A stretch of 64,000 nucleotides of DNA from Okeania sp. KiyG1 (GTDB lineage Bacteria; Cyanobacteriota; Cyanobacteriia; Cyanobacteriales; Microcoleaceae): the NCBI RefSeq assembly GCF_014132355.1, contig NZ_BLZO01000094.1, positions 62,001-126,000 of the forward strand, in the 5' to 3' direction. This document shows positions 1 through 64,000 of this stretch, in pieces. Both the position numbers and the translations under genes were made by a program. Within the stretch, counting starts at the first letter, position 1. Each line of letters begins with the position of its first letter. The notes beneath the pieces are model-generated. The model made no database searches and was not told the DNA's origin. It was given only the letters and a program-made list of their open reading frames with translations.

Positions 1-242
1 AAACAACCGAAGTTATTTCGGACCCATTTAGAGATGGAATAAATGCAGCAACAAAAGCAGCCGAACTTGCCCAAACAGCTAATACTCAAACACAGTGGAA
101 TGAAGTAGCAATGACTTGGCATCAAGCTTTAGTTTTAATGAAAGAAGTTCCTGAATCTCATACTAAATATGAAGTTGCCCAAAACAGAATTGATTTATAT
201 CGAAATAATCGAGAAATTGCTAAGAAAAAGGCTAGCTATTAA
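1..242 (+). CDS. C-terminal end of a hypothetical protein (5' partial)
   Basis: The frame that begins at base 3 is open to a TAA at 240-242, giving the last 79 residues of a protein whose start lies outside the window. The visible part is helical and charged, with a pattern W-x3-A-x4-W-x2-A-x5-K-x-VP-x-S-x3-Y-x2-AQ-x-RI and a lysine-rich end (AKKKASY). Similar W/VP/AQ helical tails occur at the C-terminus of various cyanobacterial hypothetical proteins, but I cannot name the family from this fragment. It is followed by a short AAAAGTC heptamer repeat (246-276) and then the DUF1517 gene on the same strand. Confidence 0.6.
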   Translation, partial: TTEVISDPFRDGINAATKAAELAQTANTQTQWNEVAMTWHQALVLMKEVPESHTKYEVAQNRIDLYRNNREIAKKKASY

Positions 243-245
243 TGA

Positions 246-276
246 GGTCAAAAGTCAAAAGTCAAAAGTCAGAAGT
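246..276. repeat. AAAAGTC heptamer tandem repeat
   Basis: Four near-perfect tandem copies of AAAAGTC directly after the stop codon of the partial gene. The same heptamer recurs at about 10020-10045, 48388-48413 and 48755-48770, always between genes. It is a short tandemly repeated sequence of the kind common in filamentous cyanobacteria, with no visible coding role. Confidence 0.7.
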
Positions 277-416
277 TAGAATTTATATAGAATCCGGTTA
301 TATAATATATGTTGATAATTCTATAATTTCTTCAATATCCCCTTTATAAAAATATTTCACCTTAAAAGGCAAAATTTTAGACTCAATTACTTTGATAAAT
401 TAGGAAAAATCAGGAA

Positions 417-1892
417 ATGCGTAAATCTAAATTAATCTTAGCCACAATTGTCTCATTATTTTTGGTTAATGAAGTTAGTATTAATCCCCATAGTAATGAC
501 ATCAGTGAATTAATTAATACAGAGACCTCCATTGCTTACGCAGGAAGAAGAGGAGGAGGAGGAAGAAGTAGAAGTAGTTCTGGAAGTTCGAGTAGAAGTA
601 GAAGTAGGAGTAGTTCCCCCAGTCGCAGTAAACCAGTCCGTTCGCAGTCTCAACCTCGTAACTCAAAACCCAAACCTAGCAGAAATAATTTAGTTAAACC
701 GACCAATAACACTCGCCCCACAACAAAACCAGTCCCCTCTTCCGGTAGTAACTCTCAGCGCAGTGGTTCATTTTCCAAACCCAGCAACAATACCAAACCA
801 AACAATACTACTCGCCCCACTACCAATAACACCAACACTGATGGACGGACTCGCAGTGGTTCCTTTGCTCCAACTACAAAAAAACGTTACTCTGTGGAAC
901 CTGCTACCGGACGACGTTATTATACCCGTCCAGGAACTCAAGAACGTTATTATCAGGAAACAGGTACAGGGCGATTTTATTATGTAGAACCAGCAACCCA
1001 ACGACGTTACTACATTAATATTGATAATGGGCAACGTTATTTTATTGATAGTAGCGCCGGACGATATTATTATGAGCAACCAGGTACAGATAGATTTTAT
1101 TATGTGCATCCAACTACGAGAGTCCGCTACTACTACGAACCTACTGTCCGCGAACGAGTTGTTTACAGCTACTACGATGGACCAGGAATATTTTTAGAAG
1201 AGTATCTTACTATACTTTTAATTGGAATTTTGCTGGTATGTATTTTTTATCTTTTAATTATGGCGATCGCTTCTGCTTTTGGTGGTCGTCGAGAAGTATT
1301 GGTAGCTGAGGAAGATGAATATATAGAGGTTATTGAGGAGTCACCAGGATATGTGGAAGTGATTGAGGAAACATTGCCAGTAGCAACTGTACCAGAAGAT
1401 TTGGTTAATGATATTGTAACTGTGAGTAAGTTACAGGTAACAATGGTTGCACCAGCAAATAATATTCAATCTAACTTAGCAAAAATGAGTGAGGAGATCG
1501 ATATTGATACCCCAGAAGGTAGAGTACAATTATTGTTAAGCTCGGCGATCGCTCTGCTGCAAACGGAGGAATATTGGACTGATGTTGCTGCTAGTTCAGA
1601 AACTGTGGAGACTAGACAGGAAGCTGAAAAAATTTTTGAGCAGTTATCTTTTGCTGAGAGGTGTAAGTTTGAGGTTAATACTGTTGATGATAATGTGGAA
1701 GTCGATAGTCATATTCTTGTGACTTTGTTGTTGGGAACGGAGGATGATTATCCTTTATTTGGTGAAGTTAATGATGGAGAAAGTTTAAAGCAAACTTTGA
1801 AAGAGTTAGGCAAAGTTACCCCAGATTATTTATTAGTATTTGAGTTACTTTGGACTCCAGTAACAGAAAGCGATCGCCTGATATCCATTTGA
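417..1892 (+). CDS. DUF1517 membrane protein with Tyr-rich repeats
   Basis: A 491-residue exported or membrane protein. Residues 5-20 form a hydrophobic signal segment and AYA (about 40-42) is a plausible cleavage site. Then come an Arg/Ser/Gly-rich region (43-75), an Asn/Pro/Thr-rich linker (to about 150), six or seven 13-residue repeats of the type RYYxxPxTxx (about 155-250), a strong transmembrane segment (about 258-285), an acidic stretch, and a C-terminal domain (about 330-490) matching DUF1517 by the patterns VSKLQVTMVAP, DTPEGR and ALLQTEEYW. DUF1517 proteins occur in cyanobacteria and plastids; their function is not established. The start has a TAGGAA at 401-406 as possible ribosome binding site. 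The Tyr repeats suggest a wall- or surface-binding role, which is inference. Confidence 0.85.
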   Translation: MRKSKLILATIVSLFLVNEVSINPHSNDISELINTETSIAYAGRRGGGGRSRSSSGSSSRSRSRSSSPSRSKPVRSQSQPRNSKPKPSRNNLVKPTNNTRPTTKPVPSSGSNSQRSGSFSKPSNNTKPNNTTRPTTNNTNTDGRTRSGSFAPTTKKRYSVEPATGRRYYTRPGTQERYYQETGTGRFYYVEPATQRRYYINIDNGQRYFIDSSAGRYYYEQPGTDRFYYVHPTTRVRYYYEPTVRERVVYSYYDGPGIFLEEYLTILLIGILLVCIFYLLIMAIASAFGGRREVLVAEEDEYIEVIEESPGYVEVIEETLPVATVPEDLVNDIVTVSKLQVTMVAPANNIQSNLAKMSEEIDIDTPEGRVQLLLSSAIALLQTEEYWTDVAASSETVETRQEAEKIFEQLSFAERCKFEVNTVDDNVEVDSHILVTLLLGTEDDYPLFGEVNDGESLKQTLKELGKVTPDYLLVFELLWTPVTESDRLISI

Positions 1893-1938
1893 ATAAAAAA
1901 TGTTATGGCATTACTCATAAAGATGAGGTACATTTACG

Positions 1939-2236
1939 ATCCCCCTAAATCCCCCTTAAAAAGGGGGACTTTGAAATATCCCCCCTTTTTAAGCGGTTCC
2001 CCCCTTACTAAGGCAGGGCTAATTCATTGTAGTCAGAGAATATTTATATGGATATGAAATACAAAAAATTGTGCAAATAGCAAATAGATATAAGAATCTC
2101 CCCATCTCCCCATCTCCCCATCTCCCCATCTCCCCATCCCCCATCTCCCCATCCCCCCATCCCCCCATCTCCCCATCAATTTTTCTAAGCGTGACAATAA
2201 ATTGACCCTACCTTACTAAGGGGGGTTAGGGGGGAT
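1939..2236. repeat. Inverted-repeat-bounded C/G-rich element with CTCCCCAT tandem repeat
   Basis: The segment begins GATCCCCCTAAATCCCCCTT and ends with a near-perfect inverted copy, AAGGGGGGTTAGGGGGGATC, so it may be one MITE-like unit of about 300 bp. Inside are a second hairpin (CCCCCTTAAAAAGGGGG, about 1951-1967) and about ten copies of CTCCCCAT at 2097-2177. No reading frame of interest. It fills most of the gap between the DUF1517 gene and the insertion sequence at 2310. Confidence 0.55.
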
Positions 2237-2374
2237 CTAAAACTGTATCTCACCAATTTGAGAAACGCTATATAAAATTGTGTCGCTCTGGAACAGGAAT
2301 TTAATCAGTAGACCTCTCCAAAATAGAAATTAAGGTAAAATTGTAGTGCCCAATTATATATATGCTGTCCCCAA

Positions 2375-3502
2375 ATGAATAATATATTAGAATATATTTA
2401 TAATCATCCACTCATAAACAAAAAGGATTATTGGTATTACAGATAAACAACTAATAAAATTAATAGAAAATGCTCAAAAAGTTGAAGACAAAAAAAGACA
2501 GGCGATAATGCTCCGCATCGCTAACGCGAACGCCAGTGAAGAAAAAAGATTTAAATAGGGAGGAGGAAGAAAAAAGTCTTTAGGCAAGGCGGAAGAGATA
2601 ATGTTGACATTATATTATTTGCATCATGTACCAACATTTCAACTGCTAGGAGCAACCTAAGCGAGTTAGTGAATCAACAGCAAATAATATTTTTCGCGCT
2701 TTGGAGCGATATTTTGAGGGAATTATTACCATCTAGTTTACTAGAGGAATTCTCGGGAAAAGAAAACGAATATTTATGGATAAAAGAAGCTTTGACAGAA
2801 ATAGAATTGAGAGTTAATAGTACTTCAGCAGGATATATTCAGGTCAAAAAATGATGAAAAGCAGAAAAAATATTACTCAGTCAAGCCAAAAAGTCATACG
2901 TTAAAAAATCAAATAGTAATCACTAGCTTTGGGAAAAGAAATAGTTGATGTAATAGTAGGAGAAAGAGGTCCAGAGAGTGATATAAATTTATTCAAAAAA
3001 CGTAAGCATTCAGCTATCAGCAGTCAGCTATCAGCAATTAGTAATGAATAATTACTTCTGAGGTTTTGTCCAGGAACTTTGGTAGTAACTTTTTATTATT
3101 TTTCAATTTCAAAGGTTGCTTTTACCTTCCCTAAAATTAATAGCTGATAGCTAATAGCTGACGGCTGTTTGCGCAGCATTCCGGAGGAAATGCTTACCAA
3201 AAAACAACAAAAAAAGTTTGATAAAGAACAAAGATTTCAAGGAGATAAAGGTGATCAAGGTGGGGAAAGAATTGACAAGCCAAAGAAAAAAAAAGAAACC
3301 ATAAAATGTCATACAAAGTCAAGAAAGAGAATCAAAAAAAAGCTCAAAAAAGAAGATTTGTAGAACATGTAATAAGACTGATAAAAATCTGCGCGAGTGG
3401 CACGAGAAAGATTCAGATTAAAAGAGAGTAACCCGTGAAAAAGTAATTTTAACAATATGTGGTTTAGTGAGATTAAGAATAGGAACACTAATGTTAACAT
3501 AA
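2375..3502 (+). pseudogene. Transposase relic, DDE_Tnp_4-like (IS5 superfamily)
   Basis: Pieces of one transposase can be read in order across several frames: GITDKQLIKLIENAQ near 2430-2475, GGGRKKSL and LYYLHHVPTFQLLG near 2560-2650, WSDILRELLPSSLLEEF (2703 on), KYYSVKPKSHTLKNQIV near 2870-2915, VDVIVGERGPESDINLF near 2945-2990, then after the inserted MITE KKFDKEQRFQGDKG, FVEHVIRLIKI, RVARERFRLK and a C-terminal VILTICGLVRLRIGTL. This order is that of transposases with an N-terminal helix-turn-helix and a DDE_Tnp_4 domain. Several frameshifts, stops and the 196-bp MITE make it non-functional. A short extra sequence near 2500-2530 looks like another small insertion. Confidence 0.85.
3002..3197. 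mobile_element. GTAAGCATT MITE inside the transposase gene (8-bp duplication)
   Basis: A 196-bp element with ends GTAAGCATTCAGC and GGAAATGCTTAC. It is flanked by a perfect 8-bp direct repeat CAAAAAAC (2994-3001 and 3198-3205). Removing the element and one repeat restores the transposase reading NLFKKQQKKFDKEQ. The right half contains the dispersed hairpin GCAGCATTCCGGAGGAAATGC. See also 8870, 35473, 48848 and 50264. Confidence 0.9.
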
Positions 3503-3793
3503 ATCATAACTTTAGGTATAGTAAAAAGCCAGAAATAATTACATAAAAATGCTAAATAATTAACAATAACTATCTGTAATACTATAAATCTCATAAAAAA
3601 TGACTATCTGGAGGAGCTGGCGATCGCTCTCTCAAAGATAGTTACAGTAAGTGCTTGATAATTTTTGGAGATGTCTAGTTAACAGTAAAAAGTGGCTTTG
3701 TTGCACAAAAGGTGATGTTTAGGATATAAATAGCATCAAGATGTGACAAATGTACCTCACAAAAGGTGAAAACTGCCATAGTAATTTAAAATA

Positions 3794-5320
3794 ATGACAA
3801 ATTTACCATTGTATTTACCAAGGCCAAAAAAAGCAGCAGGCACTTATCTAAGAATAGTGTCAATAAATGACGTTTACGACATCAAAAATTATCCCTATGT
3901 CGAAACAGTTATTCGATGCCTAAAACAGACAGCAGAAGATGCGATAGTGGTGGCCGTCCTCAGTGGCGATTTTCTTTCCCCTTGTTTACTAACGTCGTTG
4001 GATGGTGGTAAATCAATGTTGGATGTTTTAAAAGTAGTAGATATTGATTACATTTGCTTTGGGAATCATGAATTCGATGTCAATCTAGATGTGCTGCAAG
4101 AACGATTCAAAACTTACCAAGGTAAATGTCTAAATAGTAATATTCCTAACTTACCAATTGTTGGCCCAGAAGGCAATCCTCTGCCAAAATATGACATTAT
4201 AGAAGTAGGAAACCACAGAGTTGTATTTGCTGGATTTTGCACTGATAACACCGATATTTTCAGACCTGGAACAAACTTAGCCATTGAACCTATTTTTGAT
4301 GCCTTAAAATCTACCTGGTCTGAATGTGCAGAGGCAGCAACTATACTCATTCCTCTAACCCACCAAACCATTGTAGAAGACAGACAACTAGCGACGCAGA
4401 TTGAGCAAGATGACCAACTCAAAGGCAAAATCCCAGTAATTATCGGTGGCCATGAACACGAAATCTACATTGAAGAAATTGCTCAAAGCTTTATTGTCAA
4501 AGCTGGTTCTGATGCGAAAAATGTCATAGTGACAGATGTGTGGTGGTCTACCGACGGTCAAGTGAATACTGCAGTTCATCTGTTGCCAGTTAGCCACTTC
4601 GATGCAGACCCCAATGCACAAATGTTCGTGGAAACAACACAAAAATTTCTGGGTTCTCTGATGGATGTAGAAATTTTTCAGGTCAAAGAAACCATGTCCT
4701 CAAAAAGAACCCGATATCAGCCGGAAAAAGTGGCATCAACTTTATGCTCTTATATCAAGAGAAGCTTACAAAATATAGATATTGTCATGCTTCAGGGAGG
4801 ATGTGTCAGAGGTCAGGGCGACTATGAACAAGGTACGTCTTTTACTTATGGCGATCTAATGGAGGAACTGCCGTTTGAAACAGAAATTGCAACTATCCAA
4901 ATACCAGGAAAAGTATTACAGGAGGCGATCGCTATTACCCGCAGTACCCCAGAGCAGGAAGCACCGAATTATTTACACACAGATATAGATGTCGTTATTG
5001 AAGACTACCCCAGTTTGAAAATAGTTAGTATTAACCACGAAGCTTTCGACCCCAACAAAATGTATAATGTGGGAATTTATCAATTTTTGCTGACAGGTTT
5101 AAACGAAATTAAACCACTTCTTGATTACATCAATGCTTATAGCAAAGTACCTCCTTTAGAACAGTGTCTTCCTGCTAAAAACTTAATCGTGGAAACTTGT
5201 ATGAAAGATGCGTGGCGAATTTTAGTTAATTTTGATGAATGGGATAGCAACCACGATGGGTACATTTCTCATACAGAACTCGAACAAGCAGTAAAAAAAA
5301 GCATTTGCATATCTGGATAA
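3794..5320 (+). CDS. 5'-nucleotidase-like metallophosphoesterase with C-terminal EF-hand
   Basis: A 508-residue protein with the two domains of the UshA/5'-nucleotidase family. The N-terminal calcineurin-like phosphoesterase domain shows RIVSINDVYDI (about 20-30), SGDF, GNHEFD, a histidine in PLTHQ and IIGGHEHE as metal ligands. The substrate-binding C-terminal domain has GGCVRGQGDY and TYGDLMEELPFE. The NDVY variant replaces the usual NDxHG. It should hydrolyse nucleotide-like phosphoesters, but the exact substrate is unknown. No signal peptide is visible. The end carries one EF-hand loop, DSNHDGYISHTE; the annotated stop follows a run of eight A (5293-5300), after which two more EF-hands continue in another frame (see 5301-5480). 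The intact product would have about 568 residues. Confidence 0.85.
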   Translation: MTNLPLYLPRPKKAAGTYLRIVSINDVYDIKNYPYVETVIRCLKQTAEDAIVVAVLSGDFLSPCLLTSLDGGKSMLDVLKVVDIDYICFGNHEFDVNLDVLQERFKTYQGKCLNSNIPNLPIVGPEGNPLPKYDIIEVGNHRVVFAGFCTDNTDIFRPGTNLAIEPIFDALKSTWSECAEAATILIPLTHQTIVEDRQLATQIEQDDQLKGKIPVIIGGHEHEIYIEEIAQSFIVKAGSDAKNVIVTDVWWSTDGQVNTAVHLLPVSHFDADPNAQMFVETTQKFLGSLMDVEIFQVKETMSSKRTRYQPEKVASTLCSYIKRSLQNIDIVMLQGGCVRGQGDYEQGTSFTYGDLMEELPFETEIATIQIPGKVLQEAIAITRSTPEQEAPNYLHTDIDVVIEDYPSLKIVSINHEAFDPNKMYNVGIYQFLLTGLNEIKPLLDYINAYSKVPPLEQCLPAKNLIVETCMKDAWRILVNFDEWDSNHDGYISHTELEQAVKKSICISG

Positions 5321-5480
5321 AAACCAAGATGGACAGATTTCCCCAACCGAATTACAGGAAGCTCTGGCACAGAGGACAGGAAATACAGACAATGGTTTGC
5401 TCAATATGATGTTTAAGTCTCTCGATGCCAATAACGATGGTATGGTATCTATGGATGAGCTAGCATCCTTAGCGATCTAG
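5301..5480 (+). pseudogene. Frameshifted EF-hand tail of the upstream phosphoesterase
   Basis: Reading from 5301 in the next frame gives AFAYLDKNQDGQISPTELQE and later LDANNDGMVSMDELASLAI, ending at TAG 5478-5480. Both contain textbook 12-residue Ca2+-binding loops (DKNQDGQISPTE and DANNDGMVSMDE) spaced as an EF-hand pair. Dropping one A from the eight-A run at 5293-5300 would fuse this tail to the gene at 3794. It is either a real frameshift, a consensus error, or tolerated by slippage. Confidence 0.8.
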
Positions 5481-5483
5481 GTA

Positions 5484-5720
5484 GGGTTTGCTGAAAAAAG
5501 CAAAGTATGGGAACCCACCCCTAACCCCTCCGGTGGAGGGGAAGACAGAGAAAGTAGGAGGAATAATTGTTCTTTGATTTTTCTGCCATACTCACCCCAA
5601 AATACTCACTTTTTTGAGGGTAAGTGAATTGAAACAGGCACACTTTTTTCGATTATAAAAAGGCCAATACCTTCCAAGAGCTAAAAGTCTTATACCAATT
5701 CCCAAAAGTATTGCTATACT
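5484..5720. repeat. TAGGGTTTGCTGA-type dispersed element; rest of the 5481-5990 gap
   Basis: Starts TAGGGTTTGCTGAAAAAAGC and shares about 180 bp with 28970-29165 (common blocks GACAGAGAAAGTAGGAGGAA, GGGTAAGTGAATTGAAA, TTTTCGATTATAAAAAGGC). The 29-kb copy ends TTTAATCAGCAAGCCCTA, an inverted match to the start, so the family has inverted ends. Diverged copies lie near 33130-33385 and 36160-36690. Between 5720 and 5990 there is only AT-rich sequence with a C-rich block similar to 5515; AGGAG at about 5978-5982 serves the next gene. Confidence 0.6.
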
Positions 5721-5990
5721 TGAGCAATACTTCAGTTATCAATTAATCAGCACAAGCAAAATCACTTTTTTGCTAATTTTAGCTAAATTAATCTTAATTA
5801 TTCTTATGTTTGCTTCCCCTCCCAGGAGGGGTTAGGGGTGGGTTTCCTGCTCAACAAAATGTAGAAAAGTTTTTGAGAAATGGTCTTATATTATCGGTTT
5901 TTTATTCCCCCAGATGAGCTGTTGCCAGATGAGCTGTTGCCTGCGCACAGCGCTATATAATGCTTTTGTATTATCTCAGGAGAAAAAAAA

Positions 5991-6977
5991 ATGGTTAATG
6001 CTCAAAGTTCCCCTCGTCCAATTATTATTGATACAGATGGTGGTGTTGATGATGCTTTAGCAATTATTATGGCTCTAAATTGCGATCGCTTTGATTTGAA
6101 AGCTGTGACTGTACTGGCAGGAAATATTGATGTCCATCAAGCTGCTAATAACGTTCTGCGAGTAATTGATATTGTACAACCCGAACATCCTCCTTTAGTT
6201 GCGAAAGGTTGTGAAAAACCTCTGCTTCGCCCTCCATTTAATGCTGCAGGTATCCACGGAGCTGATGGTCTCGGAGAACTCCATCGTTTCAAAAATGCTG
6301 ACGGCACGGATCGCTATCCTCAACTTACTGTACAACCTTCTTCAGAGAATGCTATAGAAGTATTGCTCAAGGCGGCTGAAGAGTATGGTAAGGACCTAAC
6401 AATTGTAGCTTTAGGTCCTTTAACTAATATTGCTACCGCACTACAAACCAACCGCAACACTATGCAAAAAGTAGGGCGCATTATAATTATGGGGGGAGCA
6501 GTGATAGTTCCTGGTAATATCTCGGCAGCAGCAGAATTCAACTTTTTTGTCGATCCAGATGCAGCTCAAATAGTTATGGAGTCAGGTATTCCCCTAACTT
6601 TGGTAGGATTAGATGTGGCTATGAAAGCTCCTCTATCGCGCCAAGCTGTTGAAGAATATGCCAAACAGCATCCTTCTGTAGTTTCTCAGTTTATTGCTGA
6701 CTGTACCGAAATTTACATGGCTTTTTACCGAGATAATGAAGGATTTTATGGTTGCTACCTGCACGATCCTTTAGCAGTTGGGGTAGCGATCGACCAAAGT
6801 CTAGTGTCCACTGAGTCAGTTTACATGGTGGTGGAGACAGAAGGAAAGTTTACCTCCGGTATGTCATTAGCAGACCGACGCGATCGCCGAGATGAAACAG
6901 CAGATCCTCCCAATGTGGATGCTTGTCTGGATGTAGATGCCGATCGCTTTCTTAAGCTGTTATATGAATTGATATAG
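5991..6977 (+). CDS. Inosine/uridine-preferring nucleoside hydrolase family protein
   Basis: A 328-residue enzyme of the IU_nuc_hydro family, which splits the N-glycosidic bond of nucleosides to free base and ribose with a bound Ca2+. The N-terminal Ca2+ motif is DTDGGVDDA (residues 14-22; the usual proline is a glycine). Other family signatures are TVLAGNIDVHQAANN, GIHGADGLGEL, ALGPLTNIA, IIMGGA, EFNFFVDPDAA and the late Ca2+-ligand motif HDPLAVGVA. Length is normal and there is no signal peptide, so it should be cytoplasmic nucleoside salvage. The ATG is preceded by an AGGAG eight bases upstream. It follows the phosphoesterase gene at 3794 on the same strand, which would fit nucleotide catabolism, but about 510 bp with a mobile repeat separates them. 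Confidence 0.93.
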   Translation: MVNAQSSPRPIIIDTDGGVDDALAIIMALNCDRFDLKAVTVLAGNIDVHQAANNVLRVIDIVQPEHPPLVAKGCEKPLLRPPFNAAGIHGADGLGELHRFKNADGTDRYPQLTVQPSSENAIEVLLKAAEEYGKDLTIVALGPLTNIATALQTNRNTMQKVGRIIIMGGAVIVPGNISAAAEFNFFVDPDAAQIVMESGIPLTLVGLDVAMKAPLSRQAVEEYAKQHPSVVSQFIADCTEIYMAFYRDNEGFYGCYLHDPLAVGVAIDQSLVSTESVYMVVETEGKFTSGMSLADRRDRRDETADPPNVDACLDVDADRFLKLLYELI

Positions 6978-6993
6978 CGTTTTCCGTTGTTAT

Positions 6994-7297
6994 TAGATAT
7001 CTCCAGAAAAAAGGGAATAGGGAATAGGGAATAGGGAATAGGGAATAGGGGGAAATAATTGATAATTTATGTGGGATAATTGATTTGATTTTTATTATTG
7101 GAGATGTCTAATGGTTGGTTAGCAAGCAGTTTCTCATGCTCTTTAATTAGGATAGACATCTCCAGAAAATAAACTTGCCCTTTATTTGCTATAAACTAGA
7201 GTGTAATAACTCAAAAAATTATTTTCTGTGTTTTTTTCCTAAAAACATCTTCCCTATTCTCTACTTTTACAAAAAGTCTATATTTTGGAGATATCTA
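6994..7297. repeat. Two AGACATCTCC-type MITEs side by side
   Basis: First unit 6994-7110: TAGATATCTCCAGAAAA ... TTGGAGATGTCTA, containing GGGAATA heptamers (7009-7050) and a core GATAATTTATGTGGGATAAT shared with 35245-35354 and 43434-43527. Second unit 7153-7297: TAGACATCTCCAGAAAA ... TTTTGGAGATATCTA. The ends match those of the IS at 2310-3676, suggesting that transposase moved them. No clean 3-bp duplication is visible here. Confidence 0.7.
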
Positions 7298-7689
7298 GTG
7301 TATTTTTATCAAAATAATTGGGTCGCGCAACCCCACCTTTTACAGGGGTTTTCATTTCAGTAGACCACAGTAGGGGCGAATGGCATTCGCCCTTACGGCG
7401 TTGCACAGTGACGAATGATTTGAGATTTTTGATGAACAAAATTTTGGATTTGAGAATTGGTAGATTAATTAATGGTTTTTTTAGTCAAAATCTAAAGCAA
7501 TTTTTTGCAGTATCATTCCATAATGTGCAACCCCGCCCTTACAGGGTTTTGGTTATGACGATGTGGTTTATCAATCAGCAAAAGCGCTGTAAGGCGAAAT
7601 ATTTTTGGAGGTTTGCTCAAGTCTCCGTTACAAAAATAACTTCTGACTTCTGACTTCGTTAAATTCTTTCTAGTTAGGAAATACAACAA
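7298..7689. other. Intergenic sequence without a convincing gene
   Basis: Contains short dispersed pieces (AACCCCACCTTTTACAGGGG; GGCGAATGGCATTCGCC hairpin at about 7376-7392; CGAAATATTTTTGGAGG, present inverted near 39100-39125). Open frames across it have no codon pattern or homology that I recognise and run through these repeats. Confidence 0.5.
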
Positions 7690-8598
7690 ATGCTTATTAC
7701 TTTTGGGAGGTTGACTCATCGCCTCAAATTTTTATTACTGTTGCTGACATTATTAATCACAAGTTGTCAGCAAAAACCGATGGAAGTTAAGGTTATACAA
7801 AATCTTGTTTATGGAAATTATAATTCTCAAAATCAGGAAAAAGCACTGCTTTTAGATTTATATTTACCAGAAACAAAACCAGATAAACCTTTACCTTTAT
7901 TAATCTATATTCATGGTGGTGGTTGGTTACGAGGAACTAAAGAATATTGCCCTGGAAAAATTGTGGCACAAAGAAATTATGCCATGGCTTGTATTAGCTA
8001 TAGATTTAGTAATGAAGCACTATTTCCTGCCCAAATTCATGATGTTAAAAAAGCTGTTCGTTGGCTGCGAAAAAATGCAGATAAGTACGATATAGACCCT
8101 AACATTTTTGGTGTTTGGGGACCTTCTGCTGGGGGACATTTAAGTGCTTTATTAGGAACATCAGCAGGAGTAAAAGAATTGGAAGGAACAAATAACCCAG
8201 AAATATCTAGTGCTGTACAAGCAGTTTGTTCATGGTATCCAGTTACAGATTTTACGAAAGTTACTCCCGCTTTTGACGAACCTATTACTCCTGCTGTTGA
8301 GGAAAAGTATAAAGATAAAGAATGGTATGGTTATACTTTAGTAACTAATAAGTTATTAGGAGGACCTGTCTCGCAAAAATTAGAATTAGCAGCACTTGCT
8401 AACCCTATTAATTATATTGATGCTCAAGATCCACCTTTTCTGATTATGCACGGAGAAAAAGATAATGTTGTACCAATGAGTCAAAGTGTTTTATTAGCAG
8501 ATGCTCTATCAGAAAAAGGTGTAGAAGTTCAGTTAGAAAAAAAAAACCTGATTGGGGACATTATCATGGTAGAAGTGAAGCTTTTGACCCTGCTTTAA
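7690..8598 (+). CDS. Alpha/beta hydrolase lipoprotein, frameshifted near its end
   Basis: A 302-residue open frame. The N-terminus has a hydrophobic signal and a lipobox-like LLITSC (Cys at about 26), so it is probably a lipoprotein. The body is an esterase of the BD-FAE/Aes type: oxyanion motif IHGGGW, nucleophile elbow WGPSAGGHLS, and the aspartate in MHGEKDNVVP. The catalytic histidine should follow, but after a run of ten A (8537-8546) the frame shifts and the protein ends in an unrelated tail. In another frame the expected end is seen: PDWGHYHGRSEAFDPALID then MVFF, with the histidine. A second slip at eight T (8614-8621) would give the usual FFDKHLK ending. As written the enzyme lacks its histidine and should be inactive. 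Confidence 0.8.
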   Translation: MLITFGRLTHRLKFLLLLLTLLITSCQQKPMEVKVIQNLVYGNYNSQNQEKALLLDLYLPETKPDKPLPLLIYIHGGGWLRGTKEYCPGKIVAQRNYAMACISYRFSNEALFPAQIHDVKKAVRWLRKNADKYDIDPNIFGVWGPSAGGHLSALLGTSAGVKELEGTNNPEISSAVQAVCSWYPVTDFTKVTPAFDEPITPAVEEKYKDKEWYGYTLVTNKLLGGPVSQKLELAALANPINYIDAQDPPFLIMHGEKDNVVPMSQSVLLADALSEKGVEVQLEKKNLIGDIIMVEVKLLTLL

Positions 8599-8861
8599 TA
8601 GATATGGCAATGGTTTTTTTTCGATAAACATTTGAAATATAGCAGGGAACAGGGAACAGCTGTGCGACCCCGCGACGACGACAGTCGCAAGGGAATGCGC
8701 ACCAAGAGAGGGAACAGGGAACAGTGACAAAAGCTTTTCTGGTGTCTCAGGTTCATCATTAATCAGGGAACAGGGAACAGTGACAAAAGCTTTTCTCTAT
8801 CTCAGGTTCATCATTAATCTATGTCAAATACCAACTCATTCCTTGCTATAATAAATAACTT
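8599..8861. other. Intergenic repeats after the hydrolase gene
   Basis: Holds GGGAACA heptamers and a direct duplication of about 50 bp (GTGACAAAAGCTTTTCT ... CTCAGGTTCATCATTAATC at about 8723-8765 and 8780-8819). No gene seen. Confidence 0.55.
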
Positions 8862-8869
8862 AAGCATTT

Positions 8870-8958
8870 CGCAAGAAATGCTCCGCAAAGAGCTATTAGC
8901 GGTCAGCTCTAACTAAAAGTAATAGCTGATAGCTGATGGCTGACGGCTGAATGCTTAC
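8870..8958. mobile_element. Short GTAAGCATT-type MITE just upstream of fni
   Basis: An 89-bp element, left end TTAAGCATTTCGC, right end GGCTGAATGCTTAC. It is flanked by a perfect 8-bp direct repeat TAAATAAC (8862-8869 and 8959-8966). The right copy ends two bases before the fni start codon, so this insertion replaced the native leader of fni. Confidence 0.88.
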
Positions 8959-8968
8959 TAAATAACTG

Positions 8969-10006
8969 ATGAACTCAAACTCCCAAACTCAAACTCGCAA
9001 AGCAGACCATCTTAGAATTTGTCTGGAATCAGATGTCCAATTTAACAACATTACTAATGGCTTAGACCGTTACCGTTTTACCCATTGTTGTTTACCAGAA
9101 CTAAACCGCAACGAAATAACTACAAACACTACATTTCTGGGAAAACAATTAGGTGCGCCATTGTTGATATCTTCAATGACAGGTGGCACTGAACAAGCAA
9201 AAATGATTAATTATCGGTTAGCCAAAGTTGCTCAAAAGTATAAAATAGCAATGGGAGTGGGTTCTCAACGAGTGGCCGTGGAAAATTCTCAAGTGGCCGA
9301 TACTTTTGCTGTGCGATCGCTCGCTCCGGATATTCTCCTATTTGCTAATCTAGGGGCAGTTCAACTAAATTATGATTATGGTATAGAGCAGTGCCAACAA
9401 GCGATCGACATCCTACAAGCAGATGCTCTGATTCTTCATCTTAATCCTTTGCAAGAGTGTATTCAAACTGAAGGCGATATAAATTTTCGTGGATTATTTG
9501 ACAAAATATCAAAATTATGCTATAGGTTGCCAGTGCCAGTTATTGCCAAAGAGGTAGGTAATGGCATTTCCGGAAAAATGGCTCAAAAGTTAATAGATGC
9601 TGGAGTAGCAGCAATTGACGTAGCTGGAGCTGGGGGGACTTCTTGGGCAAAAATTGAAGGGGAGCGAGCCACAGATATACGTCAGCGTAGGTTAGGAGAA
9701 ACTTTTGCCAACTGGGGAATACCAACAGCAAAATGTATTACTGACATCCGCGCCTTCAACTCAGACATTCCGCTAATTGCTTCTGGAGGTTTGCGGAATG
9801 GGGTGGATGTGGCTAAAGCGATCGCTCTGGGTGCAGACCTCAGTGGGCTAGCTTGGCCATTCCTTCAAGCTGCGGCTGAATCAGAAGAATCTCTCAATAT
9901 ATTAGTAGATATTTTAATAGCGGAAATTACAACAGTCCTCTTTTGCACGGGTAATGCTAATTTATCTGAACTGAAAAAATCTGGCAGTCTAGAAAAGAGG
10001 GAGTAG
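8969..10006 (+). CDS. fni: Type 2 isopentenyl-diphosphate delta-isomerase
   Basis: A 345-residue FMN- and NADPH-dependent enzyme that interconverts isopentenyl and dimethylallyl diphosphate, the last step supplying both C5 units for carotenoids, the chlorophyll phytyl chain and quinones. Recognised by [10 protein letters not shown] at the start, [11 protein letters not shown] (about 65-75), [42 protein letters not shown], the phosphate loop [11 protein letters not shown], and IASGGLRNG followed by [12 protein letters not shown]. Length is normal. No Shine-Dalgarno sequence is visible because a MITE lies immediately upstream (8870-8958), so translation may start weakly or its promoter may lie within the MITE. 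The isolated downstream region is an 82-bp tandem array. Confidence 0.95.
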
Positions 10007-10083
10007 GGAGTTAGAAGTCAAAATTCAAAAGTCAAAAGTCAAAAGTTAGAAACCAGTCTACTACTGGAATGACATAATGGGAC

Positions 10084-10801
10084 ATGGGGCGGGTTTATCT
10101 AAATTTAATGTTGAGCAATTAACTTAACGCGGAACCTGCCCCTACTATTGCAATATTTTGGCGGCATGGGGCGGGTTTATCTAAATTTAATGTTGAGCAA
10201 TTAACTTAATGCAGAACCTGCCCCTACTATTGCAATATTTTGGCGGCATGGGGCGGGTTTATCTAAATTTAATGTTGAGCAATTAACTTAACGCGGAACC
10301 TGCCCCTACTATTGCAATATTTTGGCGGCATGGGGCGGGTTTATCTAAATTTAATGTTGAGCAATTAACTTAACGCGGAACCTGCCCCTACTATTGCAAT
10401 ATTTTGGCGGCATGGGGCGGGTTTATCTAAATTTAATGTTGAGCAATTAACTTAATGCAGAACCCGCCCCTACTATTGCAATATTTTGGCGGCATGGGGC
10501 GGGTTTATCTAAATTTAATGTTGAGCAATTAACTTAACGCGGAACCTGCCCCTACTATTGCAATATTTTGGCGGCATGGGGCGGGTTTATCTAAATTTAA
10601 TGTTGAGCAATTAACTTAACGCGGAACCTGCCCCTACTATTGCAATATTTTGGCGGCATGGGGCGGGTTTATCTAAATTTAATGTTGAGCAATTAACTTA
10701 ACGCGGAACCTGCCCCTACTATTGCAATATTTTGGCGGCATGGGGCGGGTTTATCTAAATTTAATGTTGAGCAATTAACTTAATGCAGAACCCGCCCCTA
10801 C
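10084..10801. repeat. Nine-copy 82-bp tandem hairpin array
   Basis: Copies begin at 10084, 10166, 10248, 10330, 10412, 10494, 10576, 10658 and 10740, with an exact 82-bp period; the last is cut at about 10801. Each has a GGGGCGGGTT left arm and an AACCYGCCCC right arm around an AT-rich loop, so each can form a hairpin of about 58 nt. Copies differ almost only at ACGCGG/ATGCAG and CCTG/CCCG; copies 5 and 9 have the perfectly paired CCCG form. Single relatives in the opposite orientation lie inside elements near 43358-43425 and 50660-50735. It fills the gap between fni and sppA. Confidence 0.95.
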
Positions 10802-10843
10802 TTTAGACTATCACCTACCACCTAAAACCTACCACCTGGAAAC

Positions 10844-12670
10844 ATGAAAGACTTCTTCAAATATACTTTTGCCAGCTTGATTGGCAGTTTACTGGGAATT
10901 GCTCTAATTATCAGCTTAGGATTTGGCGGACTAATATTTCTTGTTGGCTCCATCGCTAGTAAGGCCAAAGACATCGGGCCACAAGTTAAAGATAAATCGG
11001 TCCTAGTTTTCGACCTCGCTACGAATATTACAGACACCAGACCCATCTCCAGTACCGGGGAAGCACTCCAAGAAGCTCTCTCTGGAGACCAACCCGCAAC
11101 TATTACTCTCCGAAAAGCAATTAATGCTCTTGATGCTGCTGCCCAAGACGAAAAAATTATCGGTCTTTACATTAAAGGTAGCAGTACACCAGGAAGAACA
11201 GGACTGGCAAATTTACAAGAAATACGTCAGGCACTGCAACGGTTCCAAGAAGCAGGCAAAAAAATCATTGCCTACGATGTAGACTGGACAGAGCGAGAAT
11301 ATTATCTGGGTTCGGTAGCAGATGAAGTTGTCATTAACCCCATGGGTGTCTTAGAATTCAATGGCTTAAGTTCGCAGACTATGTTCTTAAGTGGGGCGTT
11401 TGATAAGTTTGGTATTGGAGTACAAGTAACGAGAGTGGGTAAATATAAGTCCGCAGTTGAGCCTTTTACCCGAGAAACAATGAGTCCGGAAAACAAGGAG
11501 CAAAATCTCAAATTGTTACGGGATATTTGGGGTAAATACCTGCAAACAATAGCCCCCAGTCGTGGGTTAACAATACAGCAGTTACAGGCGATCGCTAATC
11601 AGCAGGGTATTTTGATGGCGGATGCTGCGGTAGATAGTAAATTAGTAGACCGATCTGGTTACTATGATGAAGTGCTAAGTGAACTAAAAGTGCTAACTGG
11701 CAAAGAAGAAGATGACAAAACTTTCACACAAATTAGTCTCAGCAACTATACAAGAGTGCCAGAAGTTGTAGAAGTTGCCAGCGCAGATGTTAATAGTAAA
11801 AATAAAATTGCTGTAGTTTATGCTGAGGGAGAAATAGTTAATGGTACGGGTACTCCTAGACAAATAGGAGGCGATCGTCTAGCAAAAGAATTGCGACGAC
11901 TGCGATTTGATGACAAAGTTAAGGCTGTGGTTTTGCGAGTTAATAGTCCTGGTGGAAGTGCTTCAGCATCAGAAGTTATTGGTCGAGAAGTCAAACTTAC
12001 GGGGGAGAAAAAACCTGTAATTGTATCTATGGGTAATATAGCTGCTTCTGGTGGATATTGGATTTCAATGAATGCGGACAAAATATTTGCTGAACCTACT
12101 ACTATTACAGGTTCAATTGGAGTTTTTGGTGTTTTGTTCAATATTCAAGAGCTGGGCAATGAAAATGGTATTACTTGGGATACAGTGAAAATTGGTCAAT
12201 TTGCCGATCTTAATAATAATTCTCGTCCTAAAACGGAGGAGGAGTTAGCCTTAATTCAAAATATGGTGGATTCAATTTATGAGCGTTTTATTACAGATAT
12301 AGCAACTGCTCGTAATTTACCAAAGGAGAAAGTAGCTGAAATTGCTCAAGGTAGAGTTTGGTCTGGTGTTAATGCTCAAGAATTAGGTTTGATAGATGAG
12401 ATTACTGGAATAGAGGGTGCGATTAAGTTTGCTGCAGAAAAAGCGGAATTGGGAGATAATTGGAAAGTTGAAGAATATCCTAAGTCTCGTAGTTTGGAGC
12501 AAAGAATTTTCCGCAGTCTTTCTGGTGTGGAGGCTGAAATATCTACTTCTCCTGTAGACCCACTGACGGCAGAATTTCAAAAGTTGCAGCAGGAGTTAGC
12601 TAGTTTGAGAGCTATGAATGACCCTTATGGAATTTATACTCGTTTGCCTTTTAATCTCAGAATTGAGTAA
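10844..12670 (+). CDS. sppA: Signal peptide peptidase SppA (long form)
   Basis: A 608-residue membrane protease of family S49 with the duplicated-domain architecture of the 67-kDa SppA. An N-terminal transmembrane helix lies at about residues 8-40. The N-terminal half carries the general-base lysine in VGKYKSAVEPFTRE (K202 in YKSAVEP) and the C-terminal half the nucleophile serine in NIAASGGYWISM (S402), with VNSPGGSASASEVI and TGSIGVFGV as further family blocks. It degrades cleaved signal peptides and other membrane peptides; cyanobacterial homologues take part in thylakoid remodelling under light stress. The ATG at 10844 is the only start that includes the membrane anchor. The 82-bp array ends just upstream. 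Confidence 0.95.
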   Translation: MKDFFKYTFASLIGSLLGIALIISLGFGGLIFLVGSIASKAKDIGPQVKDKSVLVFDLATNITDTRPISSTGEALQEALSGDQPATITLRKAINALDAAAQDEKIIGLYIKGSSTPGRTGLANLQEIRQALQRFQEAGKKIIAYDVDWTEREYYLGSVADEVVINPMGVLEFNGLSSQTMFLSGAFDKFGIGVQVTRVGKYKSAVEPFTRETMSPENKEQNLKLLRDIWGKYLQTIAPSRGLTIQQLQAIANQQGILMADAAVDSKLVDRSGYYDEVLSELKVLTGKEEDDKTFTQISLSNYTRVPEVVEVASADVNSKNKIAVVYAEGEIVNGTGTPRQIGGDRLAKELRRLRFDDKVKAVVLRVNSPGGSASASEVIGREVKLTGEKKPVIVSMGNIAASGGYWISMNADKIFAEPTTITGSIGVFGVLFNIQELGNENGITWDTVKIGQFADLNNNSRPKTEEELALIQNMVDSIYERFITDIATARNLPKEKVAEIAQGRVWSGVNAQELGLIDEITGIEGAIKFAAEKAELGDNWKVEEYPKSRSLEQRIFRSLSGVEAEISTSPVDPLTAEFQKLQQELASLRAMNDPYGIYTRLPFNLRIE

Positions 12671-12677
12671 ATAGGCG

Positions 12678-13261
12678 TTCAACAATTAATTATTAATTAT
12701 TAATTATTAATTATTAATTATTAATTATTACCTCTCCTTGAAAGCGGATAGGATTGAGAGGTTGTCTGAGAAGTCCCATTTGCTACATCGCTCGCCCCCG
12801 CGCATCCCCCTTTCAACAAAAAGCGCAGCATCCTCTAGCTTCCCCCGATCCTGCGGGGGACGGGAGGGCAGGGTGAATTTATTGTCACCAGAGAAAAAAG
12901 AAGTAGGGGAGTGGGGGAGTGGGGGAGTGGGGAGTAGGGGATGGGGGAGCATTTGTCAATTCATCGTCCAGAGAGAAAAATTGTATCCTTTGAAATTTTG
13001 AAATTTTGTGCATCTTGCTAGTGAGTTAACCAAAAATATACAGTTGTAAATATTCTAGGCGCGACAATGAATTAGCCCTGGGACGGGAGGGGGATTAGTA
13101 AAGGGGGACTAGAGCAAGCAAATTGTCTTGTTCCCCCCAAAGTTGGCTTGCTCGGGGGGCAAAATTTAGTATCAAAAAACTTTTCAGATATCCTCTAACT
13201 CAAAGGAAAATGTTTTTCTTATTTCTACTTTAAAGAAGATACTTTAAACCTTAATTATTCG
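12678..13261 (+). mobile_element. TTCA...TTCG|GTAA element carrying a 450-bp insert
   Basis: Begins TTCAACAATTAATTATTAA with a run of AATTATT units and CCTCTCCTTGAAA, and ends TTAAACCTTAATTATTCG followed by GTAA (13262-13265), the standard end of this family. Between the two ends sits about 450 bp of unrelated sequence, including GGGGGAGT repeats (12905-12950) and a C/G-rich block near 13085-13160. No gene was seen in the 12671-13385 gap; a C/T-rich CTTCTTTCTTC tract precedes the next gene. Confidence 0.7.
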
Positions 13262-13385
13262 GTAACTATGGCAACTGATAACTGAAATGACTATCCCCAT
13301 CCAATTTTTCCAAAAAGGTCAGTCCTAAATCTTTTTTTTCCTTCTTCCTTCTTTCTTCTTTCTTCTTCCTTTTTCTTGAATTTCA

Positions 13386-13859
13386 ATGCTAGAAAATCTT
13401 AATATCAGAACAGCAAACTTATCAGAAAATTATATAATTGCCGAGCATTTTTATAAAATGTGGCAAGATATGAGTGTACCTACTGATTCTATAGAATCTA
13501 ACTGGTTAGAAATTACAAGAGTGCATATTGATAATGCTAGAAAAGAACTATCTTATCAAGGTTTTATTGCTGAAGTAAATAATACAATAGTTGGTTCAGT
13601 TAGCTGTCAAATATTTGCTGGTTTGTCTCCCACTGTTCTTAAGCCGGAATATCGAAAATATGGTTATATTTGGGGTGTTTATGTTGAAGCAAATTATCGC
13701 CGTCAAGGAGTTGCTAAAAAGTTGATGGGAGAAGCGATCGCTTACCTTAAATCTCTTAGTTGTACTAAAGCTGTTCTTCATGCTTCGCCTGAAGGCAAAT
13801 TTCTATATTCTCATCTTGGCTTTGATGAACATAATGAAATGTGGTTAGACTTGTCTTAG
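13386..13859 (+). CDS. GNAT-family N-acetyltransferase
   Basis: A 157-residue single-domain acetyltransferase. The acetyl-CoA pyrophosphate loop is VYVEANYRRQGVAKKLM (about 100-116; R-x-x-G-x-A), preceded by the beta strand YIWGVYV, and followed by a typical end KAVLHASPEGKFLYSHLGF. The N-terminal part NIRTANLSE...IAEHFYKMW is the usual start of the fold. The substrate cannot be inferred. A C/T-rich tract (CTTCCTTC units, 13337-13378) lies just upstream and no clear ribosome binding site is seen. Confidence 0.88.
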   Translation: MLENLNIRTANLSENYIIAEHFYKMWQDMSVPTDSIESNWLEITRVHIDNARKELSYQGFIAEVNNTIVGSVSCQIFAGLSPTVLKPEYRKYGYIWGVYVEANYRRQGVAKKLMGEAIAYLKSLSCTKAVLHASPEGKFLYSHLGFDEHNEMWLDLS

Positions 13860-13996
13860 AATAATTTTTTCTTCTTCCCAATCTTTTCTTTTACAGGTTT
13901 AATACCATGTCCGGATAATTAATCATCAAAAACCTTCTCCCTTTAAACCTTTCTTTTCCTTCTGCCTTCTTCCTTCTTCCTTCTTCCTTATTAAAA

Positions 13997-14239
13997 ATGT
14001 CAAAAAAACAAAAGTTTCCTCATCTTGTTGGTTCAAAATGGACAGCCAATCAAAAAACTTGGGGATGGCGACATTTCCAAGTAGTAAATCGTAAAAATCA
14101 AGGTCAATGGGTATTTGCTGAAATGGTAGCATCCTGTGACTCTAGTGTGAGATTTTGGTTAAATGCTAAACAACTCAAAGACCGCTCTCTTTGGAAACCT
14201 GGATGGCAATCAACACAAGAATTAGAAGCCATTGAATAA
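13997..14239 (+). CDS. Trp-rich small protein, TIGR02450 family
   Basis: An 80-residue protein with the spacing of the tryptophan-rich TIGR02450 family: HLVGSKWTA, WGWRHFQVV, GQWVFAEMVASC, then RFWLNAKQLKDRSLWKPGW. Nine tryptophans in 80 residues. Members are found in cyanobacteria and some proteobacteria and have no established function. No membrane segment. A dispersed CTTCCTTCTTCC tract ends about ten bases before the ATG and no strong Shine-Dalgarno sequence is seen. Confidence 0.85.
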   Translation: MSKKQKFPHLVGSKWTANQKTWGWRHFQVVNRKNQGQWVFAEMVASCDSSVRFWLNAKQLKDRSLWKPGWQSTQELEAIE

Positions 14240-14469
14240 TTAATAATTAATTATTAATTATTAATTATTACCTCTCCTTGAAATTCGTATTACTTCTTAC
14301 TTATTACTTTTGAATTTTGACTTATAAAGGAGAGACTTTAAATCTTAATTATTTGATAAGTAGCACAATTTTTGTATTTCATATTACTTCTTATTTTTTA
14401 CTTTTTACTTTTGACTTTTTAATTTTAACTTATAAAGGAGAGGCTTTAAACCTTAATTATTCGATAAAA
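14240..14469. repeat. Degenerate TTCA...TTCG-family remnants abutting the next start codon
   Basis: AATTATT units at about 14241-14270, CCTCTCCTTGAAA, then two successive copies of the family right end (AAAGGAGAGACTTTAAATC and AAAGGAGAGGCTTTAAACC). The second ends ATTATTCGATAAAA directly before ATG 14470, a mutated form of the usual TTCG|GTAA. Confidence 0.65.
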
Positions 14470-15084
14470 ATGGATTATGAACATCTCAAAAAAGCAATTC
14501 AATTATTAACAAATGCCACCCAAAAATTAGAAGATATTGTCAGTGAAAAATCGACAAATCAAGCTAATAATCAAACAGTTGAATTTGCTCAAGAAACTAT
14601 CAAAAAAGCTATGGCAGAAATCTCTGCTGCCATTAATCCTCCTATCATAAATCATATACCAGATGAATTTTTAGCTAAAGCAGAAAGTTTAGGTATTCCC
14701 TTAGATGATATTGAGGTTATAGTCGCTATTTCTGAACATCATCCTAGTCAATTATTAGGTGTATTAACAGAAATTGAAAATCGAGCTGAAAATATCAGAC
14801 GTAGACGAGAATATTTTCTCCTACGATTACCAGAAATGCCAATAGAAAAATTAGGTTCTCGACTACCAGTTATCAAAGCTAGCGATTTGAATTGGCCGGA
14901 AGAACCGATTTCTCAAGAATATCGAGAGGCAATTAAAGCTAAATACAAAATTAATCGACTGATGAAAAAACGACCTTATTCTAGGGCAACAATTTTTGAA
15001 AAAATTAAACAGGCAGAGGCAGTTTTTGCCGAATCTCAAGCACGGGAAAATGAGTATGATTTAGATGAAGAAATTCCGTTTTAA
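14470..15084 (+). CDS. Hypothetical protein, helical, acidic C-terminus
   Basis: A 204-residue protein that I do not recognise. The frame is open further upstream to 14317, but that extra part is translation of the dispersed repeat, so ATG 14470 (MDYEHLKKAIQLLTNATQKL) is the sensible start. It is predicted almost entirely helical, with no signal peptide or membrane segment. Features are a heptad-like N-terminus (1-75), the central block HIPDEFLAKAESLGIPLDD (about 85-103), an Arg-rich NIRRRREYFLLRLPEMP, and a C-terminal region ending in DLDEEIPF. The HIPDEF..KAE..GI...D pattern resembles a mobile-element or plasmid-type helical protein, but this is only an impression. Confidence 0.6.
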   Translation: MDYEHLKKAIQLLTNATQKLEDIVSEKSTNQANNQTVEFAQETIKKAMAEISAAINPPIINHIPDEFLAKAESLGIPLDDIEVIVAISEHHPSQLLGVLTEIENRAENIRRRREYFLLRLPEMPIEKLGSRLPVIKASDLNWPEEPISQEYREAIKAKYKINRLMKKRPYSRATIFEKIKQAEAVFAESQARENEYDLDEEIPF

Positions 15085-15125
15085 TTTTTCTATGTTTCCA
15101 GAAAAAAGGCAATATTAATGGATTT

Positions 15126-15241
15126 ATATCAATTTTATGTGAGGCTGCACAGAATTATGAAATTTGTGAACTTGTCTATCTTAATCTACAGTAAACTCTG
15201 ATTAAAAGATTATTCTATGCAACTTCATATTAATTTGGTAT
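15126..15241. repeat. ATACCAATTTTATATGAGG-type MITE, copy 1
   Basis: About 116 bp bounded by inverted ends (TATCAATTTTATGTGAGGC left; GCAACTTCATATTAATTTGG right) and closely matching 16144-16270. The two copies flank the broken cyclodipeptide synthase gene. Confidence 0.65.
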
Positions 15242-15300
15242 TAAACAGTTAAAATACTTCATTAAAAGAGTTAGCTAAAAGCGATAGGGTGTAGGTTTAT

Positions 15301-15973
15301 CTAAACTTCAGCAACTAAGTAACCTTGATTATTCAATACAAGACTATCCTTTCTTTCAAAAAGAGTTTGAATGAACAACGGGCAATTCCGATAACAAAAA
15401 ACGACTTCTTTTTTACCTAAAATACTGACACTGTTCAAAAACAAAGGTAATTCTGCTAATAGATATTTAACAGCAATTTATAACCGATAATCACTAAGGT
15501 CTGTTTGAGTTTCCACTACCTGCTTAGAAGTTTCGAGACAGTTTATTCTAAATTCACTATCATTAGCATATTTATCTTCATAAAATTTGAGTGCTGAGAG
15601 ATAATTTGTGTTTTTGTTCAAATACCGAAAATCTAATATTAGTTCTTTGGCTTCATTTATTGATAGGTCTAATCCTGTTAAGGCTCTGAGACATTTATTT
15701 CTTAAATAATTAGCTTGCCTTTTAGCTTTTTTGGTAGCTTTAACTTCATCATATCCTAAAACCATTAGTGTATACACATAGGGTTCGTCTGGGATAAAAA
15801 AATTAAAACTCTTAAAATTATTCATCGCCCAGTTTGATAAAATCGCTATATTTTTCTGAAAAATAGCTATTAAACGGACTAATACCTAAAAGTACGTGTT
15901 CTCCTCGTTCATATAATAATTGGCAATTGCTGGTAATCGGATATACTTTAGTTATTAGTTCTAATTCCGTCAT
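15301..15973 (-). pseudogene. Cyclodipeptide synthase, broken by one frameshift and one stop
   Basis: Cyclodipeptide synthases join two aminoacyl-tRNAs into a diketopiperazine. On the minus strand from ATG 15973 the N-terminus reads ...HVLLGISPFNSYFS, with the nucleophile serine (S32) and the N35 that sits three residues later, as in AlbC S37/N40. A one-base shift near 15835 (reading KLGDE then stop instead of KWAMNNFKS) leads into NFFIPDEPYVYTLMVLGY and the basic tRNA-binding helix KAKRQANYLRNKCLRAL. An in-frame TAA (15478-15480) precedes KYLLAELPLF and VVFCYRNCPLF. Tyr+4 Glu, and a second Tyr 20 residues after the Glu, reproduce the AlbC Y178/E182/Y202 spacing. The residue after the last Tyr is Arg, not the usual His. 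Total 673 nt, i.e. 224 codons plus one base. A former member of the NYH-like subfamily, now non-functional unless the lesions are sequence errors. Confidence 0.88.
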
Positions 15974-16143
15974 ATTGATAGAAATTATTATGTTATATGA
16001 GGCATTCTTGGGTTTTAGAGCTGATTTATCAAGTAAATCTTAAATTAACTAATCCCTCGAACGTTAGATGAATCTAGTGCTGCTACCCGGAAGTTAAAAA
16101 TAATGCATTTAAAAGTCAATCATTTTTGATTGGTAAGGCTTTT

Positions 16144-16270
16144 ATACCAATTTTATATGAGGTTGCATAGAATGATGAAATTCATTAAATCGATCTATCT
16201 TTATCTACGCTTACCTACGGTCAATTATGCTTAAAATATTATTCTATGCAGCTTCATTTCAATTTGGTAT
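16144..16270. repeat. ATACCAATTTTATATGAGG-type MITE, copy 2
   Basis: Inverted ends ATACCAATTTTATATGAGG and CTTCATTTCAATTTGGTAT; the interior (GCATAGAATGATGAAATTC, ATTATTCTATGCAGC) matches the copy at 15126-15241. It lies between the methyltransferase gene and the cyclodipeptide synthase relic. Nothing else is seen in 15974-16310. Confidence 0.7.
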
Positions 16271-16310
16271 TAGGATTTTGTAACTGGTTAGTTATTTCTG
16301 CCATCCTGCA

Positions 16311-17375
16311 CTAGGTTTTTGCAATATAATAATTGTTGAAGATATCTTCTGGAATTTGTTGAATATCCACATTGATAAACCCTGCTTCATTTAACATTTT
16401 CAGTGCTTTTTGTTCCCCCCACATTGCACCAAGTCCTGCCCCATTTTGCCCTAATGAAACAGTCATGCAATGCATACAAGATGTTGTGTATAACCACGAT
16501 CCTAAAGGGTTGTCCAGATTTTCGTGTAGATGACTTGATGCTGCTAAATCAACCATTAAAAAAGTTCCGTCAGGTTGAAGTGAATCAGCAATTAATTTCA
16601 AGACTTTAGCTGGTTGTGCCATATCGTGGATGACATCAAAAGCTGTAATTAGTGCGTATTTGTTTGGTTCATTGAAAGTTGTCAAATCTTGAACTTCTAA
16701 ATTAACATTGGTTAAACCAAGAGATTGTGCTTTTTCTCTGGCAGCATTAATCCCATTTTCTAAAAAATCATAGCCTGTAAAACGACTGTTGGGAAAGGCT
16801 TTTGCCATGAGGTTAAGTACATGGCCATCCCCACAACCAATATCAAGAATATCAACACCTTGACGCATCTTTTCAACCACATCAGGTATCAAAGGTAGAA
16901 TTTTTTGGGTTATGGTGGCGTCAAATCTATCTGCATTAATTTCAGCCCACAAGTTCATGAAGTCTGGGTAAGCAGAATAGGAAACGCCACCACCTTTGTG
17001 AAAATGATTAACAATAGCCTTTTGGACTGATGCCAGAAATGGAATAACCAGTGTCAACCGTGCCATGTTATTGGGTCCTGCAACCTTTGTGAGGACAGAA
17101 GCGTGTTCGGCGGATAAACTATAGGTATTGGTTGTGGGGTCATAGTCGATGATTTGCCCAACGACCATTGCTGCCAACCATTCACGGACATATCTTTCTT
17201 TTAACTCAGCCACTACAGCTATTTGTTCGCTAGTAGAAGGTGGCAAATTAGCCATAACTTCAAACAACCCAGTCTGATACCCAATACCGATCGTCAGACT
17301 TAGCATAGATCCATTTAGGATATCGAGCATTTTCTCAGAAAAGGCATTTACCTTTGCTTGGTCTAGATCATTCAT
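16311..17375 (-). CDS. Class I SAM-dependent methyltransferase with N-terminal winged-helix domain
   Basis: A 354-residue protein. The N-terminal 90 residues (MLSLTIGIGYQTGLFEVM, KERYVREWLAAMVVG) form a winged-helix dimerisation domain as in O-methyltransferase-like and Rv2258c-type enzymes. The SAM-binding motif is VDILDIGCGDGHVLNLMAKA (about 174-193), followed by motif II FTGYDF, acidic EVQDL and motif FDVIHDMAQP. The substrate is unknown. It precedes the cyclodipeptide synthase relic on the same strand (338 bp, with a MITE between), and methyltransferases are common tailoring partners of such synthases, so it may once have methylated a cyclodipeptide; this is inference. It is intact and full length. 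Confidence 0.88.
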   Translation of the reverse strand: MNDLDQAKVNAFSEKMLDILNGSMLSLTIGIGYQTGLFEVMANLPPSTSEQIAVVAELKERYVREWLAAMVVGQIIDYDPTTNTYSLSAEHASVLTKVAGPNNMARLTLVIPFLASVQKAIVNHFHKGGGVSYSAYPDFMNLWAEINADRFDATITQKILPLIPDVVEKMRQGVDILDIGCGDGHVLNLMAKAFPNSRFTGYDFLENGINAAREKAQSLGLTNVNLEVQDLTTFNEPNKYALITAFDVIHDMAQPAKVLKLIADSLQPDGTFLMVDLAASSHLHENLDNPLGSWLYTTSCMHCMTVSLGQNGAGLGAMWGEQKALKMLNEAGFINVDIQQIPEDIFNNYYIAKT

Positions 17376-17458
17376 TATTGTTTCCTCATTTCTGCTTTAG
17401 CATTCTAGTATTAAGTTGTCGTGTATCTAGATTTTATCATCTAAAAATAATAAAGTAG

Positions 17459-17617
17459 TTCATTAATGGATAATGGATAATGGATAATGGATAATTACCT
17501 CTGGTTAAAACCGCTCTTGATTGAATATAAGGAAATATTATTTCTTTTTTTCCCCTTGAAAGGGGAGGCTTTTAACCAGAATTATTTAATTAATAATTAA
17601 TAATGATTAATTATTCG
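17459..17617 (+). mobile_element. TTCA...TTCG|GTAA palindrome element
   Basis: Begins TTCATTAATGGATAATGG, then ATTACCTCTGGTTAAAACCG, and ends CCCTTGAAAGGGGAGGCTTTTAACC ... GATTAATTATTCG followed by GTAA (17618-17621). No target duplication. Same subfamily as 19922, 34275, 38834 and 48428. Confidence 0.8.
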
Positions 17618-17727
17618 GTAAAAACCTGGAGTAAAAATGCTAGCGCTCAACTACCTTAGTTAGGAACAACGTCAAAATTTACTGATTTTTTTTTGAGAAA
17701 GTGAAAGTTCCCTTATTTAGAGATATA

Positions 17728-18248
17728 GCTAATACCATGTATGAAAAAAGAATGTTACGAATTAATTTGCACCATAAAAAGACTTTCAGATAAAGCCTGT
17801 TTCACGAAAAAGGTAATTTGCAACATCAAAAATGGTATTAAATATATCCCCAAGTGCATTCTAAATTCGCGCATTCGCGCATTAAAATAAATACCCTAAC
17901 TATTTGTAGCAGACATTTATCAATTTGGTATAATACTATTTGCTAAAAATAACTTATTTTGTTGTTCATAAAGTTCAATCGCTTGACTATAAGCTGACTC
18001 CATTGCCTGTAATTTTTGAATCTATCCATGAGAATTTTTAATATTTAATACCATGCATGAAAAAAGAATGTTACGAATTAATTTGCAGCATAAAAAGACT
18101 TTCAGATAAAGTCTGTTTCACGAAAAAGGTAATTTTAAACATCAAAAATGGTATTAAATATATCCATTATGCATTCTAAATTCGCGCATTCGCGCATTAG
18201 AATAAATACCCTAACTATTTGTAGCAAACATTTATCAATTTGGTATAA
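17728..18248. repeat. Two direct copies of a 200-bp repeat
   Basis: About 205 bp from TAATACCATGTATGAAAAAAG to TTATCAATTTGGTATAA at 17728-17938 recurs at 18046-18248 with few differences. Both contain CGCGCATTCGCGCATT and end with CTAACTATTTGTAGC...ATTTATCAATTTGG, a module also present inverted near 36257-36375 and 43668-43715. About 110 bp of unrelated sequence lies between. No gene was seen in 17618-18259. Confidence 0.75.
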
Positions 18249-18259
18249 CAACACCCACC

Positions 18260-19771
18260 CTAAATTATGATAAGCTTCTGCATAAAAAGAACATATTCCA
18301 TATTTGAAGCCTCCTTATTGCAGAGGTACTGATAACTGATAACTGATAACTGATAACTGAAATTACCACTTTTTTTATTAGCTAAAATCCAGTTTTTTAA
18401 TCCTAATGCAAAAGCAGAATTACTATCTATTTTTAAGGAGCGATCGCATACTATTAATGCTTCTTTCCATCTAGATAATTTTGCTAAACTCCAAGCATAG
18501 TTAGCCTGTATCCAAGATTCTTCTGGAGATAAATTTACAGCTTTTTCTAACTGTTGAACTGCCTCTGCCCAATTCTCTAGACGACAATTAATTAATCCCA
18601 AAACTCCATAACCTCTACCATCATTGGGATTAATTTTAATAGCTCGCTCGGCAGCCAAAATAGCTTGGCGATAGTCAATATAAACTAATATCATTGCCAG
18701 TTCTACAGCAGCAATACCATTATCAGATTCTTTTAACAAACATTGTTGATAAGCAGTGACTGCTTCTGTCAAATTTCCTTGTTTTAAAATCTGTCTAGCT
18801 TGCCTTAACTCTTGAGAAACAAACTTACCTTTCAGTGCATCAATTAATTCCTCAGCACTTTGAAAACGTTCCTCTATTTCCATCTTCATTCCTGTTAAAA
18901 TAATTTGTTCTATCTGGGGACAAATTGATGGTTCTATTTGACATGGAGAAATCAAAGTTTCTGAACTTAATCTACCAGGTGATGCTACTGGTAATTTACC
19001 TGTTAAAGCATGATAAATTGAAGCACAAACAGCATATAAATCTGTACTAGCATTGGGTTTACCGAAGTTAGTATATTGTTCTATTGGTGCATATCCAGGT
19101 GTCAGCATAGAAGTCATTTTATTCGTGAGACCTGCCAAAAATTCTCTGGCGGAACCAAAATCAATGAGGATAGCTTTATCTAGGGAATTAATAATAATAT
19201 TATCTGGTTTAATATCGCGATGTAGGAAGTTATTGGCATGAACCAATTGTAAAGCTTCGGCAATTTGAATAAAATATTTTTTGACAATATTTTCTGGCAG
19301 TTTACCTTTTTCTTGCAAAATTTTAGATAGGGGTTTACCTTTGACAAACTCCATTACTAAATAAGCTGTATTGTGAGCCTCAAACCAATTAATGACTCTG
19401 ACAATATTGGGATGGATACATTTTTGTAAATATTCTGCTTCTGTCTTAAATTTTTGGATTTGTTCCTGCTTAATTTTGGCAGTAATAGAGGGAGGCCAAA
19501 TAATATTTATGCCATGTCTCAGAAATTTATCTGGGCAAAGTTCTTTAATCGCAACATCGGTAAAATTTTCTAAATCAGTTGCTTTGTAAGTAATGCCAAA
19601 ACCACCCTCACCTAATGTTTTTTCTATTCTATATTTACCTTGCTGAAGTAAAGTGCCACTAGGAAGTTGATATCCTACTGAATTTATATTAGTTAAAGGG
19701 AAACCACAAGCGCGACAGGTAATGGCAGTATCAGAATTTTCTGCGCCACAAACTGGGCAGTTTATCGACAT
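18260..19771 (-). CDS. Ser/Thr protein kinase with zinc ribbon and TPR repeats
   Basis: A 503-residue cytoplasmic Hanks-type kinase. Residues 5-22 form a zinc ribbon (C5, C8, C19, C22). The kinase domain (about 47-315) shows the P-loop GEGGFGITYKA, the ATP lysine in VAIKELCP, the catalytic loop LHRDIKPDN and the Mg2+ motif IDFGSAREF, so it should be active. After a linker, TPR units (about 325-455) include AVQQLEKAVNLSPEESWIQ. The last 45 residues (NFSYQLSVISYQYL...) are translated from a dispersed TTATCAG repeat that entered the 3' end, so the native C-terminus is lost. It lies upstream of an unknown protein and lipoprotein and downstream of an FHA protein on the same strand, pointing to a phospho-signalling group. 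Confidence 0.9.
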   Translation of the reverse strand: MSINCPVCGAENSDTAITCRACGFPLTNINSVGYQLPSGTLLQQGKYRIEKTLGEGGFGITYKATDLENFTDVAIKELCPDKFLRHGINIIWPPSITAKIKQEQIQKFKTEAEYLQKCIHPNIVRVINWFEAHNTAYLVMEFVKGKPLSKILQEKGKLPENIVKKYFIQIAEALQLVHANNFLHRDIKPDNIIINSLDKAILIDFGSAREFLAGLTNKMTSMLTPGYAPIEQYTNFGKPNASTDLYAVCASIYHALTGKLPVASPGRLSSETLISPCQIEPSICPQIEQIILTGMKMEIEERFQSAEELIDALKGKFVSQELRQARQILKQGNLTEAVTAYQQCLLKESDNGIAAVELAMILVYIDYRQAILAAERAIKINPNDGRGYGVLGLINCRLENWAEAVQQLEKAVNLSPEESWIQANYAWSLAKLSRWKEALIVCDRSLKIDSNSAFALGLKNWILANKKSGNFSYQLSVISYQYLCNKEASNMEYVLFMQKLIII

Positions 19772-19796
19772 TTTTTTATCCTTATTTTGCTGGAGA

Positions 19797-19870
19797 AGGA
19801 AGAGGGAAGAAGGAAGAAAGAAGAGGGAAGAGGGAAGAGGGAAGAAAGAAGAAGGAAGGAAGAAGAAAAA
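19797..19870. repeat. Purine-rich GAAGGAAGA/GAGGGAA tract
   Basis: About 70 bp of AGAAGGA and GAGGGAA units just upstream of the kinase start on its non-template side. Complementary C/T versions precede or enter other genes (13337-13378, 13958-13990, 26401-26510) and another copy is at 43590-43630. Low complexity, no gene. Confidence 0.6.
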
Positions 19871-19921
19871 ATGACCTTTTTATCAGAGTTTTAAAAAAGA
19901 ATCTTACTAATAATAAGGGCG

Positions 19922-20121
19922 TTCATTAATTGATAATTGATAATGGATAATTGATAATTACCTCTGGTTAAAACCGTTACGGAATTGAATATAAGAAAAT
20001 ATCCTAGAACTTTTCTCTTGGTCGATTGGATATGGTTAGGAAACCCATCCATCCCTCGACCGCTTTTTCCCCTTAAAAGGGGAGGCTTCAAGGCGCGAAT
20101 TATTTAATTATTAATTATTCG
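19922..20121 (+). mobile_element. TTCA...TTCG|GTAA palindrome element
   Basis: From TTCATTAATTGATAATTGA through CCTCTGGTTAAAACCG, a GTCGATTGGATATGG...CCATCCCTCGACCGC hairpin block and CCCCTTAAAAGGGGAGG, to TTAATTATTCG followed by GTAA (20122-20125). No flanking duplication. Confidence 0.8.
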
Positions 20122-20193
20122 GTAAGGGCGAATAGCCATTCGCCCCTACTTTACAGCTCCTGACTCCTAAATTAAATATATAAATTAAATATA

Positions 20194-20428
20194 CAGGACT
20201 TACGCAAATTGACTTTTAAACCACCATCTGTAGGGTGCATCTCAATGCGTGAATAAAGCAAAAAATTTATCGCTTTTAGGGAACAGGGAACAGGGAACAG
20301 GGAACAGGGAACAGGGAACAGGGAATATATAGGAAAAAAGTATTTTTGCAAATATGAGATGCACCCCATCTGTAGGGGGAAATAGTATTCTCGATCGCTA
20401 TATATATATAGAGTCTCTGCGTAAGTCC
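20194..20428. mobile_element. AGGACTTACGCA MITE with a second MITE nested inside
   Basis: Outer ends AGGACTTACGCAAATTG and TGCGTAAGTCCT, extended by TATA/ATAT-rich flanks. At 20233-20366 lies a different element (GGGTGCATCTCA ... TGAGATGCACCC, with GGGAACA heptamers) flanked by a perfect 8-bp duplication CATCTGTA (20225-20232 and 20367-20374). Close relatives of the outer element without the insert are at 42199-42290 and 24059-24147. Confidence 0.88.
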
Positions 20429-20436
20429 TGATATAT

Positions 20437-21102
20437 TTAAACAATCAGAAATAGTAATCGAATTTTACCTATAGCAATTTCATCTCCTGAGTTTAATATT
20501 TCTGGTTTATTCATCCGGTATCCAAACCTAGTTTTACCCATAGGTTTAATATAAATACCATGAGTAGAACCCATGTCTTTTATCTGCCATTGATTATTTT
20601 CAAAATAGATTTCTGCATGGGTAGAAGAAACTGTTTCATCTCCATAAAATCCATCTAAATCAATTTCTACAGGACCGATATTCGGGTCAAATTTACCAAT
20701 CAGAGCATTGTTACTATCGATAATAAATTCTGGTACGGGCGAACCTACTTGTTTTGGAATAAGTTTAGCAATTGTGCCAGTAATTACAGTAGGATTAGCA
20801 GAGTTTGTAGGTAAAATATTTGCTTTTTTAGCAGTTTCTAGAGTTGGAGGTAAGCTAGTTTGAATATTTGTATGAACTGGTGCAGTGACAGGATTATTGT
20901 TAATATTTTGATTAATACTTTGATGAAAATTTACTGGTTGTTCATCTGTTTGTAAAACAGTTTGTGTTTCTCCCTCTTGAATTCCTTTTTCTGTAGCCTC
21001 AAACAAAGTGATTGATGGTTGTATTTCTGAACCACAAACTTCGCAAAATTGATTTTTGTCAGAATTTCTATCGTAGAAACATACATTACAATTAATAGCC
21101 AT
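20437..21102 (-). CDS. FHA-domain protein with N-terminal zinc ribbon
   Basis: About 221 residues from the ATG at 21102, chosen because GAGG lies six bases upstream; the frame is open 36 bases further. An N-terminal CNVC...CEVCG zinc ribbon is followed by a low-complexity linker (Gln/Asn/Thr/Pro rich) and a C-terminal FHA domain (about 135-221) with IGKFDP, the phosphothreonine-binding SSTHAEI, the conserved DMGSTHGIYI and LNSGDEIAIGKIRL. FHA domains bind phosphothreonine, so this protein is a likely partner of the adjacent Ser/Thr kinase, which carries a similar zinc ribbon. It lies upstream of the kinase on the same strand with about 670 bp of repeats between. Confidence 0.88.
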   Translation of the reverse strand: MAINCNVCFYDRNSDKNQFCEVCGSEIQPSITLFEATEKGIQEGETQTVLQTDEQPVNFHQSINQNINNNPVTAPVHTNIQTSLPPTLETAKKANILPTNSANPTVITGTIAKLIPKQVGSPVPEFIIDSNNALIGKFDPNIGPVEIDLDGFYGDETVSSTHAEIYFENNQWQIKDMGSTHGIYIKPMGKTRFGYRMNKPEILNSGDEIAIGKIRLLFLIV

Positions 21103-21149
21103 AATTATCCTCAAAAATAAATTTAGGTAGTGGTGCAAACTTCAATAAT

Positions 21150-21735
21150 TTAGAATTTAGAATTTAGAATTTAGAATTACTTCTTCTTGAAAACGGAATT
21201 GATTGACTAATCATGAAAATCTTTTCTCTCTTGGTCAATTGGATATGGCGAGGAGACCCGCTCTTATCAGAGCCGCTCCGCTTTATATGTTGCGGAGCAA
21301 AACGCCATCCCACCCTACGGGAAGCTGTGCTACGACCGCTTGTTTCTCCTTTAAAGGAGAGGCTTTAAACCTTAATTATTCGGTAATGGTAGAGGGAGTA
21401 GGAGAGTAGGGGCGAATGGCATTCACCCGTACAGGAGTAGGGGAGACCTGCAGTGGAAAAAACTCTGAGTAGGAAAGAAACCTAAATACATTAATTTAGA
21501 ATTTAGAATTTAGAATTTAGAATTACCTTTCCTTGAAAAGAAGAGGATTGAATCAAAGGAAAAATTTTTCTTGTTTCTCCTTTAAAGGAGAGGCTTTAAA
21601 CCTTAATTATTCGGTAATGGTAGAGGGAGTAGGAGAGTAGGGGCGAATGGCATTCGCCCGTACAGGAGTAGGGGAGACCTGCAGTGGAAAAAACTCTGAG
21701 TAGGAAAGAAACCTAAATACATTTTCTCTCTTTTA
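21150..21735. repeat. Duplicated block of TTCA...TTCG elements and tails
   Basis: Two successive elements of the TTCG|GTAA family, ending at 21382 and 21613 (each followed by GTAAT). Each is followed by the same tail of about 105 bp (GGTAGAGGGAGTAGGAGAGT ... CCTGCAGTGGAAAAAACTCT ... CCTAAATACATT). The whole unit was therefore tandemly duplicated after insertion. AATTTAGA heptamers mark the left edges (21150 and 21495). Confidence 0.75.
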
Positions 21736-21834
21736 ATTCGAGCTGAGGTAATAATAGCTAACTAGATAATTTGTCCCCTGTTCAATCAATACTATTACGG
21801 TTGCACCGACTGCCAATTGATTTTAATTCCCTTC

Positions 21835-21924
21835 AGGACTTACACACGGGCGCTAAATTTAGTGAGCGCCAATGCCATTCGCCCCTACAGATGGCATTTT
21901 CAAGGTTAATTTGTGTAAGTCCTG
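21835..21924. mobile_element. AGGACTTACRCA MITE
   Basis: Ends AGGACTTACACACGGGCG and TTTGTGTAAGTCCT, with the internal hairpin AATGCCATTCGCCCCTACAG. Same family as 20194, 24059, 42199 and 48418. Otherwise only AT-rich sequence and AGCATTCAGC-type ends (22027-22072) before the next gene. Confidence 0.75.
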
Positions 21925-22074
21925 TCCCTTTCTACAACATAATTTTTAATTTGATGTTTTTGTTTAGTAACAGTCTTGAGCTAACTACCTTCTTCCTTTT
22001 TGTCCCTTCATTCTTTCTTTAAAAAGCATTCAGCTTTTTAGGCTGATAGCTGATAGCTAATAGCTGATAGCTAG

Positions 22075-22458
22075 TTAAGAAAAATCTAAGGGGGGTAAGG
22101 CACCAATTTTTGGTTCTATATCAGATAAGTCTGGATAAATAAGTTGAGGAATTTCTTGATTTCCTGATTCTTTGAGACTGTTAATATTTTGATGATTAAT
22201 TTTAGGTAAATCTAGAAGAATATTACTATCTCTATATCCTTCTTTGATATCTTGAATCCATGTTTTGATAATTATTTGTAGGTACATATCATTAATATGA
22301 CAGCTACTTTTACTTTGTAGTTCATTTCTAATTTTATTGCACACTATAGGGGTAAAAAAACTGGCAGGCTGATTTTCATAATATTGTTCTAAATCTAAAG
22401 TATATCTAGATATTTGATTAGTATTTTTGTTTGTAAGAGTCAAAGAATATTTTACCAT
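22075..22458 (-). CDS. Hypothetical protein, 127 aa
   Basis: Not recognised. The protein begins MVKYSLTLTNKNTNQISRYTL, has a central helical region (FFTPIVCNKIRNEL, DMYLQIIIKTWIQDIKEGYRD) and a Pro-rich end (IYPDLSDIEPKIGALPPLDFS). No signal peptide or membrane segment. Its start lies 12 bp downstream of the stop of the lipoprotein gene at 22470, on the same strand, so the two are probably co-transcribed. The last codons run up to a GATAGCTAATAGCTG repeat end. Confidence 0.6.
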   Translation of the reverse strand: MVKYSLTLTNKNTNQISRYTLDLEQYYENQPASFFTPIVCNKIRNELQSKSSCHINDMYLQIIIKTWIQDIKEGYRDSNILLDLPKINHQNINSLKESGNQEIPQLIYPDLSDIEPKIGALPPLDFS

Positions 22459-22469
22459 AATAATTCTAA

Positions 22470-23366
22470 CTAATTCAGGCTAACTGTATCTATATTCCAT
22501 TTTTTATCTGTAGAATTCCAAACTAAAAATAACTCCAGAGATTGAGCAATATTTTCTCCTGATTTTTTTGTATATTTTACCAGAATATTTACTGTAGCCG
22601 TGTCTGTACTTGTGCTGACCTGCTTAACATCTTGAATAGCAATATTACTAATTCCTGTCCACCAATCATAATAGGAATTATAACCATCTGGATGTAGTTG
22701 TTGATTATCTTGAAAACTTGTTGATAGTTGATTCCAAGCTTGCTCATATTTACCTTGATTAAGATTAGAGTAGTAATTTTTTACTGCTGTTTCACTAGAA
22801 GTTTTAGAGCTAGATTCTTGAGGTGTCGTTTCTGATTTTGGCGTTGATGAAGTTTCGTCTATATTAACTGTAGAAGGTTCTGGTGTTGGTAAATCTCCTA
22901 AATTCATTTCTAGGTTAAATTCTGTAGATTCACTAGGACTAGAAACTTGCACAATATATTCTCCTGTTAAGGGCAAGTCAATAGACATTTGTTCTCCAGA
23001 AATTGGTGAATCACTCTGTTCAGCGATGATTAATTCTCGACGTTGTAATAGTTTCGTATCTGGAGAAAATATCCAAATACAAACATTGCTAGTAATTCTA
23101 TAGTTAAAGTCTTTGCCCCTTCTGGCATAGAATTTATAACTAAGTTGTTTTTCAGAGTTAACAGTATCAGATATAGTAATAATATTTTCAGTTAAAGATA
23201 AAGATTTAGCATCTGTTTTATCCAGACGAATTATTGGTTTTTGTGGGCATTCTACAAAGGTAGGAGTGGGCGATGTGCTAGACAAGTCTAATTGATTTTC
23301 AGCAGTAGATAAGTCACTGCACCCACAGATGATTGAAACCGTCAAATATAGTAGTAATTTTTTCAT
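22470..23366 (-). CDS. Lipoprotein, possible partner of the Ser/Thr kinase cluster
   Basis: A 298-residue protein with a lipobox VSIICGC (Cys at about 16), so probably lipid-anchored. The middle region (about 45-165) looks like a beta-rich domain (YKFYARRGKDFNYRITSNVC, LTGEYIVQVSS) similar to pre-peptidase or sensor domains. After a Ser/Thr/Pro linker the C-terminus (about 190-298) has the pattern VKNYYSNLNQGKYEQAWNQL, YYDWWTGISNI, which resembles the SnoaL/NTF2-like tails attached to cyanobacterial Ser/Thr kinases. It leads the minus-strand run lipoprotein, unknown protein, FHA protein, kinase. Function is not known. Confidence 0.7.
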   Translation of the reverse strand: MKKLLLYLTVSIICGCSDLSTAENQLDLSSTSPTPTFVECPQKPIIRLDKTDAKSLSLTENIITISDTVNSEKQLSYKFYARRGKDFNYRITSNVCIWIFSPDTKLLQRRELIIAEQSDSPISGEQMSIDLPLTGEYIVQVSSPSESTEFNLEMNLGDLPTPEPSTVNIDETSSTPKSETTPQESSSKTSSETAVKNYYSNLNQGKYEQAWNQLSTSFQDNQQLHPDGYNSYYDWWTGISNIAIQDVKQVSTSTDTATVNILVKYTKKSGENIAQSLELFLVWNSTDKKWNIDTVSLN

Positions 23367-23593
23367 ATAATTATTTGTGCATAGATTGCATAAAATAGAT
23401 TAGTAAAAAATCAGATTTGCTGTTTTGATTTAATAGGCTTAATTAGCAGTAAATGATTAATTTTGATTAGCTTGCTTTATCTAAGTTCAAACATAAATTA
23501 TCTGACTATTTTAGTTTTAGTTCTGCTAGATTAATTGAAGCATAAATCTGGTAGATTGTAATAATTTTTGTTGCCAGACACAGTAGTGGGAGC

Positions 23594-23908
23594 ATCTTGC
23601 TCCCTTACTCGTATCTTGCTCCCTTACTCGTATCTTGCTCCCTTACTCGTATCTTGCTCCCTTACTCGTATCTTGCTCCCTTACTCGTATCTTGCTCCCT
23701 TACTCGTATCTTGCTCCCTTACTCGTATCTTGCTCCCTTACTCGTATCTTGCTCCCTTACTCGTATCTTGCTCCCTTACTCGTATCTTGCTCCCTTACTC
23801 GTATCTTGCTCCCTTACTCGTATCTTGCTCCCTTACTCGTATCTTGCTCCCTTACTCGTATCTTGCTCCCTTACTCGTATCTTGCTCCCTTACTCGTATC
23901 TTGCTCCC
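23594..23908. repeat. 19-bp minisatellite, about 16.6 copies
   Basis: The unit ATCTTGCTCCCTTACTCGT repeats without change from 23594 to about 23908. Because 19 is not a multiple of three, all three forward frames stay open and produce spurious proteins. The first and last copies sit next to GGGAGC, giving hairpins such as GGGAGCATCTTGCTCCC (23588-23604). Confidence 0.95.
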
Positions 23909-23935
23909 ATGAAGCACCGTTGTTCATCTACATAT

Positions 23936-24147
23936 CCGGACTTACGCACGAGGCACGAAAAAGTAGCGTTTGAGATTGCTTTCCGTTCCGGAATGCTCCG
24001 CAAACCCTATCGGTCGCTGCGGACAGAAATACGTTCTACTGGATAAGTCCTACATATCAGGACTTACGCACGGACACTAAATCCAGTGAGGGCGAATGCC
24101 ATTCGCCCCTACATATGGCGTTTTAAAGATGAATTTGCGTAAGTCCT
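23936..24147. mobile_element. Two adjacent AGGACTTACGCA MITEs
   Basis: First, CGGACTTACGCACGAGG...GATAAGTCCT (about 23938-24051), with a GGAATGCTCCGC hairpin inside. Second, 24059-24147, ATATCAGGACTTACGCACGG...GCGTAAGTCCTGATAT. The second has the same core (GACACTAAATC, CCATTCGCCCCTACA) as 48418-48743. Confidence 0.75.
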
Positions 24148-24437
24148 GATATATCATTACCATGCAGAACTACCGGGAGTAGAAAAGAAGAAAAACAGCC
24201 GTACCTCAGTAACTTGAAAAACGCTATATCTAAAATTGCTTGGCGTTTGTAGACACGGGTAGTCCTGCTCGCATAATGGTAGATGCTAGATGGGAATGAA
24301 CAACACCACTTTCAGGGAGCAAGATACAATTAATAATTAATAATTAATAATTAATAATTAATAATGGCTTTGTTGCATGAAAGTATATAGCTGCCGCACT
24401 TGCTCCAGATATGTACTTCATAATGTGCGGAAACAGC

Positions 24438-26104
24438 TATAACTATTGGACAATAGATAATATAGAACATCAATATTTTACAGAAAAAGGTTGAAACTTT
24501 TACCAGTAAAGGCTTTGAAATTTAATCAGCATAGTAATAACTATTGGACAATAGATAATATAGAAGAGCAATAATCGCGATCGCTATCTTTCGCGAATCA
24601 GCACAGCAATAACTATTGGACAATAAATAATATAGAAGAGCAATATTTTCCAGAAAAAGGTTGAAACTTTTACCAGTAAAGGCTTTGAAATTTAATCAGC
24701 ATAGTAATAACTATTGGACAATAGATAATATAGAAGAGCAATAATCGCGATCGCTATCTTTCGCGAATCAGCACAGCAATAACTATTGGACAATAGATAA
24801 TATAGAAGAGCAATATTTTCCAGAAAAAGGTTGAAACTTTGACCAGTAAAGGCTTTGAAATTTAATCAGCACAGCAATAACTATTGGACAATAGATAATA
24901 TAGAAGAGCAATAATCGCGATCGCTATCTTTCGCGAATCAGCACAGCAATAACTATTGGACAATAAATAATATAGAAGAGCAATATTTTCCAGAAAAAGG
25001 TTGAAACTTTGACCAGTAAAGGCTTTGAAATTTAATCAGCATAGTAATAACTATTGGACAATAGATAATATAGAAGAGCAATAATCGCGATCGCTATCCT
25101 TCGCGAATCAGCACAGCAATAACTATTGGACAATAGATAATATAGAAGAGCAATATTTTCCAGAAAAAGGTTGAAACTTTGACCAGTAAAGGCTTTGAAA
25201 TTTAATCAGCACAGCAATAACTATTGGACAATAGATAATATAGAAGAGCAATAATCGCGATCGCTATCCTTCGCGAATCAGCACAGCAATAACTATTGGA
25301 CAATAGATAATATAGAAGAGCAATATTTTCCAGAAAAAGGTTGAAACTTTGACCAGTAAAGGCTTTGAAATTTAATCAGCACAGCAATAACTATTGGACA
25401 ATAGATAATATAGAAGAGCAATAATCGCGATCGCTATCTTTCGCGAATCAGCACAGCAATAACTATTGGACAATAAATAATATAGAAGAGCAATATTTTC
25501 CAGAAAAAGGTTGAAACTTTTACCAGTAAAGGCTTTGAAATTTAATCAGCATAGTAATAACTATTGGACAATAGATAATATAGAAGAGCAATAATCGCGA
25601 TCGCTATCTTTCGCGAATCAGCACAGCAATAACTATTGGACAATAAATAATATAGAAGAGCAATATTTTCCAGAAAAAGGTTGAAACTTTTACCAGTAAA
25701 GGCTTTGAAATTTAATCAGCATAGTAATAACTATTGGACAATAGATAATATAGAAGAGCAATAATCGCGATCGCTATCCTTCGCGAATCAGCACAGCAAT
25801 AACTATTGGACAATAGATAATATAGAAGAGCAATATTTTCCAGAAAAAGGTTGAAACTTTGACCAGTAAAGGCTTTGAAATTTAATCAGCACAGCAATAA
25901 CTATTGGACAATAGATAATATAGAAGAGCAATAATCGCGATCGCTATCTTTCGCGAATCAGCACAGCAATAACTATTGGACAATAGATAATATAGAAGAG
26001 CAATATTTTCCAGAAAAAGGTTGAAACTTTTACCTGTAAAAGCTTTGAAATTTAATCAGCACAGCAATAACTATTGGACAATAGATAATATAGAAGAGCA
26101 ATAT
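24438..26104. repeat. 170-bp tandem array (nine to ten copies) with alternating sub-units
   Basis: The landmark AATCGCGATCGC occurs at an exact 170-bp spacing, nine times, from about 24573 to 25933. Each period holds two copies of a 37-bp core containing the palindrome CTATTGgaCAATAG. The cores are separated alternately by a short spacer with a HIP1 site between two TCGCGA, and by a long spacer ending GGTTGAAACTTT...TTTAATCAGCA. The long spacer resembles the right end of the mobile repeat at 29105-29160. Copies differ at a few fixed positions (TTTTACC/TTTGACC, CATAGT/CACAGC, AATAGA/AATAAA). No reading frame. AATTATT units precede it (24330-24364) and a mobile-repeat fragment follows it. Confidence 0.95.
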
Positions 26105-26175
26105 TGATTGACTAATCATGAAAATTTTTTCTTGTTTCTCCTTTAAAAGAGGAGACTTTAAACCTTAATTATTCG
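26105..26175 (+). mobile_element. Right-end fragment of a TTCA...TTCG|GTAA element
   Basis: GATTGACTAATCATGAAAATT, TTTCTCCTTTAAAAGAGGAG and CTTTAAACCTTAATTATTCG followed by GTAA (26176-26179). The left half is missing, replaced by the 170-bp array. Confidence 0.75.
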
Positions 26176-26437
26176 GTAAGGGAACAAGATGCTCCCACTG
26201 TTTTTGTCCTTGACCAAAATAATTACAATAGACCAAAATTACAATGCACCAGCATCTAGACAAGTCACTTGTCGAAAACTCTCTTCATCCACTTTTCCCT
26301 TTTTCTTTGCTATAAGATATAGCAGTAGCATTACTATATTTGACTTATGGAATAGTTTAAACAACCTAATATTATTTAATCTTCTATCCTAGATAACTAA
26401 AGCCTTCCTCCTTCCTCCTCCTTCCTTAATTTGACTT

Positions 26438-28480
26438 ATGGAACATCTAAAACAACGAAATATCAACCTTCTTCCTTCTTCCTTCTTCCCTCTTCCTCCT
26501 TCCTTCCACTATGTCTCAAAACTTCAGAAATATGGGTTTAGACTAATTCTGGCACTGTGCATCTGTTTATTATCAATATTTTTATTCTCTCCCGTCCTAG
26601 CAGAAGATGCAACAAACGTAAAAGCTCCGGTAGTATTAGATGGTCGAGAGCTTATAGAAGTTGGCCCTTTGGAAAAAGTGACAGCCCAAGAGAGAGCGGA
26701 ATTAATCACATCAACTCTAAAATCAGCCTTAGCTGAGAGTATTCAACGAGGAAAACCACCACAGATAAAAGTAGTTCGCTCTAATCAAGAAGTAGTATTA
26801 AACATCGATAGTCGTCCCTTAGTGCAGGTGACAGAAGCAGATGTCCTCAACTCCATGTACTCAGAAATTCAAGTCCAAATGTGGCAGGAAAAACTCCAGC
26901 AGGGTTTAAATCAAAGTTGGCGGGAACGCACGCCAGCTTATACCCGTTGGGCAATCAAAAAGCTGATAATTGCCTTTTTGATTACTCTGTTACTTCAGGG
27001 GGGACTCGTATTACTATTTCGTTACATTCAACGCCAGAAGCTCCAAAATCCTCAGAAACGCTGGAACTCCCTACAACTATTAGGTTTACTATTATTGCAA
27101 GTGGGAGTATGGGCAACATTTATCAAGTATGGAATTCAACTATTTCCCATAACTAGAGCTTGGTTTTATGAAGCTTTCAAACTTCTAGACAGTACATTTA
27201 ATTCCAGAATGTTTCAACTGGGAGAAGAAAGCATTTCCCTGAGCAGAATATTAGCGATCGCCTTAACCATAGTCGCACTTTGGGTAGTGGTAAGCTGGTT
27301 TGTGAGTATTCTCAAATCTCGCTTCCTACCCCTCACAGAAGCAGACCGCAGTCATCAAGACACGATCGCTTTTTTTGTTCAATACGGACTACTTTCTATA
27401 GGAGCGGTCTTAATTCTCAATGCTGGAGGAGTAGACTTTCAGTCTCTAGCTATTTTGCTTGGAGCGCTCGGAGTAGGAATTGGTTTTGGATTACAAAATA
27501 TTGTTAAAGACTTCGTCTGTGGGTTAATTTTGATTGTTGCTCGTCCGGTCAAAGTTGGAGAATTAGTTCAAGTTGGAGAATTTCAAGGTTTAGTCCAACG
27601 CATCGGTGCCAGAACAACTGATATTTCTAATATCGAACGCTACATTATTACCATTCCCAACTCTCGGTTTATTGAAGGGGAAGTCCTCAACTGGAACCGC
27701 AGTGGTATAACTAGGGTGAAAACTTATGTGAAAGTTCCTCATGGAACAGATATTGATTTTGTCTACAAAGTTTTGCTTGCTTCAGCTCAAGTAGAACATC
27801 CAGATATTCTCCGTCATCCACCCCCCAAAGTTAAATTTCGGGAATATGCAGAGGATGGGTTACAGTTTCGGGTAGTAGCTTTTATCCGCGACCCTCTCAA
27901 GCAACCGAAGGTGAGAACACACTTGTATAACCAGATAGAAAGATTTTTGCGAAAGTATGGAGTAGAAGTAGCTCGTCCTCAACAAGACTTACATCTCAAA
28001 GACCTCGACCCAGAAATCTATGCTTGGTTGCGGTCACAAACTTCTGTAGAGCATCGACTTCAAGCTCAAGAAACTCCTTCTATCGAACCACCTGCTATCA
28101 AAGAAGAGTACGACTGGGAAGCGATCGCCAATGCGATGCGTGGAGCTAACGGAGTTTCTATCAAAGACCGCAAATTTCAATTTAAGAAATTTGAAAATGT
28201 CTTTTTTGGGTCGGATGCAGTAGAGTGGTTAATGATTCACGAACGAGCTACTAGAGAAGAAGCTATTTTAATGGGTCAATTAATGTTAGAACAGGGGATA
28301 ATTCACCATGTTTTAGACGAACATAATTTTAAAGATGAGCCTCTGTTTTATCGCTTTTATAATGATGAGATTGAAAGTAATCTTAGCACTAATTCTCAGA
28401 TGAAAGAGAATAGTCAACGGGAAACCGATCCAGATGCTAGGGGAATTGATTTAGAGCCACAAAATAATTCTGATGAATAG
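26438..28480 (+). CDS. MscS-family mechanosensitive channel with C-terminal DEP domain
   Basis: A 680-residue inner-membrane protein. A first hydrophobic segment (about 34-55, ending SPVLAED) is a signal peptide or anchor. A periplasmic domain (60-165) is followed by about five transmembrane segments (170-345). The MscS core carries the pore helix LGALGVGIGFGLQNIVKDFVCG and the beta domain GELVQVGEFQGLVQRIGARTT, then IPNSRF. The C-terminus (about 560-645) is a DEP domain (RGANGVSIKDRK, FENVFFGSDAVEWLM), an unusual appendage that in other proteins mediates membrane or partner docking. It should release osmolytes on hypo-osmotic shock. The N-terminal 25 residues (NLLPSSFFPLPPSF) are encoded by a CTTCCTTC repeat, so the native start may have been altered. 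About 90 bp upstream, 26339-26372 is an imperfect copy of the start region. Confidence 0.9.
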   Translation: MEHLKQRNINLLPSSFFPLPPSFHYVSKLQKYGFRLILALCICLLSIFLFSPVLAEDATNVKAPVVLDGRELIEVGPLEKVTAQERAELITSTLKSALAESIQRGKPPQIKVVRSNQEVVLNIDSRPLVQVTEADVLNSMYSEIQVQMWQEKLQQGLNQSWRERTPAYTRWAIKKLIIAFLITLLLQGGLVLLFRYIQRQKLQNPQKRWNSLQLLGLLLLQVGVWATFIKYGIQLFPITRAWFYEAFKLLDSTFNSRMFQLGEESISLSRILAIALTIVALWVVVSWFVSILKSRFLPLTEADRSHQDTIAFFVQYGLLSIGAVLILNAGGVDFQSLAILLGALGVGIGFGLQNIVKDFVCGLILIVARPVKVGELVQVGEFQGLVQRIGARTTDISNIERYIITIPNSRFIEGEVLNWNRSGITRVKTYVKVPHGTDIDFVYKVLLASAQVEHPDILRHPPPKVKFREYAEDGLQFRVVAFIRDPLKQPKVRTHLYNQIERFLRKYGVEVARPQQDLHLKDLDPEIYAWLRSQTSVEHRLQAQETPSIEPPAIKEEYDWEAIANAMRGANGVSIKDRKFQFKKFENVFFGSDAVEWLMIHERATREEAILMGQLMLEQGIIHHVLDEHNFKDEPLFYRFYNDEIESNLSTNSQMKENSQRETDPDARGIDLEPQNNSDE

Positions 28481-29164
28481 CACAATTGTAGGGACGGGTT
28501 TAGCCGAAAGCCTTGATATTTCTGTAGTCCTAAAAACCTGCCCTCTAATACCATTTCTCACGCAAGAATGCTATGTATGATTGGGTGGGGACCCACCCTC
28601 GCCCCTCCCTCCCAGGAGGAAGTGTGGGAAGTGTGGGAGGTGTGGGGAGAGGTTAAAAGTAGGAAAAATCTATACTAACCGACTAATAATTGTCAAAAAA
28701 AGACTTTGAATCTTGGTAAATATTTGACTGTTGAAGTATAACTGAAGTATAGCATTACTGTTGGGAATTGGTATCATACCATTTCTCAAAAGTTTTGCTA
28801 CATCTCCTTGGAAGTAGGGAGTAGGGAGTAGGGTTAAAAGGCATAAGATATTTTGGATTAATGCCGATAATCCTCTACATTCATTACTGAATCATTATTA
28901 TTACTTAATAACTGAAGTTCATCGGAAGTATAGCATTATTTTTGGGAATTGGTATAAATAGGATTTGCTGAAAAAAGCAAAGTGTGGGGAGGGTGGGAAG
29001 ACAGAGAAAGTAGGAGGAATAATTGTTCGAGAGATTTTTCTGCCCCCTCACCCAAAAATTCTCACTTTATTGAGGGTAAGTGAATTGAAATAGGCGTACT
29101 TTTTTCGATTATAAAAAGGCTAAAACTTTTATTGACAAGTACTTTGATATTTAATCAGCAAGCC
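28481..29164. repeat. Repeat-filled intergenic region after the channel gene
   Basis: No gene seen. The region contains TTCTCAC/CCCCTCCCTCCCAGGAGG blocks, a GGGAGTA repeat (28815-28833), two copies of GAAGTATAGCATTA...TGGGAATTGGTAT (28743-28775 and 28926-28955), and a TAGGGTTTGC-family element at about 28970-29165 whose right end TTTAATCAGCAAGCCCTA overlaps the end of the glycosyltransferase relic. Confidence 0.65.
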
Positions 29165-30089
29165 CTAAATAATTTCTTTAAATTTTTGCACTATATTTTT
29201 AACTACTTGTTTCTTTCGATTCATTTGTTTGACTTTCTCATAAGTTTTATTGAATGTTTGAATACAGAGATTCAAGCGTTGATTAAATTCATCTATACTC
29301 ATTTTTTCTACATATTCAAATAATTCATTGCTATCTCTAAACTCGGTATAGTCTAAAAAACTATTTTTTTCAAAATCTTCATAAATCGTGCTATTTTTGC
29401 CCCCATAATAAATAGGAAGACAGCCACTGATGATAGAATCCCAAATTTTTTCCGTACAGTAGTAGTCAGCAATAGTATTTTCAAAACAGAGATTAAAATG
29501 ATATTTTTGCAATATCTCTATTTTTCTTTCTTGCCATCTTCCTGAGCGAGAATTTTCTATAACAATATTTTCTTGCCATCCTTTGCCATAAATATCAATT
29601 TTATCTAACTGATAACCCTGTAAAGCAATTTTTTTCTTAATTCATATAAATCTAATTCCCGTCCATTACAAATCAAGGATGTATTCCAATTACAATTTTT
29701 GATTAAAGCTGCAATCTTTTTATGTTTTTCCCTAGCAAATTTTTCAACTTGATAATCTGGTATTTTACATATATTTTCTCGCCAAAAAAGTAATAATAAT
29801 TCAAATAAATATCCCCCGTGTAAATGTTAATTATATGTACATCTACTCCTTTCCAGGATACTTTGTGATTAAAATGAGTATCAAACCTTGGTTCGTGAGT
29901 CCAAACTAGGTATTTTTTAGACGAACCATACTGAAGAATCAAAGGTTTTAATTTTTGAAAAAATCTAGTGACAAATACATCGCAATCTTCTTCTCTATCG
30001 CTAAACACCATTTCATCGCCAGCAAATTTTTCAACTTGCCGAATAAAAGGAGTACACTCCATATTATCTACTTTAAAAATTTCGATCAT
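29165..30089 (-). pseudogene. Family GT10 (fucosyltransferase-like) glycosyltransferase, two frameshifts
   Basis: Three overlapping frames on the minus strand make one protein of about 308 residues. The first (from ATG 30089) gives DCDVFVTRFFQKLKPLI and KKYLVWTHEPRFDTHF. The second, after a slip at six A on the plus strand (29784-29789), gives FWRENICKIPDYQVEKFARE and NTSLICNGRELDLYELRKK. The third, after a seven-T run (29629-29635), gives KYHFNLCFENTIADYYCTEK then IWDSIISGCLPIYYGG, the donor-sugar motif of GT10 enzymes. Such enzymes transfer fucose or related sugars to glycans or lipopolysaccharide. Both shifts are single-base losses in homopolymers. The relic is isolated, without other sugar genes nearby. 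Confidence 0.82.
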
Positions 30090-30383
30090 TTCTCTTTTTT
30101 TTCACCTACAATTGTAGTCTGGAAGCGCTAGTATGGTGAGCAAATATTGAGTTATATCATGTCTGGTTGAAAAGCGCTCTGCAAAAAAACTATCCTGTCT
30201 ATAAAGAGTAAATCTCTCTCTACTTCCTATTCCCTACTCCCTATTTTCTGGAGATGTCTAATAAAAATCCTTTTATATTCTGACTCCTGACTCCTGACTC
30301 CTGACTCCTTCTTGATTATTTATATGCTAAAGTAAGCTATGTCTATTAAAACCGTATAGTTTGCAGGATTAATCAAACAACCA

Positions 30384-31151
30384 ATGGCAACTGAAACAAT
30401 CGTTTTATTATCAAAAAGAGAAATAGAAAAAATGCGTCGAGCAGGACGTTTAGCAGCAGAATTATTACATCATCTTGAACCTCTTGTCAAGCCAGGGGTA
30501 AGCACTCTAGAACTAGATGAAGAAGCAGAACGTTGGACGCAAGCTCATGGCGCTCGTAGCGCTCCCCTTGGTTATCATGGTTTTCCTAAGTCTATCTGTA
30601 CGAGTATTAATGAGGTAGTTTGTCACGGTATTCCTAACAAAAAACAAATCTTAAAAGAGGGAGATATTATTAATATTGATGTGACTCCAATTCTTGATGG
30701 CTATCATGGGGATACTTCTAAAACTTTTTTCGTAGGTGAACCTTCTCCATTGGCTAAAAAATTAGTTGAAGTTACAGAAAAATCTATGTATTTAGGCATT
30801 GCTGAAGTTAAACCTGGAAATAAAATTGGGGATATTGGAGCTGCTATTCAAGAATATGCTGAAGCAGAAGGTTTTTCTGTAGTTAGAGATTTTGTTGGTC
30901 ATGGTGTGAGTAATATTTTCCACACTGCACCACAAATTCCTCATTATGGTACTAGAGGAAAAGGGAAAAAGTTGCGGACTGGAATGGTATTTACTATTGA
31001 ACCGATGATTAATGAAGGTACTTGGGAAGCAAAGGTGCTGGACGATGGTTGGACTGCTATTACTAAGGATGGTAAATTATCTGCACAATTTGAGCATACT
31101 GTTGCTGTTACTGAAACAGGGGTAGAAATATTAACTCAATATGAAGGCTAA
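30384..31151 (+). CDS. map: Methionine aminopeptidase, type I
   Basis: A 255-residue metalloprotease that removes the initiator methionine from new proteins. The five metal ligands are all present: aspartates in INIDVTPI and HGDTSKTF, histidine in FVGHGVSN, and glutamates in FTIEPMIN and QFEHTVAV. Substrate-side blocks GYHGFPKSICTSINEVVCHG and HTAPQIPHYG are also intact. The length is that of the bare catalytic core without an N-terminal zinc-finger extension. A single clear ATG at 30384. Upstream lies about 290 bp with a CTGACTC repeat (30281-30308) and a piece of the AGACATCTCC family (30243-30262); a TTCG|GTAA element follows directly after the stop. Confidence 0.95.
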   Translation: MATETIVLLSKREIEKMRRAGRLAAELLHHLEPLVKPGVSTLELDEEAERWTQAHGARSAPLGYHGFPKSICTSINEVVCHGIPNKKQILKEGDIINIDVTPILDGYHGDTSKTFFVGEPSPLAKKLVEVTEKSMYLGIAEVKPGNKIGDIGAAIQEYAEAEGFSVVRDFVGHGVSNIFHTAPQIPHYGTRGKGKKLRTGMVFTIEPMINEGTWEAKVLDDGWTAITKDGKLSAQFEHTVAVTETGVEILTQYEG

Positions 31152-31152
31152 A

Positions 31153-31421
31153 TTCAACAATTAATAATTAATAATTAATAATTAATAATTACTTCTTCTT
31201 TTCAAGGAGAGGGTTGACTAATTATGAAAATTTTTTCTTGTTTCTCCTTTAAAGGAGAGGCTTTATATCATGTCCGAACGCAATCGTTTGTGTAAACCCA
31301 AGGGTGAATATCTACAGGAAATTTAGATTTTTTTCTTGCGAGGGTAGCCTTCTTCCCTCTTCCTTACCTTTGCTATACAATACCGATGCTACCGGACATG
31401 ATATTAAACCTTAATTATTCG
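31153..31421 (+). mobile_element. TTCA...TTCG|GTAA element interrupted by an ATCATGTCCG MITE
   Basis: Outer element: TTCAACAATTAATAATTAA ... TCCTTTAAAGGAGAGGCTTTA | AAACCTTAATTATTCG, followed by GTAA (31422-31425). Inner element 31266-31403: TATCATGTCCGAACG...TACCGGACATGATA, flanked by TTA (31263-31265 and 31404-31406). Removing the inner element and one TTA restores the family sequence GGCTTTAAACC. Relatives of the inner element: 47727-47842, with ends near 13905 and 30155. Confidence 0.88.
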
Positions 31422-31706
31422 GTAAATTAGTAGTCCTAAAATTGTAAAGGCGCTTAAATGTGGGTAAGTAAAAGATAATATTCAAGCATCTTACTTGAGC
31501 AAGAGAAAAGAAAATTAAGTATTTCAAGCCTCCTGCTTTCCTAGGTCATGCGGCGCAAATAGTAGGAGGTACTGTTAACTATTAACTGATAACTGTTAAC
31601 TGAAGTCCGCAGTTACGACCTTATGGGGCTAACTGATAACTGAAATGACCATCAACTAATAGCTGTTTGCGCAGCATTCCGCAGGAAATGCTTAAAATCA
31701 TAGTTT

Positions 31707-32640
31707 TCATTGCCCTGATACTGTAGGTGGAAAATCTGATAATTGGTTTATTTCAGAAAGAATAATTTCTGGTTTATCTCTATACATCTGTAGTTGCCCA
31801 GTAATATAAACATATCCTCTACCTAAACCAAAGTAACGATTTTTTAATAGCTGTAATAATGGCTTCATTTCTTCAGTATTAGTATTTGGAATCCATAATT
31901 TTAAACGGTGGTCTTTAGTTCCATCATAAATTAAAGCACCATTATCTAACCACTTAGAAACTCCTCCCTGTAAATCATAGAAAACTGTTACATATTCTTC
32001 AGCTCTTGCTGCTGCTAAAATCTTGGGAAAATCTAATCTCACTTCTAGAACTCCAGAAGCTATTCCATAGGTACGATAATTATCTACAATGGAAGCTCTT
32101 AATGACCACCAAGGTACTAGCAAATTATAATTTCTTTTACGTTTACCTCGATTTATTTGAGGGTTCCAAACACCAAGATTATTAGCTTGAGCTTCTATTT
32201 CTGCAGCTATCATTTCTTGATGATAAAGTCTAGAATTTCCATATTTAATAAAATAGGGACTCCAGCCTTCTTTAATTAGTTTAATATTAAAATTTTCTCC
32301 ATTTTTTTGACATAAGCTATTAAACGACCTTGATGGTCGCGATATTTTTCTAAACAATTTTCTACAGGGTCGTCTGTATCAAATTCAATATCAACTTGAG
32401 CAAGTTCACCATCAGATAATATGAAATATTTCATTGCCATTTCTGATGCAGCTTTACCCATGTCTGTCACTGGTTTGGAATATTCAGAATAGCTTTCTTC
32501 AGCATCAACATAATCCATTCTGATAAATTCTCGTTTATCGTTTAATAAAACTTTAATTGTGTCACCATCAACTACTTTTGTAACTTGAATATTTTGAATT
32601 GTTGTGCCTTTTTTTTATTAGTTAAAGTTTGAGATTCCAT
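31707..32640 (-). pseudogene. Thermonuclease (SNase)-like protein, two homopolymer frameshifts
   Basis: Read from ATG 32640 on the minus strand. After MESQTLTNKK a run of eight A (plus-strand T at 32609-32616) shifts the frame; the next frame gives QVTKVVDGDTIKVLL then FIRMDYVDAEES, the Ca2+- and Arg35-type part of the SNase fold, and DHQGRLIAYVKK with the Arg87 equivalent. A second slip at seven A (plus 32302-32308) leads to IKLIKEGWSPYFIKYG, AEIEAQANNLGVW and an additional C-terminal domain of about 130 residues (GRGYVYITGQLQMY), probably an OB-like fold. Restored length is about 310 residues. No signal peptide, so an intracellular nuclease or nucleic-acid-binding protein. It is either a pseudogene or two consensus errors. 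Confidence 0.82.
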
Positions 32641-33388
32641 GATCGGTAGCTTTTATTTTTTTGATTATTGCAGAAGAAAGAAGAAAGAAGAAAGAAGGAA
32701 AAATCTTACCTTGTCTGAGTTTTAAAATTTTTAACTGTTCTAACCTTTGGTTTGAGTGTATAACTAAAATAATATAGTATCGTACATTGAATCCGTCAAA
32801 AAGTAAATGATATAAGTAAGTAGGAAGGAAGAGGGAAGAAGGAATAAATATTGAAAAACAAATACAAATGATAAATGTAGCTTGATAAAATGAATTTGAG
32901 AAAATCTTTTAAGGATATATTTCGAGACGCACCTTTTTGTGGAATTATTTTTTCAAGCTGGTTTAAGTAGTTACGCAAAATTAATTAATTTGTATATTTG
33001 ATGATAGTTTTCTCAAGGAATATCTGGAAGTATATTTTCAGCCCAAAGTTTATTTCCGTTCTTCCTCCAGATTGTGAATAAAATATCTATGAAGAGAGTA
33101 GAAGTCAAAATAGTTGATGAGGAAATTATTTAGGGTTTGCGTATGGAAAGTCTTTTTGCTGTGGTAGGAGACAGCTATACTGGAGACAGGAGAAACGGGG
33201 AATGAGCGAGGAAGTAGGAGCTAAGTTTTGTCCCAAGATTGTTCTGCCCAACTATGAGCCTAAAATACGCTCCATGCATGAGCGTGAAGAGCTGAAAACC
33301 AAGGTATTACAGACCCAAAAAGACACTTGTCTTTATATGTCAATGCTTTTAGATTTAATCAGCAGACCCTATTTAGTTATATTGCATC
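32641..33388. other. Intergenic region with purine tracts and a TAGGGTTTGC element
   Basis: GAAGAAA repeats (32669-32700 and 32822-32845) flank AT-rich sequence without a convincing gene. From about 33128 to 33385 lies a diverged member of the repeat family GGGTTTGCGTATGGAAAGTC ... TTTAATCAGCAGACCCTA; its first 90 bp match 36160-36250. Open frames across it have no recognisable product. Confidence 0.55.
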
Positions 33389-33500
33389 TCTAACAATTAA
33401 TAATTAACAATTACCTTTCCTTGAAAACAAGAGAATTGACTAAAATGATTTTTTTCTTTTCTCTCCTTGATGTGTAAAAGCTTTAGACTTTAATTATTCG
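33389..33500 (+). mobile_element. Short TTCG|GTAA-family element
   Basis: AACAATTAATAATTAACAATTA, CCTTTCCTTGAAAACAAG, then TTTAGACTTTAATTATTCG followed by GTAA (33501-33504). Confidence 0.7.
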
Positions 33501-33598
33501 GTAAATTTTTTTCTTAATCAATTTCATCTACCGTTATATTACTTAAATTATCAAGATATTTATTTGATGATTTAAGTTTTAGGGATTGTTCTTAGATA

Positions 33599-33825
33599 GG
33601 GTGCATCTCAATGCAAGAATAAAGCCAAAAATTTATCGCTTTTAGGCAAAAGCTCCGAAAGGCAACAGCGGTCAGACCCCGCGCCGCCGCCAGGCGCAAG
33701 CGGTCGGACCCCGCGACGACGCCAGCTCGCTTGCGGAACGCCGACCAAGAGAGGGAATGCTGACCAAGAGAGGCAACAGGGAATATACAGGAAAAAAGTA
33801 TTTTTGCTTGCTATGAGATGCACCC
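33599..33825. mobile_element. GGGTGCATCTCA MITE with 8-bp duplication
   Basis: Ends GGGTGCATCTCAATGC and TGAGATGCACCC, flanked by a perfect 8-bp direct repeat CTTAGATA (33591-33598 and 33826-33833). It is the same family as the nested copy at 20233-20366, sharing AAAATTTATCGCTTTTAGG and GGAAAAAAGTATTTTTGC, but with a G/C-rich internal block (33655-33775) in place of the GGGAACA heptamers. Confidence 0.88.
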
Positions 33826-34274
33826 CTTAGATAAGGTGGAAAAATTTGGAGATAAGGTGGAAAAATTTGGCTATAAGTATCTATGGAATTAATTATAAAA
33901 ATTATTTATTTATACACCTTCTAAAATTGCCTTTAAAGTAGTTAGCCATTGTTGACAAGGTTCATCAATAGGTGCAATATTACGGCGTTTCTGTGCCAGT
34001 GATTCAGTATAAGCAATTAACCATGCACTTGCTAACTTTTCTTCTGTCAGAAAACCCTCTTTTATTGCTTGATTAAATTTGTTTTTAATCCAATCTGTAA
34101 ATGTAATTATTTCTAGAGAAATGCCAAATTATTCTTCTAATTCTTGACAACGAGAGATTAATTCTGATTGTCGCTGTAGTTTAACACTTGTAACAAAACC
34201 CGCCAATGTAACATTAGGATGACTTAACAACTTATCTGCTAGTTCCTCAATTTCATCTCGTAAATAAGCCTTAC

Positions 34275-34591
34275 CGAATAATTAATAATTAATAATTAAT
34301 AATTAATAATTAAATAATTCGCGCCTTGAAGCCTCCCCTTGATCGGGGAAAAAGCGGTTGAGGGATGGCGAGGTCCCCTCGCCATATCCAATCAACCAAG
34401 ACAGCGGTCGTTTGCGCAGCATTCCGTAGGATGGGATGGCGATCTTCGGAGCGGCTCTGTCACTCTTCGGGTCTCGGAGCCATATCCAATCGACCAAGAG
34501 AAAAGAAATAATATTTCCTTATATTCAATTCCGTAGCGGTTAAAACCCGAGGTAATTATCAATTATCCATTATCAATTATCAATTAATGAA
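34275..34591 (-). mobile_element. TTCA...TTCG|GTAA element inside the restriction gene
   Basis: 317 bp. On the minus strand it runs TTCATTAATTGATAATTGA ... ATTATTCG and is inserted between TATG and GTAAGGC of the host gene. Reading across the empty site gives GAT GCT AAA TAT GGT AAG GCT (DAKYGKA) in frame, so GTAA belongs to the target and there is no duplication. The interior carries the GGATATGG...GACCGC block twice. Confidence 0.9.
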
Positions 34592-35244
34592 CATATTTAG
34601 CATCCCAGGCTTCAATAATATTACCTTTTTCTAATATCTCAATATCGCCAATATTACCGTGCTTCTTATTTGCAGAACGCATTTGCGATAAAGGCTTAAG
34701 TTCACAATCTGGAAATAGTTGATTTTCTTGCATTGCCTGCATAAGACTATGTATAGCAATTTCCATAATACGTGCTGCATAATCAGATTCTTCTATATGT
34801 CTCCATATTAAGTCAGTAATAATTTGCTGATTTATAATTTCAGTTGATTCTAAAAAATGTTGAACTGAATCAAGAGTTTCTGTAGCTAATTTTTTAAATT
34901 CTCTAGCATTATTGAGTAGTTGTGATAGTAAGTAATGTAGAGCATTTTCTGAGTTTATTTGATTAGCTTCAATTAATTCTACAAGACTAAGCCATTCAAG
35001 ACGCGCTCCTCTAATATTTGCTTTAGAAACAGGTGAATAAGGATAATTTTCGGCTAAACTGCGCGTCATCATAAATCCATCGGCATTGAGTTTTAAGAGT
35101 TCATATTTGCGCAAAATAGGAGTAATATATTGTTTGTCTAAAGAACGCATTGGTATTCCCTTTTGCCATGAAAAAGCATTTCTGTTTGTGCTGTTTTTAT
35201 GTAGCCTAATACTTTATTTTTGTTCAATACTTTTTACACACAAT

Positions 35245-35354
35245 AGACATCTTCAGAAAAGAGGGAATAGGGAATAGGGAATAGGTATGGAGGGGGAAAT
35301 AACTGATAATTTATGTACGATAATTGATTTTATTTTTGATTTTTGGAGATGTCT
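35245..35354. mobile_element. AGACATCTCC MITE inside the restriction gene
   Basis: 110 bp, AGACATCTTCAGAAAAG...TTTTTGGAGATGTCT, flanked by AAT on both sides (35242-35244 and 35355-35357). Removing it with one AAT restores the host reading LTILQLCVKSIEQK. It contains GGGAATA heptamers. Ends match the IS at 2310-3676. Confidence 0.87.
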
Positions 35355-35472
35355 AATTGTAAAATTGTCAAACCAACTAATGCTTTACCAACTTCACTGG
35401 TAACTGCATTAACAAGTATATTCAAATTATTTATTTGATTTTATTCGAGTTGATATACATCACTCATAGCAC

Positions 35473-35709
35473 GTCAGCATTCAGCATTCAGCATTCAGCT
35501 ATGAGTTATTAGCTCATTATCGCACCGAAGGAGGAATTAGTCTCCAAGGAGTGAAATATGTTTGCTTCCGCATTCCGTACCGAAAGAAAAAGGTTATCTG
35601 ATAACCTTAGCAAGTCCTGTACGTTTAAAAGCTGATAACGCAGTTCCTCTGTAAGAGGCTAGCTGACTGCTAATAGCTGTTTGCGCAGCATTCCGTAGGA
35701 AATGCTTAC
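35473..35709. mobile_element. GTAAGCATT MITE inside the restriction gene
   Basis: 237 bp, left end GTCAGCATTCAGC, right end GGAAATGCTTAC, flanked by a perfect 8-bp duplication CATAGCAC (35465-35472 and 35710-35717). Removing it joins CRDQSA to MSDVYQLE in frame. Confidence 0.9.
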
Positions 35710-35811
35710 CATAGCACTCTGGTCACGACAAGCAATAATTTGTTTTTCCAAGTAATCATTTGCAATTCCCTGGGTAGTTTTTTGATATCTGAGTCTAGTT
35801 TTATGGCTCAT

Positions 35812-36706
35812 TTTGCCTTCCAAAAAAAGCTGTTCTTTGCCATTGCTTTCTATCAGTTAACTTTGATTTTTAAACACTCTTAAATATATATCACTCATTA
35901 CCGAAAAATTCATGTATAAAGCCTCTCCATTCATGGAGAAAAAGCGGTCGAGGGATGGCGAGGTCCCCTCGCCATATCCAATCGACCAAGACAGCGGTCG
36001 TTTTGCTGGCGCACAACTCCGTTAACGCTACGCGACATGTTTGCGCAGCATTCCGTAGGAAAAAGCGCAGCGCACCCGTTGGGTGGGATGGCGAGGTCTC
36101 GGAGCCATATCCAATCGACCAAGAGAAGAAAAAAAATCCTTTGATCCAATCCTCTTATTTAGGGTTTGCGTATGGAAAGTCTTTTTGCTGAGGTAGGAGA
36201 CAGCTATACTGGAGACAAGAGACAGGAGAAATGGGAATGAGCGAGGAGGTATACCCATTTGATAAATGTTTGCTACAAATAATTTTCTAGGTGTTAGGTG
36301 GTAGGTGGTAGGTGGTAGGTGTTATACTAGATTGATAAATGTTTGCTACAAATATCTAGGGTATTTCTTAGGAGTAAGTTCTCAGTCCTCAGGAGTCACA
36401 CGGTAATGGCTTTAATACCATTTTTTAGGGTGTAAATTCTCTTTTTTGTCAAAGGGACATCTTCTGCATTTGTCTTTTTATCCCTCTTACTATTCGTAAC
36501 ATTCTTTTTTCAAATTGGTAGTAGGAGTAAGAATTCTAAGAATGATTTTTCTGCCCAACTATGCGCCTAAAATACTAGCTTTTTGAGCGTTTTCAACTGA
36601 AACAGGGGCACTGTAATTCGACCCTAAAAATGTTCAAACCTTTATATCTCAATACTTTTATAATTGATCGGTCAGCCCTATTTATAAGAAGAGGTAATTC
36701 TAAATT
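35812..36706. repeat. Repeat-filled gap between restriction gene and methyltransferase
   Basis: No gene seen. Holds a GGATATGG/CCATCCCTCGACCGC hairpin block of the TTCG family (about 35925-36125) with the AGCATTCCGTAGGAAA hairpin, a partial TAGGGTTTGC element (36160-36250), GGTAGGT heptamers (36293-36325), the TTTGATAAATGTTTGCTAC module twice (36257 and 36333), and a second TAGGGTTTGC-family right end (36480-36685). ATTCTAA heptamers (36697-36727) run into the methyltransferase stop codon. Confidence 0.65.
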
Positions 36707-38755
36707 CTAAATTCTAAATTCTAAATTTTTTCTTAATTGCACACTTTTAGGATTTAAAGTCGGAAAAGTATAAGGAATTAAATATTCTCCAGGAATAATT
36801 TGAGGGTTTGTATTGTGATTCCTCACTTCATAACCAATTTTTCGTAAACATTGCATATACTGAAAAATATCCTCAGTATTAACTCCCCATAAAAAAGCTA
36901 ATTTTTGAGTAGATAGTTGAGTTTTTACACCTATACCTTTAATAATAGATTCCACTACCCGCCAAATAGAATTAGTCTCTAATTCCCTAGAAAAACTCAT
37001 TGTCATTTTAATCTTTGGTTGATACTGATAATATCCAGATAACTGAACTAAATCTGCTTTACCTGTTATTTGTCTCAGCTTTTCTTCAAATGCTTTCCAT
37101 AATCCTGTAAATACTTCTAAATCCCAATCAGAAGCAATTAATTTTACTCTTTCTGTATTTAAAACCCAATCTGGGAAATTTGCTGAAGGTATTATATCTA
37201 TAGAATATTGATTTTTTTTGTCTCTCAACTGACTCTTACCTGCATCTATTAGCCAACAACTAGAATGTAAATCATAGTTTAGATAAATTTTGACAGAATT
37301 ACTTTTGGGTAAATCATGCCAACCAAAGTCTGTAGACAAAAATTTCTCTATATTTCTTTGATTTGGGTAATTATTGATTGATAGAGATACTGTTTGTAAT
37401 TTCTCTAGAGATTGAGTAGAGAATTTAGCGATCGCTTCCTCAGCTTTTTCTGCATATCTTTTTGTTAACTGACGCTTTCTTTGTCTAAATCCCAGTTTTT
37501 GAGTTGGAGATAAATACTGCATGGAAAATGGTAACTTCACTCCCATAACTTGCTCCAAAATACCCAATGCTAAAATTCTGCCTAATTGTGGTGGTACAGA
37601 GTTACCAATTTGTTCAATACAAACTGAACGATTACCAACAATTTCATAAGCATCGGGAAATGTTTGAAGTCGTTTTAATTCTGCTATTGAAAACCGTCGA
37701 TTTTCCCAACTAAAAGGTCCTGTATATTGCCCTCCTTGTGCTTTAATAGTTCTCACTGGCATTTCTGGGTCAGCCTTATAAAGAAAGTCAGAAAATTTAG
37801 AACGCCAACTAAAAATTGGCTGAGGATGACCCATTTTATCAGTGTAAAAACTATAATTTAATCCTGGTGGTATATCTGTTAATAAATGCCCATATTTACC
37901 TTTTATTTCTAACTTTTTCTCTGAGATATTAATATCTTTTACTGCTGCTAATGCTGTATAAAAAGGTTCTTTGCCAATAGAATCAGGTCCATGAGTAGGA
38001 GCAGGAAATAGGTAATTTCCTGTTTTTAATCCAACAATAAATAGTCGTTCCCGATGTTGTGGTACACCATAGTCTGCTGCATCAAGTATGCGATAGTAAA
38101 TTGTATATCCCGCTTCTTGAAATGCGGTTTGAATTGTTTGCCATGCTTTGCCATTTTCAGCACCAATAATTCCATAAACATTTTCAAATAAAAATCCTTT
38201 TGGTTGTAGTTTTTTTAAAATGCGAACGTATTCTAAAAATAGTTTTCCTCTAGTATCATTTGTTCCAGGAACACCAGATGCTCTTCTACCTGCTGCTGAA
38301 AATGTTTGACATGGTGGCCCCCCAATAATAAAGTCTATTTCTAATTCTGGAGAGGGAAAATAGTCTCTGATATTAATGCAGATAGGTTGACTGTTTTCTA
38401 AGTATTTTCCTGGCTGAGAATTTGTTTCTAGAGTTTTAATATATTTTGGTTCTAGTTCAAGCATTTTGATTATTTGAAAACCGCAGTCATGGAAGGCAAT
38501 ATCTAGTCCTCCACCACCTGTAAATAAGCTTAGAGTTTTGATAGGAGAATAAGATTTTTTGGTGCACCAATTATGAATTAATTCCCCAAATTTATCAGGC
38601 CATCCAGGAGAATTTGTCATGTTCAGAGTTTTAAGTATTTCTTGAAATTGTGAGGTTGTTTTTGGTTCGGTATTGAGTATGTTTAAGGGTAGAGATAGTT
38701 GCTGCATAATTGGGGAATTACTCAATAAATTTATCTGAGATTTTATCATGTTCAC
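36707..38755 (-). CDS. DNA (cytosine-5) methyltransferase
   Basis: A 682-residue m5C methyltransferase that methylates cytosine C5 in a specific DNA site. The ten-motif order is clear: motif I TLSLFTGGGGLDIAFHDCGF (about 77-96), motif IV IIGGPPCQTFSAAG with the catalytic Cys, motif VI FLFENVYGI, motif VIII YGVPQHRERLFIVG, motif IX RFSIAELKRLQTFPDAY and motif X QIGNSVPP. The short span from VIII to IX must hold the target-recognition region. About 270 extra C-terminal residues (from about 410) are not typical of small M.EcoRII-type enzymes and may add recognition or a second domain. The final residues (LRKNLEFRI) come from an ATTCTAA repeat. With its cognate nuclease destroyed it is now an orphan methylase. 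Target unknown. Confidence 0.93.
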   Translation of the reverse strand: MNMIKSQINLLSNSPIMQQLSLPLNILNTEPKTTSQFQEILKTLNMTNSPGWPDKFGELIHNWCTKKSYSPIKTLSLFTGGGGLDIAFHDCGFQIIKMLELEPKYIKTLETNSQPGKYLENSQPICINIRDYFPSPELEIDFIIGGPPCQTFSAAGRRASGVPGTNDTRGKLFLEYVRILKKLQPKGFLFENVYGIIGAENGKAWQTIQTAFQEAGYTIYYRILDAADYGVPQHRERLFIVGLKTGNYLFPAPTHGPDSIGKEPFYTALAAVKDINISEKKLEIKGKYGHLLTDIPPGLNYSFYTDKMGHPQPIFSWRSKFSDFLYKADPEMPVRTIKAQGGQYTGPFSWENRRFSIAELKRLQTFPDAYEIVGNRSVCIEQIGNSVPPQLGRILALGILEQVMGVKLPFSMQYLSPTQKLGFRQRKRQLTKRYAEKAEEAIAKFSTQSLEKLQTVSLSINNYPNQRNIEKFLSTDFGWHDLPKSNSVKIYLNYDLHSSCWLIDAGKSQLRDKKNQYSIDIIPSANFPDWVLNTERVKLIASDWDLEVFTGLWKAFEEKLRQITGKADLVQLSGYYQYQPKIKMTMSFSRELETNSIWRVVESIIKGIGVKTQLSTQKLAFLWGVNTEDIFQYMQCLRKIGYEVRNHNTNPQIIPGEYLIPYTFPTLNPKSVQLRKNLEFRI

Positions 38756-38833
38756 AACAGATTTACTCTGAGCGATCGCCCACTTATTAACGAAGTCAGA
38801 AGCGAGTGTGTAATTCTGAGGTCCCCTAAGAAT

Positions 38834-39044
38834 TTCATTAATTGATAATTGATAATGGATAATTGATAATTACCTCGGGTTTTAACCGCTACGGAATTGA
38901 ATATAAGGAAATATTATTTCTTCTCTTGGTAGATTGGATATGGCGAGGAGACCTCCCCATCCCTCGACCGCTTTTTTCCCCTTAAAAGGGGAGGCTTCAA
39001 GGCGCGAATTATTTAATTATTAATTATTAATAATTAATAATTCG
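38834..39044 (+). mobile_element. TTCA...TTCG|GTAA palindrome element
   Basis: TTCATTAATTGATAATTGA ... GGGTTTTAACCGC ... GATTGGATATGGCGAGGAGA ... CCCTTAAAAGGGGAGG ... AATTAATAATTCG followed by GTAA (39045-39048). Nearly identical to the copies in 34275-34591 and 48428-48639. Confidence 0.8.
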
Positions 39045-39320
39045 GTAAGACACACTTCATTACAGTCAGAAGTTATTTTTGTAACGGGGATGTGTGAGCA
39101 ACTCTCCAAAAATATTTCGCCTTAAAAGGCGGGGTTGCGCGACCAATATTATTTTAATAAATTGAGATAATTTTTAATCTCAACAACAATTTTAGTTTGT
39201 GGATAGGATGCGCATTTATACAGAAAATTGTCAATGGGCAAAGCCAAGAATTAACTTAACAGAGGTCTGTAGAAAAGTGAATAGATAGGGAAGTGATCGA
39301 CACAATACGCAAAGGCTAGG

Positions 39321-39541
39321 TTCAACAATTAATAATTAATAATTAATAATTAATAATTACCTCTTCTTTTCAAGAAGAGGATTGACTAATCATGAAAATT
39401 TTTTCTCTCTTGGTCTCATGAATATGACTCCGAGACCCGCTCTTATCAGAGCCGCTCCGAATGGCGTCATCCCACCCTACGAACTGCGCTACGACCGCTT
39501 GTTTCCCCTTTAAAGGAGAGGCTGTAAACCTTAATTATTCG
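39321..39541 (+). mobile_element. TTCA...TTCG|GTAA palindrome element
   Basis: TTCAACAATTAATAATTAA ... CCTCTTCTTTTCAAGAAGAG, GATTGACTAATCATGAAAAT, CTTTAAAGGAGAGGCTG ... TTAATTATTCG followed by GTAA (39542-39545). Between 39049 and 39320 lies only AT-rich sequence with an inverted match to 7590-7650. Between 39545 and 39794 a short minus-strand remnant reads IEAIQLGIQFWWSKADN and stops; no gene is called. Confidence 0.75.
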
Positions 39542-39794
39542 GTAAAGTATTTAATACTATCAAATTTAATCAATACTTTTTAGCCTTAACTTATGCTATG
39601 AATTTTTAGAAGTTACCAATAATCAATACCTGAAATAAATCCATTAAATCAAAATAATATCAAAGATAAAAATGGGAAAGGCAGGAATAATTTGGCACTT
39701 ATTGTAGAATCACATTATTATCTGCCTTACTCCACCAAAATTGAATACCTAATTGAATTGCTTCAATAAAATCTTTTTATAGGTATTTTTAAAT

Positions 39795-39983
39795 CTAAAG
39801 CTCTCCTGCACCAACACGATTTCGTAAATTAATTAATTGTTCAATAGTTGTTTGAATAGAATGAAGAGCTGTGGCATCTTCTGATGCTTGCTTTGCTATA
39901 TCTAATAAATAAATTGCTTCAGAAAGTTGATAATAAACTTCTTGGCTTCTAGTATTAATTTGGCTGAAGTTGAAATGATACAT
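39795..39983 (-). CDS. Small hypothetical protein, 62 aa
   Basis: MYHFNFSQINTRSQEVYYQL ... LINLRNRVGAGEL, predicted as two helices. An AGGGG about ten bases before the start is a reasonable ribosome binding site. I recognise no family; the size and helix pattern would suit a small regulatory or antitoxin-like protein, but nothing in the sequence proves this. A short open remnant follows on the same strand (about 39770-39690). Confidence 0.4.
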   Translation of the reverse strand: MYHFNFSQINTRSQEVYYQLSEAIYLLDIAKQASEDATALHSIQTTIEQLINLRNRVGAGEL

Positions 39984-40321
39984 AGTTGAATACCCCTAAT
40001 ACTCTACAATTTCATCATCTCCTAACTCGTGGAAAACCACATCCTTCGACTGGTTCATCCTATTGGGTGATTATTATTTTGGATTAAGATTCAATATCGA
40101 GCATCACGCAAAAATATTTGATATTTTCTTAACATTGCCAATAGTCGTTAGCTGAATCGCCGAGAAGCCTCACGCCATAATGTGCAGATTTGGTGGATGA
40201 ATCGGTGGCAAATTGAATGGGTTCGATGCCCATTCAATTTGCATGCCATCCCAGCAGAAGCTTTCGCCCTAGTTGAAAAACTTGTATTATTGTCTTGCAA
40301 TAACCCCGGAAATTTTCCACC

Positions 40322-41054
40322 ATGGGCACTGCCTACCAATATAAATTAAGGCCCAACAAAGAACAAATAGCCACAATAGAATTGTGGTTGGAATTGTTCC
40401 GTCAGCAGTACAACTATCGTTTGAGTGAAAGATTCTCATGGTGGTCAGAAAACCGTTGTCCAGTTAACGCTTGCCCCAAGGTGCATGCCAATTCCTCAAC
40501 TCAGAGAAATTCCAGATTATTACTCTCAAAAACGAGATTTGGTCAATACCAAAGACAAGTTTCCTTATAAAAAGGTCGCTGATAAACGTAAAGATTTTCA
40601 TTTTAAAACAGCCAATGAATTGTTATCACTCATCTGAAGTTATCCAATACGAAAACTTAAACATTAAAGGCCTAACAAAGACTCGTTTAAGTAAATCAAT
40701 TAACGATGCGTTCGGGGGGACAATTCCTAACTATTTTAACTGTCAAAGCCGGAAATGCTGGAGGTGAAAACTATAGCAGTGAACCCCAAAAATACCAGCC
40801 AAGATTGCTCAAATTGTGGTGAAAAAGTCCCCAAAGAATTAAACATACGAACTCATTCTAGTCCGCATTGCGGTATTGTAATAGACTGCGACTTGTTTGC
40901 GTTTGCGCAGCATCCCGTAGGGAAGCATTCCTTAGGAAATGCAGCTATAAATATAAAAAATAGGGCGGCAGGGCATTCCGTCCTTAAAGCTCGTGGAGCC
41001 CGACGGAATACCGGGGCTACGAAACGAGAAGCCCACACTATAGTGCCAGCTTAG
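40322..41054 (+). pseudogene. TnpB (IS200/IS605-type) relic
   Basis: Pieces in order: AYQYKLRPNKEQIATIELWL (N-terminus from 40322), YNYRLSERFSWW, then in other frames PQLREIPDYYSQKRDLVNT, ENLNIKGLTKTRLSKSIND, and from about 40763 VNPKNTSQDCSNCGEKVPKE, THSSPHCGIVID, AAINIKNRAAGHSVLKARGA. The middle third, including much of the RuvC core, is deleted. The zinc finger has lost one cysteine (SPHC for CPHC). A dispersed hairpin (GCGCAGCATCCCGTAGGG...AAATGC, about 40895-40940) is inserted within the last RuvC motif, keeping the frame open. TnpB is an RNA-guided nuclease; this copy cannot work. No TnpA gene is next to it. The gap 39984-40321 shows only AT-rich sequence and a possible element left end. 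Confidence 0.88.
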
Positions 41055-41113
41055 TGTGAGAGTATGTCACGATCGAGAATGTCAACAGAAATATATTATT
41101 TAGAGAAAAATAA

Positions 41114-42169
41114 ATGGATCTAGTCAAACTCCAAAATTCATTGGACAATATCTCCTTTGCCATCTTGTTTGCCACAATGCTAATTTATTGGGTGGGTGCC
41201 GCTTTTCCTCGTATCCCCTATCTCTCGGTCTTGGGTTCTACCGGAATGGCGACCGCTAATCTCTCTATTGCAACCCTATTAGGGGCACGTTGGCTAGAAG
41301 CTGGCTATTTTCCCATTAGTAATTTGTACGAATCTCTATTTTTCCTGACTTGGGGACTTACTACTATTCACCTCATAGCTGAAAATATGAGTGGAAGTCG
41401 CCTGGTGGGAGTTTTTACATCTCCCTTGGCAATGGGTATTACTGCTTTTGCTGCCCTAACTTTGCCCTCCGGTATGCAGTTATCAGAACCTCTTGTGCCT
41501 GCTCTAAAATCTAATTGGTTGATGATGCACGTCAGTGTCATGATGTTGAGCTATGCGACTTTGATGGTTGGGTCTTTACTGGCGATCGCTTTTCTCATTG
41601 TTACCAGTGGCCAAAAAGTAGAGCTTAGTGGTAGTTCCTTTGGTACTCGTTCTGGAAGAAATAATCATTCTGTGAAGCTCTCAAAAAATTTGCAACTTCA
41701 AACAGAGGGAGCTACCCTGAACGAAATTGAGAATAACCATCAATCTTCTCCTCTATCTATAAACAATGGCCACAGTCAAACTGCCGTTTTAGAAATGGCT
41801 AGACCTACTCAAGTAGTCGAGACAGAAGTAACTCTTTCTCCTCAACGTTTGAGTATTGCCCAAACTTTAGATAACATTAGTTATCGTATTATTGGCTTAG
41901 GATTTCCTTTGCTGACTATTGGGATTATTGCTGGAGCAGTTTGGGCCAATGAAGCTTGGGGTTCCTATTGGAGTTGGGACCCGAAAGAGACATGGGCCTT
42001 GATTACTTGGTTAGTATTTGCTGCCTATCTCCATGCTCGTATTACTAAAGGATGGCAAGGAAGACGACCTGCTATTTTGGCTGCTACTGGATTTGCTGTA
42101 GTCTGGGTATGTTATTTAGGGGTAAATCTTTTGGGTAAGGGTTTACATTCCTATGGGTGGTTTTTTTAG
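41114..42169 (+). CDS. ccsA: Cytochrome c biogenesis protein CcsA (System II)
   Basis: A 351-residue thylakoid or plasma membrane protein with eight or so transmembrane helices. It carries haem to the lumen side and, with Ccs1/CcsB, attaches it to apocytochromes such as c6, c550 and f. The tryptophan-rich haem-handling signature is [18 protein letters not shown] (about 282-299), and histidines in [15 protein letters not shown] and [13 protein letters not shown] at the C-terminus are the expected external haem ligands. A soluble Ser/Asn-rich loop (about 170-250) is longer than in plastid CcsA, as usual in cyanobacteria. It stands alone; the genes on either side are a TnpB relic and a KGK protein. 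RBS is weak (AGAG at about 41102). Confidence 0.93.
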
Positions 42170-42198
42170 TTAAGTGTTAATGGCGTACAACATGAACG

Positions 42199-42290
42199 GG
42201 ACTTACGCAAATTGACTTTTAAACCACCATCTGTAGGGGCGAATAAAATTCGCCCTCGCCATAAGTAGAGTTTATGCGTAAGTCCTGATG
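42199..42290. mobile_element. AGGACTTACGCA-type MITE
   Basis: GGACTTACGCAAATTGACTT ... GGGGCGAATAAAATTCGCCC ... TTATGCGTAAGTCC, 25 bp after ccsA. The left 40 bp are identical to the outer element at 20194, here without the nested insert. The internal inverted repeat could act as a terminator for ccsA. Confidence 0.8.
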
Positions 42291-42365
42291 AATTTTAACC
42301 ATGGAAATTAATTCTTGTTGTGCGTTAATTATCAAGGTAAGATTGGCAAACAAAAAATATTAGTG

Positions 42366-42586
42366 TTCAATAATGGATAATTTATAATTGATAATTACCT
42401 CTCCCTAAAAGGAAGAGGATTGAATAATAAGGAAAATATTTTCTCTCTTGGTCGATTGGATATGGCTCCGAGACCCGCTCTTATCGGAGCCGCTCCGAAT
42501 TGCGCCATCCCACCCTACGGTTCGCTTTGAAGATCGACCGCTTGTTTCTCCACGGTGAGTGAGAGGATTTTTACCTTAATTATTCG
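42366..42586 (+). mobile_element. TTCA...TTCG|GTAA palindrome element
   Basis: TTCAATAATGGATAATTTA, CCTCTCCCTAAAAGGAAGAGG, the GTCGATTGGATATGG...GACCGC block, ending TTACCTTAATTATTCG followed by GTAA (42587-42590). The KGK gene starts 30 bp downstream. Confidence 0.75.
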
Positions 42587-42616
42587 GTAATGGGGATAAA
42601 TTTAGGATAATTAAAT

Positions 42617-42946
42617 ATGGAAGCTGAAGTTACTTTACTAAATAATGATGATGTTTTGTCTACAAGTGCTAGTCTTTTAATGTTTCAATGTACATTTCAA
42701 GTCAGTGAATATATAACGATGATTTTAGCTAGGTTGGAGTCAGAAAATTTATTTGAAGAAGGGCTAGAATGTCAATTATTAAGACCTGGTGATTATTGGA
42801 AAAAAGGAAAAGTGAAATTTCGTTTAGAATTTTTTCCAGAAACTGAAAAAGATTTATCTGAAGCTGTCGGTCCTATTTCTCAACCTTTAGCTGACCCTAT
42901 ACTAACTTCTGATGAACAGCCACAGAATGTAGGAATGTGGAGTTAA
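42617..42946 (+). CDS. KGK-domain protein
   Basis: A 109-residue cytoplasmic protein that matches the KGK domain (PF08872), a family found mainly in filamentous cyanobacteria and of unknown function. Landmarks: LLNNDDVLS at the start, MFQCTFQVSEYI, NLFEEGLECQLLRPGDYW (about 50-67), then the name-giving KKGKVKFRLEFFPE. The C-terminal 30 residues are disordered. A TTCG|GTAA mobile element ends 27 bp upstream of the start, so its promoter may lie in that element. No obvious operon partner; the next gene starts 1.1 kb downstream. Confidence 0.82.
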   Translation: MEAEVTLLNNDDVLSTSASLLMFQCTFQVSEYITMILARLESENLFEEGLECQLLRPGDYWKKGKVKFRLEFFPETEKDLSEAVGPISQPLADPILTSDEQPQNVGMWS

Positions 42947-43082
42947 TATTCAAGCAATTTTTTCAATATAGCAATTCCCAAAAAGCGTGAAGTACAAAAT
43001 TCGTTGGCTTTAGGGAACAGGGAACACCGGATCTGGGAACAGAAGACAAATAAAGATAGGTGTACTCCATTAGGCTGAGAAA

Positions 43083-43526
43083 CGTTATAATTAACTAACA
43101 ATAGACATATCGAGAAAAGAGGGAGTAGGTCATTTCAGTTATCGGTTATCAGTTATCAGTACCTCTTCAATAAAGAGGCTACGAAAATACGGAATTCTCT
43201 TTTTTTTATCCCCTTAAAAGGGGAGCTTTAGACCAGGATTTTTCGGTAATAGAGAGTAGAAAACAAATTTTTTGTAGTTTAATATCAAATTCATCAGAAG
43301 TTGCATAGGGAAATATATCGAGGTTGACTGTAGTGGCGTGACACACCTAAAATGTTGCAATAGTAGGTGCGGGTTCCACGTTAAATTAATGAGTCTTAAC
43401 CAATTAGATGAACCCGCTCCTACCCCAATAGAAATCTCCCGCAAAAGAGGGAATAGGGAATAGGGGGAAAGAACTGATAATTTCTGTACGATAATTGATT
43501 TTATTTTTGATTTTTGGAGATGTCTA
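43083..43526. mobile_element. AGACATCTCC MITE with two further insertions
   Basis: Outer ends AGACATATCGAGAAAAG and TTTTTGGAGATGTCT with AAT on both sides (43080-43082 and 43527-43529). Inside are a TTCA...TTCG|GTAA element (43134-43245; TTCAGTTATCGGTTATCAG to TTTTTCG, then GTAA) and a segment with TAGGTGCGGGTTCCACG...GAACCCGCTCCTA (43360-43425), a single relative of the 82-bp hairpin unit. The gap 42947-44037 also has a GGGAACA repeat (43013-43035), a GGAAGAA tract (43590-43630) and the TTGATAAATATTTGCTAC module. No gene seen. Confidence 0.7.
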
Positions 43527-43965
43527 ATAGTCTAGCGCACAAAATTAGGTGTGTCAGTCCAGTAGATCGAGATAGATAAGTTCTTGAACAAGGAAGAAGG
43601 AAGAAGGAAGAAGGAAGAAGGAAGGAGGAAAAAATAATTCTGTGCCACCTCACATAAAATTGGTATAACACCAATTTGATAAATATTTGCTACAAATAGT
43701 TAGGCTATTTCTTAGGAGTCAGGAGTCAGGAGTAAGGAGTCGTATGGGAATTGCTTCAATACCAGTTTTTAGGTCGTAAATTCTCTTGGTGCGCGTTCCG
43801 CAAGCGAGCTGGCGTCGTCGCGGGGTCGCACCGCTCTCTTGGTCGATTGGATATGGCGAGGTTCCCTCGCCATCCCTCGACCGCTTTGTCAAAGGTACAT
43901 TTCCTGCAAAATCTTTTTATCGCACTTATTATTTGTAACATTCTTTTTTTAAATTGGTATAACAT

Positions 43966-44037
43966 CTAAAACCTAAAACCTAAAACCTAACGCCTAAAAC
44001 CTAAAACCTAAAACCTAAAACCTAAAACCTAAAACCT
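43966..44037. repeat. CTAAAAC heptamer array touching the start codon at 44038
   Basis: About ten tandem copies of CTAAAAC (one variant CTAACGC) end in CTAAAACCT|ATG. There is no Shine-Dalgarno sequence between the array and the ATG. A change in copy number would alter the leader length of the next gene. Confidence 0.9.
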
Positions 44038-46332
44038 ATGGCATTTAGAGATATTTTAGCAATGGAAAATCAAGATAACTTTCAAGAAAAACGTTGCTCA
44101 GAACTTTTACTATATTTGGCTTTAAATATAGAAAATTTCCAAATATTACCCAAAATAAAATTAGAAACAGACCTGCCTCAGACAATTATAGATGGGATAA
44201 GAAAGTATTTTTTGACTTATCAATCTGCCTGTGAATATGCTAACCAGATCTTCCTAGAAATTTACCAATCTGGTGCAATAAAAAAATACTGTCAACAAAG
44301 CAAAATAGGCAAAAAATTACCAACCGCTTTTTATATTCATATCTCTGCTTTAGCACAACTTCATCCTTTACTACAACTCTACGAAAATTTAGCTCATCGT
44401 TTATATCTCAAAGCAACTTCTCAGCAGAAAGTTGATGCAAAAACCACCACATTAATTAAATTTAACTTTGATAAACCCACAATTTCTTATCTCCACTATC
44501 CAGACTTCGACACCGACCCTCATCCAGCTTTAAAAACTAGCATTTCCATCAACATGAATAGTGGAAAAGTTGAGTATAGAAACTACCAAAATAGTAAAAA
44601 CCCCCCTGTGCTGCATCGCAAAGAAACCTTTGTGAATACTGACTATCCCCACTACAAAAAATTTGCTAAACTGACCAGTGCTGAAGTGAAATTAGGACTG
44701 TTAGATAATACTCGCTTAATTGGCACTCGCCAAGGATGGTTCACACACCTAAAAAATCATGGAATTGAAATTAAAGACCATCATGTAATTCAAAATACTA
44801 TTGAAATACCAATTCCCAAAATAGAACGCCACAAAGCAGCGATCGTTCGTAAAAAAATTTCTAAACCAGTACGTTTGGGTTTAGAAGCAAATCTCTTTAC
44901 AGAAGGTACAACCTTTTTTGATTATGGTTGTGGTCACGGTGGGGATATTAAACATATTGCTCAAAAAGGTTATCAAAGTGCAGGATGGGACCCCTATTAT
45001 TCGCCCAATAATACTTGTATATCTGCTGATGTTGTCAATCTTGGTTATGTAATTAATGTAATTGAATCTTTAGCAGAACGTAGGGAGGCTTTGATTAAAG
45101 CTTGGGGGTTGACTAAACAGGTTTTAATTGTTTCCGCTATGGTATTAATTAATGACCAGAAAACCAAGAATAAACTTGCTTATGGAGATGGCATAATTAC
45201 AGCTCGTAATACTTTTCAGAAATATTATGAACAGGAAGAATTAAAGTCTTATATTGACCAAGTTTTAAATGTAGATTCTATCCCTATAGATTTGGGTATT
45301 TTCTTGGTATTTAAAGATGAAAAACAGGGGCATAATTTTCGAGCATCTCGATTAAAAACTCGTTTATCTAGACCTAGAATTAACTCCAAAAATCAGCAAT
45401 TTGTAGATTATGAAGAACAGCTTATACCTTTGATGAATTTTATGAGCGATCGCGGTCGTCTTCCGGTCAGAGGAGAAATTGCTGAAGAGGCAGATTTAAT
45501 TGCAGAATTTGGTAGTTTTCGTCGTGCATTTCGAGTAATTCTGCAAGCTACAAATGCTGTAGAATGGGACCAGATAACTGACAAACGTCGCCAAGATTTA
45601 TTAGTATATTTAGCCTTGAGTAAATTTGGCAACCGTCCTAAATTATCCCAATTAGCAACAGTAGTTAAAAATGATATTAAAGCTTTATTTGGTAGTTATA
45701 GCCAAGCTTGTACATTAGCCGATATATTGTTATTTAGTTTGGGTAATTCTCAACTAATTAATAAATGTTGTCAAAATAGTTCTATTGGTTATAAATTTTA
45801 TAATTCTCTGTTAGTTCATGTTTCTGCTGTAGCAAAACTCGATCCGTTGTTACGACTTTATGAAGGTTGTGCTAATCGTACAATTGGTAGATTAAATGAG
45901 GCAACTATCATTAAATTTCATACAAAATTACCGATAATATCCTATTTATTTTATCCCGATTTTGACACAGAAGCTCACCCAGTTTTGCATACAAGTATGC
46001 ACATTGATTTACGAGATTTAAGTGTCAGTTATCAGAGTTATACAAATGAATATAATCCGCCAATTTTACATAGAAAAGATGCTTTAGTAACACCAGATTA
46101 TCCAGACTATGAAAAATTTGCTAAACTCACACAACAAGAAGAAGATAGAGGACTATTAAATGACTGGAAAAATATTCAAAACCGAATTAGTTGGCTCAAA
46201 TGTTTAGAAGAAAATTGTACAGAAATTAAAGGTCATCGTGTTTATTGGCAAACTAATGTTGACCCTTATCGCTTAAAAATATTAAAGTCTGCTCATGCTA
46301 CTAGGAAGCGGGAAAGAAAAAAACAACTATAG
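44038..46332 (+). CDS. DNA phosphorothioation-associated putative methyltransferase (TIGR04096-like)
   Basis: A 764-residue protein. The central domain (about 265-480) is a SAM methyltransferase with FFDYGCGHGGDIKHIAQKGY (about 292-311), GWDPYYSPN, VVNLGYVINVIE, and DGIITARNTFQKYYEQEELK, a run typical of the methyltransferases found beside dnd phosphorothioation genes. It is flanked by two copies of another domain: residues about 17-255 and about 513-755 align throughout (LLLYLAL/LLVYLAL, SYLHYPDFDT/SYLFYPDFDT, NPPVLHRK/NPPILHRK, YKKFAKLT/YEKFAKLT). No dndABCDE genes are in the window. Target and role are unknown; DNA or RNA modification is likely. The first ATG follows a CTAAAAC array directly; ATG 44062 (MENQDN) is an alternative start. 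Confidence 0.82.
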   Translation: MAFRDILAMENQDNFQEKRCSELLLYLALNIENFQILPKIKLETDLPQTIIDGIRKYFLTYQSACEYANQIFLEIYQSGAIKKYCQQSKIGKKLPTAFYIHISALAQLHPLLQLYENLAHRLYLKATSQQKVDAKTTTLIKFNFDKPTISYLHYPDFDTDPHPALKTSISINMNSGKVEYRNYQNSKNPPVLHRKETFVNTDYPHYKKFAKLTSAEVKLGLLDNTRLIGTRQGWFTHLKNHGIEIKDHHVIQNTIEIPIPKIERHKAAIVRKKISKPVRLGLEANLFTEGTTFFDYGCGHGGDIKHIAQKGYQSAGWDPYYSPNNTCISADVVNLGYVINVIESLAERREALIKAWGLTKQVLIVSAMVLINDQKTKNKLAYGDGIITARNTFQKYYEQEELKSYIDQVLNVDSIPIDLGIFLVFKDEKQGHNFRASRLKTRLSRPRINSKNQQFVDYEEQLIPLMNFMSDRGRLPVRGEIAEEADLIAEFGSFRRAFRVILQATNAVEWDQITDKRRQDLLVYLALSKFGNRPKLSQLATVVKNDIKALFGSYSQACTLADILLFSLGNSQLINKCCQNSSIGYKFYNSLLVHVSAVAKLDPLLRLYEGCANRTIGRLNEATIIKFHTKLPIISYLFYPDFDTEAHPVLHTSMHIDLRDLSVSYQSYTNEYNPPILHRKDALVTPDYPDYEKFAKLTQQEEDRGLLNDWKNIQNRISWLKCLEENCTEIKGHRVYWQTNVDPYRLKILKSAHATRKRERKKQL

Positions 46333-46600
46333 CGCGTAGCGCTAGGGAATAGGGAATAGGGAATAGGGAATAGGGAACTTTCATCAATTCATAATGGATA
46401 ATGAATAATGGATAATTACCTCTGGTTAAAACCGTTACGGAATTGAATATCAGGAAATCTGATTTCTTCTCTTGGTCGATTGGATATGGCTCCGAGACCT
46501 CGCCATCCCTCGACCGCTTTTTTATCCTTAAAAGGAGAGGCTTTAAAGCGAATGGATTAATTATCAATTATCAATTGTCAATTATCCATTGTAAAAGGGT
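46333..46600. mobile_element. GGGAATA repeat and a diverged TTCA element
   Basis: GCGCGTAGCGC palindrome and GGGAATA heptamers (46343-46372), then TTCATCAATTCATAATGG from 46380, CCTCTGGTTAAAACCG, the GTCGATTGGATATGG...GACCGC block and CCTTAAAAGGAGAGG. The usual TTCG|GTAA end is replaced by ATTATCAATTATCAATTG. The remaining gap to 47013 holds AATTATT units (46879-46910) and no gene. Confidence 0.6.
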
Positions 46601-47013
46601 TTTTTCCTGTATAGCGCTACGCGAACAGGATTGGAAAATTTCCTAACCAATTCTTGTAATGCTATAAATCAGGAATGAATAAGCTAGTGACTGAAGATGT
46701 TCTATAGTGTTTATCAAGTTTCTGAAGTACAATTTTTTTATTATTTTCAAGGAGAGGTAAGTAGGCAGGTGTTAAAATTTATTGTGAGATGAAGGCAGGA
46801 GACAGAAGGCAGAAGGGAAGAGGTTTTAGAGCTACTTTACTTTTTGTTACATACTTAGTTTTTTTGTGCCAACTTACTCAATTATTAATTATTAATTATT
46901 AATTATTAATTGTTGAATACTTCCTGCTCCCTAAAGCAGTAAAACTTTGTACCTCATCAACTTGATAACTACTGTAAAATAGTTAAGAATAAGTCAACTA
47001 TAACCAGAAAGCA

Positions 47014-47589
47014 ATGAATAAATTATTTGAAAAAATAAATACCCAAGTAACGATTTTAGGAAGTCTTATTGCTATCCTTTGGATTGTACAAATTATTAAT
47101 TTTGAATTTTTAGCAGGAAAATTGAACTATTATGGCGGAATTCATCCTCAAAGTTCTACAGGACTTACGAGTATTTTTTTAGCTCCATTTTTGCATGGTA
47201 GTTATGGTCACTTAATGGCTAATATTCCCCCATTAATTATTCTCGGTTGGTTAATCATGTTACGGGGAGTTCGTGATTTTTTCTTTGTGAGTATCGTTAC
47301 TATAATAGTTAGTGGTTTAGGTATTTGGTATTTCGGTGCGCCTAATTCTGTTCATATTGGTGCAAGTGGATTAGTTTTTGGTTATTTTGGGTTTTTGCTA
47401 CTCCGAAGTTTATTTGACTTCAGTGTTTTATCAGTAATATTCGCCTTAACTGCTGGTTTTCTTTACAGTGGTTTAATCTGGGGTATTTTGCCTTCCGATC
47501 CTAATGTCTCTTGGGAAGCACACTTATTTGGTTTTCTTGGTGGGATATTGGCAGCTCAACTTTTGGGTAAACGTAAACAAAATAGTTAA
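47014..47589 (+). CDS. Rhomboid-family intramembrane serine protease
   Basis: A 191-residue polytopic membrane protein with about six transmembrane helices. The catalytic serine is in HIGASGLVFGYFG (S118 in GASG) and the paired histidine in SWEAHLFGFLGGILA (H170); the oxyanion-side motif HGSYGHLMANIPPLI also fits. Rhomboids cut substrate helices within the membrane; substrates in cyanobacteria are mostly unknown. Full length for the short six-helix class. It stands alone between repeat-filled gaps. Start ATG 47014 has only a weak AGAAAG upstream. Confidence 0.93.
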   Translation: MNKLFEKINTQVTILGSLIAILWIVQIINFEFLAGKLNYYGGIHPQSSTGLTSIFLAPFLHGSYGHLMANIPPLIILGWLIMLRGVRDFFFVSIVTIIVSGLGIWYFGAPNSVHIGASGLVFGYFGFLLLRSLFDFSVLSVIFALTAGFLYSGLIWGILPSDPNVSWEAHLFGFLGGILAAQLLGKRKQNS

Positions 47590-47726
47590 AGTAGAATTGA
47601 TAGGTATTCAATTTCGGTAATTATGATGATTTATGATGCGAGCAAGATGCTCGCACTAATTGCCCTAATCAACCGCCAGGTTGCTATAAAAGAAAGAGGA
47701 TATATATCGGTTTATTTCCTAAGAAA

Positions 47727-47842
47727 ATCATGTCCGGTTGAATACTTACAAATAAGGCAGTAGGAAGCAGGGAGAATAAAGATATTAGCCATGCAACTGA
47801 CAGTTTTAGTTTTTTTCATCACTAATTATCCAGACATGACAT
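47727..47842. mobile_element. ATCATGTCCGG MITE
   Basis: ATCATGTCCGGTTGAATAC ... ATTATCCAGACATGACAT; inverted ends like those of the nested element at 31266-31403. It lies in the 47590-48037 gap, which also has GAGCAAGATGCTCGC (47640-47654) and no gene. Confidence 0.7.
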
Positions 47843-47881
47843 CACAGTTTTTTCCACTCTCCTACTCCCCTACTCCCTTAC

Positions 47882-48048
47882 CGAATAATTAAGGTAAAAA
47901 TCCTCTCACTCGCCGTGGAGAAACAAGAAAAAATTTTCACGCTCCGCGTTAATCCTACCCGTTTTCAAGGAGAGGCAATTGTTAATTATTAATAATTAAT
48001 TATTAATTATTAATTATTAATTATTAATTATTAATTATTAATTGTTTA
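47882..48048 (-). mobile_element. TTCG|GTAA-family element, reverse orientation
   Basis: Preceded by TTAC (47878-47881), then CGAATAATTAAGGTAAAAA, CCGTTTTCAAGGAGAGG and a run of AATTATT units to about 48048. Its far end supplies the last codons (LNN, stop) of the PEP-CTERM gene at 48038. Confidence 0.7.
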
Positions 48049-48364
48049 ATCCCCTAATCCTACTCCACAGACCTAGTCCTACCACAAAAAATAACCCGCT
48101 AATTAAAGTAGGTTCAGGTATCCCTGCATAATCTTTAACCTCATCTGTTGATTGACAGTCGGTAGTAGATTTTTGAGAATATTGAGATGTTTGAGTTAAA
48201 AATTGCGATAAACTAGAACTCCCAGAAGAATTACTATTGGTAGCTAAATTACTATTATTGTCGTTAGAATCTATTACAAAAGCTTCTACAGGTAACCTAG
48301 CAGAAAATCCTACACTCATAATTGAGCTAACCACAACTACTTGTAAAAATTGATTAATTTTCAT
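48038..48364 (-). CDS. Short PEP-CTERM sorting-signal protein
   Basis: A 108-residue exported protein. The N-terminus (MKINQFLQVVVVSSIMSVGF) is a signal peptide. The middle is Ser/Asn/Gln/Thr-rich (about 30-72). The C-terminus IPEPTLISGLFFVVGLGLWS ending in an Arg-containing tail is a PEP-CTERM signal: the Pro-Glu-Pro motif, a hydrophobic helix and a basic end, recognised by exosortase for surface sorting. The mature part would be only about 50 residues. The final codons are provided by a mobile repeat, so the native tail may have been longer. No exosortase gene is visible in the window. Confidence 0.82.
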   Translation of the reverse strand: MKINQFLQVVVVSSIMSVGFSARLPVEAFVIDSNDNNSNLATNSNSSGSSSLSQFLTQTSQYSQKSTTDCQSTDEVKDYAGIPEPTLISGLFFVVGLGLWSRIRGLNN

Positions 48365-48417
48365 TGATTTATACTCCAGATTAATTCAAAAGTCAAAAGT
48401 CAAAAGTCAAAAGTAAA

Positions 48418-48743
48418 CAGGACTTACCGAATTATTAATTATTAATTATTAGTAATTAAATAATTCGCGCCTTAAAGCCTCCCCTTTTAAGGGGAAAAAA
48501 GCGGTCGAGGGATGGCGAGGAAACCTGCGCCATATCCAATGGACCAAGAGAAGAAATAATATTTCCTTATATTCAATTCCGTAACGGTTAAAACCCGAGG
48601 TAATTATCAATTATCCATTATCAATTATCAATTAATGAAGCACGGACACTAAATCTAGTAGTGGCGATTTCCTACGGAATGCTTCGCAAACGCGAATCGC
48701 CCCTACATCTGGCGTTTTTTAAGGTTAATTTGCGTAAGTCCTG
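48418..48743. mobile_element. AGGACTTACGCA MITE split by a TTCG|GTAA element
   Basis: The outer MITE starts CAGGACTTAC and ends TTTGCGTAAGTCCTG. It is interrupted after TTAC (48424-48427) by 212 bp (48428-48639) running CGAATTATTAATTATTAAT ... TTATCAATTAATGAA, after which the outer element continues GCACGGACACTAAATC exactly as in the intact copy at 24059. This fixes both boundaries of the TTCG family and shows insertion next to TTAC with no duplication. Confidence 0.92.
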
Positions 48744-48847
48744 AGTAAAGAAAGTCAAAAGTCAAAAGTAAAGAAAGTTAAAAGTTGTAGGGGCGAATGG
48801 CATTTGCGTTCCGCAAAGCTCCGAATTGCGCCCTCACAAGATTTAGT

Positions 48848-49059
48848 GTAAGCATTCAGCCGTCAGCTATCAGGTATCAGCTATTAATTTTGGGGAAGGT
48901 AAAAATAATTGAGAAATTGAGACAGAATAAAAGTTACTGTTAAAGTTCCCTCCCTAAATCTTAGAAGTAAAGTTACTGTTAAAGTCCCCTTCCTAAATCT
49001 TAGAAGTAATGAATAATTAGGGTTTGCTGATAGCTGACTGCTAATAGCTGAATGCTTAC
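48848..49059. mobile_element. GTAAGCATT MITE with 8-bp duplication
   Basis: GTAAGCATTCAGCCGTCAGC ... TAATAGCTGAATGCTTAC, flanked by the perfect 8-bp repeat GATTTAGT (48840-48847 and 49060-49067). It sits inside another MITE remnant whose right end GGGTAAGTCCTG follows at 49073. It holds two copies of a 38-bp unit (TTACTGTTAAAGT...AAATCTTAGAAGTAA, 48932-49008). Confidence 0.92.
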
Positions 49060-49153
49060 GATTTAGTTTCCATGGGTAAGTCCTGAGAAAGTCAAAAGTC
49101 GTAGGGGCTAATGGCATTGGCGTTCCGCAAAGCTCCGAATTGCGCCCTCAAAG

Positions 49154-50215
49154 TCAAAAGTAAGAAAAAGATGAAATTGCTGGTAAAAATTCCCCAATCC
49201 AATTCCCAACTAACCATAACATATAACCCAAAACCAAAACTGTATAAATAATACTAAGAGGAGCATAAATAGCTAAAATGGCTTGGTCAGATGTTTTTTC
49301 AGGCGAAGGTTGACGGCGCAATAAATCAAAATAAAATTCGAGCGATCGCCTCCTCAAATTATTAATTCCTGTCATGGCCACCAACAAGTAATAACCATCA
49401 AAAGCATTTAATGGATTGAGATTTAACACCACCGTTACCAGAGCAGCACTCATCAATAAATAACTATTTTGCTGCATCAAACTCTGGGGAGGAGAAGCTA
49501 ATAATAACCACAAAGCTAACGCCCAAATAACTATTTGAACTATTACCCCCGCAGCTACAACTAAAACTCTTTGTTTCCGTTTAACTAAAGAATATTGGTC
49601 GGAAGTATTGGTGTACATTCCCGGCAGAAAACACATAAATAATAAACCAATTTCCGGTATAACACCCCCGAAATGTTTCAGAGTAAAAGCATGACCTAAC
49701 TCATGGAGAAAAATCACCAACATAGTCGCAAAACCTAACTTTAATAAATTAGTAGGAGCAGTAGTAAAATCTCCCCAAACTTGTTGATGAGCAGAAACAA
49801 TATCTGTGGCATAAGCTAACCACAAAAAAACTGTTTGACCGAGGAAAAAACAGAGTAAAAACCCAAAACCCGCCGTCCAAATCCAACGAAGTTTATCTAT
49901 ACTTTCTGTTAACCATTCATCAGGTTTGAACAGAGGGATTTTGAAAAATAATATTTGCGCCAAAGAGAATTTTTTCGGCGGTGGTTCCGTACCTTCTAAC
50001 ATACCTGTTGCTGCCAATTTTTGTAATAGTTGTTGAATGTCTTGGAGGGTTAGATCGTATTTATTAGTAATAGCAGGTATTGGTCTTTTTCCTAATAGAC
50101 AAATGACATTTTTATCAATATTATCTACTTGGAGAAACGTTGGATATTCAGGATTGCGTAATATCCAATAACCATCTGGATGTTGAATCCAATGCACCTC
50201 TGATTTTAGTTGCAT
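49154..50215 (-). CDS. M50-family membrane metalloprotease with N-terminal PqqD-like domain
   Basis: A 353-residue protein. The first 75 residues (HWIQHPDGYWILRNPEYPTF, TLQDIQQLLQKLAATGML) resemble a PqqD-like or winged-helix binding module. About six transmembrane helices follow. The zinc site is HELGH (residues 171-175) in helix two and the second motif LNLNPLNAFDGYYLL supplies the aspartate ligand, as in site-2 proteases. This architecture is typical of the M50 peptidases next to HlyD-type secretion genes and RiPP-like clusters. None is seen here on the same strand, but the giant subtilase gene starts 1.65 kb away on the other strand. Substrate unknown. Confidence 0.88.
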   Translation of the reverse strand: MQLKSEVHWIQHPDGYWILRNPEYPTFLQVDNIDKNVICLLGKRPIPAITNKYDLTLQDIQQLLQKLAATGMLEGTEPPPKKFSLAQILFFKIPLFKPDEWLTESIDKLRWIWTAGFGFLLCFFLGQTVFLWLAYATDIVSAHQQVWGDFTTAPTNLLKLGFATMLVIFLHELGHAFTLKHFGGVIPEIGLLFMCFLPGMYTNTSDQYSLVKRKQRVLVVAAGVIVQIVIWALALWLLLASPPQSLMQQNSYLLMSAALVTVVLNLNPLNAFDGYYLLVAMTGINNLRRRSLEFYFDLLRRQPSPEKTSDQAILAIYAPLSIIYTVLVLGYMLWLVGNWIGEFLPAISSFSYF

Positions 50216-50263
50216 ATATTTATCAAATTGAGAAAATACTTTTTGCTAATAAGTAGTTTTTAA

Positions 50264-50568
50264 GTAAGCATTCAGCCGTCAGCTAGCCTCCTATGGTCGG
50301 AACTGCGGACTTCAGCTATTGCTTTTCGTGTGGCTTTAAAGCTGTATTAATTGAGCTAGAATTAATCTTACTACAAAAGTTGTTAAAGTCTATATTCATT
50401 TAAACTATGTCCTTAAAAGCAGGGTCTTATTGCGCTCTAGCTGACTACTAATAGCTGTTTGCGCAGCATTCCGCAGGAAATACTTACGAAAATATAGTAT
50501 AAGTTAAACGAATTTTTACTTCATTCTTTAAAAAGCTGACAGCTGACCGCTAATAGCTGAATGCTTAC
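50264..50568. mobile_element. GTAAGCATT MITE with 8-bp duplication (long copy)
   Basis: GTAAGCATTCAGCCGTCAGC ... TAATAGCTGAATGCTTAC, 305 bp, flanked by the perfect 8-bp repeat GTTTTTAA (50256-50263 and 50569-50576). A second near-end (AGCATTCCGCAGGAAATACTTAC, to 50487) inside suggests one copy within another. It lies just upstream of the M50 protease start. Confidence 0.9.
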
Positions 50569-50628
50569 GTTTTTAATACTATAAAACCGTGAGTATACTG
50601 ATGTATTTGCGAACAATTAATTAGTCCA

Positions 50629-50770
50629 GTAGTGGCGTGACGCACCATAAAATATTCCAATAGTAGGGGTGGGTTCCGCGTTAAATTAATGGTGTTACAA
50701 ATAATCTGATAAACCCGCCCCCAACCCAAGGATATAATGCACTATTTTAGCTGCGTCAGTCCAGTAGGGT
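50629..50770. repeat. AGTCCAGTAGTGGCGTGACG element with hairpin core
   Basis: Inverted ends TTAGTCCAGTAGTGGCGTGA and GCGTCAGTCCAGTAGG enclose a GTAGGGGTGGGTTCCGCG...AAACCCGCCCCCAA hairpin, the same motif as the 82-bp array at 10084. A related element is at about 43328-43565. Confidence 0.65.
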
Positions 50771-50919
50771 TCCTTAGAAAACTAAAATCTAAAATAGATA
50801 TTTAAAAATCTGTCATAACACCCCATTTTAATTGTGTAAATCTGTCAGGACTTAGAGGTTGTTTCTAGAAAGATATAAAATTTTTTTGTTTATTATGGCA
50901 TAGTTTTTTTGTTCTGGTT

Positions 50920-51173
50920 GTCGAAGATCGACAAAACCTCAAAAATATTTCTGTCGAATTTAACCCGGTCTAACTGGAATAGTATGCGTTATATGACTTT
51001 CAGCAATAATTTTTTTTTTGCAGTTCAATCAATTTTGTCGATCTTCGACAAAACCTCAAAAATATCTCTGTCGAATTTAACCCGGTCTAACTGGAATAGT
51101 ATGCGTTATATGACTTTCAGCAGTAATTAGTTTAAAAATTCAATCAATATTATCAATATTGTCGATCTTCGAC
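50920..51173. repeat. Direct repeat with three GTCGA-nnn-TCGAC palindromes
   Basis: GTCGAAGATCGAC (50920-50932), GTCGATCTTCGAC (51037-51049) and GTCGATCTTCGAC (51161-51173), about 120 bp apart. The 80 bp after each of the first two are almost identical (AAAACCTCAAAAATAT, GTCGAATTTAACCCGGTC, TATGCGTTATATGACTTTC). Poly-T runs follow each block. Open frames here are only the repeat. It lies 700 bp upstream of the giant gene and might be regulatory. Confidence 0.8.
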
Positions 51174-51504
51174 AAATTTTTTTTTTTGACCTATGTTACG
51201 CTAAGTTATTAAGTAATTAGTAATTTAAGTTATTAGTTAGCCTCCTATTTAGGAGCTTTCTTTTGGAATGCTTTGCCAACCCTAAAGTCGATCGATAAAT
51301 CCTCGGATGGAGAAGTTTAAGACCTTATTTATTTGGTTAAAATCATAAGTTTATCTATATATTTTCTGAGGTATTACTTATATAGAATTAACTGCGATTG
51401 AAAAATTAAAATGTAGGTCCTTGTAGAACGAAGTATTAGAGTCGCTTATCCGTAGAATAAACCCAATAACAATATGGGTTTGTTTGGTTGGCTTTGGTTC
51501 CTTA

Positions 51505-51800
51505 GCCCAACGTACTGGACTGTTTCATCTTAAATGTTGCATTAGAAAATGGGGTGATGGGGGATGGGGTGATGGGGGATGGGGTGATGGGGGATGGGGT
51601 GATGGGGGGATGGGGTGACGAAAAAAGCTAATGCACTATTTTAGGTGAAACAATCCACTACTGGACTGACACATCTAAAATGGTGCATTAGAAAATGGGG
51701 TGATGGCAACCCACCTCTAACCCTTCCCAGGATGGGAATTGGGGGGTTACAAAAAAAGCTAATGTACTATTTTAGGTGAAACAATCTACTACTCTTATTC
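51505..51800. repeat. Two tandem elements with GGGGTGATG repeats
   Basis: The first, from about 51508 to 51655, has inverted ends (CTGGACTGTTTCATCTTAAA and TTTAGGTGAAACAATCCA) around five GGGGTGATGGGGGAT units (51550-51615). A second diverged copy follows directly to about 51795. The 51174-51505 stretch shows nothing recognisable. The sequence between 51800 and 51868 is the presumed leader of the giant gene. Confidence 0.65.
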
Positions 51801-51868
51801 CAACAGAATAGGCGTGTCACAGAAAAAATATTTAAACAAATGCCAATCAATAATTAGAGGTGCAAATT

Positions 51869-54800
51869 ATGGTATTGTTTTGGAATAAAAAGACTCAACA
51901 AAAACCACAAAAAAAATCTGCCAAAAAGCCAAGAAGTAAAACTTTTATTTTAGAAGAAATTATTAGTCCTGGTGCTTATTGCCCCATACCAATAGATGAC
52001 TCCCTCGTTAACCATCCCATCTTTGGATTATTCACAGAACAAGAATTAATTTCCACGATTTTAGGAACTGACGCTCCTCCAGATATTGCAGATATAGACA
52101 CAGAAATTTTAGTACAAGATTATTGGAAAAAAATCGACCAATACTTTCAAGAAAATCCCAATGAAGCTAATAGTTTTGATTCAGAAGATTTGTCTACTTG
52201 GCCAACCCTAGAAGCACTGATAAATCCAGGACAACCAAGTGTAGAAATACCTGATGTGGGTGGGGCAGTAGATACCTTACCCCCTCCAGTAACGATACCA
52301 GTAGACCCCCCTAGAAATAATCCTGGTAGTGGCACTCAAGGCCCAATTCCAGTAGACCCCCCCAGAAATAATCCCGATAGTGGTACTCAAGACCAAATTA
52401 TTGATACTCCTCAACCACCTACCTTAATTAATTCTATTTCAGACATTACTCTGACACCGCAAATATCCTCTCAAACTATAGATATTTCTCAGGTGTTCGC
52501 TACTCCAGATGGGGGACAACTGAAATATGAAGTCATAAGTGGCAATGGTGAACTTCTCAATATCAACTTAGAAAATAATCAACTATCTATAGAAGCACTA
52601 CCCAAAACAGGGTCAAATCAAATTACAATTCAGGCAACTAATGATGCTGGAGGTGTGGCAGCTCATACTTTTAAGGTTTTCAATAATTATGTTCCACCAG
52701 AGTCGGCGGCAACTATTAATAGTAGTTTAACTGAGTTACAACATATTATTGATGCTAACCCTGATGAATTATTAGCACGTTTGGATACTCCAGAAGCAAA
52801 AACAACTTTGGAAACGTTAATGACTGAGTTAGAATCTAACTTCGGTAATATTGCCAACACTATCCAACAACCAGAAACTCTGACAAAAGCAGGAGTGTCT
52901 CCCGAAGCTGTTGCTACCCTGGAACAACTTTTGGCAAGTGAAGAAGTAGGGGCAACTTTAGGTTTGCCAACTTCTGTGGAGTCAGCTTTGACTTCGGATG
53001 ATTTTCGGACTTGGGATAAGTATTTAGTTAATGCTACGGAAGCTGCTTCTATCCTTTTACCTGATGCTCCTCAAACTAATGTGGCATTTTTGGATTTTGC
53101 GGGAGGACATGGGGAAAATGTGACAGAAGTATTTGAGTCTGTTAACCCCAATGCTGAATATGAACGTTTATCTATTAATAATGGTAATTGGGCAGAACCG
53201 TTGGTGCGGGTTGTGGAGCAGTTAAAGGCGAAGGGCGATCGTGGCGGTTTAGTGAATTTGAGTTTGGACTTGACTGCCATCGACTCGGAAGGTCGGGTTA
53301 CGACTCGTTATGAGTTGACTGCGGAGGAACAGGAGGCCATTCAATTTGCTCGCGAGAATAATGTTTTGTTGGTGGTAGCTGCCGGGAATACTGGCGGTCA
53401 GATGTCTGGTTTAGGCATGGCGGCAGAGAAGTTTGATAATATTATTACTGTGGGGGCGGTGGATCGTTCGAGAGACCGCGCGGACTATTCTGCTTATGAC
53501 TCCGAGGGAGTTACTCCCCAACTTTCCCTGGTGATGGCACCGGGGGGTGAGTGGGAAAACGACCCCAATGCTTTTGTGGGTACGTCCAGAGCGGCGGGTT
53601 ATGTGACGGCAGCAGCGTCTTTGGTTTGGGGCGCTAATTCGGAGTTGAATTATCAACAGGTGAAGGAGTTGTTGTTGACTACTGCTGATGACTTGGCAGC
53701 TCCGGGTTGGGATGCGGAGACTGGTGTGGGTTTGTTGGATGTTAAGGAAGCGGTGGAACGGGCCAAGGTGACTGAGGCAAAACCGCTGGAGGTGACTGCT
53801 GCGCCAGAGGTGTTGTCTTTTACAGGTGAGGGTCGGGTTAATACTTCGTCTCGCGCTGCTTCTGCGGGAACTGAGGCAGCTATTGAGGAGTTGTGGAGCG
53901 ATCGCCAAAATTTGGTAAAAGATTTGGAGTCTTTGCAGGATGCGGGGAATCCAGATTTGGGTTTGGATGAGTTGAGGGCGCGGGTTGAGGATAAGACAGA
54001 GGCAGCTTTTAAGGAGTTTGGGCGCTTGAGTTCGGATGTAGCGATCGCTTCTGCCAAGGAAAATATGGTTTTGGAGGAGTTGGGGTTTGCGAGTCGGTGG
54101 AATGGAATTGAGCAAGGGCGCTTGCAGAATTTTGAGGTGGTTAAGTTAGCTTTGAAAAATCGTTTGGAGGCGTTGAATGAGGCTAAGGTTGAGTTAGAGA
54201 AGCCTTCTGCGAATGAGAAGTCTTTGAAGAAGGCGATCGGTGAAGTTGAAGAAAAACTGCGCAAGCACAAAGTACCGACTTACCCGGATTACTATTGGTT
54301 GGTAGCAACAAATACCAGTCAAATTCAAGACGAGATTGATTTAATCTCTGAACAAATTTCAGATTATCAAACTAAATACAATAAGAGTAAGAACCCGTGG
54401 AGACCACGCCAAAAACGGGAGATATTTGATAAGTTAAAGACGAGTGCAGAAGAAGTAAAAAGTAAGCTTCAAGAATATTTGAATCTGACCGCACAACAAA
54501 CACGTCTCTCCAAGTCCAGGAATGGAATAGAAAAAGATCGGCAGCTACATAACATTTTGAAACGACGAGCTGCGGCAAAAGCTGACATTGATACTGCTTA
54601 TGGCAATTTGCTAAAGTGGGCAAAAGAATGGAAGGAAAAAAATGGAACTATATGGAAGCACTTTCGTGGAGAAGGATTTCCTCCTATTCCTTTTATATTG
54701 AATCAATATAATAGATTTTCTACTATCTTGACTTACCCTAGTAGTAAAAGAGAAGTTCTTAAAGAGCCGAATGAAAAAATCGATTTTTACGATAAAAGAA

Positions 54801-57800
54801 TCAATAATTGGAATAACATAAATTTTTTGAATGATCATGCGAGGGATGTTGGAGAGCGTGTTAGTGCATTAGATACGAAGCATTTTTGGGAGGAGCAACG
54901 GGCGGCCTTAAAAGACAAGAAGAAAATTGCCGATATTGTTAAACAGCAAAAAATTGAAGCTCTGGAATTGCAAATTGCTCAGACCGAATCCGAATTGAAA
55001 CAGTTGGAAAATCTGTCTGTATATACCGAGCAAGAAGTCAAAGCCGCAGACGATCGCTTAATGGCCATCGAACAGCAGCTAAATACACTTCTGCAAGACA
55101 AAGCATCCGCAGAGCAAAAGCTGCCGGGATATGAGGAAGATTATCGTCGGTTCCAGGAAGCGGGCGAAGAAAAAAATAACATCTCTCAACAAATTCAGAC
55201 ATTAGAAGCACAACAGCGCTCTCTCCAACAGCGGGAACAGAACGAGCGAGCGCAGTTGCGGAATATTGAGGCAGCTCAGTTAGCTGATGAAGCAGCAATT
55301 GTTCGAGCCAAGAATAATATTAATTCGGTTCAACAAAGGTTGCGCTCTCATAGAATACCGATTTACCCGACTTCTTATCGTACTGAGAGTACCACAGCAA
55401 TTCTGGCTGAAATAAAACGTATTAAGGACGAAGTAAGCTATTACGAAGGAAGGAGTAATACAAAAGTAGATATCAATGGCGTGCGTAAATACAGAAAGAT
55501 ATTTCGCCAACTAATACCACCGACTGAGAAAGTGCAAAAAAGTCTGGAAAAGTATTTGGATATCCTCAACAAGCAAAATCGCATTAAAAATGGCGCCTGG
55601 GGAATAGAAGAAGACCGAGAATTATCTCAAGTATTGAGGGAGCGAGCTCGCCAAAAACAAGAAATCGTTCGTTCCTATCAAGATTTGCTCAATTGGGTTG
55701 AAAAGTGGAAAAAGCGAAATAACGAAATATGGCCTGGAAGTAGAAATACAAATGCGAGAAATAAAGAGAGTGCTTACGATAGCGCCATCTCAAATTGGAA
55801 CCGCATTGATAATTTTAGCTATAGAGCTAATTTGGTGACAAATCGCGTTAATGCACTGCAAACCAAACAAAATCTGGAGTCACAACTAGCTTCCGAACGC
55901 AATAAATTGGCATCCTTAGAAAACAATAAGAAGATTGCTGACCCTGTTAGACAACAGGAAATAGAGAGCCTAAAATTGCAAATTGCCCAGACTGAATCAG
56001 AAATAGAACAGTCTCAACAAAATATCGATAGCCTCCTTGAGCAAAAAGCAGTCGTAGAAGAAGACTTGCTGAAATACCAAGATAGCGATCGCCTCCTTGA
56101 GCAAACTCGCCAGCAGTTAGAAACTATTGGCCAACAGTTAGATACCTTGAATGGGAAAAAAGACGAACTGCAAAAGCATAAAGTCGCCCTTGGGGAAATG
56201 CAACAACACCTGGACTCTCTAGCAGGAGGCAAAGCAGCAGCAGCTACCCAAGCACGATTAGAAAAAATCGAGGAGAAACTGAATGAGAGGCGGTCGCAAT
56301 CTACCTCCGCAGAAAGGAAGTTGCAACAATTCCTAGAGACTTCCGGCTATTTCCTACCTACCCGCGAACGGTTGGCGATTATTGACAAGCGAATTAGGGA
56401 GCTAATTACCGAACAGCTAACAGTGCAAACCACTAAATTTGAACTGTCAATGCAACCAGGAGCAGAACAAATTCCAGAGATGGAAGCTATATCGAATCAA
56501 CTGCAAAATTATATAGATGACCTGGAACTAGAATTGCTCTGGATGCAGGTGCAGCGCGATGCTTTGGCACTAACGGTATCTGATTCTCTCGAACGGATGG
56601 CGATCGCCGATGTTAAGGCTGAAATCGAAAAATATAAAGCTACGGTCGGCGAGGCTGACTTGCCGTTGGATCGGTATCTTGATTTCTTAAATGGAATTGA
56701 GGGTAGCGGGGGAAATCTACGGGATGGTTTTGACGATATTAGTGCGTCGTTGCAAAAGGCTAAAACTGAACTGGAGGAAGCCGAGGATATTGTGGTGACT
56801 CTGGGAATACAACAGTTACAGCTAGAGGATGAAGAAATAGCAACTAAGGAGGCTATATCGAAAGCAGAAGAGGAGATTCCACAGACAGAGGAGGCGATCG
56901 CTCAAACTCAGGATAAGATTCAAGAAACTCAAGCATCTTTGGCAGCGTTGCCGACATTAGCGGAAATCCAAATATCTAAAACTCAAAAGCAAGCTGAGAT
57001 AGACGAACGGGAGGAAGCGATCGCTAGTACCAGAGCCCAGATTAACAATATCAGTAGGCAACAATCAATCTATCACTCGCGGATTCGGAGTCGCAATAGC
57101 AGTATCAGCAATTACAGCCGACAAGTCTCTAATTTGTATTCTCATGCCAACTTCTACGAACGACAGCGGCAAACTTACCAAGCAGAAGTAGATCGCTTGA
57201 CCAGAAAGGGCCTTTGGAAGAAAGTAGCTACTTGGCAGGGCGGACGAATTGTCCATAAATGGGTTTACAGGAAAAATCGTGGTCAAAAGTTGGATGACGC
57301 AAAAGCAAAAGTTCAAGATTTTACTAGAGCGCGTGATTCAGCACGCCAGCAAGCGCAATCGCTGAATGCGACAATTTCTCGAATGCGGACGGAAATTTCA
57401 GCCTGGAATCGGCAAATAAGCAGTTTAAACAACCAGCAACGAGGATTCAATAATCAGTTGACAGCAGATCGATCGCAACTCTCGAATTTGCAGCAAGAAT
57501 TGGAGCAACTTGTCAGTCAAGAGAACGCTGTTAATTCCTACACCGAGCAATTGGGAACCCAGAATACTCAACTTTCCCAACTACAACAAAAACTGGATGA
57601 GTTGACAAACAGCTTGCCATTGCTGAAAGAGAAATTGCCAACTATTGCCCAACAGCTTACGGACAAATACCGGGAAAAAGAACTCGTAGAGACTTATTTA
57701 CCCCAGGTGCAAGCAGAAGTCGAACGCTTCCAAGGACGACTGGACTTGTTCCAACGTGCGGATGTCTTGGAGCAGGAGTATCAAACCCAACAGGATGAAT

Positions 57801-60800
57801 GGCAGAAAGCGACGGAGGAACAAAGCACTGCCACCGACGAACTGCTGGCAACTCGTCTGGAAGGGGCAAGCGATCGTGCCAGGTATGCAGCGTTGGAAAC
57901 TTTTGTCGCCGAAGCTCAAGCCAAAATAGACGCTTACGAAGCTGAGAAGGAAGAAATAGACCCATCGCTGAAAAAATTGAGGCAAGAGCAAGAATTAATG
58001 CAAATGCAACTCAGCAACCAGAATCGGCAACTAGAAAGCAATATCGATCTGTATAATTCAACAAATGGGGCTTATATACAGGCAGACCAACAAGCCCAAT
58101 TTCATAACAATAGGATTTGGAAGTGGGAAAACGGAAAATGGAATTATCGCGGGAGGCAGAGACGGCTACGCGATGAATTCAGAGAAGACGCATCCTTATT
58201 GTCCGACAGACTCAATGGACTGTGGGCAACTCGCAACCAGATTGTAGGACGCATCAACGACTTGCAAGAGAAAATGGATGAAAATCAGAGCGAGATTAAC
58301 GGCCTCGTCTCCAAGAAATCTGCACTGAATCGGCAAATTCGGGAACAGGAGAGTTCTCAAACAAAGTGGAAAACCGAGCTTGCCTCTCTGAAAACTATTC
58401 TCGATCCCCTAGAGACAAAGGAACAAGCCCAACGAACAACTTTCGATAACGCCAATACCAAGTTGCAAGACACTTCTGGCAACATCGCCGAGACAATGGA
58501 AGAACAAGTAACAGCATTGCGTCGGTTGATTAGTTTGGGGATGGTGGCATCGGAATCGGATATTGATTTCTTCTCCAGCCAGGTTGAAACTAAGATTAAT
58601 GGGTTTATTGAACAAATTGGCGGACGCGATGGCAAGCTGAAAGAACAAGCAGAACGGTTGCAGCAGTTAATTGACGATCGCCAGAAGGAGTTGGAACAAA
58701 AAGCCGAAAAAGCAAAAGCTATACGCGCTCAAGCAGACTTGTTAGAACAACAGGCTAAGGAGGCTTACGAACGCAGTAAAAAACAAGGACGATTCTATAC
58801 TCGCGAATGGACCAAATATGAATTTCAGCGATTCGGCAACCGCACTCGTCAATTGCGGACGGATGTTTATACCGATCCTGATTACATTGATTACGAAACT
58901 TTCTCCCAACAAGCTTTGGAGTTACGGCAGCAGGCAGATAATATTGAGGATGGAGAATTAATGACCGATGTTGTGGAATTGCTGGAAGAGCAAAACGCAC
59001 ATCTGGACACCTGGCAGGGAGAAAACAAAGCCACTGTTGAAAAATTGGAGAAATGGTTGGAAGAGGCGATCGCTGCTTTGAGTCCGCTGCGGGAGAAGCA
59101 AGAGTTGGAAACTCGTGAAAAACTAATTCGCAATGATATTCGACTGAAGGCGCTGGAATCTCAGAAGGGATTGGAACAAGCAGCAGCGGAGGCTTTGGAA
59201 ACAGATTCCATTCTATCTTCTGTTAAATTGAGCGATCGGGCTACCGAAGATTTGCAAAATCTCGCCCAGACTTGGGTCAAGGATTGGCAGTCTGGCAACC
59301 AGATGACGAAAAAGTTGGGTGATAAACAAAAGCAGCAGTCTCAGTCTGTGGATGAGTTGATTGAGGATATTCAGGAGATATTAGCCGATCCTCACGGGGA
59401 ATATCTGCGTGGCGGGGCGAATTTGCGGGATGCTCTCACTATTCTGGGAGTTGTCGCTCCTCGTGCTGACCAATATGCGATTGGTAGCGTTAAAGAGGTA
59501 GATGTTGAGACTGTTAAAGAGGTAGATATTGAGACTAATGAAAGCGCCACTGAAAGGGACAACTGGGTTAGTAATATTGTCAATGCTGCCGCCAACGTGC
59601 AAAGAATTGTGGCACCAGAAGAAACGAGTCAACCTGATGCAAGCGATGCTAACAGCGAAAACTGGACTTCAAGCATTTTTAATACTGTAAATGCTGCTGC
59701 CAATGCGCAAAGAAATGTGACACCAGAAGAAACAAGTCAACCTGAGGCAAGCGTCACTGATACGGAAGAAACCGTAGCAGAAGCAGCACAGTTTGGGCGG
59801 GTTCGCAGCGTCACAAACACCGAACAGGCTGTAGAAGGACTGGATTTGCGCGTAGAGCATTACACCGAGTTAGGAGAGGAACTCGCACCGATCGCCAAGC
59901 GTTATGAAGAACGGGCTAAAACAGTAGAAAAGTACGTCGAGCTTTGGCAGCGCTTGAAAAAAGCTGAGTCTTTAATTGGGCGAGCGAATGGGCTTTACGA
60001 GGAATTGAAGCCTTCTAATGAGCGGTTGATCAGCTTGAACAACCAAGCTGATGAGAAAGAGAAAAAGGCAAGAAGGCTTGACAGAATAGCTAATAAAGCA
60101 GGCAAAAATTCCAATCGCCGAGCAATTTTGAATTCGCAGAGCCAACGTTTTAAAAATGAAGTCGATGCCCTGCGAGCAGGAGCAACTCGACTTGATCAAG
60201 ACATCAATAACATACCCTTAGATGCCCGCGAGCTGCGAGAAAAAGGATTTTCAGAGTTAACGAGCGTTATCTCTGACACGCGCACTGAAGCATTGAGAGC
60301 AAGAGAGAACGGCGATGCCAGCAATTTGAGTTCGACTCGCTCTAGCTTAATTTCTATAAAACAGTCATGGCTGGTAAACGGCTTATCCGACAGAATGAAT
60401 CAGCAGTTCGTCGATGCGATCGCTGAAGTTGAAGAGGTACTAGAAAAACTGCTTCGGAAGAAAGAAGAATCTCTCCAACAGTTGCCAGAAGTAATGCTAG
60501 CGGAGTCGGACTATAAACAACAACTACAGCAAGCAAAAGCCGCCCTAGCCCAAGCAGAAGGTAAGGCAAAGGCTGCTGTGGATACGATTAACTGGTACGA
60601 GACACAAATTGACGACCACCGCAAGCAAAGCAAAAGGAAAGGGTGGATCTGGTCAGATGAAGAAGATTTTCTTCACGTCGATCACCACTCGCTCATCGTT
60701 CAAAACTACCAGAAAATTCTCAACGGGCGAAAACGTGCAACTCCTGACACCGAGGAAAATCTCGGTTTGCGTCAGGTAGCGATAAACAATTTGGCTGAAG

Positions 60801-63800
60801 CGGAACGCTGGCGTGCAGAAGTTGCTCGCTTGTCAGAAGTGGTCGCCCAAGAAGAGGAAGCTGCGGATGCTGCTGCGGGGGCACGATATGCAAGTAAAGA
60901 GTTTCGCAATTTTGCCGAACAGTTGCAAGTACGGGAGGAATATATTCCCTCTTACGAACAACAAGGCGATCGCCTCGAAGATTTAGTCGAAACTTTGAAA
61001 CCGCAACGAGCGGAAGCGATGGCCGAAGCTCAAAAAGCTGCCAACAAGGTCGAAAGTAGTTGGCAGGAGTACGAGGACGCGGCAGCAAATTACCAGAAAG
61101 CGATCGCCGAAGTACTGGAACGGCGGGGAACAGTTAACCAACAAGCGGTGGAACTCCAGCATTTGATGGCCGAAGCAGAACGGGAGCTAGAACGGCAAAG
61201 CGTGGCCTTGGCAACGGAACTGGAACAGGGACTATCGCTGAAAGATGCGGTCCATACTGCTTACCAGGAAACTGTCGGCAAAATTCAACAACTCGAATCC
61301 GAAGGCAGCACCGACGGTTTGACCGAATTAGAAACCAAAAAAGCCCAGTTAGAAAAAACCCTGCACCTGCTCACCAATAAAGCTGCCGTGCTGACTTCCC
61401 AACAAACCGCCCTCACCCAGAGGCGCACCCTACTAGCAGCACAAAACGAAGTAATTTGGGCAGAACAACGGCTCGTCGATGCCTATATCCAAGACCCAGA
61501 CGACGATTTCAGCAACCTGGAAGACCAATTAAAAGATGCCCGCGAAGTCCTAGCAGAAGCCCAACGTCTGGCAGAACAAGCAGCTAAAGCTTCAGAAGCA
61601 TTGGGCGAACATTTACAGGTGCTGCAATCGGATTTAGAAGTCCAGAATCAGGAGCATCTCGACGAACTCCAGAAGCATCGCGACACCTTCAAGGAATTAA
61701 TCGAGAAGGTGGAAATCTACGATAACCTTGCTGGGGAAGCAGCGCAACAGCAGCAGAGAATTAACGATCTGGAGCGGGACATTATTCAGGAGTTGGAAAA
61801 AGCTATAGATAGCGGCAATACAGAAGCTCAGAAATTGCTCGAAGCAGTTCGGAATCGCGACTTTTTTGCTGCTGCCAATATTTACAAGCGCGATTACCAA
61901 GACCTCGCTCTGGAGGAGGGAGGCGATCATTTTCACCGCTTGTGGCGTAAATATCGCGAGGAACAACTAGATTATCGGGAGAAACAGAGAGAAGCCCTAC
62001 AGGAAACTGTCGAGAACCAGGAGATAAGGCTGGCAGCAGAAGCAACTCTGGCAACTCTGGAGGATGAAAAAGAGATCGCCCAAGAGCAACTAAACGATAC
62101 CCTGGAAAAACTGAACGATGCCCAAGAGGACCAAGAACGGTTGCAGCAAGAGTTAGCGATCGCTCAAGTCCGGGTAGATGAAACGGAACGGTTACGGGCA
62201 CAAACGGAGCAGACCATCGTCCAGTTGGTAGCCTTGGAGCAGATGAATCTAGCCCAAGCCCAGTTAGAGCAGGAGATTGCTAAGGCTCGTCAGCAGGACA
62301 TGGATAAAGCAGTGCGCGATCGGCTCCTCCGAGAGCAACGGGAATTGGAGCGGGAACGTCAGGCTACTATTGCTGAAATAGAGTTAATTAAGCAGTTGCA
62401 AGCTGAAGATGGCCTGCGTCTGTCATTGAATCAAATGCGGGGTATTTTGGGCCAATCTGGTTTGGCAGCAACAGATGATGCAGACGAGTTGGAAAGCCAG
62501 TTGGCGGGTTTGCAATCGCACTTGGGAAGTACGGAAGCGCAACTAGCAGGAGTGCTAGAAGGTTTTGAAAAGTTGGAAGCCGAACAACTTGACGACTTCC
62601 CCGACGAGCTTAAGACTTTGTTGGACAATGCCAAGAGCGATATTAACGATGCTTTGCAAGGTAAGGAAGCGGCGACGGTTCAGACTAACTTGCTGCGAGC
62701 AGTCGAGGGTCTGATAGGGCAGATGACGTACTACCAGATCCAAATGGCCATGATTACACAAGATGATGAGGAAGATCGCGATCTCCTGATCGATCTGATG
62801 GAAAGTTCGGACGAGAATATGGAGCGTTTGCAACAAGCAGGTCTGAAAGCAGATATTTTGGAAGAAGAGAAGCAAATTCTTCTACCAGATTACCTAGCTT
62901 CTCTAAATAAAGTGCTGTATGCCGAGCAAGCGTCAGATATTTCTAAATCTCTAGCGAAACAGTCGCGGGCAGCGATCCAGCAGATTATTCAGAAACGGAT
63001 CGAAAGGCGCGAAGCAGCTAAGAAGAGTTTTTGGCGAAAGGTGTTGGGTATATTTTCCCAGATAATCAGCATTCTTACTGCAATCGCAGGACTTGCAGCC
63101 ATCGTTTTTCCAGCGCTAGCTCCTGTGATGATCGGTTTGAGCGCTGTCGGGGCTGGTATTAATACCATCCAAGCTGCTGTCAATGGCGATTGGATAGGGG
63201 CAATAGTCAATGGTGTCATGGGAGTTGCTAACTTAGTTACAGCAGGATTGAGCAAGGCTCTCAATGCGGTGAAAAATGCTTGTGCGAGCGCCTGCCAAAC
63301 TGTTTGGGGCATGAGTCAGGCAAAAGCCCAAAAACTTCTCACTATTCTCAACACATCGAAGGAAGTCCTACCCGGCACTGTTGATGGTATCCGTAATATT
63401 GCGGATGATAAGGAGATTCTGGGTATCGTTCAAATTTTAGGCAGTCTGGCAACAGCAATTACTGAGCCGAGTGCGTTAGGAAATTTAACTAAAACTACTT
63501 TATACAACCAATTTGGCAAAGGCTCGTTTATGGCCGACCTGATTTTTAATGGGTTCAAAACCTTAAAAAAAGCTCCCGAAGCCATTTATAAGAGCATCGA
63601 ATACATTGATAAAGGCGACCTATTTAACGGTATTACAACAATACTAGGCACTGCTTTCTCTTTGGGTGAAGACCTAACAAAAGGTGTGGCTGACAATATA
63701 TTTTCTAACTTGTTTGATGTCTTGGGCGCGGTAAATAGCACTGCAGTTACAGTTAACAACCGATTTATCGAGCAAGGCGGTGTCACTGGTTTGCTAGCAG

Positions 63801-64000
63801 GGATAGGAGAAATTGCCAGCGCTTGGAACGATCCGATTGATACTTTTGTTAATTATTTGGGCACCCAAGTTAATCTACCTGAAACGGTTGGTAAGTATGT
63901 GTCAAAAACGGTAGATGCTCTCTCGGTAGCACCGCAAAAGATAAGTGCTGGAATTGAAGCCATACAAAACGGAGATTGGGTAGATGGTATTGGCAATATA
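51869..64000 (+). CDS. Giant subtilase / coiled-coil protein, 3' partial (at least 4,044 codons)
   Basis: One uninterrupted frame from ATG 51869 (AGAGG nine bases upstream) to the window end. No signal peptide; the start is Lys-rich. Order: unknown N-terminal region (1-120); Pro-rich linker with a repeated VDPPRNNPxSGTQ (about 150-180); cadherin-like/Ig-like domain (about 190-275); helical linker; subtilase S8 domain (about 403-630) with AFLDFAGGHGENV (D409, H414), VVAAGNTGG (N507) and FVGTSRAAGYV (S573); then about 3,000 residues of Glu/Gln/Lys/Leu-rich coiled coil (about 650-3720), with a 360-residue internal duplication (about 796-1150 and 1154-1510) and Trp-rich breaks; then a hydrophobic Gly/Ala region (3725 on) with GDWIGAIVNG and NGDWVDGIGN. 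Codon use and HIP1 sites match a resident gene. Cysteines are nearly absent (residues 38, 3805 and 3809 noticed). I recognise no named family for the whole protein; self-processing toxin, effector or structural filament are all possible. Confidence 0.9.
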   Translation, partial: MVLFWNKKTQQKPQKKSAKKPRSKTFILEEIISPGAYCPIPIDDSLVNHPIFGLFTEQELISTILGTDAPPDIADIDTEILVQDYWKKIDQYFQENPNEANSFDSEDLSTWPTLEALINPGQPSVEIPDVGGAVDTLPPPVTIPVDPPRNNPGSGTQGPIPVDPPRNNPDSGTQDQIIDTPQPPTLINSISDITLTPQISSQTIDISQVFATPDGGQLKYEVISGNGELLNINLENNQLSIEALPKTGSNQITIQATNDAGGVAAHTFKVFNNYVPPESAATINSSLTELQHIIDANPDELLARLDTPEAKTTLETLMTELESNFGNIANTIQQPETLTKAGVSPEAVATLEQLLASEEVGATLGLPTSVESALTSDDFRTWDKYLVNATEAASILLPDAPQTNVAFLDFAGGHGENVTEVFESVNPNAEYERLSINNGNWAEPLVRVVEQLKAKGDRGGLVNLSLDLTAIDSEGRVTTRYELTAEEQEAIQFARENNVLLVVAAGNTGGQMSGLGMAAEKFDNIITVGAVDRSRDRADYSAYDSEGVTPQLSLVMAPGGEWENDPNAFVGTSRAAGYVTAAASLVWGANSELNYQQVKELLLTTADDLAAPGWDAETGVGLLDVKEAVERAKVTEAKPLEVTAAPEVLSFTGEGRVNTSSRAASAGTEAAIEELWSDRQNLVKDLESLQDAGNPDLGLDELRARVEDKTEAAFKEFGRLSSDVAIASAKENMVLEELGFASRWNGIEQGRLQNFEVVKLALKNRLEALNEAKVELEKPSANEKSLKKAIGEVEEKLRKHKVPTYPDYYWLVATNTSQIQDEIDLISEQISDYQTKYNKSKNPWRPRQKREIFDKLKTSAEEVKSKLQEYLNLTAQQTRLSKSRNGIEKDRQLHNILKRRAAAKADIDTAYGNLLKWAKEWKEKNGTIWKHFRGEGFPPIPFILNQYNRFSTILTYPSSKREVLKEPNEKIDFYDKRINNWNNINFLNDHARDVGERVSALDTKHFWEEQRAALKDKKKIADIVKQQKIEALELQIAQTESELKQLENLSVYTEQEVKAADDRLMAIEQQLNTLLQDKASAEQKLPGYEEDYRRFQEAGEEKNNISQQIQTLEAQQRSLQQREQNERAQLRNIEAAQLADEAAIVRAKNNINSVQQRLRSHRIPIYPTSYRTESTTAILAEIKRIKDEVSYYEGRSNTKVDINGVRKYRKIFRQLIPPTEKVQKSLEKYLDILNKQNRIKNGAWGIEEDRELSQVLRERARQKQEIVRSYQDLLNWVEKWKKRNNEIWPGSRNTNARNKESAYDSAISNWNRIDNFSYRANLVTNRVNALQTKQNLESQLASERNKLASLENNKKIADPVRQQEIESLKLQIAQTESEIEQSQQNIDSLLEQKAVVEEDLLKYQDSDRLLEQTRQQLETIGQQLDTLNGKKDELQKHKVALGEMQQHLDSLAGGKAAAATQARLEKIEEKLNERRSQSTSAERKLQQFLETSGYFLPTRERLAIIDKRIRELITEQLTVQTTKFELSMQPGAEQIPEMEAISNQLQNYIDDLELELLWMQVQRDALALTVSDSLERMAIADVKAEIEKYKATVGEADLPLDRYLDFLNGIEGSGGNLRDGFDDISASLQKAKTELEEAEDIVVTLGIQQLQLEDEEIATKEAISKAEEEIPQTEEAIAQTQDKIQETQASLAALPTLAEIQISKTQKQAEIDEREEAIASTRAQINNISRQQSIYHSRIRSRNSSISNYSRQVSNLYSHANFYERQRQTYQAEVDRLTRKGLWKKVATWQGGRIVHKWVYRKNRGQKLDDAKAKVQDFTRARDSARQQAQSLNATISRMRTEISAWNRQISSLNNQQRGFNNQLTADRSQLSNLQQELEQLVSQENAVNSYTEQLGTQNTQLSQLQQKLDELTNSLPLLKEKLPTIAQQLTDKYREKELVETYLPQVQAEVERFQGRLDLFQRADVLEQEYQTQQDEWQKATEEQSTATDELLATRLEGASDRARYAALETFVAEAQAKIDAYEAEKEEIDPSLKKLRQEQELMQMQLSNQNRQLESNIDLYNSTNGAYIQADQQAQFHNNRIWKWENGKWNYRGRQRRLRDEFREDASLLSDRLNGLWATRNQIVGRINDLQEKMDENQSEINGLVSKKSALNRQIREQESSQTKWKTELASLKTILDPLETKEQAQRTTFDNANTKLQDTSGNIAETMEEQVTALRRLISLGMVASESDIDFFSSQVETKINGFIEQIGGRDGKLKEQAERLQQLIDDRQKELEQKAEKAKAIRAQADLLEQQAKEAYERSKKQGRFYTREWTKYEFQRFGNRTRQLRTDVYTDPDYIDYETFSQQALELRQQADNIEDGELMTDVVELLEEQNAHLDTWQGENKATVEKLEKWLEEAIAALSPLREKQELETREKLIRNDIRLKALESQKGLEQAAAEALETDSILSSVKLSDRATEDLQNLAQTWVKDWQSGNQMTKKLGDKQKQQSQSVDELIEDIQEILADPHGEYLRGGANLRDALTILGVVAPRADQYAIGSVKEVDVETVKEVDIETNESATERDNWVSNIVNAAANVQRIVAPEETSQPDASDANSENWTSSIFNTVNAAANAQRNVTPEETSQPEASVTDTEETVAEAAQFGRVRSVTNTEQAVEGLDLRVEHYTELGEELAPIAKRYEERAKTVEKYVELWQRLKKAESLIGRANGLYEELKPSNERLISLNNQADEKEKKARRLDRIANKAGKNSNRRAILNSQSQRFKNEVDALRAGATRLDQDINNIPLDARELREKGFSELTSVISDTRTEALRARENGDASNLSSTRSSLISIKQSWLVNGLSDRMNQQFVDAIAEVEEVLEKLLRKKEESLQQLPEVMLAESDYKQQLQQAKAALAQAEGKAKAAVDTINWYETQIDDHRKQSKRKGWIWSDEEDFLHVDHHSLIVQNYQKILNGRKRATPDTEENLGLRQVAINNLAEAERWRAEVARLSEVVAQEEEAADAAAGARYASKEFRNFAEQLQVREEYIPSYEQQGDRLEDLVETLKPQRAEAMAEAQKAANKVESSWQEYEDAAANYQKAIAEVLERRGTVNQQAVELQHLMAEAERELERQSVALATELEQGLSLKDAVHTAYQETVGKIQQLESEGSTDGLTELETKKAQLEKTLHLLTNKAAVLTSQQTALTQRRTLLAAQNEVIWAEQRLVDAYIQDPDDDFSNLEDQLKDAREVLAEAQRLAEQAAKASEALGEHLQVLQSDLEVQNQEHLDELQKHRDTFKELIEKVEIYDNLAGEAAQQQQRINDLERDIIQELEKAIDSGNTEAQKLLEAVRNRDFFAAANIYKRDYQDLALEEGGDHFHRLWRKYREEQLDYREKQREALQETVENQEIRLAAEATLATLEDEKEIAQEQLNDTLEKLNDAQEDQERLQQELAIAQVRVDETERLRAQTEQTIVQLVALEQMNLAQAQLEQEIAKARQQDMDKAVRDRLLREQRELERERQATIAEIELIKQLQAEDGLRLSLNQMRGILGQSGLAATDDADELESQLAGLQSHLGSTEAQLAGVLEGFEKLEAEQLDDFPDELKTLLDNAKSDINDALQGKEAATVQTNLLRAVEGLIGQMTYYQIQMAMITQDDEEDRDLLIDLMESSDENMERLQQAGLKADILEEEKQILLPDYLASLNKVLYAEQASDISKSLAKQSRAAIQQIIQKRIERREAAKKSFWRKVLGIFSQIISILTAIAGLAAIVFPALAPVMIGLSAVGAGINTIQAAVNGDWIGAIVNGVMGVANLVTAGLSKALNAVKNACASACQTVWGMSQAKAQKLLTILNTSKEVLPGTVDGIRNIADDKEILGIVQILGSLATAITEPSALGNLTKTTLYNQFGKGSFMADLIFNGFKTLKKAPEAIYKSIEYIDKGDLFNGITTILGTAFSLGEDLTKGVADNIFSNLFDVLGAVNSTAVTVNNRFIEQGGVTGLLAGIGEIASAWNDPIDTFVNYLGTQVNLPETVGKYVSKTVDALSVAPQKISAGIEAIQNGDWVDGIGNI

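What the first reader, a model, noticed from the sequence alone, without database searches (positions are those of the whole stretch)
51869..64000. Giant cytoplasmic-looking subtilase fused to about 3,000 residues of coiled coil
Seen: a single open frame of at least 4,044 codons with a cadherin/Ig-like domain, an S8 protease domain retaining Asp, His, Asn and Ser, a coiled-coil body longer than SMC proteins, and a hydrophobic Gly/Ala C-terminal region still open at the window end. Known: subtilases are normally secreted, with signal and pro-peptides; none is visible here. Inference: an internal protease joined to a long rod and a membrane-active tail could be a self-processed toxin or effector, or a tape-measure-like or scaffold protein. 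I know of no described system with this layout.
Basis: partly seen in the sequence, partly recalled or inferred. Interest (0 to 1): 0.88.

Follow-up and report, generated by a model that had tools for sequence, protein, structure and literature searches.

The report
Giant rod-shaped cyanobacterial toxin carrier
The gene encodes a roughly 4,180-residue protein from a family of giant rod-shaped proteins in filamentous cyanobacteria whose far end is swapped between relatives for different known toxin domains, so it is most likely a long delivery arm of a toxin system used against neighbouring cells.

Summary
The ORF closes just past the window: 4,182 aa from the GTG at 51860, or 4,179 from the ATG at 51869. 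Full-length relatives in other genomes rule out a misassembly. It is one of 30 module-bearing ORFs collected here. Typical layout: leader, Ig-like domain, S8 protease with unusually close Asp and His, ~2,900-residue coil, Gly/Ala hydrophobic module. After that module the C-termini diverge abruptly: RNase A-like CdiA-CT with an overlapping CdiI_2 immunity gene, Ntox24, M23 peptidase, lipases. Trunk ends 89-91% identical carry unrelated tips. Four trunks with a bare 33-38-residue tip are each followed by an RHS/YD-shell gene; one such RHS toxin end is 73% identical to a tip fused to another trunk. A GNAT gene, and less uniformly an RiPP-type M50 protease, are linked. Heads are fused to cell-wall enzymes in smaller relatives, so the protein is probably not cytoplasmic. 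Best reading: a new trunk architecture for polymorphic toxins. The window's own copy has a tip without a recognised toxin domain and no recognisable immunity gene, so its payload is open. Export route and self-cleavage are inferred.

The parts
51860..64000 (+). Giant trunk protein A (last base of the stop codon 408 bases beyond the window; 4,182 aa from GTG, 4,179 from ATG 51869)
51869..51973 (+). K/R-rich N-terminus followed by leader motif FILEEIISPG (F at 51944); the degenerate motif pattern matches 4 places in the 11-Mb genome (paralogues A, B, C, D), reversed-pattern control 0
52427..52699 (+). Ig/cadherin-like beta domain
   Evidence: beta strands, block pLDDT 77-87; alignment; no Pfam hit
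53066..53779 (+). Peptidase S8 domain, Asp412 (53093), His417 (53108), Asn510 (53387), Ser576 (53585); Asp and His only 5 residues apart
53927..62659 (+). Coiled-coil-like body, about 2,900 residues
62708..63817 (+). Conserved coil-end plus Gly/Ala hydrophobic module (alignment A4); TM-like stretches at residues 3735-3753 and 3779-3797
63839..64000 (+). Start of a partial second copy of the hydrophobic module and Pro-rich end (tip class III, shared with C, G048, G164, G176 and, weakly, G243); continues past the window
49154..50215 (-). Divergent neighbour: M50 HExxH intramembrane metalloprotease, closest to RiPP daptide/LiaK models (below cut-off); often linked to S8-head genes; possible processing/export partner

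Best explanation
A is the trunk of a cyanobacterial polymorphic-toxin system. A K/R-rich leader with an FILE-x-I-x-(S/T)-P motif sends the protein out of the cell, possibly with a dedicated M50 protease and, in some loci, an HlyD-type adaptor (inferred from linkage). The head (Ig-like domain plus S8 protease) stays at or near the producer surface and probably cuts the protein itself or its partners (inferred). The ~2,900-residue coil is a rod that spans the gap to a neighbour (inferred). The Gly/Ala hydrophobic module at its end inserts into a target membrane (inferred), and whatever is attached beyond it is delivered: a fused toxin domain, or an RHS/YD-shell protein made from the next gene. 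Shown by sequence: shared trunk, abrupt tip swapping, known toxin tips, one immunity gene overlapping its toxin, an orphan toxin-immunity cassette, an RHS partner restricted to bare-tip trunks, linked GNAT and M50 genes. Not shown: export, self-cleavage, membrane insertion, killing. A itself has the class III tip (partial second hydrophobic copy plus Pro-rich end), which may act as a pore or be a receiver whose payload lies elsewhere.
For: Trunk/tip: G093, G115a, G194a are 89-91% identical over ~1,540 aa (module plus the 1,200 residues before it) with no blastp similarity between tips at E<=1e-3 (lipase E 5e-20; M23 E 1e-12; no Pfam hit); G018/G028 92%, G007/G092 85% (RNase A-like vs Ntox24), G115b/G194b 82% (bare tip plus RHS gene vs long fused tip). 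Toxin tips: PF18431 RNAse_A_bac E 2e-31, matching PDB 5e3e E 4e-21; Ntox24 E 9e-14; PF00151 lipase in B, G093, G182. Immunity: CdiI_2 E 1e-21 overlapping the stop of the RNase A-tipped trunk; the same toxin plus immunity pair as an orphan cassette 2 kb downstream of a trunk with A's tip type. RHS: 4 of 4 bare-tip trunks are followed by an RHS gene at 43-291 bp; its N-terminal 200 aa occurs at E<=1e-10 in 4 of 243 genomes, exactly those four; its toxin end in G068 is 73% identical over 124 aa to the tip fused to trunk G063. Partners: GNAT subfamily 3 copies in the own genome, all downstream of paralogues B and C; present in 11 of 11 family genomes with trunks known from the head search and 6 of the 51 others (Fisher 2e-8, not corrected for kinship). 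M50: 25 of 36 places within 20 kb of a strong S8 head. Export: same kind of leader and head fused to CHAP, M23, GH25 or LysM/LGFP.
Against: A has no recognised toxin domain and no convincing immunity ORF in the 2.4 kb before paralogue B. Only 6 of 20 fused tips reach a Pfam cut-off; G078a and G078b were not scanned but resemble B's lipase tip; the other 12 were scanned without a hit above cut-off. Only one trunk has an identified immunity gene. No TPS, PAAR, LXG or RTX model hit A, and no hydrophobic signal was seen. 14 of 30 loci lack a clear leader motif; three (G182, G078a, G078b) lack the head, and two of these (G182, G078b) end in RTX-like sequence. Only 26 of 81 strong head places have the M50 gene within 20 kb, and no HlyD gene was identified beside the window's M50 gene (not specifically searched). 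GNAT occurs in 6 genomes without a known trunk (one with a coil relic). Lipase and M23 tips would also suit digestive or wall-remodelling exoproteins. The module model is too poor to support membrane insertion (pLDDT 42).
Confidence: 0.8

Rival explanations
1. A surface or matrix protein for wall remodelling or digestion: the head anchors and processes, the coil is a spacer, and the tips are hydrolases acting on polymers or lipids, without a toxin role.
For: The same kind of head carries CHAP, M23, GH25 or LysM/LGFP in smaller proteins; lipase and M23 are 4 of the 6 Pfam-identified tips.
Against: RNase A-like CdiA-CT with overlapping CdiI_2 immunity, Ntox24, an orphan toxin-immunity cassette and RHS partners do not suit digestion; tips differ where trunks are 82-92% identical.
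Confidence: 0.1
2. A Tc-like toxin aimed at grazers (eukaryotes): the giant acts like TcA and the RHS protein as cocoon.
For: Giant plus RHS gene pairs, coil, hydrophobic translocation-like module.
Against: Only 4 of the 30 ORFs were seen with the RHS partner; the three RHS proteins scanned match a teneurin-type YD shell, with no SpvB/TcB models listed; an antibacterial-type immunity gene and an M23 tip occur on the same trunk family.
Confidence: 0.1
3. An intracellular protease-rod used in phage defence or chromosome organisation.
For: Sub-cutoff SMC/Rad50 coil matches; weak PADLOC hits to a generic subtilase and LmuB, E 4e-7 and 2e-4; no hydrophobic signal in the first 160 residues.
Against: No ATPase domain hit in A; heads shared with wall enzymes; toxin tips and an immunity gene in relatives.
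Confidence: 0.03
4. Tape-measure or scaffold protein of a phage or contractile device.
For: Length, coil and hydrophobic end only.
Against: No tail or baseplate domain among the eight window proteins scanned, none noticed by eye in the neighbourhoods read; polymorphic toxin tips.
Confidence: 0.02

Closest known systems
Contact-dependent inhibition CdiA/CdiI (type V)
   Same: Very long protein, variable C-terminal toxin, downstream immunity gene, orphan cassettes; one tip (PF18431) and its immunity (PF18593) are the same families
   Different: Body is coiled-coil-like, not FHA beta-helix (that CdiA feature is recalled); no TPS domain hit in A; an S8 protease head instead; CdiB not searched
Tc toxins / RHS polymorphic toxins
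   Same: YD-shell protein encoded beside a giant partner; toxin at the RHS C-terminus
   Different: RHS matches teneurin-type YD shell, no TcB model listed; the same toxin can be fused directly to the trunk; no TcA family hit in A
Polymorphic toxins with subtilisin-type processing domains (PMC3482391, passages only)
   Same: Protease inside a toxin polypeptide
   Different: There listed with Sec/T2SS or PVC export; 'coiled' has 0 occurrences in the text held (first 300,000 characters)
RiPP M50 maturation proteases (daptide HExxH, YydH/LiaK)
   Same: The linked M50 gene has HExxH and matches both models below cut-off
   Different: Linked to proteins of about 900 to 4,700 residues instead of short peptides

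Membership tests
Polymorphic toxin systems (trunk family as a whole) | Conserved N-terminal/trunk region with variable, unrelated C-terminal toxin domains | tested here: met
Polymorphic toxin systems (trunk family as a whole) | Immunity gene immediately downstream | tested here: inconclusive
   Met for G007 (CdiI_2, overlapping); not identified for the others, most of whose downstream ORFs were read by eye only
Polymorphic toxin systems (trunk family as a whole) | Orphan toxin or toxin-immunity cassettes nearby | tested here: met
   G048 RNase A-like ORF plus CdiI_2; displaced RHS ends in G068 and G052 by eye
Polymorphic toxin systems (the window's copy A) | Recognised toxin domain at the C-terminus | tested here: not met
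   class III tip shared with C, G048, G164, G176, G243
Polymorphic toxin systems (the window's copy A) | Immunity gene directly downstream | tested here: not met
   only short open frames (up to 71 codons) on the + strand; an unknown immunity family would be missed
CDI (CdiA, type V) | TPS domain, FHA repeats, CdiB | tested here: not met
   No such Pfam or NCBIfam hit in A; a CdiB-like gene was not searched
Tc toxin complex | TcA and TcB (SpvB-type) components | tested here: not met
   No TcA hit in A; three RHS genes match TEN_YD-shell, no SpvB listed
Peptidase S8 (subtilase) | Asp, His, Asn, Ser in order, subtilisin fold | tested here: met
   activity not tested; Asp-His spacing of 4-6 residues is unusual
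Type I (RTX) secreted proteins | RTX repeats / C-terminal T1SS signal | tested here: not met
   No RTX hit in A; RTX-type repeat hit only in distant relative G182 and, by eye, G078b

The most novel reading that the evidence does not exclude
A previously undescribed delivery machine: an RiPP-type reader and protease (domains that look PqqD-like by eye, plus M50, with an HlyD adaptor in some loci) recognises the FILE-x-I-x-S/T-P leader and exports giant S8-headed coiled-coil rods. These present interchangeable payloads in two formats, a toxin fused to the rod tip or an RHS cocoon docked onto a short tip, and a dedicated GNAT enzyme modifies rod or toxin, as HlyC-type acyltransferases do for RTX toxins (that parallel is recalled).
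Probability: 0.35. Interest if true: 0.92.

Novelty: new variant of a known kind. Interest (0 to 1): 0.8.

Why it matters
It would add a toxin-delivery architecture to filamentous cyanobacteria; my searches listed no paper on polymorphic toxins of this kind there. It also offers a natural experiment on how one carrier delivers a toxin either fused or as an RHS partner, and it links RiPP-style leader processing to giant proteins.

Tried and rejected
Chimera or misassembly: rejected, intact giant ORFs in other genomes. Tape measure or scaffold: rejected, see rivals. Cytoplasmic protease: disfavoured by wall-enzyme fusions. Phage-defence protein: only weak generic PADLOC hits. Structure of the hydrophobic module: two sequences, pLDDT 42, not used. 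Solved-structure search for the module: 0 matches at E<=1. Immunity ORF between A and B: nothing convincing. NCBIfam on ten proteins (seven tips, two RHS, one M50): no toxin name for the tips. My guesses by eye for further tips (ART-like, REase-like, Ntox44-like, Gly-zipper, a/b hydrolase) got no significant Pfam or NCBIfam support and are not counted. The genome-contig scan returned only 5 loci. A first alignment had a useless second row and was not used. An earlier count said 13 of 19 GNAT places lie within 8 kb of a giant; recounting one search gives 12 of 19. The entry gives the Asp-His spacing as 6-7; one search shows 4-6.

Full report
OBSERVATION. The frame is open from 51860 to the window end. 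The window is part of a 10.98-Mb, 198-contig genome, and the ORF closes at C94:126408, giving 4,182 aa from GTG or 4,179 from the ATG at 51869. The genus is very likely Okeania: G041, listed as same genus, has a contig of the same length (121,709) as the Okeania sp. SIO2C9 contig found. At E<=10 Pfam lists Peptidase_S8 (E 5e-16) and one chance-level hit. Three close paralogues exist. B, 2.4 kb downstream, is intact. C on contig 97 is split into two ORFs. D on contig 82 is a run of partly overlapping ORFs: the first has a canonical S8, LysM and LGFP, and a following one has PA14, LGFP and M23; part of its locus reads as withheld N.

HEAD. In the 25 ORFs aligned (A included) Asp, His, Asn and Ser are kept, with Asp and His only 4-6 residues apart. 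G176 and C (heads in separate ORFs) and G182, G078a, G078b (no head match) are not among them. D has the longer, standard-looking Asp-His stretch. The AlphaFold model of residues 150-690 (6 sequences, mean pLDDT 65) gives a beta domain plus an alpha/beta domain; the 50 Foldseek rows shown are nearly all subtilisin-type proteases (best E 5.6e-9; TM-score about 0.3 by query length).

ROD AND MODULE. Residues ~800-3600 are charge-rich and heptad-like in most blocks (no shuffled control). The coil-end plus Gly/Ala module (alignment A4) was found in 22 of 243 order genomes and 7 of 388 class genomes, four of them already seen in the order and three outside it. It has no match in solved structures at E<=1. 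Its model is unusable.

TIPS. I collected 30 module-bearing ORFs. Twenty have a long fused tip. Six of these pass a Pfam cut-off: lipase PF00151 (B, G093, G182), RNAse_A_bac PF18431 (G007), Ntox24 PF15529 (G092), M23 (G115a). G078a and G078b were not scanned but resemble B's lipase tip. The other twelve were scanned and gave no domain above cut-off; one of them, G063, matches an RHS toxin end. Four (G030, G052, G068, G115b) end 33-38 residues after the module, and six (A, C, G048, G164, G176, G243) carry a partial second module copy or a related end, mostly Pro-rich. Near-identical trunk ends (module plus 1,200 residues before it) carry unrelated tips: G093/G115a/G194a 89-91%, G018/G028 92%, G007/G092 85%. 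Against this, some pairs do share tips or stretches between trunk and toxin (G048/G164 93%; G007/G018 36% over 238 aa; G007/G194b 39% over 246 aa), as expected for modular toxins.

IMMUNITY AND CASSETTES. The G007 trunk ends in the RNase A-like domain (E 2e-31; PDB 5e3e, E 3.6e-21) and overlaps a CdiI_2 gene (E 1e-21). PDB 5E3E is described as the Y. kristensenii CdiA-CT RNase in PMC9086364 (passages seen). G048, whose trunk has A's tip class, has the same toxin plus CdiI_2 as an orphan cassette about 2 kb downstream. No other immunity gene was identified.

RHS PARTNER. The four bare-tip trunks are each followed, 43-291 bp on, by an RHS/YD-shell gene (Pfam run for three of the four; the G030 gene is interrupted by withheld N and was identified by the match). 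The N-terminal 200 aa of that gene occurs at E<=1e-10 in 4 of 243 genomes, those four only. The G068 RHS toxin end is 73% identical over 124 aa (E 1e-61) to the tip fused to trunk G063, so one toxin appears in both formats.

PARTNER GENES. A GNAT subfamily has 3 copies in the own genome at E<=1e-10, two downstream of B and one downstream of C. It lies within 8 kb of 22 of the 30 module ORFs (18; G041, G057, G030 and G022); A is 17.7 kb away with B between. In the family it is present in 11 of 11 genomes with trunks known from the head search and in 6 of the 51 others (the module search did not cover every family genome). Of 19 GNAT places in the family, 12 are within 8 kb of a trunk. The M50 gene at 49154-50215, divergent from A, has relatives in 32 of 62 genomes. 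Of 36 places (40 listed; 4 second pieces or fragments dropped), 25 are within 20 kb and 21 within 5 kb of one of 81 strong head places taken (weaker rows and second pieces left out); conversely only 26 of the 81 head places have an M50 gene within 20 kb. So most M50 places lie near a head, but most heads lack M50 in cis. It matches RiPP daptide/LiaK M50 models below cut-off. Its N-terminus looks PqqD-like by eye only. In four loci read (G048 twice, G002, G052 contig 27) an HlyD-like gene follows the M50 gene (tested with Pfam and NCBIfam for one).

LEADER AND EXPORT. The FILE-x-I-x-(S/T)-P motif after a K/R-rich start is found at 16 of 30 trunk loci (14, C's on its head ORF; G063 and, with the variant FPLE, G007) and in smaller head proteins that carry CHAP, M23, GH25 or LysM/LGFP domains. 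In the own genome the pattern hits only A, B, C and D, with reversed-pattern control 0. Cell-wall cargo argues that the head is exported; the route is inference. A has no hydrophobic signal in its first 160 residues.

MECHANISM AND LIMITS. Best reading: exported, surface-held rods that deliver interchangeable toxins to neighbours. Tip polymorphism, toxin identity, immunity overlap and RHS pairing are shown by sequence. Export, cleavage, insertion and killing are inferred. For A itself the payload is unknown.

PRINT. Searches (open-licence PMC only; listings seen) showed no paper on this architecture. Zhang et al. 2012 (PMC3482391; passages only) lists subtilisin among processing proteases of polymorphic toxins and cyanobacteria among the phyla with PVC-type export, without this trunk in the passages seen.

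Noticed in passing
44038-46332 (+): 764-aa ORF without any Pfam match at E<=0.001.
   Followed up: no
47014-47589 (+): Rhomboid protease gene just upstream of the M50 gene; the same pair is also seen in G041 and G042.
   Followed up: partly
26438-28480 (+): MscS-type channel fused to a DEP domain.
   Followed up: no
36707-38755 (-): C-5 cytosine DNA methylase, 682 aa with a GTG start.
   Followed up: no
52001-64000: G+C 40-49% inside the giant gene against about 34-36% in the 8 kb upstream.
   Followed up: no
L135:4459-10362 (G042): What looks by eye like a head-less coil relic of a trunk gene lies between the M50 gene and a GNAT gene.
   Followed up: partly
L060:16980-17423; by eye also L057, L056, L102, L131, L132, L137, L140: Small clan AA aspartic protease genes recur near trunk or head loci; one was confirmed by family search, the rest by eye. 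Copy number elsewhere not tested.
   Followed up: partly
L097:9143-9478; by eye also L052, L053, L094, L130: XisI-like genes recur near trunk loci; one was confirmed by Pfam, the rest by eye. May be chance, since copy numbers were not tested.
   Followed up: no
L060:14839-15603 and, by eye, ORFs at G022, G053, G164: PEP-CTERM-like exported proteins follow several tips within about 400 bases (Pfam just below cut-off for the one tested); possible accessory genes.
   Followed up: no
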